Source of the DNA: Escallonia rubra
Lineage: Eukaryota; Streptophyta; Magnoliopsida; Escalloniales; Escalloniaceae
Length of the DNA stretch: 64,000 nt
NCBI GenBank assembly: GCA_033065855.1
Contig: JAVXUO010001613.1
Coordinates: 833,336 to 897,335 of the forward strand
Reading direction: 5' to 3'
Numbering within the stretch: the stretch's first letter is position 1; each line of letters opens with the position of its first letter. Shown piece by piece: positions 1 through 64,000 of the stretch. Position numbers and translations under genes: made by a program. A model generated the notes under the pieces. It was not told the origin of the DNA, did not search any database, and worked only from the letters and a program-made list of their open reading frames with translations.

Positions 1-616
1 CTACGTCCCCGACGACAATATCGGGTATATCTACTCTCTGCCAATGGCTGTTTCTCACGACATCAACTTGCTGGCTTTTGCCACTGTCCACGGAGAGCTT
101 TTGGCATTGTCTTTCTGGCCAAAAGTTACTCCCAGCAGAGGCAAGGACTGCACCAAATATAGCAGCAAGTTTCGCTACACATTCATACCATCCTACTTCT
201 AGGCCATGCTTTCTTATGCCAAATCCAATAGAAAGGACGGTGGAAACAAGTAGTATGAGAATCATTGGATCCTTGAGGGCTTCCAATATAAAATAGTAGA
301 AGGTCTTCGCTGCAGGCATATTATCTCCATACATGTTAGAACCGAAGACTTGACGCCGGCAGGCAATGTCACTTTCATCACCACGGATCCCTCTTTCAAT
401 GTGGGTTTCTAGAGCTGAAACTATACCCTCAATACCTCCATGCTCTTGTATCAACCTCTGATCTCTTCTTTCCACAAGCTCGATGATGCTTGCTATTCTG
501 ATCCTAGAGAACCGATCTTGGTTCATATCCAGAGCAGTAAACAGCGGGGTCTGCCCAAGACACGACGCAATCACTGTGTCTGCATTGCCAGTGCTAGGTA
601 CGGACGTGATGGACAT
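1..616 (-). CDS. Partial ACA-like Ca2+-ATPase pseudoenzyme-family copy, MSITS-type, 3' end beyond window
   Basis: Reading leftwards from an ATG at 616-614 there are 205 codons without a stop or frameshift up to the window edge. The start matches the aligned ATGs of the relics at 12124 and 23845. The frame covers the short N-terminus, a cytosolic stretch with GGIEGI and FGSNMYGDN, TM1-TM2 (LKDPMILILL... GSNFWPERQ) and the start of the actuator domain (VDIPDIVVGDV). It lacks the calmodulin-binding N-terminus of the canonical copies. The catalytic Asp region lies outside the window. Its relative at 22591-23845 has Asn there, so I infer a non-catalytic protein. Whether the gene is intact cannot be judged from this fragment. 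Confidence 0.7.
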   Translation of the reverse strand, partial: MSITSVPSTGNADTVIASCLGQTPLFTALDMNQDRFSRIRIASIIELVERRDQRLIQEHGGIEGIVSALETHIERGIRGDESDIACRRQVFGSNMYGDNMPAAKTFYYFILEALKDPMILILLVSTVLSIGFGIRKHGLEVGWYECVAKLAAIFGAVLASAGSNFWPERQCQKLSVDSGKSQQVDVVRNSHWQRVDIPDIVVGDV

Positions 617-3601
617 TTTCAACAGATTGCGGAACGAGAAGAAAATGCCAATCAGTGACTAAAGCAAGAAACTAAGCTGGTTCTCTCAATGTCCGTCCAC
701 CAAGCAAAAGCTCATGGAGAATCAGTTGCTGTGATACCGCATTCCAGGAACCAGGAGTCAACGGCTATGTCAGCTTTGGCTTTCTCCAATTTCAGGGGTG
801 CCGGAAGTGTTGCAAGAAATAGGTAAGAACAACTCCCAAACAATGAAGTAAAATCAGCTAACTGAGGTGCAGACTACGTCACTCTCGTAAGACAGTTCGC
901 ACCCCTTCGGATTACGACCGGCGCAGCAAGATTATTGGCACGTCGGCTCCGGGGTAGAACAGTCCAACTTTTACTGTTGCTTCACTCGTATTTCTGCACA
1001 AACTAATGAAGCATTCGGTACCTTACCAAAATGCCAACAAGTCTAAGTGTGTAGAAATCAGAAGAAGTGAGTAAGAGAGAAAGCTTGAGTCGTGTGTAGA
1101 AAAAGCGTGGAAGAAGACTCCTTTTATAGGTGAGGTAGAGCCCTAAGGGTTAATGCAAATATAGCTGGAAATTTGTTAAAATGATTAATCTGAAATTCAT
1201 TTCAGAATATTGTTGGTAATAAAATTTGGAACAAGTATAAAGACGTTGTGCCTAAGGGTTAACACAAATATAGTTGTTGGTAATCTTTTAAAAGGATTAA
1301 TCTTACATTCGTAAATTTTAAACACTCGTATTTTTCCCACTTGTCCTTCCTCCTTTACGGGTGGGTGCGAGTATTAGACTCAAGCACATCTTAGTAGAAG
1401 GCTGAGAAGTATCCTTTTACATATTCCTTAAAGTTCTTTACATTGACCAATATAGGACAAGTATCTTTTAAAAGCTTAGATATGCAAGAAAATTTCAAAT
1501 TTTCATTTACAAGTAATGTGAGACTAAAGCATCTATGATTTTTTTATCAAAACTCTAATGTATTTTCAAAACCATTCTTGATATGAGAAAATGATTTTTT
1601 TTGTTAAAATACTCCAACATGGGGGACTCCGGACGGATTATAAATTATGCTCAAGTCGCCTCCTTGTTCTGAGCAGTAACATGCTTGTAAGTATTACTTT
1701 ATTGTTTCAGTATCTTAGTTTAATTGTTTTTGCCAACGAGGAGTTCTTGACGTCATTTAATACTTCATTTTCGAACTCGTACATGACTAATATGATTCAC
1801 GGAGGCAGAAAATATGTCGAAAGGCAAAAGAGAAAATTGAATAATGAACTGCAAAGAATTTGCAAATGAGTTTGTATATGTGAGATTAGTCAACTCTCTC
1901 ACCTGATTCTGACTTCTGTATTTTAACAGGAACATGTTATGGGAACAAATATAATATGTATCTGGTTCCAGCGTATCTCAAAAAGAATCATTCTAGAGAT
2001 TCCCCGAAGGCTAGAAATCCAACCACCAGTCTCCTTTATGATGAGTCCATAACCAACAACCTAATGTATGCATGAAAGCTTCTATTAGTTTAAAAATTGG
2101 GCTGACTTTGATTTGCTAATACATGTTAGGAAACAAATATAAAGCCAAACGAAATAAGTACTGCAATATGCAAGCCCTCTTTAGTGGTCTTAAATATTGT
2201 CCACGAGGAATTTGGTATGAAGAAAGTGGCTCGTTTTTAAATAATGTTCACGAGGAATTTGTTACGAAGAAAGTTGCTTGTGATTTTCAATTGGGCATGC
2301 TTGAAATCAAGATATGTGCCCAGATTTGCCCAAATGTTTTCACACAAAGACATTAGAACCAAAAACAAGGAAGGTCGTGGAACCTGAATTTTTTTTCAAG
2401 GGGCGCAAAAAATATATCGAATTCACCAAAAAAATTTCTCAGTAAAATAATAGACAAAAACATAGTGCATTAAAAAGCATACAAAATGTATTATTAAGTT
2501 TCACGAGAGTCATTAAAGACTCTTTACAAGTACACCACACAAAAAAAAAATACAAATTAGATATTCAAGTGTTTGCAAACAAAATTACTAAATTACTACT
2601 CTATGAGGCTCCGAACATTGGTAGCGCTTGACGTCACATTCCAACACAATTATAAATTATCTATGCACCAAATTATGAATTAGAAAAGGAATTAGCCAAT
2701 TAAGAATTGGTAAAGCAAATTAACCAAATAATTAAGGTGTTCCAACTTCAATTAAGAATTAAGACATACTCTTCTAACAACCAAACAAGGCATACTCAAT
2801 ATAATCAAGGCATACTTGCAATATAATCACCAAACATATTTTTTTAAAACTCTATATAATAACTGAAATTAAACATTTCCCCAAAAAAAATTTCTTTTTT
2901 TTTTTCAAAAGACAGGGGTACACTCTAGCCCCTCCCTAGTGCCCATGTAGTTCCGCCTATGGGCAGCTAGAGCCTGGAGGTGAAAAGCTCATTGGTTCTT
3001 CTTTGATCTTAACAGGTCGAACTCTTTGGATTCGTATTAATCTTTTTTGGTCTTAACTTTTTCTAGGGGAGAGTCCTCTTTCTTGTTTTGCTCTCTCGTG
3101 CACTTTATGTGTAGGAGGATTTGGAATTGGCTTGCGTCCCTTTGGTGCATCTTTTGATGTACTACCATCGCTGCTTTACCGCCTATCCCAGAAACAAATA
3201 AAGAGTACCCGTGAGAGTGGAGGGTGAAACGACCATATGGTTCTTGGGCATTAGGTTAACATAGTCATACTCGTGGGTATACCTAAGCCAAGACATTTGT
3301 AAGTTTCCAACAATGCTCAAAAGAAGAAGAGGAATTTCAGACAAAAAGTATAATTAAACAACACACAAAAATATATATGATGAAAGTCATATACCATGAA
3401 AAGAAGTCAACTTACATCATGTCCATACAGTGCAAGTGAATCAGCACACATATGAGATTCCAATTCCGTAGGAACCACAATAAAGTAGTAGCCTACAACT
3501 AAATGACTACAAATTAAATAAAACAAAATACAATATTGACAGGACTATTCCTAACCAAGCAAGCACTAAATATAAAATCAAACAGTTAACATGTATATAT
3601 A
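617..3601. other. Spacer of left tandem unit, homologous to 12125-13780 and 23846-25670
   Basis: No gene is seen. The stretch 617-798 and much of 1620-3500 align with the other two spacers; shared landmarks are at 1625/12310 and 3001/13330. It differs by an 821-bp insertion (799-1619) and by a private AT-rich stretch at about 2350-2930. Short frames inside it are not shared between copies and look non-coding. Confidence 0.6.
799..1619. mobile_element. Solo-LTR-like insertion
   Basis: Two paralogous spacers (12290-12320 and 24005-24035) serve as empty sites and lack this 821-bp segment. It begins TGCCGGAAG and ends ACTCCAACA, the TG...CA ends of an LTR. It is flanked by AGGGG (794-798) and TGGGG (1620-1624), a 5-bp target duplication with one change; the empty site at 12302 reads tgggg. 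A TATA-like CTTTTATAGG lies near 1130. No internal coding region is present, so a solo LTR is the simplest reading. The superfamily is not determined. Confidence 0.55.
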
Positions 3602-3690
3602 AGAGATTCACCATCTGATCAATTGATTTTAGACTTGTATACTGGCCGTCTGGCATCACGGAGTAATGATGTGTTAACATAGTGGGTCGG
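3602..3690 (-). pseudogene. C-terminal tail relic of an ACA pseudoenzyme copy
   Basis: This short stretch aligns with the last codons and 3' flank of the intact pseudoenzyme genes (13760-13835 and 25655-25730). It includes the segment encoding the terminal VRWP-YKSK residues, now frameshifted. The rest of that gene should lie to the right but is replaced by transposon-rich DNA. It marks the broken left edge of a lost third copy. Confidence 0.6.
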
Positions 3691-3784
3691 CGGACCATGA
3701 TCCCCCCACTAACATATAATAATAATGTTTGTTAGTTAGGATAATTACAATTAATTAGAAAATATTGTATTTATATTTACTTAG

Positions 3785-5123
3785 GTGTATGGGATATATA
3801 CTTAGCTTCAGTGAACAAAGTGCACTTTCTCTCTCTAAAAAAAAACTCTATGCCTTCTCTCTACTACCTAACTTCCCACCGCAAAGCCACCATGGCCGCC
3901 CCACCGTGCGTAGGTGCGCATGGGGCAGCGGCCAGATTCCGACCTAGCCTTTGATTGTTTTCCGTCAAGATGTGTGTTCGGTTCTTTGAGGTTTGGGTAC
4001 TATAGTAGCCGGCGACGAATGGAAGGTGGCCGACGGGGACAACGGCAATGCAGTGAGGCGCCATCTACCTTGGTCTGCGCTGATCTCTCTAGATCTATGT
4101 AGATCTGGATTTTTCCTTGATCTACTAGCTCGTTTGGACAGAAATCGATGTGGCCAGAATTTAACCGACGGTGGCCAGAATCTTGCCAGCAGAGTGCGGG
4201 ATCTACAGGCTATGGGTTGATCGTGCTCAATAATATGCTTGATTGACGAGGTTGTCGTTGCTAGTGTGTTTTTCTTCAATTCCAACAGTGGCCGGATCTC
4301 CACCGGCGGTGACCGGAAACCCACCGGCGGCGGCCGGAAACAACCGGCGGGGGCAGAAATTTTCGACAGCAGTGGGGGCTCAAAAGTAGGCTAGGGGGTT
4401 AAATTTTGGGTTTACTGGATTCTGAGAATGGGTTGTCCTCGGGTGGGGGGTGGGGGGGATAAGGCCTCAGGGGGGCATAAGGGTTTGGGCGCGTGTGTGT
4501 GTGGGGGTTGGGGGGGGGGGGGCCTTGGGAGGGGGGAGGGGTAATAGGGTAACCTGCTCTAGGAAGAGGGAATGAGGGGGGGGGGGGGGGGGGGGTTTCA
4601 GTCTTGCTTAGCCGGCTGTGTTTGTTTGGCTTGTTGCCCGGTAGCCGGTTGTGATTGTTTTGGTTTGTTCCCTGGGTTTTTCGGTTGCCGTGTTTTGAGA
4701 GTGGCAATGTCGGTAAAATATGGTGACCCATGCAACTTTTACATCCTCTTGTTTTTGCGCTGCGATCCCTCTGGTTATTGAGTTCACCTTCGATTTTCGT
4801 TGGGCTACGTATTCATACTTCCTCATTGTAATCTTTGTGCTTTTATATTTTGTTTGTATCGGTTTTATTTGTTGTTTATAACCTGTAGGCCTTCACATAT
4901 TACTTTAAGTTAGACTGAAGTGTAGGATATGCTCTGCTTCAGTTTTATTGTAATTAGTATACGGTTAATAGGTTAGTTGTTTATTTCCTTGTATACTCTA
5001 TGTCACGAAAATGTCGTGACCTTTTCAGTTGTTTGGCAAAATCTTGTAATCACTTCAAAGCCCTTTAATTTTAATGCTATTCTTATCTTTATCAACAAAA
5101 AAAAAAGTGTATGGGATATATAC
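3785..5123 (+). mobile_element. LINE-like retroposon with 17-bp target-site duplication and poly(A) tail
   Basis: A perfect 17-bp direct repeat, GTGTATGGGATATATAC, lies at 3785-3801 and 5107-5123. The enclosed 1305 bp ends in ten A residues (5097-5106) directly before the right repeat, as expected of target-primed reverse transcription. The left part has GC-rich CCGGCGG-type sequence and long G runs (4440-4600), like a LINE 5' UTR. The right part is T-rich like a 3' UTR. I see no reverse transcriptase or endonuclease frame. It is either an internally deleted LINE or another retroposed transcript. Confidence 0.7.
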
Positions 5124-6779
5124 AATATTATCTTATACTATCTCTGTCCAATAACTAAAGATATCCCAACAGAAGTCTGTTACCTTCATATAAATACTAG
5201 AGATATCACGGTAGAAAAAGAATCAGAAAAGCTCACGTTGTTTTTTTGATGTACGTCTTATCTTGCAAATAAAAAATTTCTTCCCCTGTTGTACGCTCTA
5301 GAGTATCACCAAACTCTAGGATTTGGTTCGTGGACAAAAAATTCGACTTTAATTGGTAGCCGTTTTTTGTACTTGCGATTAGAGATCAAGTGTATTGGAG
5401 GCTCGTAACAACAAGGATCCTTTGTTGGAATTTTCGGGATACTTCATACGATATGTTCTCGAACCCACTATGTTGTTACGTTGTAGATGTCTAAAGTTTA
5501 ACATTAGTATCAGGGCGTGATTACTTGTTGATTCACTTTCTCGCATGCTAGTATGATGGTTTGCTTGAATGAGATCTATTTGCATGAATGGGATCCATTA
5601 AGAAAATTCAAAATTTAGAAGCATGTTATTTTGAAAGATAATTATATGATTTTGTTCTCTTATGCCTAAGGATGAACTCTATGAAATTTCGTGGTCATTG
5701 GATGCAAGATTTGTGAAAAAGTTACAATTTTATTTTTTAGAAAACAATGTTTTTTTTCGAGTTTTGGAGCCCAAATTCAGTGCATGATATTTTGTTCTTA
5801 TAATGTTTAGTTAATATAGAGTTAATCTATGTTGCTTAAGATTTTCATCTATATACAACGCGCATTATTTGGCTTAATTATGAGAGATATATGACCTCCG
5901 GAAGTTGGCCTCATGGGGCTTGGTGGCTTCTGAAAATTATAGGGTTTCTTTTATAAAGATGAAAAGTGTCTTCGGCTAATAAGCACTCGTGGGATGAACA
6001 TTTTTTTTAGTCCTTGCCACTTAGAGGCATCGGTTGAGGAATCTGAGTGCACCAGTGGACTTAGAAGATCCAACTTAGGGATATTTACAATTTTTCTGAA
6101 ACCCAAAAAACCCCGGAGGGCGGCGCGTGGATCCCACACGCGGACTGACAATGTCGAGCGGTGCACGCGCGGCATGGAGGTAAAGCTGAGCCGTGCATGC
6201 TAGCCACGAGCCCCCAAGCCGAGCGCCACGCGTGCCAAGACTAGCCGCGCAAGCGCGACACACATGCCCAGCCAAACTGCCCCACGCGTAAGCCGAGCCG
6301 CGCATGCCCTATGATGTGCTAGACGCTGCCCCACGTGCATGCATGGCGGCTGTTATTCTGCCGGTCTTTTCTCTACGCAAGCAAGTGAAGCCTCGTTTTG
6401 ACTTCTTGATTTTTTCTGTGGGGTCAAAAACACCTTTATACATTCTATGTGTATTCTGTTCAATTTTTAAACATCTCTTTATCAAGAAATTAGCTTTAAA
6501 ATTTTGTTTTGTATACACAACTTTTTCTTTAACTCCATAGGGTATATCATGGCTGAGTTCGCTGTTTGTCATCTTTAGAATTTATCTCAATTTTTTTTGG
6601 CTATTTGTGCATTCTTTTTGTGATCCTAACATTAAAAATGTATATAATATATAATAAGCGAAGCAAGAAAGACATTGATGACTTTTTTGCACGACACATC
6701 ATCGCTTTTTTATATGACACGTCATCAGATCCTTATTTTAAGATTAATTAACTTCTATATTAGTAAGTCTTATTTAATT
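5124..6779. other. AT-rich intergenic DNA with a short GC-rich island
   Basis: No gene is recognised. A GC-rich patch at about 6100-6350 gives overlapping open frames on both strands without recognisable domains; this is probably compositional. The rest is AT-rich and looks like decayed transposon DNA. Confidence 0.5.
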
Positions 6780-7172
6780 TGAAAACTAATTCTAATCATT
6801 CTAAAATTCTACCTAATCAATATACTAATCTAGTAAGACTTCTTTCTAACAATTATGTTCTTAAAATTTAAAAACTAATTCTAATAAATTTAAAACTCTA
6901 TCTTATCATCATACTAACTCATTAGGACTTAATATTGACTATAGTATCTTCAAAACTATTCTCTAATATGAATATAAAAATCATATATATATATAAAAAA
7001 ACGAAAATAATACTTTTGATTCAGAAGAAAAAAATTTAATTTAAAAACTAATTCTAATCATTCTAAAACTCTACCTAAACAATATACTAATCTATTAAAA
7101 CTTTATTTTGACATTTATGTCCTAAAAAGTATTATATCTTCCAAACTACTCTCTAGTATGAATATAAAAGCT

Positions 7173-7207
<35 letters not shown>

Positions 7208-7545
7208 AATAGTACTTTTGATTTAGAAAAAAAAAATTGATGTTACAATTAAGATTAAAAGACTTACTAGGCTTAGAAAAAAATATAATTTAACAATTGA
7301 TTTGAATTTTGATAGGTACCTTATTTTTAAATTTGATTAATTTCGCAAGAATAATGAGGGTTGTATGATTTAAAAATTAATTCTAAATATTTTAGAACTC
7401 AACCTAATCAATATACTTACTTATTATGACTTAAACTTGACTATTGCATTCTTAAAACCACTCCTTAATGTGAATATAAAAATTCATATATCAAAAAACG
7501 AAATAACATATTAGATTTAGAAGGAAAAAAAATAACATTCTAATT
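6780..7545. repeat. Degenerate AT-rich tandem repeat with (CA)14 tract
   Basis: Blocks resembling AAAACTAATTCTAATCATTC recur at about 6782, 6870, 7044 and 7371. A second block (ATGAATATAAAA followed by ACTTTTGATTTAGAA) recurs at about 6968, 7157 and 7468. A perfect (CA)14 run sits at 7173-7200. The units vary in length from about 90 to 330 bp, so it is a decayed tandem array, possibly part of a Helitron-like element. Confidence 0.55.
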
Positions 7546-8042
7546 GAGTTAAATGTACTGTCATTATTCATATATATTGACATATACATAATATACATAA
7601 GATAGTCATCGTTAAAAATGAATAATTTGATATAATATATATATAAACGAACTATAAGTCAGCATTTTTAAATAAGACCTCACGACCATCAAGCTGGTTA
7701 TATTCCATATATAAAGATTTGGAAAACAAATCAAACTCTTTACTACAATTTATTGTTAAAAAATTTGTGGTATAATTATCGTGATATTTATAAATCTTAT
7801 AAATTTAGAAAATTTATTGTACAATGTTTAAACTCTATGCTACAGACATATATTTACGTATTAGGCTTTGATTTTAACTATTAAAACCTTGATTAGATTG
7901 TCATGCAATTTTTGCGTGATATTTGCTTACGCATATATGTTTGTTTTAGTTCTTTGAACTATAAGAATAATGAATATATTATGTTACGGTACCGCTTGAC
8001 AATGTAAAAGAAAAGTCTAAAGTACATAAAAATCTAGCGACA

Positions 8043-9473
8043 TAAAAGAAAGGGTTAATTACTCACGGCACCCCTGAGGTTTACCCTAAATTACACACGG
8101 ACCCCCTTATCTTTTAAAAATTACACTCCGCTCCTAAAATCTAACTTTCTTTAACGGTGTTAATGGCTTGACATAAAAAGACATTTATGCCCTTGTATAT
8201 AAGTACACAGTGTCTCTTGGGTTTTGGAGAGAAATTTACAGACTTTCAATTGCGATTGTGCAATTGCGATTCTCTGCATTTCCCCTTCCCCGTCCCCGTG
8301 GTTGTGCAATTACGATTGGTGGAGGTTGGGCATTTGGTGGCGGGGCACCTAAAACCATTTCTACCTTATGGTTTTTTAATCCGTGCCTGTGAGCTTCTGT
8401 TGGAGGCGTTGGACATGGTGTGGTCGTGGGTTCGTTGTTCGTGGTTGTGAGTGTCTTGTGGTTGCGAGTTTCGCCAGTTGTCATGGGATGCAGTGATGGG
8501 GTCAGATGTCGCAGCGACGGCGGGTTGGCAGGCACTGTGGTGGCTGATGGTCGTCGTCGGTAGGTCGCGAACGGTTGCCAAAGGTTATTGGATGATGGGT
8601 TTTGGGATTTGTGGCGGTTAATGGTCATGGGTGGTCGTGAGTAGGACAATTTATCAGTCGTCGGTGGTGGATCGTTGTTGGGCAGTATGGTGGACTTGGT
8701 GGTCGTGGGTGGTCACGGGTGGGTCTGTTGGGTTCGCTAGATGGTGTTGCCGGCGTAGGCTTGGTAGCAGGGAAAATGGGTGATGCCGGCGAGGTCGCCG
8801 GACATTGTTGCCGACATTGTCGCCGGATGCCCAACCAATGAAATTCTGGCAATGTCGAGGCAGCCACTATCCACAATGTCAAGTTCTATCACCAACTGCC
8901 ACACCTTCTTCTCTGTAGCAGGGATGGAGCGAACGCCGCAGACCATCTTCGCCTTCACCCCTCCCTCTTCTCTGCCGTCGAGGAGATCGTTTCCTTTTCC
9001 TTTACCGATCTCGATTTCCCCGATTGCAACCGCAACCAACCCCACTCGCCGTCCATGAATACCGGCCGAAAAACACCCACCCAAACGCCGCAACCAACAT
9101 CGCACAAAATGTCGGCCGATCCTAATCTCATCCCTGCAACCAACACCGCACAAACGCCGCAACCAACACCGCACAAACACAGACCCAAATGGGTCTGCAA
9201 AGGGGAAAGATAATGAAGAAGAAGAAGAAGAATCTTAAAGGGTAGGGGGTATATATTCAAGAAAGGGAGGGCAGTTTGGGAATGAAAAATTCAAAAAGTA
9301 AGGTGTCAGAGAATTTTTAGACGAAGTTAGGGTCTCCGTCAATTTTGTGGGGCTCCGTGAAATGCGGATACAAACCTGGGGGGAACGGAGTGTAATTTTC
9401 AAAAGATAAGGGGGTCCGTGTGTAATTTAGGGTAAACCTCAGGGGTGCCGTGAGTAATTAACCCTAAAAGAAA
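8043..9473. mobile_element. Non-autonomous Mutator-like element (MULE) 1 with 9-bp TSD
   Basis: The element proper is 8052-9464. Its ends form terminal inverted repeats of about 80 bp with a single visible mismatch, starting GGGTTAATTACTCACGGCAC. The 9-bp duplication TAAAAGAAA is perfect at 8043-8051 and 9465-9473. Long TIRs plus a 9-bp TSD are diagnostic of MULEs. No transposase is visible. The GC-rich interior (about 8220-9180) has overlapping open frames without known domains and may be captured host DNA, as in Pack-MULEs. The TIR-proximal parts are shared with 49065-50678; the inner cargo differs. Confidence 0.9.
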
Positions 9474-11255
9474 AGCTTAAAGCACGCAACAATCTAGCGA
9501 CGTTACTGTAACACAATGTACTCATTGTTATTTAAACTTACAGTTGAGAGGAACTAAAGCAAACATATATACATATACAAATATTCTGCAATAATTGTAT
9601 GACCATCTAATCAAGACTGCAATTTTAAATGTGTATAAGAGACGAAAAAAATATTCTACTGGATATCATGTTCGTATCTTAATGTTGGTGATTTCTTGAA
9701 ACATTGACTCATGAAAAAGATAAGAATGGACTATGACATTTATGATTCCTAAGATAAAGAAATCTTAACCTAACTTTTCAAGCTAAGGGACTTGGTTTTG
9801 AAAGGTTACATGTTGGACCACTAAAAAAATTTAATAATGATTTAGTCTTGACAAATTACTTGAAACTGTTACAAATAAAGTATTAAAAATTTCTTACCAA
9901 CGATTATAGTTTTAGTAAAAGCAGATTTCTTTTTTTCATAAGATGTTAATCTCTTTTTGTTTCTTAAAATGTGGTATGCATTGATACACTTTTTGTAACT
10001 TTTTAAAATATTTTATTAGTTTACTCGAGCTTGACTCGGGATCCTGAGTTATAATATCTAATAACTGAGGCGAGAAATGCAATGATAGCTCATGACACCT
10101 CATTGCATTGTGTTTCTAATATAAAAAGAGTAATAAACCAATGTTAAACATATTAATATTGCTAAAGATCTTCAAACATTATTTTGAACGGGATCCTTAA
10201 TTTTGTGATTAATTAAATCTGCAAATATAGTAAACATTTAAATAATAGTCCTTATGCAATGTACTAACATATTATGACTTTATTTGAATATTATATAGCG
10301 AATTCATATTTAAGAAAAATTAGCTACTATTTCAATTTCTGAAATTCAAATATGAATCTAATTTGATAAATATGTTGGTTAAAAATTTTGGTCAGTAATT
10401 TCCTTACTCTAAGGTTTTGCGCGATCCTATTTACCCGCAGTGGTTAAATGTAGAAATACCATAATATGCAGATTATATATGAGATATATTGAAAAAATAG
10501 TGTAAATTTAAAACCTTAATTATGTGAGCATTTCTTAAATCCAACTAATTTTATGTTGAAAAGTATTGTATGAATTAATTTTTATGGTATTTTTATTGTG
10601 AGTAATTATACTCTTAAGCATTCTAAATTTTGCATTATCAATATACCATTTATGATTTTATGTTAATTTTTATAATTCTGAATATTGTATATTAAATCTA
10701 AAAAGATATTAATTATGTTGTGATGAATGTAGACTAAAACTTAGATTGAAAAATTTATTATATCTGAAGATAAATCTTACTTAGTAATCATGATTATTAT
10801 ATATTTTATGAAATCTTTGTTAAATTTTCTTCAACAATTTTCTTACTACGATGTTTTGAATTATCCTATATAGTCATGTTGGTTAAACTTTATGTAATTA
10901 CCTCATACACTGATTACTATTTTCTTTTTTATACTTTGTTGTTGGATTACATTTACTTTTAAAAATGGCACATCATCCTTACTTAATTAGTCGTGTTGAT
11001 TGACTTTTGTAAATCACATGCTATAAACAAATATATTGACCAAAATTTTCTCTATCAAAATTAAACTAATATGTAATTAACGTTATGAGCAACCCATTCA
11101 AAGGTACAAATTATTTTTAAAAGATACTTAGAGAATAATAAAACTGTCTTGTGCAATAGGAAATTAATCTCAATATGTTCTCTGTTATCAGTTTACTTTT
11201 TTTTATTTGTGTATTAAATAAACTTTTAATTTTTGTTCATCTATGTAGTTACTAA
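9474..11255. other. AT-rich intergenic DNA, no gene seen
   Basis: Very AT-rich sequence without a supportable reading frame. A hairpin-like stretch near 10023-10045 (CGAG-CTTGA-CTCG followed by GGATCCTGAG) resembles the Helitron-like end at 11868-11891, suggesting related decayed elements. Confidence 0.5.
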
Positions 11256-11669
11256 TAAGGCTTTGTTTGGTAACCATTATTTTTCTTAGTTTTGTAAACT
11301 GGAGAAAATAAACGCGTTTGGCACATAGTTTTCAATTTTTTTTTCTTCAATTTTAAAAACCAGTTTTTAAAATAGGATTATTTTTTAAAGTTCTAAAAAT
11401 GAGTTTTCGGTTTTGGTTTTTATTTTGAGACCACCACCAACACCACCCTCTCACCGCCGGCAGCCACCGCCCATTGCCGGCGACCGGCAGCAACCGCCAC
11501 GCCCCACCACTACCACCGCAAACCACCACCAAAGAAAAAACTCAAAAAATAAAATTGGGTAATCAAACACCCATTTGTTTTTGTAATTTTTTTTAATTAA
11601 ACTGGTTTTGATTTTTGTTTTTTTGGAAACGGAAAATCAAAACTGGAAGTGTTACCAAACGCTACCTAA
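11256..11669. mobile_element. Tourist-like MITE with TAA target duplication and CCACC-rich interior
   Basis: The element 11259-11666 starts GGCTTTGTTTGGTAAC. Its far end read in reverse starts GGTAGCGTTTGGTAAC, so the ends are imperfect inverted repeats. It is flanked by TAA on both sides (11256-11258, 11667-11669), as for PIF/Harbinger elements. The middle carries a CCACCACC/GCCGGC-rich patch (11430-11530). A related, rearranged copy sits at about 63050-63520. Confidence 0.65.
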
Positions 11670-11867
11670 ATCAGAATTAGCAAGTATGCACAAGAACATT
11701 GCTTATTGATATTTCACTAGAAGGGTTAATTTATTTTATCACAAGAAAGTTCAAGCCAAAATTAAAGTAACTAACTTTGATGAAATAATCATAAAATTAT
11801 AAATTAATATATTTTACTATGTATTTCAAAATTATTAAAATAAATTACTGTTAATGAATCATGCCGT

Positions 11868-11891
11868 GCTTGGCACGGGATTCTGAACTAG
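11868..11891 (+). mobile_element. Helitron-like 3' terminus
   Basis: The sequence has a CCGTGC-TTG-GCACGG hairpin followed by a short spacer and CTAG, then a host T. This is the standard Helitron 3' end (subterminal hairpin plus CTRR, insertion before T). I could not fix the 5' end; TCTATATTAG near 6754 is a candidate but its preceding base is T rather than A. If correct, MULE 1 and the Tourist-like MITE are nested inside this element. Confidence 0.4.
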
Positions 11892-11953
11892 TATAAATAA
11901 TGAGGAAATATTATTTTTTGGGCGCAAAAGTAAATATTTTGGAGAGTTATGAA

Positions 11954-12124
11954 TTGTATCAACGTCTGATCTTTCTTTTCCACAAGCTCGACGATGCTTG
12001 CTAGTTTCATCTTAGAGAACCGATCTGGCTCCAGATTCACCGCAGTAAACGGCGGGGTCTGCCCAAGAGACGACGCAATCACTGTGTCTGCATTGCCAGT
12101 GCTAGGCACGGAAGTGATGGACAT
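11954..12124 (-). pseudogene. Truncated N-terminal stub of an MSITS-type ACA-like copy
   Basis: The ATG at 12124-12122 opens a frame that matches the N-terminus of the copy at 1-616 for about 57 codons (MSITSVPSTGNADTVIAS...) and then loses homology at about 11954. Beyond that point lies the Helitron-like end. Its 5' flank (12125 onwards) is clearly homologous to 617 onwards and 23846 onwards. The rest of this copy has been deleted or replaced. Confidence 0.8.
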
Positions 12125-13785
12125 TTTCAACAGAATGTGGAACGAGAAGAAAATGTCAATCAGTGACTAAAGCAAGATACGAAGCTGGTTCTCTCAATGT
12201 TCGTCCTCCAAGCAAAAGCACATGGAGAATCAGTTGCTGTGATACAGCACTCCAGGAACCTGGAGTCAATGGCTACATCAAGCTCTGGCATTCTCCAATT
12301 TATGGGGTATTCCGGATCGATTATAAATTATGCTCAAGTGGCCTCCTTGTTATGAGCAGTAACATGCTTGTAAGTATTACTTTATTTTTTTCAGTATCTT
12401 AGTTTAATTGCTTCTGCCAGCGAGAAGTTCTTGACGTCATTCAGTACTTCACTTTCGAACTCATCCATGACGAATACGACTGAACGGAGGCAGAAATTAT
12501 GTCGATGGCAAAAGAAAAAGTTGAATTTTGAACTGCAAAGAATTTGCAAATGAGTTTATGCATATGATTTCCGTGGTTTGGGGCTTCTGTGAGATTAGTC
12601 AACTCTCTCACCTGATTCGATTTGACTTCTGTATTTTAACAAAAACATGTTATGGGAACAAATATAATATGTATCTGGTTCCAGCATATCTCAAAAAGAA
12701 TCGTTCTATAGATTCCCCGAACGCAGAAATTCAACAATCAGTCTCCTTTATGATGAGTCCATCACCAACAACCTAATGTCTGCATGAAAGCTTCTACTCG
12801 TTAAAACGACTTAGACTAATGAAAAATGGGGCTGACTTGGCTTCGCTAATACATGTTAGGAAACAAATACAAAGCCAAACGAAATTAGTACTGTAAATAG
12901 CGAATGGACAAGACAACCAGAATTGAACCCTTGCTACTATTCTCAGCTTCGATCTGTAGTCCCTGTGAAATAGCGAAGGGACAAGACAACCAGGATTACG
13001 AAGGCAAACTGCCAATCCAACCTTTTCAACTGATGAAGTTAACTCGTCGTGCTGAGCTTGTAGAGGCGTTTGCTCTTCACAATCGCGGCTGCTTATGCTC
13101 ATCATTTCGCCTCACATCTTGTTCGTTGTAACCAAGTGACCAGCATAATTACGTACCCATCTGCAACCTTGAGGCCAGAAAGAGGAATGGATATCTTAGA
13201 ACCCCCTGCGCAGGGTGAAGCAAGCCCTTTCTTTTTCACCTTTGAAATCTTCCTTTTTCCGATATAGCTCCCTATTTGCATGCCTCCTATTTGAAATTTA
13301 GATATAGGGAAGCTAGAGGTGAAGTGCTCTTTGGTTCTTCTTTGATCTTAACAGGTCGAACAAGCCTCGGTGTTTGTCCAAACCTGACCTCTCTTCGGAT
13401 CCGTATTCTATTTTTTGTCTTAACTTTTTCTGGGGGAGAGTCCTTTTTATTGTTTTGCTCTCTTGTGCACTTCATATGTACGAGGATTTGGAACTGGCTT
13501 GCGTCCCCTTGGTGCAGTTTTTAACGTACTACCTTCACGGCTTTACCTATCCCAGTAACAAATAAAAAGTACCCCGTGAGAGTAGAGGGTAGAACGACCA
13601 TATGGTTCTCAGGCATTAGGTCAACAGTCATACTCATGGGTATACCTAAGCCAAGAATTTGTAAGTTCCCAGTAAAATGTTCAAAAGAAGAAGAGAAATT
13701 TCCTCAAAAAGTATAATTAAACAACCAAAAAAAAAAACGTAGATGTTTGGAAGTTACATGTACGTGTAAGAGATTCAGCATCTGA
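12125..13785. other. Spacer of middle tandem unit
   Basis: Homologous to 617-3601 and 23846-25674. It joins the 5' flank of the MSITS-type stub to the 3' flank of the pseudoenzyme copy. The only recognisable coding debris is the ACA relic at 12983-13190. The remainder contains no supportable gene. Confidence 0.6.
12983..13190 (-). pseudogene. ACA core fragment stranded in the spacer
   Basis: Minus-strand frames read MMSISSRDCEEQTPLQAQ and then ELTSSVEKVGLAV. These match the canonical MMSTISRDTDEQTPLQAR...KLTSSIGKVGLAV (coding region about 34795-35000), the link from the actuator domain to TM3. Stops and indels surround it. It looks like a scrap of a canonical-type pump that predates the pseudoenzyme expansion, since a related scrap lies in the next spacer. 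Confidence 0.75.
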
Positions 13786-15801
13786 TCATTTGACTTTAGA
13801 CTTGTATACTGGCCACCTGACATTACGGAAAAATGACATATTCAAGATAGGGATATACTTGACAAGCCAGGAAATTGGCCAAGATACAGCTGCAATGGCA
13901 ATGCAAATGCCCCATTGTCCCATATCCAACCTAGCTGTATCTGAATACCTTCCAAAGACCTCCGCCATCAGTGCCCGAAAGACGACAGTTATTCCATTGA
14001 TTGTCCAAACCAACTTCTTCTTCTGTATCTCCTCAAAGAAATTTTGCTCAAACTCCTGGTAAACATGTTGAAGTCTTGACAGAGGACATATGTGTGGAAG
14101 ATCATTGTACTCTGTACCTTGTTGCTCACTTTGAAGAGTGTGTTTCCCTTGAAATGTATGGTTAGGAGTGTGGCTACCTGATATAAACTTTGAACCAATA
14201 TGTTCCTAAGCATGATGTTGTTTATCAGTGTCTCCTTTCTGTCCCTAGGTGGCTTGTGCATGATCTCACCAGGCGGTTGCTTTACAACAAGAGTTAGAGC
14301 AGCCACTGTACCCACTATCAGCTTTAACCACATAAGTTGAAACACTGGAAATGGGGACTTACCTTCTGAAACTACTTCAATGAAGTGAACACCACGAGGT
14401 TCTCTGGGTGAAATTTCCATCACAGAGTCGATTATCAGAGCAACAAAACTTGCGGTTAGCAGAAATTCAGTGTATGCCTGGATACCGTCATAAGTACCTC
14501 TACCCCACCTCAAAATGTCCACTGCAGATGGAAATTCATTATTGAGGATGATAATCTCTGAGCATGCCTCGGCCATTTCTGCACTTCTACTCCCAAAACA
14601 AAGACCGATATCGGCTTCCTTTAGTGCTCTTACATCTCCTATGCCACGTCCAAGAAATGCAACAACGTTCCCCTTATCTTTTAAACACTGCACAAAAAGA
14701 AATTTGTCCAAGGGTGTAGCTCTTGCCATCACACGAATGTTGTCAACTTTCTCAAGTCTCTCTTCTGGTGTATATTTTCTAAACTCCTGACCTTCAACTA
14801 CTATGTTATGTTGATTTTTACCAGCCTCAAGTATTCCACATTCTGTAGCTACATTACTGGCAGTGAACATGCTATCTCCTGTGATCAATTTCAAGGTAAC
14901 TCCAGCACCTATACAATCATTTAAAGCTTTTTTTACTCCAGGACGAAGCGAGCTTCTTAAACCCACCAAGCCTAGTAGAATTAGTCCTGGTGGGCTGGAA
15001 GTAAAAAATTCCTCTATTGATATTTTTTTGTGTGCCAAAGCTATGCAGCGAAGGCCATCTTTTGCCATGCCTTCAATAGTATGCTGCAACAGCTCCCTTT
15101 CATTCTTATTCATGGCTTTGACAATTCCAGTGGTCTCGTAATACTGTGAACACATGCGTAAGATCACATCTGGTTCTCCCTTGCGAAGCACATGGAATGA
15201 TTTGTCAGCAGTCTGAATCAGCACCCCGCTTTGTTTGTTTTCAGGGTTGAAGTATTCAGTTCCTATTATGGTGCAGCTCCTCTTCAAAGCTTCTATGTCC
15301 ATGCCAATTTTTTGAACTGCCCAATCAAAAATAGCCTTTTCGGTTTTTAGTGGAGACTCAGACAATTTTGAAGGGGGCAGACTTGTATTCAAACCAGTCC
15401 CTTGGTGAAGCAACTCTAGAACGTATGGTGCAATCAAATTGCAAGGAACTCCTTCGATAGAGCTAAGACCTAACCAAAATTTAGTTACCTGTTGCAAAAG
15501 GAAACGTATAGGACATTGATGGGATAGTAGCATAAGATATAAATGCTTCTCATTCACGAAATATCATGGATGACCATCATAAGCAGTAATACTACTAACT
15601 AAAGGAGAATTCCATCACTATTTAAGTGAAACAAAATGCCTTGCCAAAAAAGAATTGATTGGGAATGTGAAAGAATTTGGAGGTGAGGGGAAAGGCGGGA
15701 GTGATCATGGTGGCTGATCCATGCCTCAGGTGTGTGTATGAGTGGAGTCATTAGTGCAAGAGTGGGGTGATCAACCTGAGAACTTACTATTGTGGTTCTA
15801 A

Positions 15802-16290
15802 ATGATCAGAAGCTGCTTTCTTCTGAAGGACTCTTGGCATGGTAGCATCCCATTGTCAAGGAGGTCACCTGATTGCAGTATACTGGTTGTCATTGAAGAG
15901 GCAAAGATGGCTGATTTCCTAACGAGTGGGAGCTGGTTGCAGTTGCTAAATTTGACTTGTTATACGAGTGTAACCCAGATGGGGATGATGAGGACTAGTG
16001 ATTTGGTTCCCGCAAATAATGGTAAGTTCTCAGTGAAGTCTGTTATCAGATGTCTTCGGGAGGAGGCGTGAGGGGATTTTGTGCAGAAGCGTTTCTGTTT
16101 TCAGGCACCAAGTAGGATTGCTCTTCTTTTTCTTTTTTCCTTGTATAGGACAGCAGTTTGGAGCATTCTTAGTTTGGATCGCTAAAGAAGAGGTATCAGA
16201 TTATTGCTAATTCATGTTAGATGTTCAAGAAGGAGAAGACAGTAAACCATTGTCTTCTAGTATTACGAGGCAATAGGTGACTTGATTACG
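15802..16290 (+). mobile_element. LINE ORF2 relic (zf-RVT-like end) inside the intron
   Basis: On the plus strand, frames read ...LVPANNGKFSVKSVIRCL, then FQAPSRIALL, then LKKRYQIIANSC and EKTVNHCLL. This order matches the conserved C-terminal zf-RVT region of plant LINE-derived ORF2 (NGxFSVKS, W/F-x-APxRxALF, LxxRG-x-I, C-x-x-C, H-x-x-x-x-C). It is broken by stops and frameshifts and runs antisense to the host gene. The same relic lies at about 27680-28170. Confidence 0.6.
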
Positions 16291-16316
16291 GTGTTACTCA
16301 TACAGTTTAATTATAT

Positions 16317-16390
16317 GCGAGGAACCACATTTGAACTCATGACTCGACGATCTTGAGTCCTCTGCTTTACCACTTGAGCCATCCCGCCCA
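16317..16390 (-). repeat. tRNA-derived SINE-like head
   Basis: On the minus strand, TGGCTCAAGTGG matches a Pol III A box and, about 40 bp on, GTTCAAATG nearly matches a B box; the outline resembles a tRNA. The arms do not form a proper acceptor stem that I can verify, so it is read as a SINE head or tRNA relic, not a tRNA gene. Confidence 0.4.
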
Positions 16391-18026
16391 TTGATCCGGG
16401 AGCTAAACCATTCTGTAAAGCTACCCTCGGACGAGTTTTCGACGTGCCTGGGAGTATTATGTTCTCTTCTAGTTTATTATGGCAAAGTGAACGGGTCTGT
16501 TAAATGGGAGGGAATATATCTGAAACGCCAACATATCAACACATGATCTACCTAAATTGTGGAGGCCTCTCCTTATCAGGTCAACGGGAGTGTGTCTCAG
16601 ATGCTATGCAGTTTTACCCCTGCTAACCAGAGGTGGTTTGTGAGGCATATGACTCTCACTCAACTTTGAAATGCTACGGAGAGACCAAAAGAAATCTAAA
16701 AGGGCTCGAAATTTAAGACAACGGCCTCATGTTTATCAAGATGATAGATTGGCCACTTCATGTAATTATGATCTATCCACATAGAAATCGAACCACAGGC
16801 GTCACCAGGCGACTATCCCATGAAAAGTATATTTGCTTCATCATGAAAAATTGACCAAGAATAAGTACCTCTTTGGTGTCCGTTGTCAGGCTGCCGGTTA
16901 TGTTTGTACATATGGTGGTGGCCTGTCCAATGACACGGCAAAGCGAGGGTCTTTTCAGTAGAACATCGGCATCCATCATTCTCTTCATCGAATAAGCAAG
17001 AGAAATTTTGACAGCCAGCAACAGGCCTTTTGGAGTTGAAGCTAACGCAATCATAGCTGGAGTAGTTGCAATTCCCACTAAAGCGGTGACTACATCAAGG
17101 AATTTCATCTCTCCACCGCCAGGTACCCTATGTAACGTCTCATTATAAATGTTCGCTGCTAAGAAGCGAACTAACACCACTAAAAGAACCAGGAGAGCAA
17201 CTGCACGACCAGCCTTACCAACTGAAGATGTAAGGTTTTCGCACTGATCTATGAGCCTCCCATCTAAATGAATTATACGGCTCTTTTTGTTCCTGCCAAC
17301 TGCAGTGACCAGCATCTGAGCATGCCCATGGACAACACTAGTGCCGGAGAACAAGAACAAGTTGTTGAGGCTATCAACCTTAAGACGCTCAGCTTTACCA
17401 TTTAGTAAGTTTTCTACTTGTATTGAAATCCCCCTTAGAAACAGTCCATCAGCAGGAACTTGATCTCCAGGCATCAAGAAAACTACATCACCAACGACAA
17501 CATTAGATATTGGTATTCGCTGCGACTGGCCGAGTCTCACAACATCAACTTGCGGGATGATGCTGCTCGCTTTGGATATCTTTTGGCATTGCTTGTCAGG
17601 CCAAAAGTTACTTATAGCAGAGATGATCATTGTTGCAAGAACAGCTGCAAGGGCTATTGCCCCGTTTTTCCATCCTTCTCTGAGGCCATAATTTCTTATG
17701 CCAAAACCAATAGAAAGAACAGCACAACTAAGTAGGATGAGGATCATTGGATCTATAAGGGCGTCCAAGGCAAACTCAGAGAACGTCTTTGCTGCAGGCT
17801 GTTTCTTTCCATACACATTCGAGCCAAAGGCTTTTTGTCTGCTGCTGATGTCATCTTCATCACCATTGATTCCGTCCTCCACATTGGTTTCGAGTGCTTT
17901 GGCTATGCCAGCAACACCACCCAGCTCCTCAAGGGACCTCTGATCTTTCCTTTTCACAAGCTTGGTGATGCTTGATATATCGATGCCAGAGAAACGAACT
18001 GGCTCTACTTCAATTGAAGTAGACAT

Positions 18027-19190
18027 GAGTGCGACCTGGTTACGAGTCAGATCTGATCACGACGTCTTAAATATTAGGTTGGGAATTAACAGAATAAAAG
18101 AGAGTTCAAACACCTGCTATTACTCAAAGTGAACTGATTCTTAATTTTCTCATTTTCCTTCTGTCTTATTGTCCCACTATGGGGAAAGGGTCATACACAT
18201 CCATGCAGATGGCAGAAGAAAGAGGGGTTAAGATTAGAACTTAAAGATCTGAAACGGAAGTGGTTATCATGGCCACTTCAGGTAAGATTCCAAAGAAGCA
18301 GTGTTTATTGGGAAAGTGGAAACCCACATTGGCGTCGTAGATAGCCAACTACTTCTTATCCAAATTTGGTTAGCGAACTTGGGTTTCTGAGGCAGATGAT
18401 CGGGTTGCTTTAGCTGAAGGCGTGTCAAGTAAGCATACAGAAGCACAATATATAGGGGAAACTGAGAAACTATGGAGATATTACTATATTTCTGTAACCC
18501 TCTGGAGGAATCCTTGGACTTGACTTTGTCCAAGACGTAGAAGGAAGGAACAGACTTTGTCTAACAGACTAACTATCCTTCAATCATGTCAATCTCTCTC
18601 CAATGCCAAGCCAATGGTTGTGCCAGCAGTGTGCAGAAACGGTAAGCTATAAGCAACTAACTGTGCTGTTTCCTTTCATCTTGGGCCGGGGTTGTTTGTC
18701 AATCAGGGAGAACCGTCTCATGTAGTCAAGATAACCCATTGGTAAGTGTTAGTTGTAATCTTTAGCTGGACACCAAGTGGGGAAGTGATCGATGCCTTGT
18801 ATAATCACAGTTTGAGTTTTTCTATTCCAAATAGAGATCAGGATGGCTTGTCGATTAGCTTACCGATTGCCCCTTAAAATAGTTTTCTTTCATTGTTGAG
18901 TTGCAGAACTTGTTGCCTGTCTATAACATCTTTTTCTGACAGTTTTACCTTGCTTTTTTTTTGTGACAGTTTTACCTTGCTTGCCGATCGTTAGTTACCT
19001 TTTGATTGTTGTAATTCACCTTTGTCATGTAGCTTTGTAGGACTTGGCCTGAATCTTGTTAGCTCACAGCCTCCCCAGCTATGCAATCTAGAGCCTGACT
19101 CTGACAAATGATAATAAAGAAGGTAATGTTGAAGTTGTCTCCATTACTTCTGGAATTAGCAAAACCTACCGAAAAAAAATTCTTCTGGTA
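18027..19190. repeat. 5' flank of pseudoenzyme copy 1, duplicated at 29925-31098
   Basis: This block is near-identical to the 5' flank of copy 2 and is the likely promoter and 5' UTR region. A possible TATA element on the minus strand (CTATATAT, about 18448-18456) is conserved at about 30303-30311. No protein-coding gene is recognised. Unit 3 carries four GGCGTC hexamers at 30185-30208 where this copy has one (about 18335). Confidence 0.65.
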
Positions 19191-19209
19191 GTGCTCATCA
19201 TACGTAGAT

Positions 19210-22183
19210 ATTATGCTGCCGAGTCACTGAAAGTGACATTCTACTTGTGCTAATAATAGTATAATGGTATGTGCTAGCAGATAGCCCCTAATCATAACCT
19301 TGGTTCTTTTATGAAAGTCAGAGGTTATTTTGTAGGATAGCTTTCTACATCGGATGTGCTAGTTTTAGCTGTGTGATGAGTACTTCTGCTCCATCTAATC
19401 TAAGGGTTAAAGAAAGTATCTTTCTAATTATATCCAGCTATATAACGATTTGACTTTTCAGGCACAAGTGTACTTGATGTGTGTGTGCGTGTGCTGATCT
19501 GATTCCAGATGCAAAAACTGGACTGGAGACTAGAGGCTCTTTGGTGCTTAGATATATTCTGTTTAAAAACAAAAAGCAAAATTGTGAGGCTTTGCCTCCA
19601 GAAGGTCAATTGCTAATGCTTAGGCAAGGGAATTTTGTGACTTCCTTTTTATGTAATTGAATAATGGTGAACTAACATTGTTAGTTATAAAGGGGGTGAA
19701 TATATTCAGCAAATAGCTTATTGTGGCTTAAGAATTCCTGGGATTCATTATCTGCAAGACATTTGGATTATGGCAAGGCACGTCACTTGAAATTAACTTT
19801 TCATAGCTCTCTTCTGGGAATCAGTTTTGGAAAAAATTAACTTCAGAGCTTAGTTAGCAAGAAATAGTACCTGTTCGCTATTGAGGTGGTTGACATTACA
19901 GTCGCACATTGATCATACTTAGTGACCTTTTCAACGCTTGAGCATGCTTTTGGTATAGACACCAAGTCTTATCATGGTATCGGAGTTAGGCCATATGGAG
20001 TCGGGCGACAACGATTTTCCGAATCAAAGTTGAAGAAGATGATAGACCTCTTGATCTATTCTATGCATCCATAAGTAAAACATCCCTCTAAGCAAGCCAA
20101 GACATGAACAGAGCAACACGAATTGAAAATACCTTGAGGATTCTTGATTGGTGCTGAGTTAACTATAGCGTAAAGTCGTATCTCTTTGGTTAATAAGATC
20201 CAAAAGGCTTATCGATCCCTGGGGGTGCAGATTTATAATCGGCATATATAAATTATTCTACGTCAAAGTATTGGTTTCAGAATCAGGATCCTGATGCATA
20301 TAGATACAAATGGTCCAAGGGGCGCAAGAGTTTCAAAAGGTCACAGCAAAAAAAAAAAAAAAAAAAAAAGGAAAACATCTATAGTTGGTGCACAAATAAA
20401 CATATACAAAAGGTTTGGATCTTATCACATGTCAGGGTGCAAAGCAGCAAACTTCCTAGCATCCTGAAGCAAGGTTCGGCCAAGTACACCTCTGAGGAGT
20501 TATATCAGTATCTGAGCCTATCAGAACAGTGTGGCTAGCTGCAATCAGTCCAGTTCTAGCATAGATATAGGATTGAGTGATATAGCTAAAGATCCCAACT
20601 TAGTTCCTAAAAGTTCTTTTCACAAAAAAAAATAAAAAAATATGATGCACCTCATTGTTGTCCCGGTGTTTTCGGATACCTGTCATGGATGTTAACAGTT
20701 TCTGTAACTGCGTCGGGGTAAGATGGATATTCAACTCTGGTGCTGTTAGTTAGTTCAGGAATTGAAGTACTTGGGTGAGGCTAAATCTTCTTTAGCCTCA
20801 CCATACTTGAAGGACAGTCATCTTAATTGCAGTATACCCTATATTTCCTTCCAAAAGCCATACTACTGCACCAATATTAATCTGTAGTCATAGTCTTGGA
20901 GGACATTAGTATATTATTCCAGGCAATGTCACCAGGTTCAGTGATATAACGCCTGGGAAGATAAGGCACTCGACAGCTGCATCTTCATGAATACCTGCTA
21001 GATACTAATAGTATAACTGCAATTGGAAACAAACGATAATCAGATAATGCGATACCTTCGGTAACTTGCAAAGAAAAGGATAACAGGTCTACCTAAATAG
21101 CACGTAGTACGACCGCAAGCCACATCTAGGAATGGCTTTGGGGAACCACATTGTCCAGATGAGATTCTGTTTTGTGTCTAATGGCCTCCACAGGGGTCGA
21201 AGTAGTAAGTTGGATTCTGAAATGTCTAAGGTCCTCTGAAATGGAACATACAAGTTGAATATCCTCCAGGTTAAGAACTTAACCACCAAGGAGCAGTTTG
21301 ACAAACCCAATATTGCCAATAATGACACGTTAAGATGGAGGAGATGACTATGGAAACAGTGGTTGTAGGTGTTGAGAGATATAAACCTCACATTGGGTAT
21401 CAATCCCACATCGGGTAAACAATAAACAGTACTTCAATATATATGTCTTCTAAGCCTCTCTCCTCATAGCCAATTGATTTTGAGGTGGATGCTTTCACAG
21501 TAGACATTGTATAATGTCATCTGCAAAATGAGCATATTAAGGTTACGGCGAGTAAGTAGTACATGTCTCCCAAGTTGTGGAGACGGATGATAGAATTCTG
21601 ACTCTAGGGAGATCAGTAAGCCCTTACAGTCATCCCGTATCTTTTTCCTGTGACAAAAGCTAAAATTCAGGAAATATACTTCAAAGAAATTCATGTTCTC
21701 TTGCGATTGTAGAGTTCTAAGCTTTTATGAAATCCCTAGTAGCATACTCACCGAAAGAACCTCCTCTGGCCTTCTACCATGTTCTGAGGCTAAAATTCGG
21801 AACTCCAAAATTTTCTATCTAACGACGGATCAGCTTAAAGAGAATTACATTTCTACTTAAGAAAACTTGTAAAACCAAGTTGCATAAACGAGTACTACGA
21901 TACACATCCTTAATCACCAGAAATGCTTGGGACTGCTGGTAAGAAGCTACCCAACTATATGATCTTCAGATGCAATTGAACTGCCACGTTTGAAGCTTAA
22001 CAATTGTTATTCCACTAATTAACAGATACAATAGAATTGAAACATGACATATTAAACTTATGAAAGAATAACAGATTATTTGCGCAAGAAAATAAGATCA
22101 GTGGTCAATCTTTGTTTTGGAGAATTAGTAGTTAAGCTTCAACTACGTGTCCAGAAGGTTACTGCCTTACTGGTTAAGTTTCT
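19210..22183. repeat. Segmental-duplication block shared with 55330-57890
   Basis: Clear collinear homology to 55330-57890 runs from CGAGTCACT-AAAGTGACATTC through 21120-21400 and beyond. A part (20525-21020) is repeated a third time at 52570-53060. It includes a run of 22 A residues (20348-20369). Frames inside are short and not conserved between copies, so I see no gene. The part 19191-21660 is absent from the third unit (junction near 31099). Confidence 0.7.
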
Positions 22184-22465
22184 GTACATGTACTTCAAGT
22201 TCAACCGGTATGAGCGAACCTGTAGGCCAAGATACAGTAGCAACTCTAATAAACACTCCTCCCCCTCAGTATCTACAAAGTTCTTCAGAAAATCCCCATC
22301 ACCTCTTGGAGAATGATCCTTGCATAGAATCCATCCAGAAACTGGCAAAGCACACAGTCTCTTAACTATGCATTGACACCAAAAATCTCTTCACCTCCAA
22401 CCTGTAAGGTCAGAAGGATCATGATATGGTATGAGACTTTGCGCTATTAGGTTCCTCCACATGAC
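22184..22465 (-). pseudogene. C-terminal scrap of a canonical ACA pump
   Basis: It aligns with 32791-33225 of the intact pump (the end of TM7 through to the C-terminus), with internal deletions of roughly 45 and 110 bp and several frameshifts. A near-identical scrap lies at 31621-32010 and another at 57895-58315. Homology ends sharply near 22466, about 125 bp before the MSITS-type relic begins. Confidence 0.75.
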
Positions 22466-22590
22466 ATTGTTGATGTGCATTATAGTAGTTTCTCGTATTT
22501 GTTTCAAGTACAAGCTTTTTTGCACGGACAAGTAGTGTCCTGGTTCAATGCAGATTCATATTGTTCTAGTGTGAAAATCAACACTAATTA

Positions 22591-23845
22591 GAACTAGAAA
22601 CATTACCTCCTTGGAATCCATTGTTAGGCTACGAGTTGCATTTGTACATATTGTAGTAACCGATCCAATTGCATTGCAGAGTGATGGTTTCCTCAGAAGA
22701 ACATCATCGTCTATCAGTTTTTTCATTGAATAAGCCAGAGCTATTTTCACGGCAAGCAATAGACCTCTTGGAGTTGAAGTTACCGCAATCATAGCTGGAG
22801 TGGCTACAATTCCTACTATAGCAGCCAGGGCATCAGAGATATGTGTTTCGCCACCAACGGACACTTGATTACCTTCTTCATTGTAGATGTTACTTGCAAA
22901 CAAGCGACACAACAACACCGGGAAAAATCAGGGAAGCAACTGCATCGCCAACCTTACCTATTACTGAGGTCAGGTTTTCAAACTGTTCTACACGCTTCCC
23001 ATCTAATTTAATTGTTTGGCTCTCTCTGTTCTTGCCAACTGACGTGACAACCATGCAAGCATACCCAAGGACCACGTTAGTATCAGAGAGAAAGAATGGA
23101 TTCTCCTGGCCATCAACTGTAATACGTGTACTTTGACCGTCGGTTTCTAATTTGTCTACCTGGATTGAGCTCTCGGTATCTAAGTAGAGTCCATCAGCAG
23201 GAACTTGGTCTCCAGGCTTTAGGAAAACTACGTTCCCGACGACAATATAGGGTATATCTACCCTCTGCCAATCGCCGTTTCTCACGACATCAACTTGCTG
23301 GATTTTGCTACTGTCCACGGAGAGCTTTTGGCATTGTCTTTCAGGCCAAAAGTTACTCCCAGCAGAGGCAAGGATTGCACCAAATATAGCAGCAAGTTTT
23401 GCTACCCCCTTCATACCATCCCACTTCTAGGCCATGCTTTCTTTTGCCCAATCCAATAGAAAGGACTGTAGAAACAAGTAGTATGAGAATCATTGGATCC
23501 TTGAGGGCTTCCAATACAAAATGGTAGAATGTCTTCGCTGCAGGCTGATTATCTCCGTACATGTTGGAACCAAAGGCTTGACGCCGGCTGGCAATGTCTC
23601 TTTCATCACCGCGGATCCCGTTCTCAATGTGGGTGTCTAGAGCTGAAACTATACCCTCAATGCCTCCATGCTCTTGTTGCAACCCCGTGATCTTTCTTTC
23701 CCACAAGCTCGATGATGCTTGCTGGTTTGATCTTAGAGAACCGATCTGGCTCGATATAAACATCAGTAGACAGCGGCGTATGCCCAAGAGCCGATGCAAT
23801 CACTGTGTCTGCATCTTCAATGGTAGGAAGGGACGTGATGGACAT
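22591..23845 (-). pseudogene. Frameshifted MSITS-type ACA-like relic, exon 1 only
   Basis: The ATG at 23845 opens MSITSLPTIEDADTVIAS. An extra G (about 23700) shifts the frame at VGKKDHG, and another extra G in a G run (about 23408) shifts it near WYEG. A further break lies near 22915. Across the frames the order TM1-TM2, actuator domain, TM3-TM4 is kept up to SLTMDSKE, followed by a GTAATG donor at the same place as the intron of the other copies. The catalytic Asp position reads Asn (CTNATRSLT), TGES is absent and PEGLP is PRGLL. The exon 2 half is missing. Confidence 0.85.
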
Positions 23846-25674
23846 TTCAGCAGAATGTGGAATGAGAAGAAAATGCCAATCAGTGACTAAAGCAAGAAAC
23901 TAAGCTGGTTCTCTCGGTGTTCGTTCTCCAAGCAAAAGCTCATGGAGAATCAGTTCCTCTGATACGGTATTCCAGGAACCAGGAGCCCAATGCTATATCA
24001 GACTTTGGCTTTCTCCAATTTCTGGGGTATTCCAGAAAGATGATAAATGATACTCAAGTGGCCCCCATTTTATCAGCATTGACATACTTATGAGTCTTAC
24101 TAATTTATTGTTTGCAGTATCTTAGTTTAATTGTTTCTGCCGGCGAGGAGTTCTTGACATCATTTAGTACTTCACTTTCTAACTCATACATGACGAATAT
24201 GAATTTGCAAATGAGTTTATATGTACGATTTCAAAGGTTTGGGGCTTACATGAGATTACTGTACCTGATTCTGACTTCTGCAATTTAACAAAAACATCAT
24301 ATGGGAACAAATGTAATATGTATCTAGTTGCAGCATATCTTTAAACAATTCATTCTATAGATCCCTGAAGGCAGAAACTCAACGACCAACTTCTTTTATG
24401 ATGAGTCCATCACCAACAACTGTCTGCTTAAAAGCTTCAACTAGTTTTAACGATTTGAACTAGTGAAAAATAGGGCTGACTTATACAAGTTAGGAAATAA
24501 ATACAAAGCCAAAGGAATCGATACTTCAATATGCATGCCCCTTTTAATGGTTTTAAATTTAATAATTATTCACGAGGAAAATGGCTCGTAATTTTCTATT
24601 AGGTGTTATTGAAATCAAGATATTTGCCCAAAATACGAAGAAAATGGCTCGTAATTTCAATTAGGTGTGCTTGAAATCAAGATATTTGCCCAAACATCTT
24701 TGCCCCAACATATTAGAATTAAAAGGAATTGAAGGTCATGGAATAAGGAAGGCATTATGTAAGAGCCAATGGCAGGCCTTCTGGAATTGCACCAACTACA
24801 AAACTAAGCGTAGCAGTAACAATTCTGACCGCAGAATTAATATGTCATCAACCTTTGTTTTGTTTGCATTGAAAGCTCCTATTCTCAGCTTCAATCTGTA
24901 GTTCCTGTGAAATGGCGAATTGACAAGAAAACCAGAATTACAAGGGCAAACTGCCATTTTCAATTGATGACGTTAACTCAATGTGCTGAGCTTGAAGAGA
25001 CGTTTTCTCATTGCACTCGCGGCTGATTGTGCTCATAATTTCGCCTCACATCTTGTTCATAGTAACCAAGTGACCAGCATTCTGGCGCACCCATATGCCA
25101 CCTTGGTGCCAGAAGGCAAAATGGATATCCTAGAACCCCTGCGCGGGGTGAAGCAAGTCCTTTCTTTCACCTTTCCAATCTTCCTTCTTCCGATATGGCC
25201 CCCAATTTGCGTGCTTCCTATTTGAACTTTAGATATGGGCAGCTGGAGGTGAAGTGCTCTTTGCTTCTTCTTGGATCATAAGATATTGAACAAGCCTCAG
25301 TGTTTGTCCAAACCTGACCTCTCTTAGGATCCGTATTCTATTTTACTTCTTAACTATTTCTAGCTAGGGGAGAGTCCTTTTTGTTATTTTGCTCTCTTGT
25401 GCACTTCATCTGTACGAGGATTCGGAATTGGCTTGCGTCCTATCCCAGAAACAAATAAAATGTACCCCGTAGAGGGTGGAACGGCCATATGGTTCTTGGG
25501 CATTAGGTCAACATAGTCATACTCATGGGTATACGTAAGCCAAGAAATTTGTAAGTTCCCAGTAAAATGTTCAAAAGAAGAAGATAAATTTCCTCATAAA
25601 GTACGTATTAAAAAAACACAAAAAAACGTAGATGTTTGAAAGTTACATGTATATGTAAGAGATTCAGCATCTGA
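23846..25674. other. Spacer of third tandem unit
   Basis: Homologous to the spacers at 617-3601 and 12125-13785. Apart from the ACA scrap at 24765-25135 I see no gene. Confidence 0.6.
24765..25135 (-). pseudogene. ACA core fragments stranded in the spacer
   Basis: Two pieces, about 24765-24885 and 24945-25135, align with canonical coding positions 34622-34740 (TM4 and preceding loop) and 34800-34990 (actuator to TM3). They are in the correct order but riddled with indels. The second piece is the counterpart of 12983-13190. Confidence 0.7.
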
Positions 25675-28600
25675 TCATTTGACTTTAGACTTGTATATTG
25701 GCCACCTGACATTACGGAAAAATAATATGTTCAAGATAGGGATATACTTGACAAGCCAGGAAATTGGCCAAGATATAGCTGCAATGGCAATGCAAATGCC
25801 CCACTGTCCCGTATCCAACCTAGCTGTATCTGAATACCTTCCAAAGACTTGCACCATCAGTGCCTGAATGACGACAGTTATCCCATTGACTGCCCAAACC
25901 AACTTCTTCCTCTGTATCTCCTCAAAGAAATTTTGCTCGAAACTCCTAACGGTAAACATGTTGAAGACTTGACAAAGGAAATATGTGTGGGAGATCATTG
26001 TACTCTGTACCTTGTTGCTCACTTTGAAGAGTGTGTTTCCCTTGAAATGTATGGTTAGGAGGGTGGCTACCTGATATAAACTTTGAACCAATATGTTCCT
26101 AATCATGATGTTGTTTATCAGTGGCTCCTTCCTGTCCCTAGGTGGCTTGTGCATGATCTCACCAGGCGGTTGCTTTACAACAAGAGTTAGAGCAGCCACT
26201 GTACCCAATATCAGCTTTAACCACACAAGTTGAAACACTGGAAATGGGGACTTACCTTCTGAAACTACTTCAATGAAGTGAACACCACGGAGTTCTCTGG
26301 GAGAAATTTCCATCACAGAGTCGATTATCAGAGCAACAAAACTTGCGGTCAGCAGATATTCAGTGTATGCCTGGATACCGTCATAAGTACCTCTACCCCA
26401 CCTCAAAATGTCCACTGCAGACGGAAATTCATTATTGAGGATGATAATTTCTGAGCATGCCTTGGCCATTTCTGCACTTCTACTCCCAAAACAAAGACCG
26501 ATATCAGCTTCCTGTAGTGCTCTTACATCTCCTATGCCACGTCCAAGAAATGCAACAACGTTCCCCTTATCTTTTAAACACTGCACAAAAAGAAATTTGT
26601 CCAAGGGTGTAGCTCTTGCCATCACACGAATGTAGTCAACTTTTTCAAGTCTCTCTTCTGATGTATAGTTTCTAAACTCCTGACCTTCAACTACTATGTT
26701 ATGTTGATTTTTACCAGCCTCAAGTATTCCACATTCGGTAGCTACATTACTGGCAGTGAACATGCTATCTCCTGTGATCAATTTCAAGGTAACTCCAGCA
26801 CCTATACAATCATTTAAAGCTTTCTTTACTCCAGGACGAAGCGAGCTTCTTAAACCCACCAAGCCTAGTAGAATTAGTGTTGGTGGGCTGGAAGTGAAAA
26901 ATTCCTCTATTGATATTTTTTTGTGTGCCAAAGCTATGCAGCGAAGGCCATCTTTTGCCATTCCTTCAATCGTATGCTCCAACAGCTCCCTTTCAATCTT
27001 GTTCATGGCTTTGACAATTCCAGTGGTCTCGTAATACTGTGAACACATGCGTAAGATCACATCTGGTTCTCCCTTGCGATGCACATGGAATGATTTGTCA
27101 GCAGTCTGGATCAATACCCCACTTTGTTTGTTCTCAGGGTTAAAGTATTCAGTTCCTATTATGGTGCAGCTTTTCTTCAAAGCTTCTATGTCCATGCCAA
27201 TTTTTTGAACTGCCCAATCAAAAATAGCCTTTTCGGTTTTTAGAGGAGACTCGGACAATTTTGAAGGGGGCAGACTTGTATTCAAACCAGTCCCTTGGTG
27301 AAGCAACTCTAGAACATATGGTGCAATCAAATTGCAAGGAACTCCTTCGATAGAGCTAAGACCTAACCAAAATTTGGTTACCTGTTGCAAAAGGAAACGT
27401 ATAGGACATTGATGGGATAGTAGCATAAGATATAAATGCTTCTCATTCACGAAATATAATGGATGACCATGAGACACAGTAATACTACTAACGAAAGGAG
27501 AATTCCATCATTATTTAAGTGAAACAAAATGCCTTGTCAAAAAAGAATTGATTGGGAATGTGAAAGAATTTGGAGGCGAGGGGAAAGGTGGGAGTGATCA
27601 TGGGGGCTGATCCATGCCTCAGGTGTGTGTATGAGTGGAGTCATTAGTGCAAGAGTGCGGTGATCTACCTGAGACTTACTATTGTGGTTGCAAATGATCA
27701 GAGGCTGCTTTCTTCTGAAGGACTCTTGGCACGGTACATCCCATTGTCAAGGAGGTTACCTGATTGCAGGATACTGGTTGTTATTGAAGAGGCAAAGATG
27801 GCTGATTTCCTAACGAGTGGGAGCTAGTTGCAGTTGCTAAATTTGACATGTTATACGAGTGTAACCCAGATGGGGATGATGAGGACTAGTGATTTGGTTC
27901 CTGCAAATAATGGTAAGTTCTCAGTGAAGTCTGTTATCAGATGTTTTCAGGAGGAGGCGTGAGGGGATTCCGTGTGCAGAAGCGTTTCTGTTTTCAGGCA
28001 CCAAGTAAGATTGCTCTTCTTCTTCTTTTTCTTTTTCCTTGTATAAGACAGCAGTTTTGGGAGCAATTCTTTGTTTGGATTAAAGAAGAGGTATCAGATT
28101 ATTGCTAAATCATGTTAGATGTTCAAGGAGGAGAAGACAGTAAACAACTGTCTTCTAGTATTATGAGGCAATAGGTGACTTGATGACGATGTTACTCGTA
28201 CAGTTTAATTATATGCGAGGAACCACATTTGAACTAGTGACTCGAGGATCTCGAGTCCTTAGACTCTACCACTTGAGCTGTCCCGCCCATTGATCCGGGA
28301 GCTCAAGTTTACCATTCTGTAAAGCTACTCTCGGACGAGTTTTCAACATGCTTTATGTTCTCTTCTAGTTTATTCTGGCAAAGTGAACGGTCTGTTAAAT
28401 GGGAGGGAATATATCTGAAACGCCAAGATATCAACACATGATCTACCTAAATTGTGGAGGCCTCGCCTTATCAGGTCAAAGGGAGTGTGTCAGATGCTAT
28501 GCAGTTTTACCCCTGCTAAACAGAGGTGGTTTGTGAGGCATATGACTCTCACTCAACTTTGAAATGCTACGGAGAGACCACAAAGAAATCTAAAAGGGCT

Positions 28601-29924
28601 CGAGATTTAAGACAACGGCCTCATGTTGATCAAGATGAAAGATTGGCCACTTCATGTAATTATGATCTATCCATATAGAAATCCAACCACAGGCGTCACC
28701 AGGCGACTATCCCATGAAAAGTATATTTGCTTCATCATGAAAATTAAATTGACCCAGAATAAGTACCTCTTTGGTGTCCGTAGTCAGGCTGCCGGTTATG
28801 TTTGTACATATGGTGGTGGCCTGTCCAATTACATGGCAAAGCGAGGGTCTTTTCAGTAGAACATCGGCATCCATCATTCTCTTCATGGAATAAGCAAGAT
28901 AAATTTTGACAGCCAGCAACAGGTCTTTTGGAGTTGAAGCTAACGCAATCATAACTGGAGTGGTTGCAATTCCCACTAAAGCGGCGACTACATCAAGGAA
29001 TTTCATCTCTCCACCACCAGGTACCCTATGTAACGTCTCATTGTAAATGTTCCCTGCAAAGAAGCGAACTAACACCACTAAAAGAACCAGGAAAGCAACT
29101 GCACGACCAGCCTTACCAACGAAAGATGTAAGGTTTTCGCACTGATCTATGAGCCTACCATCTAAATGAATTATATGGCTCTTTCTGTTCTTGCCAACTG
29201 CAGTGACCAGCATCTGAGCATGACCATGGACAACACTAGTGCCGGAGAACAAGAACAAGTTGTTGAGGCTATCAACCTTAAGACGCTCAGCTCTACCGTT
29301 TAGTAAGTTTTCTACTTGTATTGATATCCCCCTTAAAAACAGTCCATCAGCAGGAACTCGATCTCCAGGCATCAAGAAAACTACATCACCAACGACAACA
29401 TTAGATATTGGTATTCGCTGCGACTGGCCGTGTCTCACAACATCAACTTGCGGGATCATGCTGCTCGCTTTGGATAGCTTTTGGAATTGCTTGTCAGGCC
29501 AAAAGTTACTTATAGCAGAGATGATAATTATTGCAAGAACAGCTGCAAGGGCTATTGCCCCGTTTTTCCATCCTTCTCTGAGGCCATCATTTCTTATGCC
29601 AAAACCAATTGAAAGAAGAGCACAACTGAGAAGGATGAGGATCATTGGATCTATGAGGGCGTCCAAGGCAAACTCAGAGAACGTCTTTGCTGCAGGCTGT
29701 TTCTTTCCATACACATTCGAGCCAAAGGCTTTTTCTCTGCTGCTGATGTCATCTTCATCACCATTGATTCCGTCCTCCACATTGGTTTCAAGTGCTGTGG
29801 CTACGCCAGCAACACCACCCAGCTCCTCAAGGGACCTCTGATCTTTCCTTTTCACAAGCTTGGTGATGCTTGATATATCGATGCCAGAGAAACGAATTGG
29901 CTCAACTTCAATTGAAGTAGACAT
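25675..29924 (-). CDS. ACA-like Ca2+-ATPase pseudoenzyme, intact two-exon copy, 954 aa
   Basis: Exon 1 is 29924-28767 (386 codons) and exon 2 is 27381-25675 (568 codons plus stop), spliced GAG|GTACTT...CAACAG|GTAACC in phase 0. The whole P2B fold is present: TM1-TM2 near 90-142, actuator domain, TM3-TM4 near 268-342, P and N domains, TM5-TM10. However the catalytic Asp is Asn375 (NITGS), TGES is NGRA (209-212, with a one-residue deletion), PEGLP is PKDLL (332-336), TGDGTND is LGRGIGD (665-671), and the TM6 ligands are Lys775 and Gly779 instead of Asn and Asp. The N-terminus lacks the calmodulin-binding stretch. The loop between TM5 and TM6 is about 16 residues longer. K489-G490, TGD (589-591) and ARATPLDK remain. 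I infer a non-pumping protein; expression is unproven. Confidence 0.85.
27382..28766 (-). other. Intron of pseudoenzyme copy 2
   Basis: A 1385-bp phase-0 intron at the same position as in copy 1 and near-identical in content. It contains the same antisense LINE relic (about 27680-28170) and tRNA-like head (28217-28289, minus strand). An upstream ATG inside the intron also opens into exon 2, but splicing joins the two halves of the fold exactly. Confidence 0.85.
28217..28289 (-). repeat. tRNA-derived SINE-like head, second copy
   Basis: Counterpart of 16317-16390 within the duplicated intron. The A-box-like and B-box-like GTTCAAATG elements are kept, with several substitutions in the arms. 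Confidence 0.4.
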
Positions 29925-31098
29925 GAGAGGGACCTGGTTACGAGTCAGAGGTGATCACCACGTCTTAAATGGTATGTTGGGAATTAACAGAATAAAAGAG
30001 AGTTCAAACACCTGCTGTCTTATTGTCCCACTATGGGGAAAGGGTTATACACATCCATGCAGATGGCAGAAGAAAGCGGGGTTAAGATTAGAAATTAAAG
30101 ATCTGAAAGGAAAGTGGTTATCATGGCCACTTCAGGTAAGATTCCAAAGAAGCAATGTTTATTGGGAAAGTGGGAACCGACATCGGCGTCGGCGTCGGCG
30201 TCGGCGTCGTAGATAGCCAACTACTACTTATCCAAATTTGGTATTCAGAGGCAGATGATCGAGTTGCTTTAGCTGAAGGCGTGTCAAGTAAGCATACAGA
30301 AGCACAATATATAGAAGAAACTGAGAAACTGTGGAGATATTACTATTTTTCTGTAACCCTCTGGAGGAATCACTGGACTTGACTTTTTCCAAGACGTAGA
30401 AGGAAGGAACAGACTTTGTCTAAGAGACTAACTATCCTTCAATCATGTCAATGTCTCTCCAATGCCAAGCCAATGGTTGTGCCAGTAGTGTGCACTGTGC
30501 AGAAACGGTAAAGCTATAAGCAACTAACTGTGCTGTTTCCTTTCATCTTGGGGTTGTTTGTCAATCAGGGAGAACCGTCTCACGTTTCTCAAGATAGCCC
30601 ATTGGTAAGTTGTATTTGTAATCTTTGGCTGGACACCTTTCTCCTTGTAATCTATGGCTGGACACCATTGGTAAGTTGTATTTGTAATCTTTGACTTTGG
30701 TTCCCTACCCAAGTGGGGAAGTGATTGATGCCTTGTATAATCACAGTTGAGTTTTTCTATTCCAAATAGAGATCGGGATGGCTTGTCGATTAGCTTAATA
30801 ACTGCCCCTTAAAATAATTTTATTTCGTTGTTGAGTTGGAGAACTTGTTTTGTGTCTATAAACATTTTTTTCTGACAGTTTTTCCTTGCTAGCCGATCGT
30901 TGCTTTGCCTTTAGATTGTTGTAATTCTCCTTTGTCATGTAGCTTTGTAGGACTTGGCCTGAATCTTGTTAGCTCACAGCCTCCCCAGCTATTCAATCTA
31001 GAGCATGACTCTGACAAATGACAATAAAGAAGGTAATGTTGAACTTGTCTCTATTACTTTTGGAATTAGCAAAACCTATTGAAAAAAAATTCTTCTGG
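29925..31098. repeat. 5' flank of pseudoenzyme copy 2, duplicated at 18027-19190
   Basis: Near-identical to 18027-19190. Differences include a (GGCGTC)4 tract at 30185-30208 and an internal triplication around 30598-30690 (ATTGGTAAGT followed by TTGTAATCTTTG). No gene is recognised. It ends at the junction near 31099, where the 2.46-kb block present in unit 2 is missing. Confidence 0.65.
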
Positions 31099-31620
31099 TA
31101 GAGTTCAGGAAATATACTTCAAAGAAATTCCTGTTCTCTTGCGATTGTAGAGTTCTAAGCTTTTATGAAATCCCTAGTAGCATACTCACTGAAAGAACCT
31201 CCTCTGGCCTTCTACCATGTTCTGAGGCTAAAATTCGGAACTCCAAAATTTTCTATCTAACGACGGATCAGCTTAAAGAGAATTACATTTCTACTTAAGA
31301 AAACTTGTAAAACCAAGTTGCATAAACGAGTACTACGATACACATCCTTAATCACCAGAAATGCTTGGGACTGCTGGTAAGAAGCTACCCAACTATATGA
31401 TCTTCAGATGCAATTGAACTGCCACGTTTGAAGCTTAACAATTGTTATTCCACTAATTAACAGATACAATAGAATTGAAACATGACATATTAAACTTATG
31501 AAAGAATAACAGATTATTTGAGCAAGAAAATACGATCAGTGGTCAATCTTTGTTTTGGAGAATTAGTAGTTAAGCTTCAACTACGTGTCCAGAAGGTTAC
31601 TGCCTTACTGGTTAAGTTTC

Positions 31621-32010
31621 TGTGCATGTACTTCAAGTTCAACCGGTATATGCTTGACAAGCGAACCTGTAGGCCAAGATACAGTAGCAACTCTAATAAA
31701 CACTCCTCCCCCTCAGTATCTACAAAGTTCTTCAGAAAATCCCCATCACCTCTTGGAGAAATGATCCTTGCATAGAATCCATCCAGAAACTGGCAAAGCA
31801 CACAGTCTCTTAACTATGCATTGACACCAAAAATCTCTTCACCTCCAACCTGTAAGGTCAGAAGGATCATGATATGGTATGAGACTTTGCGCTATTAGGT
31901 TCCTCCACATGACATTGGTGATAGGTGTCTCTGTCCGACCAACATGCTTTTTATCCAGGAGTTGTTGTTACGCTGCTCTGTGGTGAGAGCGAGAGCCCCC
32001 AAGGCCTTTT
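31621..32010 (-). pseudogene. C-terminal scrap of a canonical ACA pump, second copy
   Basis: It aligns with 32791-33310 of the intact pump with the same internal deletions as 22184-22465, but extends further (through the region encoding the TM6-TM7 loop). Multiple frameshifts. The flank 31100-31620 is near-identical to 21660-22183. Confidence 0.75.
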
Positions 32011-32781
32011 TCTAGTTTCTCATTAGTCACTCTCCAAAGTAGCTGAAATTTCGCACTAGTTTTCTTTCCTAATTACTGGTGAAGTTGGTTCATTCTAGAG
32101 TGGCTATATATGTTTAGGTTGTCTATGCTATCCTACGGAGGAATTTGGTTCATCATACGGTTAACTGGTTATCTAGGCTGTTCCTATGAAGTAATTTGGT
32201 TCATGATAAGGTTAATTGATAATGTTGCAGATTTGTTTGTGAGTTGCTTGACTTCTGCTAGCACGATCTCCCAAAACGCAAAAGCATCAATAACTGTCAT
32301 ATCTTTAATTCAATCTGGATAAGTTTCAGCTACAATGCCGGGGCTGGCCACTTGTTGTGGAAGCACAATTATATGAAAAACGGACTTCGGTGATAACCAA
32401 AGGCTGCGACGCCAAAGCCAAAGTACTTAAGAGGTCCATGTTATATGCATTATAATTTATACACTGTAAACTTCTATCCATATTCCATCGAAATGTTCTT
32501 AGTACACCGTCTCTTCTATTCGGTATTTCCCACTGGTTATCCTTGTTACTGACCCCCAGCTAAGCAGATGTCATTCCAGAAACAAAGATTTACAATAGGA
32601 CTGTGATACCTGATACGCTGACAGAAACAAAATGAAGAAACTTGAGAAAAGCGTATCCATCGTGTGCAACGGACTACTACTCAATTACATAAATACAAAG
32701 ATATCAATTACAGAGGATTCGTTATTATGAGATAGAAAGAATGAAATGCCGGCAGATGCTGTAATACGTTTGGCTATGTGC
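32011..32781. other. 3' flank of canonical pump 1, partly duplicated at 58316-58842
   Basis: Homology to 58340-58560 and 58690-58842 is obvious. No gene is seen. It would contain the 3' UTR of the pump that ends at 32782. Confidence 0.55.
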
Positions 32782-35700
32782 TTATCTTCTGTACATGTAC
32801 TTCAACTTCTGCCACTTCAGTAAACTGAAAAATGGTGTCTCCGGAACCGGTATATACTTCACAAGCCAACCTATAGGCCAAGAAACGGCAGCAAATCCAA
32901 TACAGACTCCCCATTGACCCCAATTTAACCTCTCAGTATTTGCGAACTTCTTCAGAAACTCCACCATTACCACTTGAAGAATGACTGTTATCCCAATAAT
33001 TCCTAGAAATAGTTTGTTCTTATGTATGCCCTCGAACACATTCTTCTTCTCGAGCTTCCTTGCATTAAATTCATTGAAAACCTGGCAAAGCACAAACGTA
33101 TTGAATATCAAAGTGTCCCTTACCTTTGCATTGACTCCAAAAATCTCTTCACCTCCAAACTGTAAGGTCAAGAGCACCGCTATCTGATACAAGGCTTGAG
33201 CTAATAGGTTCCTCCACATGATGTTGGTGATAAGTGGCCCTGTACGACCAACGGGCTTCTTGTTCATGAGCTCTTTTGTGGGCCGCTCAGTGGAGAGAGC
33301 GAGAGCGCCCAACGTGTCCATAATTAGGTTGACCCATAGCAACTGGACTGCTGTTAGTGGTACTTCACCAGCTGAAACTGCAGCCACAAAATTGATTACT
33401 AGAGCTGCTACATTAACGGTTAGCTGAAACTGAATGAACTTCTGAATGTTGTTGTAGACGCATCTTCCCCATCTCAGAACTGTTGCAACAGAAGCGAAAT
33501 TATCATCCAAGATAACGATATCCGAGCTCTGTTTCGCGACTTCAGTACCCTGGATACCCATAGAAAGCCCAATATCAGCTTCTTTAAGGGCAGGTGCATC
33601 ATTTGTGCCATCACCAGTGACAGCAACCACATGCCCTTTCTGTTTAAGGCATTGTACCATTAACAATTTGTCAAAAGGAGATGATCTTGCCATCACACAA
33701 ATTTTGTCAACTTTTTCCATTCGCTCCTCCGGCGTGTAGTTACGGAATTCCACCCCTTCTACCACTGCACCGCTGTTCATGTCCTCATTCGGCTTAAGTA
33801 TTCCGCATTCAGTTGCTATAGCTCTTGCAGTAAAGACATTATCACCCGTGATCATTTTGATGTTCACTCCTGCATACTGACAATCTTCAACAGCTTTCTT
33901 CACCCCAGGCCGACATGGATCCTTTAGACCAACCAGCCCCAAAAGGGTCAAGCATTTGTCATCAATCTTTTCGTCCTCCGCGGTCTCTTGAACCTGTTTA
34001 TGTGCAAAGGCAATGCATCGAAGACTGCTAGCAGCCATACCTTGAATTAGCCGATCAAATCTGCTCCTTTCAGTATCATCCAGGGCCTTGATTTCTCCAG
34101 TTGGATCATAGTATTGCGAACACATTGCTAGAATCATCTCTGCAGCTCCTTTCCAGTGAACATGGACCGTATCATCTGCATTTTTCTTCATCAGAACCCC
34201 ACTTCTCTTCTTCTCCGAATTGAACGCTTCCACGTGCAGAATTCTGCAACCCTCTTTCATTTTCTCCATATCCATATTCAGTTCTAGAACAGCCCAAGAA
34301 AGAATTGCCTTTTCTGTGGGACTGCCCGAGAACTCGATATCGGAACCTGAAGTAGGTCTGTAGACACTACCAGTTGTATTCAGACCAACTCCTTGGTGGA
34401 GAAATTCAAGAACATTTTCTTTGAGGGATGTTGAGCTTCTTCCTTCCATTGATTCTTGACCAAGCCAAAACTTTGTTACCTTCATCTGGTTTAGCGTGAG
34501 AGTTCCTGTCTTGTCAGTGCATATGGTGGTGGCAGAGCCCATTGTCTCACAAGCAGAAAGCTTTCTCACCATAGCCTGATCAGCCATCATTCTCTTCATC
34601 GAATAAGCAAGAGTTAATGTAACCGCCAATGGTAGCCCTTCTGGAATTGCAACAACTACAATGGTAACTGCAGCAGCTACAATTCCCACCACAGCATTAA
34701 TGATATCATCAACCTTGGTTTTGCTCCCATTGAACTCTGTATTGCCATTTTCATCCTCTGTATTACCTGTAAAGTATCGAATCAACAAGACAAGAAGGAC
34801 TAGGAAGGCAACTGCCAAACCAACCTTCCCAATTGATGAAGTCAGCTTGTTGAGCCGAGCTTGTAGAGGTGTTTGCTCATCAGTGTCGCGGCTAATTGTG
34901 CTCATCATCTCTCCCCACATCGTGTTCATCCCAACTGAAGTGACCAGCATTCTCGCGTAACCATCTGCTACCTTAGTCCCAGAAAACAGGAACGGATTAT
35001 TGTCACGATTTACCTCGACATGATCACTTTCGCCAGTCATGCTTGATTCATCCACTTGTAATGAATGACCGTCTAGAAACAATCCATCAGCAGGCACTTG
35101 ATCTCCAATCTTCAAGCAAATGACATCTCCAACCACAATGCCATATACAGAAATATGTTGCCGCCTTCCATCTCTCACCACTTCTACTTGGATATTGTTG
35201 CTCACGTTGGACAACTTGTCAAACTGTCTGTTTTGCCTAAAGTTACTTATTGCCGAGACAGATATGACAAGGAAGACAGCAACAAAGATGCTACCACCAT
35301 CATACCAGCCTTCTTTTGGTCCGTCCTCTTTCATGCCAAAACCAAGAGAAAGTCCAGCACAAACCATGAGGATGAGAATGGTTGGATCCTTCAAAGCTTC
35401 CCAAACAAATTCGAAGAAACCCTTCGTAGGCGGCTTTTGATATGTATTTCTTCCAAAGGCCTCTTGTCGTCGTAAAATGTCTTCGTCGTCGGCATGTATG
35501 CCACTTTCAACGTTTGTTTTGAGAGCAGAAGCCACACCTTCAACCCCATCAAAATTGGCAAGCTGGTCTAGATTTTTGCCTTTAACAAGTTGGGTTAGAC
35601 TTGACTGATCAACGCTGGGAAAACAGGGGTGTGGCTCAAGAACATCAATGGCTACTAGTCTATTAAATGCCACGGGTGAAACCTTACTCTTTTTTCTTGC

Positions 35701-35853
35701 CACAGAAGCTTTGAAATGAGATAGCAAGGCCCTTGAACAATAGACGAAACCAAATGCCTTGTGCCATCTCTTTTTGTTGAGTTCATTGAGGGTGATGGGA
35801 CTGCCTAGCACTGAGTCTAGATAATCTAAGTTTGCTTGCAATAACAGAAACAT
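32782..35853 (-). CDS. ACA12/ACA13-like: Autoinhibited plasma-membrane-type Ca2+-ATPase (P2B), ACA12/13-like, intronless
   Basis: A single 1023-residue frame, the usual length for plant ACA pumps. The N-terminus has a basic aromatic stretch around Trp30 (KKRWHKAFGFVYCSRALL), the calmodulin-binding autoinhibitory site of the family. Then TM1-TM2 (about 157-205), actuator TGES (273-276), TM4 PEGLP (404-408) with Ca2+ ligand Glu405, phosphorylation DKTGT (Asp447), N-domain KGA (568-570), TGD (669-671), hinge TGDGTND (746-752), TM6 Asn842 and Asp846, and TM7-TM10. All catalytic residues are present. It should hydrolyse ATP to export Ca2+ from the cytosol, relieved from autoinhibition by calmodulin. 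Lack of introns fits the ACA12/ACA13 clade. The start is the first Met and leaves the calmodulin site intact. Confidence 0.95.
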   Translation of the reverse strand: MFLLLQANLDYLDSVLGSPITLNELNKKRWHKAFGFVYCSRALLSHFKASVARKKSKVSPVAFNRLVAIDVLEPHPCFPSVDQSSLTQLVKGKNLDQLANFDGVEGVASALKTNVESGIHADDEDILRRQEAFGRNTYQKPPTKGFFEFVWEALKDPTILILMVCAGLSLGFGMKEDGPKEGWYDGGSIFVAVFLVISVSAISNFRQNRQFDKLSNVSNNIQVEVVRDGRRQHISVYGIVVGDVICLKIGDQVPADGLFLDGHSLQVDESSMTGESDHVEVNRDNNPFLFSGTKVADGYARMLVTSVGMNTMWGEMMSTISRDTDEQTPLQARLNKLTSSIGKVGLAVAFLVLLVLLIRYFTGNTEDENGNTEFNGSKTKVDDIINAVVGIVAAAVTIVVVAIPEGLPLAVTLTLAYSMKRMMADQAMVRKLSACETMGSATTICTDKTGTLTLNQMKVTKFWLGQESMEGRSSTSLKENVLEFLHQGVGLNTTGSVYRPTSGSDIEFSGSPTEKAILSWAVLELNMDMEKMKEGCRILHVEAFNSEKKRSGVLMKKNADDTVHVHWKGAAEMILAMCSQYYDPTGEIKALDDTERSRFDRLIQGMAASSLRCIAFAHKQVQETAEDEKIDDKCLTLLGLVGLKDPCRPGVKKAVEDCQYAGVNIKMITGDNVFTARAIATECGILKPNEDMNSGAVVEGVEFRNYTPEERMEKVDKICVMARSSPFDKLLMVQCLKQKGHVVAVTGDGTNDAPALKEADIGLSMGIQGTEVAKQSSDIVILDDNFASVATVLRWGRCVYNNIQKFIQFQLTVNVAALVINFVAAVSAGEVPLTAVQLLWVNLIMDTLGALALSTERPTKELMNKKPVGRTGPLITNIMWRNLLAQALYQIAVLLTLQFGGEEIFGVNAKVRDTLIFNTFVLCQVFNEFNARKLEKKNVFEGIHKNKLFLGIIGITVILQVVMVEFLKKFANTERLNWGQWGVCIGFAAVSWPIGWLVKYIPVPETPFFSLLKWQKLKYMYRR

Positions 35854-36087
35854 TCTTTCCCAAAACAGAGAAAAACGAAAACGCTAGGAATATCTCAAAC
35901 AAACGGAAGCCTCGTGCACTGAACTGTACTTTCGAAATGAAAGGAAAGGTCAGTATCAACAAGTAAACAAGCCAAAGAAAGAACGAATGTGGAACAAAGG
36001 AGCAAGAGAACTTACGTAAATTTGCAGTCTAAGAAATTGTATGAAATGGAGCAGCATGGGTTTTCAGAAACTGGAACCTCTGATGAG

Positions 36088-36096
36088 TTTATATAG
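36088..36096 (-). promoter_or_regulatory. Candidate TATA box of canonical pump 1
   Basis: Minus-strand CTATATAAA lies about 240 bp before the ATG at 35853, leaving room for a 5' UTR near 200 bp. The corresponding site before pump 2 (about 62222-62236) reads CTACATAAATAAA, a weaker match. Confidence 0.4.
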
Positions 36097-36282
36097 AAGA
36101 AGATAGTTTCTTCTCTATTACATCTGTTGCCCGCGTTGCAAGTTTCTTCTCTATTACATCTGTTGTCGGTAAATTCTTGGAAGATATTGTAATAAAGTAA
36201 AGCAGTGTGGTCTCGAATATAATACTTCGGAAATACAGGTGGTTTGTGCATAAAGGTTTCTATTTTCTGCGCCTCTAAGTAA

Positions 36283-36296
36283 TTGACTTCGGTCAA
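36283..36296. promoter_or_regulatory. Candidate paired W-box (TTGAC) elements
   Basis: TTGAC on the plus strand (36283-36287) and TTGACC on the minus strand (36296-36291) sit about 200 bp upstream of the candidate TATA box. The second is conserved before pump 2 (62533-62538). WRKY binding is a guess from the core motif only. Confidence 0.3.
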
Positions 36297-37403
36297 CGCG
36301 CTTATTGAGCTGGTATTCCTATCAAAATTGTACCGGAACTCCCAGCAGTGCCTCGTGTTAAAGAATGATCACTTTCTCGGTGCGGCCTTTCAGAAGTTCG
36401 GATTATAGTTGTCACTTGTACCGATTCTGCATGCGGCATCGGCGCGATAGGCTTGGAGGAAGAATGATATCCCTCACTAAACTTTTTTTTCTTTAACTTT
36501 AGACTTTATTCATTCTTTCACATTTACTCGACCTGCCAAACAATATATGTTCAATAAGTGATTTTTAATTGACTTCAATCTAATGCCTAGTAAACAAAAT
36601 TTGCACCTTTGTAACTTGTCCTACCTTCTAGGAGGCATTTATACACTTTTAATGTTAATAGGCATGATAATTTTGTTTGGGTTATTCTATAACAGTTTAA
36701 GTTTTTAGAATAGATGATAACTTATCATGCGCAATCGATTCTTCCCACTTGCATATCTAGTCCCCCTTTATCATAGTGTGCTATTTACACTCAGTTTATT
36801 TATAACTTGATTTGTCTCTTCACGTTCTTTAACAAGTTAAGCTTTTAAAGTAGATGGTGACTTGATATTTAGATAAAGTAATTAATTTAGATTAAGTATG
36901 GTCCTTGTTCCACATGGTCGCGAATAATTGTGTCTTGATTTCTTCCTTCAATCCGCTCCGATAATTAAGCATTGCAATATATACGTGTACTTGCTTTAGG
37001 ATGAAGCCAAAACCAATCTCTTTAGCTAAATTGCACTTTTTTTAGGGAGAAAATTAGAGAGTGCTAACCGCACGTGTCTCTTTACCAAATTTAGTTAAAA
37101 AGAGTGCGGACTTAATTTCACCCAATATATCAAGACTTAAGAGGGTAGTATTTACATTGTCAGAAAACATATGTTAGACTCCATTCGAATTTGACCAATT
37201 CATTTCTGTTCATCCAGCCAGCTTCAACGGATAAGAAATGACAAATGCCTTAAAAGGACATCCCAATTTTGCTAATACCAATCCACATACAAATGGACGG
37301 TAGATTGCTGTTCCATACATAAAAGAAGAAGGATATTTCGACCAAAGGCTCGGATACCCAGGAAACTACTTCCTTTGCCGATTATCAAAGTTTGATGAGA
37401 AGA

Positions 37404-40400
37404 TAATAGCGAACTAAAAGGAAGCCACCCTGCAGGCTGCAACAGTGGCTAACCAATTTGGCCGCGGTTAAGTCTTTGACCATCCGTGTGTACGTGCCCA
37501 GTGCTAATTAATAGCCGTTTTCTGGGATAGCGAGGTTCAATCATCACAGGCCAATAATTTACTCTGAGATCTAAAGAACTTTACCTCGAAGCAACCGTGT
37601 ATGTTGTCTGGAGGCTTCATTCCCATGTAAGAAGTCAAAAGGCGACGATGATCATGTCTATCCAAGTAGCTCGGCGGTTTACATTAACCCTGTATTTCTG
37701 CCGGCGGCCGACACCAATGCTGACCTTTCTTCCTTGGTTAATGCGAGCCTTCTTGTGCTTGCGTGCTTGTTTGCTGCCAAGTTTAGCTCTGCATCAGTAA
37801 AATGACCTTCCAATGGGGGAGGGAGGCCTGTAAATGAAGCTTTAGATATGAATCCTAAGGTTCAAAGATGGAAGGGTTGCATGAAGCTTCTTCTGTTGGC
37901 CAGGCATGGATCTTGTGAGGAATAGCTTCTTTACGGCACCGGTGCATATGAGTCTGCCTCTTTAGTGTTGGATTTACGTGCTAAAAGCCATATAAGTTAA
38001 ATTCATAGTTTTTTGTTTGTTTTATTATTACAAGCCATATAAGGTCATTTTTTGTATAAGGTCATTTTTTGTTGGATTTTGCATCTTATATAGTAATTTG
38101 ATATAAAAATATTATGAGCCTTGGTAAAAAATACAACTGAAATTAATCAATACGACTATTATAACTAAACTATAATAATAAATAATTGTTAACTGTTAAT
38201 CAAAGACTCGAAGTATAAAAAGTTAATTGCAGAAAATATGATCTTACTTTCAAACCCGAATTTTTCCCTCCAATTATCACAAATATTTTTCATTATTTAT
38301 CATACTTATTTCCTTCGTCACATCAAGTTGCCACTAAAGAAAATCTTGACTGTTTCATATTATATCTTGTTATCGAAGGTACACTGAAATTGTAATTAGT
38401 CTCAAGCATCTTCCACAAGTATCAAACTCTCATTGAAACACTACAAGTTTGATTTTACAGTAATAAAAGTGAAGAAAAAGTTTAGAGATAATTAATGTCA
38501 AGTTTATTTATAAGAGTTGTCGAATTTCATGTAATATGTTTTGATGACATATATATAAGTATAGGAAGTGAAATTGAGAAAAAAATTTGAAATAACGAAA
38601 GTTCAAAAATTAACCCAAAAAGGATTGTCAAAAGTAAAGTGTCTAACACGAAGAAATTACAATTAATAATATATAACAAAGTCCGTAAGATGAAATGGGT
38701 TATGAGCTTAAATGTTGCATCTTTAAAACTAAGAATCAAACGAACTCAAGAGATCTAGCAGGATACATATAGAAACTGAACTGTTCAGGCAACAAATTTA
38801 GTAATCCTAACTTTCATTGATCTTTCCAAAGTTTTTCTATCATTGATTAGTATTTTCAGTATCATTCATTATCCATCTTGTTTCTTTCTGTACATTGATG
38901 GCCATTTCTTGTAGCGATGGTTATGCGAGGTCAAAATATACTCTGCATTTATTTTCTTTTGGTAATGATCTAGTCTATTACTTCTTTGTTCAACAAAAAA
39001 TATCATATTTCTTTTTTGGGCTGTCTAAAAAAGTTAAGAAAGATTATGTAGGTATTTTTACATGTTTACTCTTTGTACAATTTTTTTATTCTACTTATCT
39101 CCCCACATTTAATCCTCAACTAATCAATTTCTCTCCACTGAACCACTTTCTCCCCCCCCCCCCCACCTCGGGGGATAAAATGTGAAATTCATATAATAAG
39201 ACTCATATCCCAAATAAGTGTGCAATCAAATATGGTCAAATAATTTGGGACGAAGAGAGTTTAATTTTCATGTATATCTTATTTTAAGATTAAAATACAA
39301 AGCAAGTCATTTTTTTCAACTTTTTCAATCTTAAGGTCCTACATTCGAGTATAATTTGTCTAACATCTTAATTATACTTTCTTTTTTCTACTTTTTAATT
39401 AAAAAACCTACAGTGTACTCTAAATTTCTCTTGATAATGTACTCTTTTTATTTTTGTCTAGCATGACCTTGTTGATCTTAGCAGTACAATAAGGACTTTT
39501 ATTTTTAATACATACTTATATGATAATACCAAATCTCCTCATCTAAAAAATCCATACACATATGTACCTATGTGTCTTTTTGAAATCTATATTGCAAAAT
39601 AAATGTGTGAAGTTGATATCAATAATAATAATGTTCACGAACCTATATTTTGTATCTAATATTTATACATACACATTACAGGTTTAATATAAATACAAAC
39701 TCAACAAAAGTTTATCAAGAATAATTTATGACCCAGATCATTCATCAAATAAATACCTATATCATCAAAATAAAAAGGAAAAAAAATATTACATTTGGCA
39801 CAAGGTTTTGAGAGTTAAGAAAACTATAGGGTTAATTGCACTCATAACCATGAGGTTAGGGTAAAATTATACACATGTCCATTACGTAGAACAAATAGCA
39901 CTTATGTCAATTAACCGAACAAAAATGCTGAATAATGAAAAGACCAGAATGCCCATCACTTAGGAATGTAACTCATCAAATGTTAGTCCTCGTCCCTTCA
40001 TCTCACCATACAACCCCACCACCATCATCCATTAACACTTCTTCAGCTTCAGTACACACACACCCATAACCAGCCATAATCAAATCCCACCATCATTGTG
40101 TTCTTCAGCTTTCTCATCCAATCAATTGTCATTGCTTTTTCACTTCAATCACTTATTACATCCAATCAGCCCACCATCTGTTCAATTCATCCATCGCCAC
40201 CAAACGGCCCATCACCGCCTCAAATCGATCCTCCAAAAATCATAATCGCCATCAATCAGCCTTCCACTACCCACCACACCTCTAGTTAACATGCCTACAC
40301 ACAACACACACATTCGCCCAAAACTAATGTTATAGATTTATGACTGATTTGGTAGATTTGAAATTTTCATGTTTGTGCTGCTACTGAGGATGCTTGTAGC

Positions 40401-43400
40401 GGTGCAGGTGGCCGGACAGGGTGAGATAACGTGGAGGCCGACATTCGCCAGCGCCGAAATGAGGTCGGTGGGGCTGAGTCGGTTTGCCAACTTTCAGGCT
40501 GAGTGCTTACCGAAGAAGGTGCGATCGGGGGGGGGGGGGATTCGATAATCAAAGAACATGTAGGAGTTCAAGGGTATTTTATAAGTTTTCGTAGGAAATT
40601 TTCTTTTTTTCTTTCTTTACAAAAAACAAAAGAACCCTTAGCTCTAACTAAAGCATAAATTCCTAAACGGGTACTCTAAGGAAAGATGTTTAATATCTTA
40701 AGAGAAGTCAAATACACCCTTTATCTCTTTTAACAACACTCTATAATTCAAAATGGGTATTTGATGGGGGAAAGTTTCAATTAAAAAACACCCCTAGTCA
40801 ACATTAATTTTATATGAAGACTTCAGTTTTAAAATGACATCTTATGAAGGAAAAAAAGAAGATAGGATTAGCCATTTAACTCCAGTCAGGATTACAAATG
40901 CATAAAGAAAATCCTGAAAAAACTCTAGTTTTACGATAGCTTCCTTATACCAATATGTCCATATTCAAAATCTAGAATTAAACTTCATGTTTACAATATT
41001 TTTAATGTACTAATATGTTTGTATCGAAATCTATATAAACAGAATAATTCAAATATGTAGTACATGCATCAGCATACAAATATGAAATACTAAAAAATTA
41101 AAAAGGATTGAGTTTCTAGCAAAATATTCAATTTAGTTTAGGTATATTACATTTCTCGAAAAAGGCTATAGAAAATCTATTCTCTACAAGTATTTTCTTT
41201 AATCAAATATGATGGAGATGATCTAATAACTCTAACATAGTTTAGTTTTAACGTGAATGGAGGCAATAGGGTTTGATAGAAAAAATTTCAATAATTAAAA
41301 AGCATGCAGGAGTTCAAGGGTGATTTTATAGGATTTTCATATGATTTTTTCTCCTATTTTTTCAATAAAAGTCAAAACAACTCTTTACTCTAATAAAAGC
41401 ATATTTTCTAATAAGGATATTCTAATGAAAGAGACTTGATATCATATAAGAAATCAAAGACACCCTTATTTTTTAATCACACTCTTATTAAAAATAGGTA
41501 TTTAATTAAAAAAAATTTAAATCGAAAGTCAAAACAATCATTAACTATAACCAAAACATATATTCCAATAAGGGTATTTTAAGGAAAGAGGCTTGATATC
41601 CTATGGGAAGTAAAAAATATCCTTATTTTTAAATAACACTCTAATTTAAATAGGGTATTAAAATGAAAAAAATATTATTTTTAAATAACACTCTAATGTT
41701 ATAAGTTAAAAACACAATTACTCACTCTTAACCTTTTATGGAAAAATCAATTAGAAAAGAGTAATTTAAAGAAAGAAAAGATTAGCCATTTAAGCTCATA
41801 CGTGCTTTTATATTTGTATAGATTGGTAATAAGTTAAATTCATGGTTTGAATGATAAATTAGCTTCATATCATAGGATAACATAAGATTTAAATGCTAAA
41901 TATATTTTTGATCATGTCTAGTTAGGTTTCGATAACTTAGCCAGAATGATCTGATGAGGAGTAAAAGACCTGATCAACTAGTTTGTTGGTTTTGGATAAA
42001 ACTCTTCCGGTGTTTTTAGCCGTTGAATTATAGTCAAGTAAAAATTATGAATTTATGTTTTCAAGACTTTAACTGTTATTTTAAGGATAAGATTTCTCAC
42101 TAGGGTCATCGATCTCTACTCAACAACACTCAAGAAAATAAAATCCAGTCACCAGAGAAAATTCAATCGCAGTCATATTCTAATCATATGACTTATAGCA
42201 ACTGCAGGGGATTTTCTTTCTTGTCCACTCGGACACACAAGATTTTGTCCTTTCTGAGACCTTGACTTCAATCTTTAAGCTGTGGATGAAAAGAAAATGA
42301 AAGGGGGTGCAAATAATCTGCCCTATTTTATTATGTAAATGTTGCCAAGCATTTATTTGATAAATAAATAATTTCTTAATTTTAGCTTGTCATATATTTC
42401 TTCGCTAAAGTTGCACTAGTTGTTCGATGTGATACTATGGGTCAGCTTGCATATGCTTACCATTACGGTGCCAAGTCATCTTTTCGAGCGTATCAATGGC
42501 GTAAAATTCACGTCCATCCTAAAAAATCTTCTTAAAATTAACTTAACCCTAATAGAACTCGATCAATAACCTCAAAGGATAACTCCTCAAAATTACATTA
42601 AAAGTACAATTCAAGTGATTATAACCTGTGACACTCTGTTGTAATAGTTGTGGAATGTGGATGCACTTTTTAGCTCGGCTTGGTGTATACTCGAGGAATA
42701 TAAAAATTTTGTAGCAACGAGCATTTGGCTTTGAATATGTAGATGTCAATAAAACTTTTATCTTCGGATCGTGACCTCTAATAATAACAGCCAATACAAA
42801 ATAAGCAAAAGTCACTAAAGACGCTTCGATAATTATCTTTTCCGTTTGAGACATTTGGTGTTATTGCTATTTCTATGTTCTTTGTCTAGTGGCAGTTCTA
42901 AGTTTTAGCTGCATATTTGGTGACATGACACATTGCATCTGTTTGCTGCCAAATTATTCTCTTTGGATTAAAGGACACTGGGCACTACCATTTTGTTGGG
43001 GTTGGTAAGAAACGACAAAACTGTTTTCTTCTTTTTATTTGGAACAAAAGAGAAACTTTAACGGGGCTTCTGAACTCGCATCTCTGTCAATATATGAATT
43101 TGAGAAATTCAAATGCCCCAAAGTGGGGAGAAATGAGATTGAGTTTAATCCGTCGGGTCGACATATTACACCTTCACTAAATGCAAATGATAGTTGCCAC
43201 ATGTTTTGTGGTGCCGGTCGGAGTGACTTTTATAACGCTTAACTGTTGGTGCTAAAATTGCAATTTAATTACTTTCCAATAGTACTATAAAACTGTCAAA
43301 TGGCTTTCCTGCAATTGGGAAGTTGAAGTTGGGGTGCTTTCACTCGCTAGAGGATTTAGGGATAAAATTATGAAATATGAAGTGATTCTCATAGTTGTGC

Positions 43401-43748
43401 CGAATTTGAATTTCAGGACGCTAAAGCCTTTTTAGCGATGCTTTACAAACAACATCGTAAATCACGGATTGAAAACGAACTAACTACATTAAACGCTAAC
43501 TACAGCGCCTCGTATAGTAACAGTCAATGGTTGCTAAAAATTATTAATGACTTTTCTGTTTATACCTTTAACGATAATTTTTGACATCATTAAATAAAAG
43601 TCACTAAAATATTAATTATCGCTATAGGAAATGTGATTGTTATTTTCTTCCCATGACACGGGTATCACTTAAAAAAATTTCTTATGTCTTTCATATCAGG
43701 AAGCTCATATTGTTTGCCACCAAACATCCTTGTCAACGTGATGTGACC
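37404..43748. other. AT-rich intergenic DNA with degenerate repeats
   Basis: No gene can be supported. Homopolymer runs occur at 39153-39165 (C) and 40531-40540 (G). A sequence starting GGGTTAATTGCACTCATAACC near 39832 looks like the end of a MULE-type inverted repeat, but I found no partner. The segment 42465-42965 is repeated at 52035-52570. Confidence 0.5.
40558..41760. repeat. Degenerate AT-rich tandem repeat
   Basis: A unit of roughly 150-200 bp recurs at about 40565-40790, 41305-41520 and 41525-41670. It has landmarks GGAGTTCAAGGGT, AAAGAGGCTTGATATC-like and CACTCTAATT-like sequences. It is strongly diverged and has no coding potential. Confidence 0.45.
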
Positions 43749-44693
43749 CTCATAAGCAGTAGCGGAGCTGATGGGTGGCACCGGTGGGCCAGTGCCCACC
43801 TCCTCCTTTAAAAATTTTGCTTCTTATGTGGTATATTTTACCGACAATGATAAAAGTGTCAACTTAAAAATTTTAAAATTACTTAAATGAGATATTTTTT
43901 TAATTATTTTACATGTTAAAGTATCTAAAAATTTTAGCGAAAGTTAATAGAAATGTCCTTTTAATCATTTAAAAAGTTAAACTTACACAAATAAACACAA
44001 AAAAAAAAAAATCAAAATCCATTTAAGTAAACACATAAAGTCAACGTATTTAACCCCACAGTTTAGACTTTACAAGGCGACAGAGTACACTACATTTAGG
44101 CTCTGACTGCTACACCGCATTCTCTACCTCTGGCCTCACTTCTTTTCTTCTCTCCCTCCTCCGACCGGTCTACACATTGCGTAAAATCCAATAAAGTAGA
44201 GCCCGTCTGGTGGCTTTGGGGTAAAAATTGCTTTCCTCGATTGGTATTGTAACATAAAGAGGTTTTCTATCTTGTTTTTGAGATGCCTAAATGAAGCTGA
44301 AGTGCTGCTTATTGACTTGTGGCAATTTCGCGATGCACTTCTTGTTTATATTTTAACACCTCAAGGTCATGGCAGCAATTTTCACGATGAAATCCGTGTT
44401 TGGAACTTATAATTTGCATGTTTAACTGTAGTAGCAATTTGGCCTTTAACACTCAAATAATTTTCTGTTGAACTTTTATTTGAGCCATCTAGACAGAACG
44501 AAAGGAATTCAAATTTCACCATTCCATTAGTTTGAAAGTAGACTTAATTCCATAAAAATTTAACTTTTGTTGATGTAAAAGAATGGACAAGCATATTGGG
44601 GCGTGAGTTTTGGAAATATTTTTCTCGCCAAATCTTAAAAAAAATCAAGTGTCTACCCCGTTCAATTTTTCTAGCTCTGCCACTGCTCATAAG
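43749..44693. mobile_element. hAT-type non-autonomous transposon with 8-bp TSD
   Basis: The element 43757-44685 (929 bp) begins CAGTAGCGGAGCT and its other end, reversed, begins CAGTGGCAGAGCT, typical hAT terminal repeats. The 8-bp duplication CTCATAAG is perfect at 43749-43756 and 44686-44693. No transposase frame is visible. Confidence 0.85.
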
Positions 44694-44879
44694 ACTAGAT
44701 TTTTCCACAAAGGTGTGGCCATCTGGTCACCAACCCAACCAACCATCTCCTTGATTAGTCTTTTGACGTGCGAACCCACTTTTGCTTTTCATGCAATGCC
44801 TTGCAAAAGAGGTCTCTGTAGCTTCTTCTATACCCTGTCAACGAAGCAATCAAGTAAACCCATGAACGCAGACAGAGTC

Positions 44880-45400
44880 TTTGTTTAACACTTGATGGAG
44901 AAACCCCCACATCCCAAACTTGGATATAAACAAAGACCCAATCAAGGAAAATAGCTAGGTTCTTAATTACATCTTCATGCTTACGCCTTGTGCTATAGAT
45001 CACAAATGCTGACTATGCTTCAGGGCAACGTGAAATGTGCGTGGTAGAATTTGTTCACCTTATAGTCTCCTCGAAATTGGGGGAGAGTCTCGGTAAACCT
45101 TACTGAAGAATGGTGCATACATTGAGTAATGACAAGGAGTCCCACACTCACATTTGCCTTTGACGATGTTACCAACATCGAAACGGGACAATGTCCGATT
45201 TTGATCCCACTGAGAAAAATTCTTGGACATTTAGTTGACGGCGAAAAGTGAGCCAAGGTTTTTCCGCAAGGAAACTGCTTGCGGGATACGGGGGTCATCG
45301 GAAAGGGTCGCTAACTCTTGTGACTGCGAAAGTTTTAAATCCAACCGTTTAATATCAACCTGTTTCAATTGGCTTTGAGATATCATTGATATTTGGCAAG
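44880..45400. repeat. Dispersed repeat family, copy 1 (others at 47926-48440 and 51630-52010)
   Basis: Three collinear copies share landmarks such as TTACGCCTTGTGCTATAGATC, a GTCTCCTCGAAATTGG-like stretch and GCTTGCGGGATAC. The first two copies continue rightwards together (to about 46870 and 48990). There is no recognisable coding content, and the element class is unknown. Confidence 0.6.
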
Positions 45401-45531
45401 CTAATAATACCTAAAATCTTTGGAACATGATTCATTTGTAACGAGAAAATGTAGTCATGCTTGGGGGGTGATAATAAAGCTGACGAGGATGATCGAAGTG
45501 GTGAGTGCCAATGAGTTTACCTAGAGAGTTT

Positions 45532-46695
45532 CTTGGGGGGCGTATGTTTACGAAATTTTTTTTCGTGTTTTATATTCTGCTTTTGTTTTCTAGATTTTAG
45601 TATTCAATTCTAAAATCGGACTGTGTATTTTTTGTTTTTTCCGTATCTACTTTTTTTCAGTTTTTTCTGTACGTTTACCATTTTCATTTTCACCAACTTA
45701 TTTGGATCAATTTTTGTATGTTTAGCATTTTCTACACTGTTTGTACACATTTCAACCATATTCTTAACCTAACAAATTATTTTTATACTTTCTATTTATC
45801 TTCCTAACGGCCCTCGATCCATACCCACTTTTTTACTTCTCCCATTAAAATTATCATTCACCACAGCACAAATGTCTCTACGTAGGGTCCACCCCAACTC
45901 ATACGGTTTGGGAATGTTACGTGGTTCCCCTCCCCCTTCCCTGGGCCACGAATGTGCCTGACTTCCCCTGCCCTTTCCCCTTCCCCTTCCCCTTCCTTTC
46001 TTCGCTGGGCCCACATACTTCCCCTTCCCCTTCCATTTCCCCTTCAGTTGGTCATTGATATACCTGTATTTCTGGAACCATGGAGAGCCCGAAGGTCGAA
46101 TCAAATGCATTTGAAGTACAATGGGACACAAAGAAGACAATTGACTCGCCGCATTTTCAAGTCGGAGATCTAGGCAAAAGCAATTCCCCTTCCCCTTCCT
46201 TTCTTCCCTTAGTCTTCTGTCTATTTCCTGTGCTATCAAGAATAAGGAATAGCCTTTCTTCTCAAGCATATCACATGCCCAGTCCGTTCGCTTACACTCA
46301 TTCATCAAAGTAGCAGTCCTTAGGGGCTGAAAAGAGCCCAGATTCACTTTTTCATTTTCGTGGGTAATGAAGCAGGGATGTTAGACGCGAGCTTCTTGCC
46401 CTCTCTTGGTTGGGATTGCTATTAACGATCGTCGCCCTACCTAGACCGACCTGCGAGGATCATTCCATACGAGAGAGAGAGAGAGAGAGAGAGCTATAGG
46501 CGGCTGAGGCATGGCAGAAAAATGTGAACAGTGGAGACAAGAATGGTGTGTTAGGGTGTTTTCATTTTTTTCACTACTGTTTGAATTTTTCATTCAAAAT
46601 GAAACTGAAAAAAGATAAAAATACACGAAAAATACATATTTTTCATCAATATTACAAAAATCAAAACGAAATTTTGTAAACGTACAGCCCCTTGG
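45532..46695. mobile_element. Inverted-repeat transposon shown by an empty site at 48597
   Basis: The element 45537-46690 (1154 bp) starts GGGGCGTATGTTTACGAAATT and its reversed end starts GGGCTGTACGTTTACAAAATT. The paralogous repeat at about 48590-48610 reads straight through (TTTCTTGGCATCC) and acts as the empty site. CTTGG is present at both borders (45532-45536, 46691-46695). The interior holds CCCCTTCC-rich sequence (45960-46050) and (GA)11 at 46471-46492. A 183-codon minus frame (45796-46347) is low-complexity and probably not a gene. Confidence 0.65.
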
Positions 46696-47160
46696 CATCC
46701 GGCAAAGTGATTTGAAATAAGTACACTATCTCCACGGGGAATTGAGGCTTTAAGACAAGAGGAAGCGATCCGCCACTGGTTAGCGCAAGCCCAAGCCAAG
46801 CGTATTTGGATGCACCATAAAGAGGGATGCCGGAGAAAGTGATAGCGGTTCACTATTGGAAAAAGACTTGTTCACCCTAACTCAGCTGATGGCGTCGAAT
46901 AAACGTGGATGGTTCCACAAGTTAATATTTCTAATTCCATTACTGAAAGTAACAAAGAAAGTCTAGAAAAATACTATAATAGAGTAGTCCATGCGGAGAT
47001 TAAAATCTAGCTAATTTGCTTTTTTTAACAGAAGGCCACAAATGTGGTTGATGACAACCAACATAGAGCGGGCATATATATTTTTTTGTACATCCGTTGT
47101 AAATTTTGAGTCTTGCAAAGTTCATTTTCAAGCTTTAGAGCGTGTTTGGATGAAGAAAAT

Positions 47161-47380
47161 TAAGGTACGTTTACCAGAATGATTTTCATATTCAAAAATC
47201 CGTTCCTTCTTTTATCATTTTCACAATTAGCTATGGGTTAAGTTTGAGTGAAAAAAGCTGAAAACACATTTTAGGTGTTTTCAGTACTATTTGAGTAATT
47301 TTATTGGTAAAAGTACGCAAAATCTTTTTCATCATCATTGCTAAAAACAGAAAACGAATATGGTAAACGTACGGTACTAA
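47161..47380. mobile_element. Small Tourist-like MITE
   Basis: The element 47164-47377 (214 bp) starts GGTACGTTTACC and its reversed end starts GTACCGTACGTTTACC, flanked by TAA (47161-47163, 47378-47380). The related repeat at about 50815-50850 lacks it and shows the uninterrupted site. Its ends resemble those of 45537-46690. Confidence 0.6.
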
Positions 47381-49055
47381 GAAATTCAAAATCCCTTCAT
47401 TTTACAATTCTTGCACTTTGGGATATAAAAATTTGTGAAATTGAATACTTGGCAACTTTTGCGAACAATTGGTTATAAAATAAAATATTACAAAAAACCT
47501 TGCTAAAATAAATGATGAAAAATAAACAACCGAGATTTAAAAAAGGAGAGAGAGTGATGAACGGCTATAAAAGAAGAAATGTGACACAAAAAATGCTTGA
47601 ACAGTAGAGGGTAGTTCTCCTTTAAATTTTACAAAAAAACTAGCTTGGAGTGGTAAATTAGCTGGAAAGTTTGGCTCCCCAAATCCCTTCTATAACTTCA
47701 CATTTTTTCTTTTATATATAGTTACCAAATAGTGGAATGAATTCAAGGTCCTTTTAAATTCTCAACCAAATCGAAATTTTCAGTTAAAATATCTCATCTA
47801 AATACACCCTTAATACGCTTTCCATTTTTCATACTCATCGGTGACAAACAATTACTCCTATTTAGCAACATAATAGCACGAACAAGCATACGGGAGTGTG
47901 GCACACACACAGTCTTTGTTTAACAGTTGATGGACGAACCCGCACATCTCAAATTTGGATATGAACAAAGACCCAGAGCATGGAAAATAGCTACCTTCTT
48001 CTTACATCATCTAGCTTACGCCTTGTGCTATAGATCACTCGTGCTGACTATGTTTCAGGCCAACGTGAGATGTGCGTGGTAGAATATGCTCACCTTATAG
48101 TCTCCTCGAAATTGGAGGAGAGTCTTGGTTAAATTCACTAAAGAATGGTGCATACATTGACTGTGACAAGGAGACTGATTCTGCAAAGTCTTGGTAATGT
48201 ACCATACATGTGTCTCTACATTTTGGACACTAAAATTTGCCTTGGCAATGTCATAAACTACGAAATGGGACAGAGTACGATCTTGATCCGACTAAGCAAA
48301 AATCTTGGACACTTGGTTGACGGGAAAAGTGAGCAAGGGTTTTTTTTTTCACTAGGAAATTGCTTGCGGGATACAGAGTTGTTGAAAAAGGTCGCTCTTA
48401 CTGGCAAACGTTTTGAATCTAATCATTTAACATCAACCTATAACGACTGACTATTCAACAAGCTAATTATGATAAAACTCTATGTTATATTATCCATTAG
48501 TAGCAGGAAAATCTTCTTATGCTTGGATTGGAGATGAAGATGATAGTAAAGATGAGGAGGATGATTGAAACAGCCAACTAGTTTAGCCGGAAAGTTTCTT
48601 GGCATCCCACAAGGAGATTTGGAATTAATACACGTCTCCACAAGGAATTGTGGGTTACGACAAGGGTAGGCGGTCGGCCATTCGGTAGCCCAAGCCCAAG
48701 CGTACGTAGTTCGATGCACCATAAAAAGGGTCGATGAAGAAAGTCATATGGATGTACTATTCAATATCACACTAAAAACTTGTTAATCTTAACTAGCCAA
48801 TGACGCTAGACAAACGTCGCAACAAGATGATTACACAAATCAATATTTCTTATTCCATTTGTAAAAATAACAAAGAAGATCTAGAAAAAGTAGTAAACTA
48901 GTCCATGCTGAGATTAAAACCTAATTTGCTAGTTTTAATAAAAGGCTACAAATGTGGTTGCACAATTCACAATATACTACAGTAATTTCCTTGATTGAAT
49001 ACATGCGCATGAAATAAATTTCTGTATCAGTCCATCTACTGTTAACCAAAGGGCT

Positions 49056-50687
49056 TATGCTTTAGGGTTAATTACTCACGGCACCCCTGAGATTTGCCCT
49101 AAATTACACACGGACCCGCCTATCTTTGTAAATTACACTCCGCTCCTAAAATCTAACTTTCTTTAACGGTGTTAACATCTGGACATAAAAAGACATTTAT
49201 GCCCTTCTTATCGTTTAAGGAAATGCAATTTCTAACTTCTTTAAGGAAATGCAATTTATGCCCTTCTTATTGTTCAAAGATCGATGGCTTCAGCAACACC
49301 AGCAGTAGCAAAAGTTGAACGACGACGGAGTGACCAGTGTCCCCAACTCCTCCTCCAATCGCACGACGCCGGATTCGAGCACTCACCGGCATCAACCGGC
49401 AAAGAACAGCTGAAATGCCGGTTCGAGCAAGCCGGAGCGGGTGGGGCCGAAATTTCAATGTTGAACGAGGGCGACGAGTTGGCTCGCCTTAAGTCGATAC
49501 CTACGCGCACCCCATCTTTTCGGCCGAATCGCCGGTATCATGAGGTGAAAGACGGCAGGAGTGCCGAGGTTAGCGAGCGGGAGCTGATGGGAATGCAGAT
49601 TCAGGACAAACGGAACGAGGCCGATGAGTCAACTCTGCCTAAGTCTTTACCTGCTCGTGCGTCGCCGTTTCGGTGAAATCAGGCGGTGAGATACGGTAGG
49701 AGCGCCGAAGCGAAAGAGCCGGAGGCGGTGGAGACGGAAATGCAAGCTGAGGTGGCTCAGGACGAACGCAAGACGGACGATTCGAAGAAGAAAATGAACG
49801 AGATCGATGAGTCAACTCTACCTAACTCGTTGGCTATCCTCGGCATGTGAGATTGTATATGTGTGTTTTGTAGCCCTTGGGAATGGGGATCGGTTGCCGC
49901 TGTGGTTGTCGGTGTGCCAGTGTCGGTTGTGGATGGGTATTGGGTGGGCGACTGATTTAGGCAGCTGAAGGTGTCGCCTGTAATGGCCCTTGGTGAGGTT
50001 GGCGGCCTTGGGTGCGCCGGTGTGGTTGTGGGTGGTCGTAATTTATCTTCGTGGGGAGGTGGTGGCCAGTGGTGGTGGGTCGTGGTGATGGGGATAGTTG
50101 ATTGGCAGGGACAGTGGGTGTTGTTGACGGTGTGGGTCTTGGGTGGGTGGTTTTCGTTGGGAGGTAGAGGCCGGCGTGGTTGATCGGCGTGATGAGTAGA
50201 TACGTAAGGGCAGTGGGTGATGCCGGCATGGTCACCGACATGTCGCCGGAGGTGTGTCGGAAGGTGTCGCCGACGGTGATGGATGGTGATGTGTAAAATG
50301 AGAGCAGCCAGCAACCCTTTTGTTCCTGCATTATTGGTTGTACAGTGTGAAGTTTTGGTTGTACGACATGCATTGTTGGCTGTACAACATCACTGTTGGT
50401 AAAAGTTAAAAAAAAAGATATATAACAGAAGAAGAAGAAGAAAAACCTAAAGGGCAAATGAGGGTTTTATTCAAGAAAGGGAGGGTAGTTTGGGGATGAA
50501 AAAAATAAAAAAGTAAGGTGTCAGGGAATCTTTCGACGGAGTTAGGGTCCCCGTCAATTTTGTGGGGCTCCGTGAAATGCGGGTACAAACCTCAGGGGTG
50601 CCGTGAGTAATTTACAAAGATAGGCGGGTCCGTGTGTAATTTAGGGCAAACCTCAGGGGTGCCGTGAGTAATTAACCCTATGCTTTA
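49056..50687. mobile_element. Non-autonomous MULE 2 with 9-bp TSD and different cargo
   Basis: The element 49065-50678 carries the same terminal inverted repeats as 8052-9464 and a perfect 9-bp duplication TATGCTTTA (49056-49064, 50679-50687). The right end contains a second, partial copy of the terminal sequence (about 50588-50625). Its left cargo differs from MULE 1, consistent with capture of different host fragments (Pack-MULE). No transposase is present. Confidence 0.9.
49284..49849 (+). pseudogene. Putative captured gene fragment inside MULE 2
   Basis: A GC-rich 130-codon frame from ATG 49284 stops at 49674-49676. Similar coding sequence continues beyond the stop to 49849. The two halves repeat each other: DESTLPKSLP before the stop and DESTLPNSLA after it, each preceded by a charged Lys/Asp/Glu-rich stretch and DGRSAE/YGRSAE. 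I do not recognise the source protein. Higher GC than the flanks and its position inside a MULE suggest captured host coding DNA. Confidence 0.4.
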
Positions 50688-51390
50688 ATGGTCTGTGACA
50701 ATAAAGCTATAATTAGTGAGTACCGGAATAACCAGCATGGATGGTATATTTTTTCTTTGTTACATCCCTTGTAAAATCTCAGACTTGCCAAGTTCATTTT
50801 AGCTCTAGTGTATTTGGATGAAGAATTGCAAAATACTAGGAAATTTGGAATCCCATCATTTTAAAATCCTTACATTTTAAAATATATATCAAAATTTGTA
50901 AAGTCAAATGTTTGGCAACTTTTGCGAATAAGTAGTCTAGTGATAATTGGTTATCCAATAAATATACTATAAATAAATTACTGAAAAACAAGATAAAAAA
51001 TAAATGGCTGAGATTATTAAAAAAAAGAACAAAGAGCGATGAATGGGTGGAAAAGTAGAAATGTGACCCAGAAAAACTGCTTGAACCATGAAAGGTAGTT
51101 TTCCAGTGAATTTTTTTATAAAACTAGTATAGAATGGTAATTTTAGCTAGAAAAATTGGCTCCCCAAATCCCTTTTTCAAATCCCTTCTAGAATTTCACA
51201 AATGGTCTTTTTTGTAGTTACCAAATAGTGGATTTAAACCGCAGTACTTTAAATCCTCAACCAAATTAAAATTTTCAATTGAAATACCTCATTTAATCAC
51301 ACCCTTAATATACTTTTGATTTTTCATTCAAATTGGTGACAAACAATTAATATTTAACAACAAAATTACCCGAACAAGCGTACGAGAGTG

Positions 51391-51630
51391 TGGGACAAAT
51401 CCGATATTTCTAAAATCCGACTACCAATTAGATTGTTGGTCTACTTCAAAAGTTTTGATCAACTCTGAGTCAATTTCGATCGGATATAAACAAACCTTCA
51501 CATCCCAATCGTGGACAAATCTGATATTCCTAAAATTCGACTACCAATTAGATTGTAGGTCTATTTGAAAAGTTTTGGTCAACTCCGAGTCAAAGTCGAT
51601 CGGATTTGAACAAAGCGCCACATCCCAATC
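51391..51630. repeat. Tandem duplication of a 120-bp unit
   Basis: Two adjacent units (51391-51510 and 51511-51630) share ACTACCAATTAGATTGT, AGTTTTG-TCAACTC and GTCGATCGGAT-like landmarks with about 10% differences. No coding content. Confidence 0.8.
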
Positions 51631-52569
51631 TTGATTGTAAACAAAGACCCAAGCAAAGGAAAAAAATAGCTAGGCTCTTACATCATCACGCTTACGCCTT
51701 GCTCTATAGATCACTCATGCAGATTATGTTTCAGGCCAACGAGAATTGTCTATGCTAGAATTTGTTCACCTTAAGTCTCCAAATTGAGGGAAAGTCTTGG
51801 TAAACCTTACTAAAGATTGTTGCATACATTGAATAGTGATAAGAACTCGACCTCAAAAAATTCTTGGTACTCATTTGGACACCAACATGGAAATGGGACG
51901 AATTATGATTTTGATCCCACTGAGCAAAATTCTTGGACACTTGGTTGACGGAAACGTGAGCAAAGGTTTTTCACGAGAAAATTGCTTGCGGGATACGGGG
52001 GTCGTTCGAGAGGATAGCCCTTTCTTGCCAAGTCATCTTTTTGAGCGTATAAGTGGCGTAAAATTCACGTCCGTCCTAAAAAATTTAGTAAAAATTAACT
52101 TAACTCTAATAGAACTCGATCAATAACCTCAAAAGATAACTCCCCAAAATTACATTAAAAGTCCAATTCAGGTGATTATAACCTATGAAACTCTGCTGTG
52201 ATAGTTGTGGAATGTGGATACACTTTTTAGCTCGGCTTAGTAGAGATTCGGGGAATATAAAATTTTTGTAGCAACGAGCATTTGACTCTGAATCTGTAGA
52301 TGTCAGTAAAACTTTTATCCCCCGGGATGATCGTGATGCAATTGTCGCTAATAATAACAGCCACTAAAAATAAACAAAAGTCATTAAAGATGCTTCTATA
52401 TTTATCTTATCCGTTACTCGTTTGAGACGTTTGGTGTTATTGCTTTTTCTATGTTCTTTGTCCGGTGGCGGTTCTAAGTTTTAGCTGCATATATGGTGAC
52501 ATGACACATTGTTCCTGTTTGCTACCAAATTATTCTCTTTGGAATAAGGGATACTGGGCACTACCATTT

Positions 52570-53100
52570 CGTGTAGCTAGCTGCAATCAGCCAAGTTCTA
52601 GATAGGATTGAGTGATATAGCCAAGGATCCCAACTTTGTTCCTCAAAGTTCTTTCCCAAAAAATGATGCGCCTCATAGTTGTCCTGGTATCTTCAGACAC
52701 ATGTCATGGATTGTAACAGTTTCTGAAACTGCATCGAGGTAAACTCTTGTGCTGTTAGTGCAGGGATTGAAGTACTTGAGTGATATTAACAGTTTCTGAA
52801 ACCCAATATTCAACTCTAGTGCTGTTATTTAGTTCAGGGATTGAAGTACTTGGGTGAGGCTGAATCTACTTTAGCCTCACCATACTTGAAGTATAGTCAT
52901 GTTATTTGCAGTATACCCTATATTTCCTTCCAAAAGCCGTACTACTGCACCAACATTAGTCTGTAGTCATAGTCTTGGAGGACATTAGTATATTACGCCA
53001 GGCAATGTCACCTGATTCACTGATATAACGCCTGGGAAGATAAGGCACTAAACAGCTACATCTTCATGACTACCTGTTAGATACTAATAATATAAGTGTG
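52570..53100. repeat. Third copy of the 20525-21020 / 56300-56750 segment
   Basis: Homology includes GTATACCCTATATTTCCTTC and GATATAACGCCTGGGAAGAT. It holds an internal duplication around 52740-52860. No gene is seen. Confidence 0.65.
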
Positions 53101-53296
53101 TTCCCAACCTACTTTGATTGCACCCAAGGGTCCACCAGGAATCCTGTTTTGAGCGACACGTCATATATTCAACGTGACTTTGGCGCCGCTAAGACTTAGA
53201 AAAATGTGCAAAAGTAGATTTGGTTCGACTCCTACCTTAAGGGGGTTGGCCACCTCCTTTCACGAGGGGGGTTGGCCACCTACCTTGATGCCTGTC

Positions 53297-53525
53297 TCTC
53301 ACGGTTGCGCCCTGTCGCTGGGACAACCATCGCTCACAGTTGCGCTCCGTCGCCGCGACGACCTTCGCTCGCCGTCTTCGCGGCGCTCGTTGCCCGCGGT
53401 CACGACCATGCTTCGCTCACGGCTGCGCTCCGACTCCGTGACGACAGCCGCTCGCAGCAGCACTCCGTCGCCACGACGACTGTCGCTCGTAGCCGCGCTC
53501 TGTTGCCACGACGATCGTTGTTAGT
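53297..53525. repeat. GC-rich degenerate minisatellite, unit about 35 bp
   Basis: At least five diverged units of the type CGCTCACAGTTGCGCTCCGT followed by CGCCGCGACGACCTT lie end to end. Open frames across it are repeat artefacts. Confidence 0.65.
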
Positions 53526-53779
53526 GTTTTCCAAAATATAGTGTCAAGTTTGGTTCACTTTCTTTGTCAAAATGATGAAAGGAATGTGAAGAGGTAAAGA
53601 GGGAGGAATCCCACACAGAAGGGAATTGAAAAAGTAAGTGGGTATATAATAAAGAACTCCACTTCCTTTAATACTTATGTGGTATGCTAAGATGTATGCA
53701 TGTGCACCGAGTATGGTGCGAAGCACCATACGAGGAACGATCGCACTCACACGCTCGCGCATGGCAGTGGGCTATGAGG

Positions 53780-54464
53780 CGCAAATGAGTTATTTGACTC
53801 GCTCCCACTCTTCACGTTTGGCTCCGTCACTGGCAACGCCCCCAGCGGCAACTGCGCCATCTGCCTCTCCAAGTTCGAGTCGAATTGCGTTCCACTCCAG
53901 CTGCATTGCACGTGGCTCACCGCCAATCAGATGTGTCCTTTATGTAGGTCCACAGTTCACCCTACTAAAGCTAATGTGCTGAACAAGTTAGTGTCGAAAT
54001 TGGAGGCCAGAATTCTCGGCAACAGCTTCCGGATCGAGATCGGGAGCATCAGCCAACGGCGAGCCCCATCGGAATCTGGCTGGAGGTCCTACTCCTTCGG
54101 CTCGTTCGACTACATTGTCGACGAAGGGTACGAGGTTTCGGTCGGGTCCATACACCGCCGAGGAGCGTCGGACTGTATGGAAAAGAATTCTGCTGGAGCC
54201 CCGGTTTCTCAACCCGAACTGCTGGGAGAAATACTAGCTGCAAAAGTCGCCGGCGGACGGAGTTGGCTGAGGGACTATGTCGACAGAATTTCGGCCATTT
54301 CTTTTTCCTCTCATGCGATGTCGTTTCGGAGCTCCGGCAGGTTCTTCACTGGGAGTAGCCGCAGGAGCGAAAACGTCGTCGTCGCGGCTGTCGAAGATGT
54401 GGAAGTGAATAGAGTCGGAGAGGAAATCATGGAGTTGTTTCGATGGCTTTCTGGAAGCGAATAG
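53780..54464 (+). pseudogene. Broken ATL-type RING-H2 E3 ligase gene
   Basis: A plus-strand frame reads ANELFDSLPLFTFGSVTG, then NCAICLSKFES, then LHCTWLTANQMCPLCRSTV, then a conserved ATL-type tail (GSFDYIVDE, VSVGS-HRRG, GGRSWLRDYVDR, MSFRSSGRFFTGSSRRSE, EEIMELFRWLSG) to a stop at 54462-54464. The family would be membrane-anchored ubiquitin ligases. Two defects are visible. The RING centre between SKFE and TWL is shortened so that the zinc-binding His pair and one Cys are gone. A TGA lies upstream, just before GANELF, with no transmembrane N-terminus. The tail is well preserved, so the damage is probably recent. Confidence 0.75.
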
Positions 54465-55329
54465 AGTCGAAAGATGAAGAAGAACATATGCAAGAGAAGG
54501 AGATGAAGGGTTATCTCTGTGGTTTTGAGTGAGAAGATGAAATGGGAGACAAAGATTGCACGAGTTTGGGCAGGCTTCTCGAAAAATTAACGGATTATAT
54601 GGAAAGGATAAAAAAAACATTTGACAAAGATCTGTTACGTCGAGTTAGCAGTGCCCATTTTCTTAAATTGTGGGACGATTTAGTACTTAAGTTTGAAATT
54701 GAGGGGGGTAAAACGCACAACGTGTAAAATAGAGGGGGTCATTTCCTATTTTCTCCTTTATTTTTTTCTTCTTCTTCTTTGGGCTTAACGCCCACTTCAC
54801 TGTTCTTCCTTTACTTTTTTTTTTGTTTTTTTGTTTTTCTGCATGTCCTCCTTTTTTTTTTTGACTTTTCTTCCCCCTTTTCATTCTCTTTTACTTTCTT
54901 GCTTCTTGCTTCTTGCTTCTTGCTTCTTCTTCTCTTTTTTGTTTTCGTGGGCCCCCACTTTCTTTTCTTTCTTTGGACCTCACGCCCCTGACTTCTCTTC
55001 TCCATTCATTTTCCCACTTTTTTTGGTTTTGTTTTGCTTTGTTCTTTTTTTTTAGTACACTAATAAAATGCAAAACAAAAGCAGTATTTTTTTATGGCAT
55101 GGAAATGTGGGTAGAGAACCAAAATGTTGGGTTATTGGATAGGAAGAAAGGAGGAAGAAATGAGGCTGATGGAAGTTTTAGGAAGAAATGAGGATAAGGG
55201 ATAAACACCTTATGGGCTTATAAGGACCTTTTTGATCTTGGATGATTTTGTGGGCTATTCTTTTCTTAAAAACACATAAATTTGGATTTTTCATAACGCA
55301 TCATTTAGTCATTTCCTAACTTTTCCCTA
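54465..55329. other. Pyrimidine-rich intergenic DNA with (GCTTCTT)4
   Basis: T- and CTT-rich sequence. A perfect (GCTTCTT)4 lies at 54901-54928. Frames on either strand are low-complexity (poly-Phe/Leu or poly-Lys). No gene is seen. Confidence 0.55.
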
Positions 55330-57894
55330 ATTATTTTATTACCGAGTCACTAAAAGTGACATTCTACTTGTGCTAGTGGTAGTATAATAATTTTATGTTA
55401 CCCTAGAATAGTTCTTTTCTTTTCCCTTCTTATTTGTAGGACCTTTCTACCACGTGATGTTTCTAGTTTTAGCGGTGTGTAACATCTAAGAAAACCTAAT
55501 CATAACGTAGTTGATTTTAAGGCACAAGTGTACTTTGTGTGTGTGTTTGTATGGAGTGTGCTGATCTGATTCCTCCAAGCAATAAAAGACAACATAGTTG
55601 GTTTGTTTGTTTGTAAACAAAATGTGTGAGGCTTGGAAAGTTTACTATGCTTGGTAATTTTGTGCCTTCCTGTTTTAAGTAGATTACTAATACCAACATT
55701 AATACATTTAGCAAATAGCTTATTGTGGTTTAGGAGTTCCTGGGATTCATTATGTGTAAAACACTTGGATTACGGCAAGGCACATCACTTGAAGTTAGCT
55801 TTTCATGGCAAACTTCTGTGATCAGTTTTGCCAAAAACTTAATATTAGAGCTTAGTTCGCTAGAAGTAGTACCTGTTCATTATTGAGGTGGTTGACATTA
55901 AATTCGCACATTGATCATACTTAGTGGCCTTTTCCACTCTCCAGCATGTTTTTGCTAGGGGCACCAAGTCTTATCATGGTAACGGAGGTAGGCCTTACAT
56001 AGTTGGGCGGCAATGCTATTTCGAACATCGAAGTTGAAGAAGACGACACACCTCTTGATCTATTCCATGCCTCCATACGTAAAACATCCCTCAGCAAGCC
56101 AAGACAAGAACAGGGCAAAACAAAGGTCATAGCAACAAAAAAAAAAACATCTATAGATGGTGCACAAATATACATATACACAAGGTTTGGATCTTAGCCC
56201 ATCTCATGAGTGTGCAAAGCAGCAAACATCCTACCATTCTGAGGCAAGGTTCGGCCAAGTATGTCCCTGAGGAGTTACGTCAGCATCTGAGCCTTTCAGA
56301 ACAATGTAGCTAGCTGCAATCAGCCCAGTTCTAGCATAGTGATAGGATCGAGTGAAATAGCTAAGGATCCCAACTTTGTTCCTAAAATTTCTTTCCAAAA
56401 AATTGATGCGCCTTGTTGTTGTCCTGGTGTCATGGATATTAACAGTTTCTGAAACTGCGTCGGGGTAAGATGGATATTCAACTCTTGTGCTGTTAGTTAG
56501 TTCAGGAATTGAAGTACTTGGGTGAGGCTAAATCTACTCTACCCTCACCATACTTGAAGTACCGTCATGTTATTTGCAGTATACCCTATATTTCCTTCCA
56601 AAAGCCATACAACTGCACCAACATTAGTCTGTACTCATAGTCTTGGAGGATATTAGTATATTACTCCACGCAATGTCACCAGATTCAATGATATAACGCC
56701 TGGGAAGATGGCACTGAACAGCTGCATCTTCATGAATACCTGCCAGATATTACTAGATAACAAGTCTACCTAGAATAGCACATAGTACGACCCCAAGCCA
56801 TGTCTAGGAATGGCTTTGGGGAACCACATTGTCCAGATGAGATTCTGTTTTGTGTCTAATAGCCACAACAGGGGGCGAACTGGTTAGTTGGATTTTGAAA
56901 TGTCAAGGTCCTCTGAAATAGAACTTACCAGTTGGATATCCTTTAGGTTAAGAACTTAACCACCAAGGAGCAGTTTGACAAACCCAATATTGCCAATAAT
57001 GATACTGTTAGATGCAGATGACTATGGAAACAGCAGTTGTAGGCAGTGTGTAATATCATCTGCAAAATAAGCATATTAAGATTATGACCAGTAAGTAGTA
57101 CATGAGTCCCAAGTTGTTGCAGACTAACAGGTGAACACGGGACAGAATTCTGACTCTAGTGAGATCAGTAAACCCTTACAATCATCCCATAGGCAAGTTA
57201 ACTTAGAAAGAAGCTATATAGGAAAGTGCATTGTGTCTGTTTTCCTTTGACCAAAGCTGTGCCACAGTAGGCAGACAGAAGTGATTCAGAAAACAGCAGA
57301 GCATCTGAAAGAAATTCCTACTCTCTTGAGATTATGAGTTTTAAGCTTTTCTGGAATCCCTAGTGGCATACTAACTGAAAGAACCTCCTCTAGACCTCTA
57401 CTAAACTCTGAGTTACAATTCGGAACTTCAAAATTTTCTATTTGACGACGGATCAGCTGAAGGAGAATTACTGCTGTAATGAAGTAAACTTGTAAAACCA
57501 AGATGCAGAAATGAGTATTTAATTGCAATTACACACATCCTCAATCAACAGAAGTACTTTTGACTGCTGGTAAGAAGCCACCCAACTATCTCGATTATAG
57601 CTTCACTTCATTGAGTTCATTCTGAATGTACTGAAAAGGAAAAAAATATAAGTGTTGCCCATACAACTATATTATGTTCTTCATGCGATGCCATTGAACT
57701 GCACCTTTGAAGCTTAACAGATGTTATTCCACTAATTAACAGATACAATAGGATTGACACATGACCTGCTAAACTTACAAAACAATAACAGAATACCTGC
57801 TCAAGAAAATAAGGTTAGTGGTTAATCTTTTTTTTATGAAGAGTTAGTAGTTAAACTTGAAGTACTTGTAAAGAAGGTTACTAGCTAAGATTCT
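55330..57894. repeat. Segmental-duplication block shared with 19210-22183
   Basis: Collinear with 19210-22183. It lacks an insertion of about 210 bp present at about 20114-20325. No conserved reading frame was found between the copies. Confidence 0.7.
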
Positions 57895-58315
57895 GTCTGT
57901 ATTTGTACTTCTAGTACTTCTAGTACTTCAACCGGTATATGCTAACCTGTAGGCCAAGATACAGCAACAGCTCCAATAAACACTCCCCACCCCCTCCTCC
58001 TCCTCAGTATCTGCGAAGTTCTTCAGGAACTCTCCATCACCTCTTGAAGAATGATCCTTGCATTGAATCCATCCAGAAACTGGCAAAGCAAACTAGTGTT
58101 GAATATCCAAGTGTCTTTACTATGCATTGACACCGAAAATCTCTTCACCTCCAAACTGTAAGGTCAGAAGGATCGCGATATGGTATGAGACTTGCGCTAT
58201 TAGGTTCCTCCACATGACGGCGGTGATAGGTGGCTCTGTCTGACCAACGCGCTTTTAATCCAGGAGTTGTTTGTTAGGCTGCTCTGAGGTGAGAGCCAGA
58301 GCGCCCAAGCGGCCT
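57895..58315 (-). pseudogene. C-terminal scrap of a canonical ACA pump, third copy
   Basis: Counterpart of 22184-22465 and 31621-32010, lying just downstream (in gene sense) of canonical pump 2. It aligns with about 32791-33310 with internal deletions and frameshifts. A short TACTTCTAG triplication is seen near 57904-57930. Confidence 0.75.
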
Positions 58316-58842
58316 TTTTCTAGATTCTCGTTAATTACTCTCCAGAAGTAGCTGAACTTTCGCACTGGCCTTCTTTCTTAACTTACTGGTGAAGTTGGTT
58401 CATGCTAGAGTGGCTATACATGATAAGGTCATCTATGCTATCCTATGGCGGAATTTGGTTCATCATATGGTTAACTGGTTATCTAGGCTGTTCCTATGAA
58501 GTAATTTGGTTCATGACAAGGTTAATTGGTAATGTTGCAGATTTGTTTGTGAGTTTCAGATATGATGCCGGAGTTTTATGAAAAGCAGACTTCGGTGATA
58601 AGCAAAGGCTGCGACGCCAAAGTACTCAGGAGGTCTGTAAGTTATCTTAATTATCACTAGATAATAGGTTGCTCCATGTTATATGCATTATAATTTATAC
58701 GCTGTAAACTTCTATCCAGAAAAACAAATAGGACTGTGATACATGATACAATAGGACTGTGATACATGATAGGCCGACCAAAATGAAGAAACTTGAGTAA
58801 AGTGTATCCATTGTGTGCAACGGACTACTACTATGATATCAA

Positions 58843-61800
58843 TTAAAGAGGATTCGTTATTATGAAAAAGAAAGAACGAAATGCCAGAAGATGCTGTAAT
58901 ACGTTTGGCCATGTGCTTCTGTACAAGTATTTCAACTTCTGCCACTTCAGTAAACTGAAAAATGGTGTCTCCGGAACCGGTATATACTTCACAAGCCAAC
59001 CTATAGGCCAGGAAACGGCAGCAAGTCCAATACAGACTCCCCATTGACCCCAATTTAACCTCTCAGTATCCGCAAACTTCTTCAGAAACTCCACCATTAC
59101 CACTTGAAGAATGACTGTTATCCCAATAATTCCTAGAAATAGTTTGTTCTTATGTATGCCCTCGAACACATTCTTCTTCTCGAGCTTCCTTGCATTAAAT
59201 TCATTGAAAACCTGGCAAAGCACAAACGTATTGAATATCAAAGTGTCCCTTACCTTTGCATTGACTCCAAAAATCTCTTCACCTCCAAACTGTAAGGTCA
59301 AGAGGACCGCTATCTGATACAAGGCTTGAGCTAATAGGTTCCTCCACATGATGTTGGTGATAAGTGGCGCTGTACGACCAACGGGCTTCTTGTTCATGAG
59401 CTCTTTTGTGGGCCGCTCAGTGGAGAGAGCGAGAGCGCCCAACGTGTCCATAATTAGGTTGACCCATAGCAACTGGACTGCTGTTAGTGGTACTTCACCA
59501 GCTGAAACTGCAGCCACAAAATTGATTACTAAAGCTGCTACATTTACGGTTAGCTGAAACTGAATGAACTTCTGAATGTTGTTGTAGACGCATCTTCCCC
59601 ATCTCAGAACTGTTGCAACAGAAGCGAAATTATCATCCAAGATAACGATATCCGAGCTCTGTTTCGCGACTTCAGTACCCTGGATACCCATAGAAAGCCC
59701 AATATCAGCTTCTTTAAGGGCAGGTGCATCATTTGTGCCATCACCAGTGACAGCAACCACATGCCCTTTCTGTTTAAGGCATTGTACCATTAACAATTTG
59801 TCAAAAGGAGATGATCTTGCCATCACACAAATTTTGTCAACTTTTTCCATCCGCTCCTCTGGCGTGTAGTTACGAAATTCCACCCCTTCTACCACTGCAC
59901 CGCTGTTCATGTCCTCATTCGGCTTAAGTATTCCGCATTCAGTTGCTATAGCTCTTGCAGTAAAGACATTATCACCCGTGATCATTTTGATGTTCACTCC
60001 TGCATACTGACAATCTTCAACAGCTTTCTTCACGCCAGGCCGACATGGATCCTTTAGACCAACCAGCCCCAAAAGGGTCAAGCATTTGTCATCAATCTTT
60101 TCGTCCTCCGCGGTCTCTTGAACCTGTTTATGTGCAAAGGCAATGCATCGAAGACTGCTAGCAGCCATACCTTGAATTAGCCGATCAAATCTGCTCCTTT
60201 CAGTATCATCCAAGGCCTTGATTTCTCCAGTTGGATCATAGTATTGCGAACACATTGCTAGAATCATCTCTGCAGCTCCTTTCCAGTGAACATGGACCGT
60301 ATCATCTGCATTTTTCTTCATCAGAACCCCACTTCTCTTCTTCTCCGAATTGAACGCTTCCACGTGCAGAATTCTGCAACCCTCTTTCATTTTCTCCATA
60401 TCCATATTCAGTTCTAGAACAGCCCAAGAAAGAATTGCTTTTTCTGTGGGACTGCCCGAGAACTCGATATCGGAACCTGAAGTAGTTCTGTAGACACTAC
60501 CAGTTGTATTCAGACCAACTCCTTGGTGGAGAAATTCAAGAACATTTTCTTTGATGGATGTTGAGCTTCTTCCTTCCATTGATTCTTGACCAAGCCAAAA
60601 CTTTGTTACCTTCATCTGGTTTAGCGTGAGAGTTCCTGTCTTGTCAGTGCATATGGTGGTGGCAGAGCCCATTGTCTCACAAGCAGAAAGCTTTCTCACC
60701 ATAGCCTGATCAGCCATCATTCTCTTCATCGAATAAGCAAGAGTTAATGTAACCGCCAATGGTAGCCCTTCTGGAATTGCAACAACTACAATGGTAACTG
60801 CAGCGGCTACAATTCCCACCACTGCATTAATGATATCATCAGCCTTGGTTTTGCTCCCATTGAACTCTGTATTGCCATTTTCATCCTCTGTATTACCTGT
60901 AAAATATCGAATCAACAAGACAAGGAGGACTAGGAAAGCAACTGCCAAACCAACCTTCCCAATTGATGAAGTCAGCTTGTTAAGCCGAGCTTGTAGAGGT
61001 GTTTGCTCATCAGTGTCGCGGCTAATTGTGCTCATCATCTCTCCCCACATCGTGTTCATCCCAACTGAAGTGACCAGCATTCTCGCGTAACCATCTGCTA
61101 CCTTAGTCCCAGAAAACAGGAACGGATTATTGTCACGATTTACCTCGACATGATCACTTTCGCCTGTCATGCTTGATTCATCCACTTGTAACGAATGACC
61201 GTCTAGAAACAATCCATCAGCAGACACTTGATCTCCAATCTTCAAGCAAATGACATCTCCAACCACAATGCCATATACAGAAATATGTTGCCGCCTTCCA
61301 TCTCTCACCACTTCTACTTGGATATTGTTGCTCACGTTGGACAGCTTGTCAAACTGTCTGTTTTGCCTAAAGTTACTTATTGCCGAGACAGATATGACAA
61401 GGAAGACAGCAACAAAGATGCTACCGCCATCATACCAGCCTTCTTTTGGTCCGTCTTCTTTCATGCCAAAACCAAGAGAAAGTCCAGCGCAAACCATGAG
61501 GATGAGAATGGTTGGATCCTTCAAAGCTTCCCAAACAAATTTGAAGAAACCCTTCGTAGGTGGCTTTTGATATGTATTTCTTCCAAAGGCCTCTTGTCGT
61601 CGTAAAATGTCTTCATCGTCGGCATGTATGCCACTTTCGACGTTGGTTTTGAGAGCAGAAGCCAGACCTTCAGCCCCATCAAACTTGGCAAGCTGCTCTA
61701 GATTTTTGCCCTTAACAAGTTGGGTTAGGCTTGACTGATCAACGCTGGGAAAACCGGGGTGTGGCTCAAGAATATCAATGGCTACTATCGATCTAGTAGA

Positions 61801-61986
61801 TGCCACGGGCGAAACCTTGCTCTGTTTTCTTGCTACAACCGCTTTGAAATGAGATAGCAAGGCCCTTGAACAATAGACGAAAGCAAATGCCATGTGCCAT
61901 CTCTTTTTGTTGAGTTCACTGAGGGTGATGGGACTGCCTAGCACTGAGTCTAGATAATCTAAGTTTGCTTGCAATAACAGAGACAT
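58843..61986 (-). CDS. ACA12/ACA13-like: Autoinhibited plasma-membrane-type Ca2+-ATPase (P2B), ACA12/13-like, second copy
   Basis: A 1047-residue intronless frame, nearly identical to 32782-35853 from about residue 115 on. TGES, PEGLP, DKTGT, TGDGTND, TM6 Asn/Asp and the calmodulin-binding stretch (KKRWHMAFAFVYCSRALL) are all present, so I expect an active calmodulin-regulated Ca2+ exporter. Differences cluster in the first 110 residues. Two oddities stand out. GDQVPADG reads GDQVSADG. A 5-bp deletion relative to copy 1, near 58919, removes the old stop and adds 24 residues after LKYLYR, ending in a hydrophobic FFFIITNPL. The start matches copy 1. Confidence 0.94.
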   Translation of the reverse strand: MSLLLQANLDYLDSVLGSPITLSELNKKRWHMAFAFVYCSRALLSHFKAVVARKQSKVSPVASTRSIVAIDILEPHPGFPSVDQSSLTQLVKGKNLEQLAKFDGAEGLASALKTNVESGIHADDEDILRRQEAFGRNTYQKPPTKGFFKFVWEALKDPTILILMVCAGLSLGFGMKEDGPKEGWYDGGSIFVAVFLVISVSAISNFRQNRQFDKLSNVSNNIQVEVVRDGRRQHISVYGIVVGDVICLKIGDQVSADGLFLDGHSLQVDESSMTGESDHVEVNRDNNPFLFSGTKVADGYARMLVTSVGMNTMWGEMMSTISRDTDEQTPLQARLNKLTSSIGKVGLAVAFLVLLVLLIRYFTGNTEDENGNTEFNGSKTKADDIINAVVGIVAAAVTIVVVAIPEGLPLAVTLTLAYSMKRMMADQAMVRKLSACETMGSATTICTDKTGTLTLNQMKVTKFWLGQESMEGRSSTSIKENVLEFLHQGVGLNTTGSVYRTTSGSDIEFSGSPTEKAILSWAVLELNMDMEKMKEGCRILHVEAFNSEKKRSGVLMKKNADDTVHVHWKGAAEMILAMCSQYYDPTGEIKALDDTERSRFDRLIQGMAASSLRCIAFAHKQVQETAEDEKIDDKCLTLLGLVGLKDPCRPGVKKAVEDCQYAGVNIKMITGDNVFTARAIATECGILKPNEDMNSGAVVEGVEFRNYTPEERMEKVDKICVMARSSPFDKLLMVQCLKQKGHVVAVTGDGTNDAPALKEADIGLSMGIQGTEVAKQSSDIVILDDNFASVATVLRWGRCVYNNIQKFIQFQLTVNVAALVINFVAAVSAGEVPLTAVQLLWVNLIMDTLGALALSTERPTKELMNKKPVGRTAPLITNIMWRNLLAQALYQIAVLLTLQFGGEEIFGVNAKVRDTLIFNTFVLCQVFNEFNARKLEKKNVFEGIHKNKLFLGIIGITVILQVVMVEFLKKFADTERLNWGQWGVCIGLAAVSWPIGWLVKYIPVPETPFFSLLKWQKLKYLYRSTWPNVLQHLLAFRSFFFIITNPL

Positions 61987-62174
61987 TCTTTCCCAAAAAC
62001 AGAGAAAAACGAAAACGCTAGGAATATCTCAAACAAAGAGAAGTCTCGTGCACTGAACTTTACTTTCGAAATGAAAGGAAGTTCAAGTATCAAGAAGTAA
62101 ACAGGCCAAAGAAAGGACGAATATGGAACGAAGGAGCAAGAGAACTTATGTAAAGTACGTTGCAGTCCAAGAAA

Positions 62175-62342
62175 TTGTATGAAATGGAGGAGCATGGGTT
62201 TTCAGAAACTGGAACCTCTGATGAGTTTATTTATGTAGACTAAGTTGTATGAAATGGAGGAGCTTGGGTGTTCAGAAACTGGAACCTCTTTATGAGTTTA
62301 TTTATGTAGACTAAGTTTTGAAATGGAGGAGCCGGGTTTTCA
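62175..62342. repeat. Tandem repeat in the presumed promoter or 5' UTR of pump 2
   Basis: About 2.3 units, each starting GAAATGGAGGAGC, containing TTCAGAAACTGGAACCTCT and ending GTAGACTAAGTT. The region upstream of pump 1 (36037-36095) has one unit. Confidence 0.75.
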
Positions 62343-63049
62343 GACATTTCTCTACATCTGTTGCCCACGTTGCAAGTTTCTTCTCTGTTACATCTGCGCG
62401 TACACGAATCAGATGGTAGAAATCGTGGATGGAACACGCAGTTTTGTCGGAAGTTCTTGGAAGATATTGTTTAAAGTAAAGACAGGTGGTTTGTGAAAAG
62501 GCTTCTATTTTCTGCGACTTACGTAATTGTTCGGTCAACGCGCTTATTGAGCTGGTATTCCAATCAAAATTGTACCGAAACTCCCAACAGTGCCTCGTAT
62601 TAAAGAATGCATCAGATTCTAGTTCGGCTTCTCGGAAGCTCTGATATAGTTCACATGTACCCTCGACAGTTTCAAGTATGACATCGGCACGTTACGCTTC
62701 GAGGAAGAATGAAACCCTCCACTAAATTTTCTTTCTTTAACGTTAAACTTTTTCGTCGTTTATCCTTGTTGGATTCGCTAGATATTGTTTAATTAGTGGA
62801 TTTTTAATTGAGCAATCAAGCACATAAGCAAAATTTGCACCTTGTAACTTGTCTTACCTTCTAGGAGCATTATTCACATTTAGATAAAGTAATTAAGCTA
62901 GATTAAGTATTACGTAATATGATCATGGCCTTTTTCTACATGTCGCAAATAATTGTCTCGATTTCTTCCTTCAATTCGCTCCGATAATTAAGCATTGCAA
63001 TATGTATTTATTTGTTTGAAGATGAAGCCAAAACCAATCTCTTTATCTA

Positions 63050-63520
63050 GCTCTGTTTAAAAATATTTTTATTTTCAGTTTTTTCTCAGTTTTGTAAACT
63101 GGAGAAAAAAAACGCATTTGACACACATTTTTCGTTTTTTTTTTTTTTTAGTTTTGGAAAAACTGAATTGCAAACGTTAACTAAATTGCACTTTTTTTAA
63201 AACTAGCCACACGTATCTCTTTAAGTTAGAAAAGGGTCCAAATTTAGTTTTAAAAAAAGTGCGAACTTAATTTCACCCAATATATCAAGACCGGACACCG
63301 CCGCCTGCTGGCAGCCGCTGGCCACGGTCACCGCAAACCAATACCAAAGAAAAAATTCAAAATAAAAACTGGGTAATCAAAAAAAAAAAAACTCAAAATA
63401 AAAATTGGGTAATCAAACACCAATTTATTTTTGTAAAAAATAAAAATTAAACTGACTTTGATTTTTGTTTTTTTGAAACCAAAAAACTAAAACTGAAAGT
63501 TATTTCAAACGCTACCTAAA
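63050..63520. mobile_element. Rearranged Tourist-like MITE copy
   Basis: It shares with 11259-11666 the CAGTTTTGTAAACTGGAGAAA-like left part, the GCCGCC-rich middle and the AAACGCTACC right end. An internal stretch duplicates the host flank (TTTCACCCAATATATCAAGA occurs at about 63273 and 63620). Confidence 0.5.
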
Positions 63521-63862
63521 TTGCACTTTTTTTTCGGGAAAATTAGAAGTGCTAGCCGCACGTGTCTCTGTAAGTTAAAAAAGGGTCCAAATTTAGTTAA
63601 AAAGAGTGCGAATTTAATTTCACCCAATATATCAAGATTTAAGAGGGTAGCATATACATTTTCAGAAAACATATGTTAAGACTCCATTTGAATCTGACCA
63701 ATTCATTTACGTTCATCCAGCTTCAACGGATAAGAAATGACTAAAAGGAGATCCCAATTTTTCTGTTCCATCCAAACATAAAAGAAGAAGGATATTTCGA
63801 CCAAAGGCTGGATATCCAGAAATTTACTTCCTTTGCCGACTATTAATGTTTGATGAGAAGGG

Positions 63863-64000
63863 GATTTATGGAGTGGGTGGACCTGGCGTGGAGGGGGTTT
63901 TAAGGGGTGAGTGGAGCACTCATTGGGAGTTGAAAATGGAGTGTATAAAAATAATTTGTTAGGATAAGAATATGGTTAAATTGAAAAGATACTTGTATAA
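63863..64000. other. Right window edge, no feature recognised
   Basis: Homology to the upstream region of pump 1 stops at about 63862; the remaining bases match nothing else seen in the window. Confidence 0.5.

Follow-up and report, generated by a model that had tools for sequence, protein, structure and literature searches.

Can a calcium pump that has lost its catalytic residues still be kept by selection? This question is raised by a gene in the window analysed here, a stretch of 64,000 nucleotides from the plant Escallonia rubra. The original prediction placed a P2B Ca2+-ATPase-like frame of 954 codons at positions 25675-29924, and offered a selected non-catalytic role or very recent decay as explanations. 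Both the coordinates and the stop-free frame were borne out.

The gene, called copy A (c859A), consists of two exons on the minus strand. Exon 1 (28767-29924) begins with the start codon at 29924 and holds codons 1-386, which cover the N-terminus, TM1-TM4 and the actuator domain; its phosphorylation motif reads TNITGSLT. The intron (27382-28766, minus strand) is 1385 bp long and in phase 0. It runs GTACTT...TTTTGCAACAG, with GAG directly before the donor GTACTT and GT directly after the acceptor TTTTGCAACAG. Exon 2 (25675-27381) holds codons 387-954 and the stop codon, which ends at 25675, and covers the N-domain, the rest of the P-domain and TM5-TM10. The spliced product is a P2B Ca2+-ATPase-like protein of 954 amino acids with no internal stops.

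The claim that the whole P2B fold is kept holds only in part. Four Pfam domains (Cation_ATPase_N, E1-E2_ATPase, Cation_ATPase and Cation_ATPase_C) score above their cut-offs on spliced copy A. The Hydrolase domain reaches 22.3 bits and stays below its cut-off of 26.4, compared with 58.8 and 58.9 bits in the intact pumps. An AlphaFold model of exon 2 alone, built from eight sequences, was too poor for use (pLDDT 37.5). Rfam and tRNA scans of the whole window gave no match.

In copy A, the phosphorylated Asp is replaced by Asn (AAC) at codon 375 (28800-28802), and the dephosphorylation Glu of TGE by Arg at codon 211 (29292-29294). The first Asp of GDGxND is Arg at codon 667 (26539-26541). The Ca2+-ligand Glu of TM4, in PEGL, is Lys at codon 333 (28926-28928), while the Asn and Asp of TM6 are Lys at codon 775 (26215-26217) and Gly at codon 779 (26203-26205). 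All of these lie on the minus strand, with coordinates calculated from the codon numbers. The numbering reference is an intact single-exon ACA12/13-like pump, P62 (58846-61986, minus strand). N375, K333, K775 and G779 align to its D448, E406, N843 and D847, and NGRA (209-212) and GRGIGD (666-671) to its TGES and GDGTND. Numbering and alignment together confirm every residue change that had been predicted (N375, K333, K775, G779, NGRA, and the Arg and Gly in GDGxND). When aligned to the pumps, copy A also shows a deletion downstream of the actuator domain, with an insertion of 14 columns in the loop between TM5 and TM6, and, unlike the active ACA12/13-like pumps, it has no N-terminal calmodulin-binding-like stretch. 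The domain and motif labels in this alignment are those we take to apply.

Copy A has close relatives. Eight two-exon relatives and decayed relics lie within one 135-kb stretch (C1406:728-863k), and a search of the same genome with exon 2 of copy A as query found no further family copies outside it. Copy B (c847B) has exon 1 at 16869-18026 and exon 2 at 13789-15488, with a frameshift at about 14016-14058; it shares 95% protein identity with copy A over 839 codons. The 5' part of exon 1 of c830 occupies positions 1-538, with the remainder beyond the window, and its frame breaks just past the window edge. A decayed exon 1 relic, c856 (22607-23773), ends its exon 1 where the family does and likewise reads Asn at the phosphorylation site. 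All of these are on the minus strand. Most of the evidence on the family comes from copies outside the window; the original prediction covered two copies only.

A single phase-0 intron is common to all eight copies, each with a GT donor and a CAACAG acceptor, and the intron bodies of different clades gave no alignment in the pairs tested. No intron occurs at this site in the active pumps or in the C1057 ACA, the sole multi-exon ACA checked. An ancestral P2B intron was rejected as its origin on these grounds. In a rooted tree, the family is monophyletic (100) and groups with a second class of altered relatives, on C1407, against the pumps and the outgroup (97). In the same tree, which includes no ACA8-type plant gene, the pumps group at only 66.

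The changes seen in copy A recur in its relatives. Asn replaces the phosphorylated Asp in 10 of the 10 family copies aligned at the site. Because all ten carry it, a base error at codon 375 is unlikely, and sequencing error was rejected as the source of Asn375. The Glu of TGE is Arg, Gln or Lys in all six copies with exon 1 aligned (Arg211 in copy A), and the TM4 Glu is Lys or Gly in all six copies aligned there. In eight of eight copies GDGxND has Arg for its first Asp and Gly for its Asn, with the last Asp retained. The TM6 Asn is likewise Lys in all eight, and the TM6 Asp is Gly in six of them, being retained in c741 and c830.

A wider comparison drew on prokaryote pumps. A contig profile search with the pump alignment gave no matches. 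A further contig search, for which a 66-residue fragment of a pump (residues 735-800) was the query, returned 80 loci from prokaryotes. An open reading frame of 780-1100 amino acids containing GDG was present in 75, the other 5 having been set aside before this count. These pumps are presumed active. Because residues of the GDGTND stretch served both to find and to select them, part of the invariance at 735-800 is built in. Across 78 presumed active pumps, 111 residues are invariant; every family copy has lost 29 of them and kept 55. One identical replacement is found at 16 of the 29 universally lost sites. Within columns 735-800, 10 of 25 sites are lost in all copies; outside this search-bait stretch the count is 19 of 86, ten of them with one replacement. 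These shared replacements fit a putative single ancestral loss of the catalytic residues.

Gene conversion was also considered. Fourfold-site differences between clades near the phosphorylation site are 9/21, 11/20 and 7/22, against gene-wide values of 91/261, 103/272 and 111/285. Divergence there is comparable to that of the whole gene, and recent gene conversion was therefore rejected as the way in which the phosphorylation-site loss spread. Near TM6 the values are below gene-wide (4/17, 2/18 and 4/16), so gene conversion is possible in that part.

Selection after the loss was estimated with our own maximum-likelihood codon model rather than PAML, and its results agree with pairwise values from NG86. 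Sequence entered the model only as far as the premature stop in c768 and the frameshift in B; c784 and c830 contributed exon 2 alone. Internal family branches have an omega of 0.376 (2dlnL against 1 of 168.8). Open tips have 0.36 (48.9), and broken tips 0.71 (2.8, not significant). For c728/c768 omega is 0.30 (52.0), and for c741 with its stem 0.36 (7.0). The losses are common to three clades, which diverged to a dS of about 0.7 after the shared loss. Together with the constrained internal branches, this rejects the very recent decay of one pump gene: copy A belongs to an old pseudoenzyme family. That several branches were under selection after the loss suggests that the proteins may have a job other than pumping. 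Of the two original explanations, a selected non-catalytic role is thus the one favoured, for the family as a whole; for copy A alone, with a tip omega of 1.05, it is not supported.

This leaves a serious possibility concerning copy A itself. The family may be selected while copy A, along with c800, has lately become redundant and drifts as a young pseudogene with its frame still unbroken, the function being carried by c728 and c741. The tip of c800 has an omega of 0.92; neither it nor the tip of copy A differs from 1, and purifying selection is not detected on the tips of A, c800, c784 and c830, whereas c728/c768 and c741 are constrained. Between A and c800, 32 of 42 codon differences are non-synonymous. 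Copy B, at 95% protein identity to A, is already frameshifted. The broken frame of an ordinary pseudogene is not found in copy A, nor in c800, c728 or c741, but the open frame of A says little because 66 of 200 frames were still open in a substitution-only neutral simulation at d=0.01.

On the other side, the tip of copy A has few substitutions and thus little power to exclude constraint. Conversion may also have distorted the tip estimates. Of the 45 base differences between A and c800, 27 fall within the last 660 nt. In nt 2200-2500, the part comparable in B, B differs from c800 at 3 sites and from A at 9. This pattern suggests a conversion mosaic. The parent branch gA2 (omega 0.316, 2dlnL 4.9) is constrained, as is the part of B before its frameshift (0.331, 5.9). 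The proposed dN/dS check was made among copies within this genome. Only the ancestry of copy A is known to have been constrained, and since its tip does not differ from 1, copy A may now be drifting.

If the family has a function, what does it retain for it? As predicted, ATP-site residues remain, in copy A and in the family: 10 of 11 ATP-site residues are kept in all copies and one is mixed. Equivalents of K569, E515, F545 and R613 are present in eight of eight copies. None of the 11 ATP-site residues is lost in all copies, whereas 7 of the 11 residues for catalysis or ion binding are. The Fisher p for this difference, 0.0039, can be no more than indicative, since both sets (the ATP site as in SERCA) were chosen with the conservation table already in view. 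Compared with the other 89 invariant sites, the ATP set is not significant (p 0.12) and the catalytic set has p 0.013.

The regional rates add to this. The P-domain has an omega of 0.32 in the family and 0.009 in the pumps. Relative to the pumps, relaxation is smallest in the N-domain (0.26 against 0.13), and within the family constraint is lowest in the membrane region (0.42). These regions have boundaries set from an assumed P-type topology and 95% ranges from a coarse grid, and one class (pooled tips c784, c830, B, A and c800, in the N-TM1-2 region) lies at the upper bound. Constraint thus moved off the P-domain while the N-domain stayed comparatively constrained, which points to putative nucleotide binding without turnover.

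A more doubtful account is that the proteins act only as structural parts or binding competitors, occupying partners or membrane domains of the active ACA pumps, with nucleotide binding incidental. Retention of the ATP site could then reflect fold stability. Regulation by an interacting protein has a parallel in BON1, which acts on Arabidopsis ACA8 and ACA10 according to PMC5920303. However, the low relaxation of the N-domain and the retention of the four ATP-site equivalents in every copy go beyond what a bare scaffold might be expected to require.

It is improbable that the entire family lacks a function and is a birth-and-death array of dead pumps whose constraint is left from active ancestors. 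There are relics, three of the eight copies (B, c784 and c830) are broken, and the omega of broken tips does not differ from 1. In addition, c768 is slightly truncated by a premature stop at exon 2 codon 553, and constraint is weaker than in the active pumps, with a family value of about 0.36 against 0.083, a fourfold difference. The constraint, however, was measured after the shared loss, both on internal branches and in c728/c768. Neutral simulation at d=0.07 left 0 of 200 frames open, with a mean of 6.7 stops, whereas c728 is open throughout its 970 codons and the only stop in c768 comes late. At d=0.36, 0 of 200 frames remained open for each of three sequences, with a mean of 22-24 stops.

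That the proteins still pump by unorthodox chemistry, or have Asp restored in RNA, is scarcely credible, even though the frame, the N-domain and many structural residues are retained: P-type ATPase chemistry as established requires an acyl-phosphate, and one-base editing was rejected as a means of restoring activity, as too many other sites are lost, every copy examined lacking, where its exons could be aligned, not only the phosphorylated Asp but also the TGE Glu, two GDGxND residues, the TM4 ligand and the TM6 Asn.

The balance of the evidence leans somewhat towards copy A belonging to an old tandem family of pseudoenzymes that arose from a plant P2B Ca2+-ATPase and became a selected, probably ATP-binding, non-pumping membrane protein. 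Such a protein would have ten membrane helices. It may bind ATP or another nucleotide between the N- and P-domains and not hydrolyze it. Its own Lys (K775, usually with K333) would occupy the Ca2+ position, so that the protein would be locked in one state and unable to pump. Most likely it would act at the plasma membrane on active pumps or their partners, either as a non-pumping competitor or as a nucleotide-dependent regulator.

The nearest active kin of the family are ACA12/13-like pumps adjacent to it in the same array. Over exon 2 of copy A, the closest in the genome are four cluster pumps (51%) and one on C2121 (49%). Besides P62, the window holds the intact single-exon pump P35 (32785-35853, minus strand), with DKTGT, TGES, PEGL, GDGTND and WVNLIMD. 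The name ACA12/13-like is a provisional one, taken from the single-exon structure. These pumps retain the catalytic and ion motifs, whereas the family has one intron and none of the motifs. ACA12 and ACA13 of Arabidopsis are intronless according to PMC5920303.

The C1407 class (L023-L025) is a single-exon group without the whole nucleotide-binding domain. It has altered TGES, PEGL and GDGxND and three tandem calmodulin-binding-like helices; an AlphaFold model from five sequences was too poor for use (pLDDT 32.8). One speculative and rather unlikely extension is that two kinds of non-pumping P2B relative, the two-exon Asp-less family and the C1407 class, both arose from the ACA12/13-like array. 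Together with the active pumps these would make up a regulatory set at the locus, with the dead pumps sensing nucleotide or calmodulin and tuning the Ca2+ export of the live ones.

Among solved structures, the best match is Arabidopsis ACA8 (PDB 8QMP; E 6e-64 for exon 1 and 1e-109 for exon 2). ACA8 has the catalytic Asp, TGES, PEGL, GDGTND and WVNLIMD, none of which is intact in copy A. A full-text search of open-licence papers found no plant P2B pseudoenzyme and, among plants, no selectively maintained family of P-type ATPase pseudoenzymes. Pseudokinases and pseudoenzymes of other kinds are familiar. The pectin pseudoenzymes of beetles are digestive enzymes of unrelated fold. PMC6549527 describes them as pectin-digesting pseudoenzymes kept in an expanded gene family of herbivorous beetles.

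Other comparisons lie within the P-type ATPases. The family is a recognisable P2B offshoot, unlike human TMEM94. In SERCA D351N and related phosphorylation-site mutants, the change from Asp to Asn reportedly blocks phosphorylation while ATP still binds. Those are laboratory mutants with one change, whereas the plant family has many catalytic sites changed together in nature. TMEM94, also called ERMA, is remote in sequence. PMC12134183 reports it as a P-type-ATPase-like membrane protein without TGES, with no detectable ATPase activity and with micromolar affinity for AMPPCP. Unlike the plant family, it has its proposed phosphorylation site, D417 (same paper). Its status is disputed (PMC13322241). 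The C. elegans protein CATP-1 is claimed to have a pump-independent role, and so offers a precedent for asking about non-pumping P-type ATPases. Its catalytic Asp (D409) is present, and in the nekl assay the phenotypes of D409E suggest that pumping is important (PMC11631496). If the plant family is expressed, it would provide natural, pre-inactivated Ca2+ pumps and direct tests of signalling or regulatory roles of P-type ATPases apart from transport; TMEM94 and CATP-1 are contested cases of such roles.

The gene under study, copy A, is a P2B Ca2+-ATPase-like gene on the minus strand (window 25675-29924). Its two exons (29924..28767 and 27381..25675) flank a GT-AG intron of 1385 bp, and splicing gives 954 codons without a stop, so that the intact two-exon frame of the original prediction is borne out. 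Alignment with the intact single-exon ACA12/13-like pumps P35 and P62 (window 32785-35853 and 58846-61986, minus strand) places N375 at the phosphorylated Asp, K333 at the TM4 Glu, K775 and G779 at the TM6 Asn and Asp, NGRA at TGES and GRGIGD at GDGTND. All of these match, or fit, the residues first described. In Pfam, four cation-ATPase segments of the spliced protein score above their cut-offs; Hydrolase reaches 22.3 bits, below its cut-off of 26.4, compared with 58.8 and 58.9 in the intact pumps.

The window covers positions 833336-897335 of contig C1406. With the neighbouring 130 kb added to it, eight two-exon relatives are found on the contig: c728, c741, c768, c784, c800 and c830, numbered by position in kb, copy B (window 13786-18026, minus strand) and A. 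Relics lie near 754-758k, 790-792k and 856-857k, the last at window 22607-23773. No additional member came out of a search of the whole genome (566 Mb) with exon 2 of A; below the family in that search come the pumps, at 51%, and more distant ATPases. The reading frame is open throughout in four copies, namely A and c800 (954 codons each) and c728 and c741 (970 and 982 codons, counted from an upstream Met). An early stop interrupts c768 at exon 2 codon 553, and B, c784 and c830 are broken. Exon 1 of c784 (G000:C1406:787026-788581) is split by an apparent insertion, roughly 390 bases long; its exon 2 is open.

The pump genes P35 and P62 are 96.6% identical across 3.5 kb (window 32591-36092 and 58747-62230), and another contig, C1407, carries two further near-identical pumps. 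Short pump-matching relics lie between genes (12952-13189, 24737-25122, 31751-32002, 57930-58326 and 22318-22519, all minus strand). A RING-finger-like open frame (CAICLSKFE...CPLCR) was seen by eye at 53778-54464, plus strand.

One intron, in phase 0, is common to 8/8 copies; its donor is GTA and its acceptor CAACAG. Since the exon of a multi-exon ACA of the same genome (C1057) is uninterrupted at that site and the pumps are intronless, the intron looks family-specific. Intron bodies did not align between clades in the pairs tested; splice sites kept beside such diverged bodies suggest that the intron is in use. The introns of A and B each contain a tRNA-like sequence (window 28264-28283 and 16365-16384, minus strand; two hits in the whole window, where 0.01 would be expected), which we take to be a SINE-like head.

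Asn stands at the phosphorylation site in 10/10 copies with the end of exon 1 aligned; an eleventh, the 790.5k relic, is frameshifted there and was left out of the count. The wider loss was scored at 111 columns whose invariance reaches 95% or more across 78 P2 pumps presumed to be active (75 prokaryote ORFs, P35, P62 and C2121, a further pump of the same genome). Of these columns, 55 are kept in every family copy and 29 lost throughout, 16 of the 29 with an identical single replacement; the other 27 are mixed. The prokaryote set was gathered with positions 735-800 as bait and GDG as filter, which favours invariance in that stretch; outside it, 46 of 86 columns are kept, 21 mixed and 19 lost, with one replacement in 10 of the 19. 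Lost in every copy aligned are the TGE Glu, the DKTGT Asp and Lys, the DPxR Asp, the GDGTND Asp, Thr and Asn, the TM4 Glu and the TM6 Asn. The nucleotide-site Thr-Glu, Phe, Lys-Gly and Arg, the TGD and the P-domain Arg and Lys are retained. The copies also have indels in common: a deletion follows the actuator domain, and 14 columns are inserted between TM5 and TM6. A single ancestral inactivation would fit this pattern. Around the phosphorylation site, fourfold-site divergence is comparable to the gene average, which makes recent gene conversion there unlikely; near TM6 the divergence is lower.

Compared across the three clades, full-length pairs have protein identities of 61-69%; NG86 dS is 0.68-0.73 and pairwise omega 0.27-0.38. 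Codon-tree likelihood (923 codons, 11 sequences) gives omega of 0.083 for pumps, 0.32 for the stem, 0.376 for family internal branches (2dlnL against omega 1, 168.8), 0.36 for open tips (48.9) and 0.71 for broken tips (2.8). A finer split gives 0.30 for c728/c768 (52.0), 0.36 for c741 with its stem (7.0), 0.316 for the parent branch gA2 (4.9), 0.331 for B (5.9), 1.05 for A (0.0), 0.92 for c800 (0.02), 0.89 for c830 (0.22) and, as a point estimate only, 0.945 for c784. The family was therefore under constraint after the loss, but the last branch of A is not measurably so. Conversion may have made a mosaic that distorts the tip estimates of A and c800. These two differ at 42 codons, 32 non-synonymously, and 27 of their 45 base differences fall within the last 660 bases; at nt 2200-2500, where B is still comparable, the c800-B pair shows 3 differing sites, the A-B pair 9 and the A-c800 pair 10.

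When neutral evolution was simulated over the clade distance, 0/200 frames stayed open (22-24 stops on average); at d=0.07, 0.04 and 0.01, open frames numbered 0/200, 4/200 and 66/200. For the clades, open frames are therefore strong evidence; for A alone, the open frame is weak evidence. The original prediction offered a selected non-catalytic role or very recent decay. For the family, which shows constraint after a shared loss, recent decay is rejected; it may still apply to copy A.

The least relaxed region of the constrained family is the N-domain (omega 0.26, 0.20-0.35, vs 0.13 in pumps); the values elsewhere are 0.30 vs 0.057 for the actuator, 0.32 vs 0.009 for the P-domain and 0.42 vs 0.10 for membrane plus N-terminus. 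In an ATP-site set that we assume from SERCA, 0/11 residues are lost in all copies, against 7/11 catalytic and ion residues (Fisher p 0.0039). Because the ATP set gives p 0.12 against the other 89 invariant sites, and both sets were fixed after the conservation table had been seen, this contrast is supportive only.

A second class occurs on C1407. It comprises single-exon relatives: L023 (1938-4592) and L024 (1645-4299), both on the minus strand and open for 885 codons from Met, and L025 (C1407:140000-147000), which is broken. L023 and L024 lack the whole of what is presumably the N-domain (nucleotide-binding domain), and the N-terminus of the class carries three tandem stretches that we take to be calmodulin-binding-like. 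TGES, PEGL and GDGxND are altered; the Asp-Lys pair is retained. NG86 omega between L023 and L024 is 0.50 at dS 0.15, a pairwise point estimate only. A rooted protein tree joins this class and the dead family against pumps and outgroup (97), a grouping that may reflect long-branch attraction.

At residue level, the family has lost the groups that established P-type chemistry requires for phosphorylation, dephosphorylation and Ca2+ ligation. Its protein would keep a pump-like fold and bind nucleotide without turnover; cycling would be impossible, with Lys side chains replacing Ca2+ ligands. The likeliest use would be regulation of active ACA pumps or of the proteins that partner them, or else competition with either; this regulatory step is a guess that we would sooner expect to fail than to hold. 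Judged from sequence, the family is a putative pseudoenzyme offshoot of P2B pumps, made up of predicted genes whose function we infer.

Arabidopsis BON1 is a known partner of ACA8/ACA10 (PMC5920303); for this family BON1 is only a candidate by comparison. No plant P2B pseudoenzyme was found in open-licence literature. For CATP-1, a pump-independent action has been claimed, but in one assay more recent data speak for pumping (PMC11631496). The active relatives of the family are the ACA12/13-like pumps and ACA8. Among the P-type-like proteins found described, the nearest one without detectable ATPase activity is TMEM94 (PMC12134183); its status is disputed.
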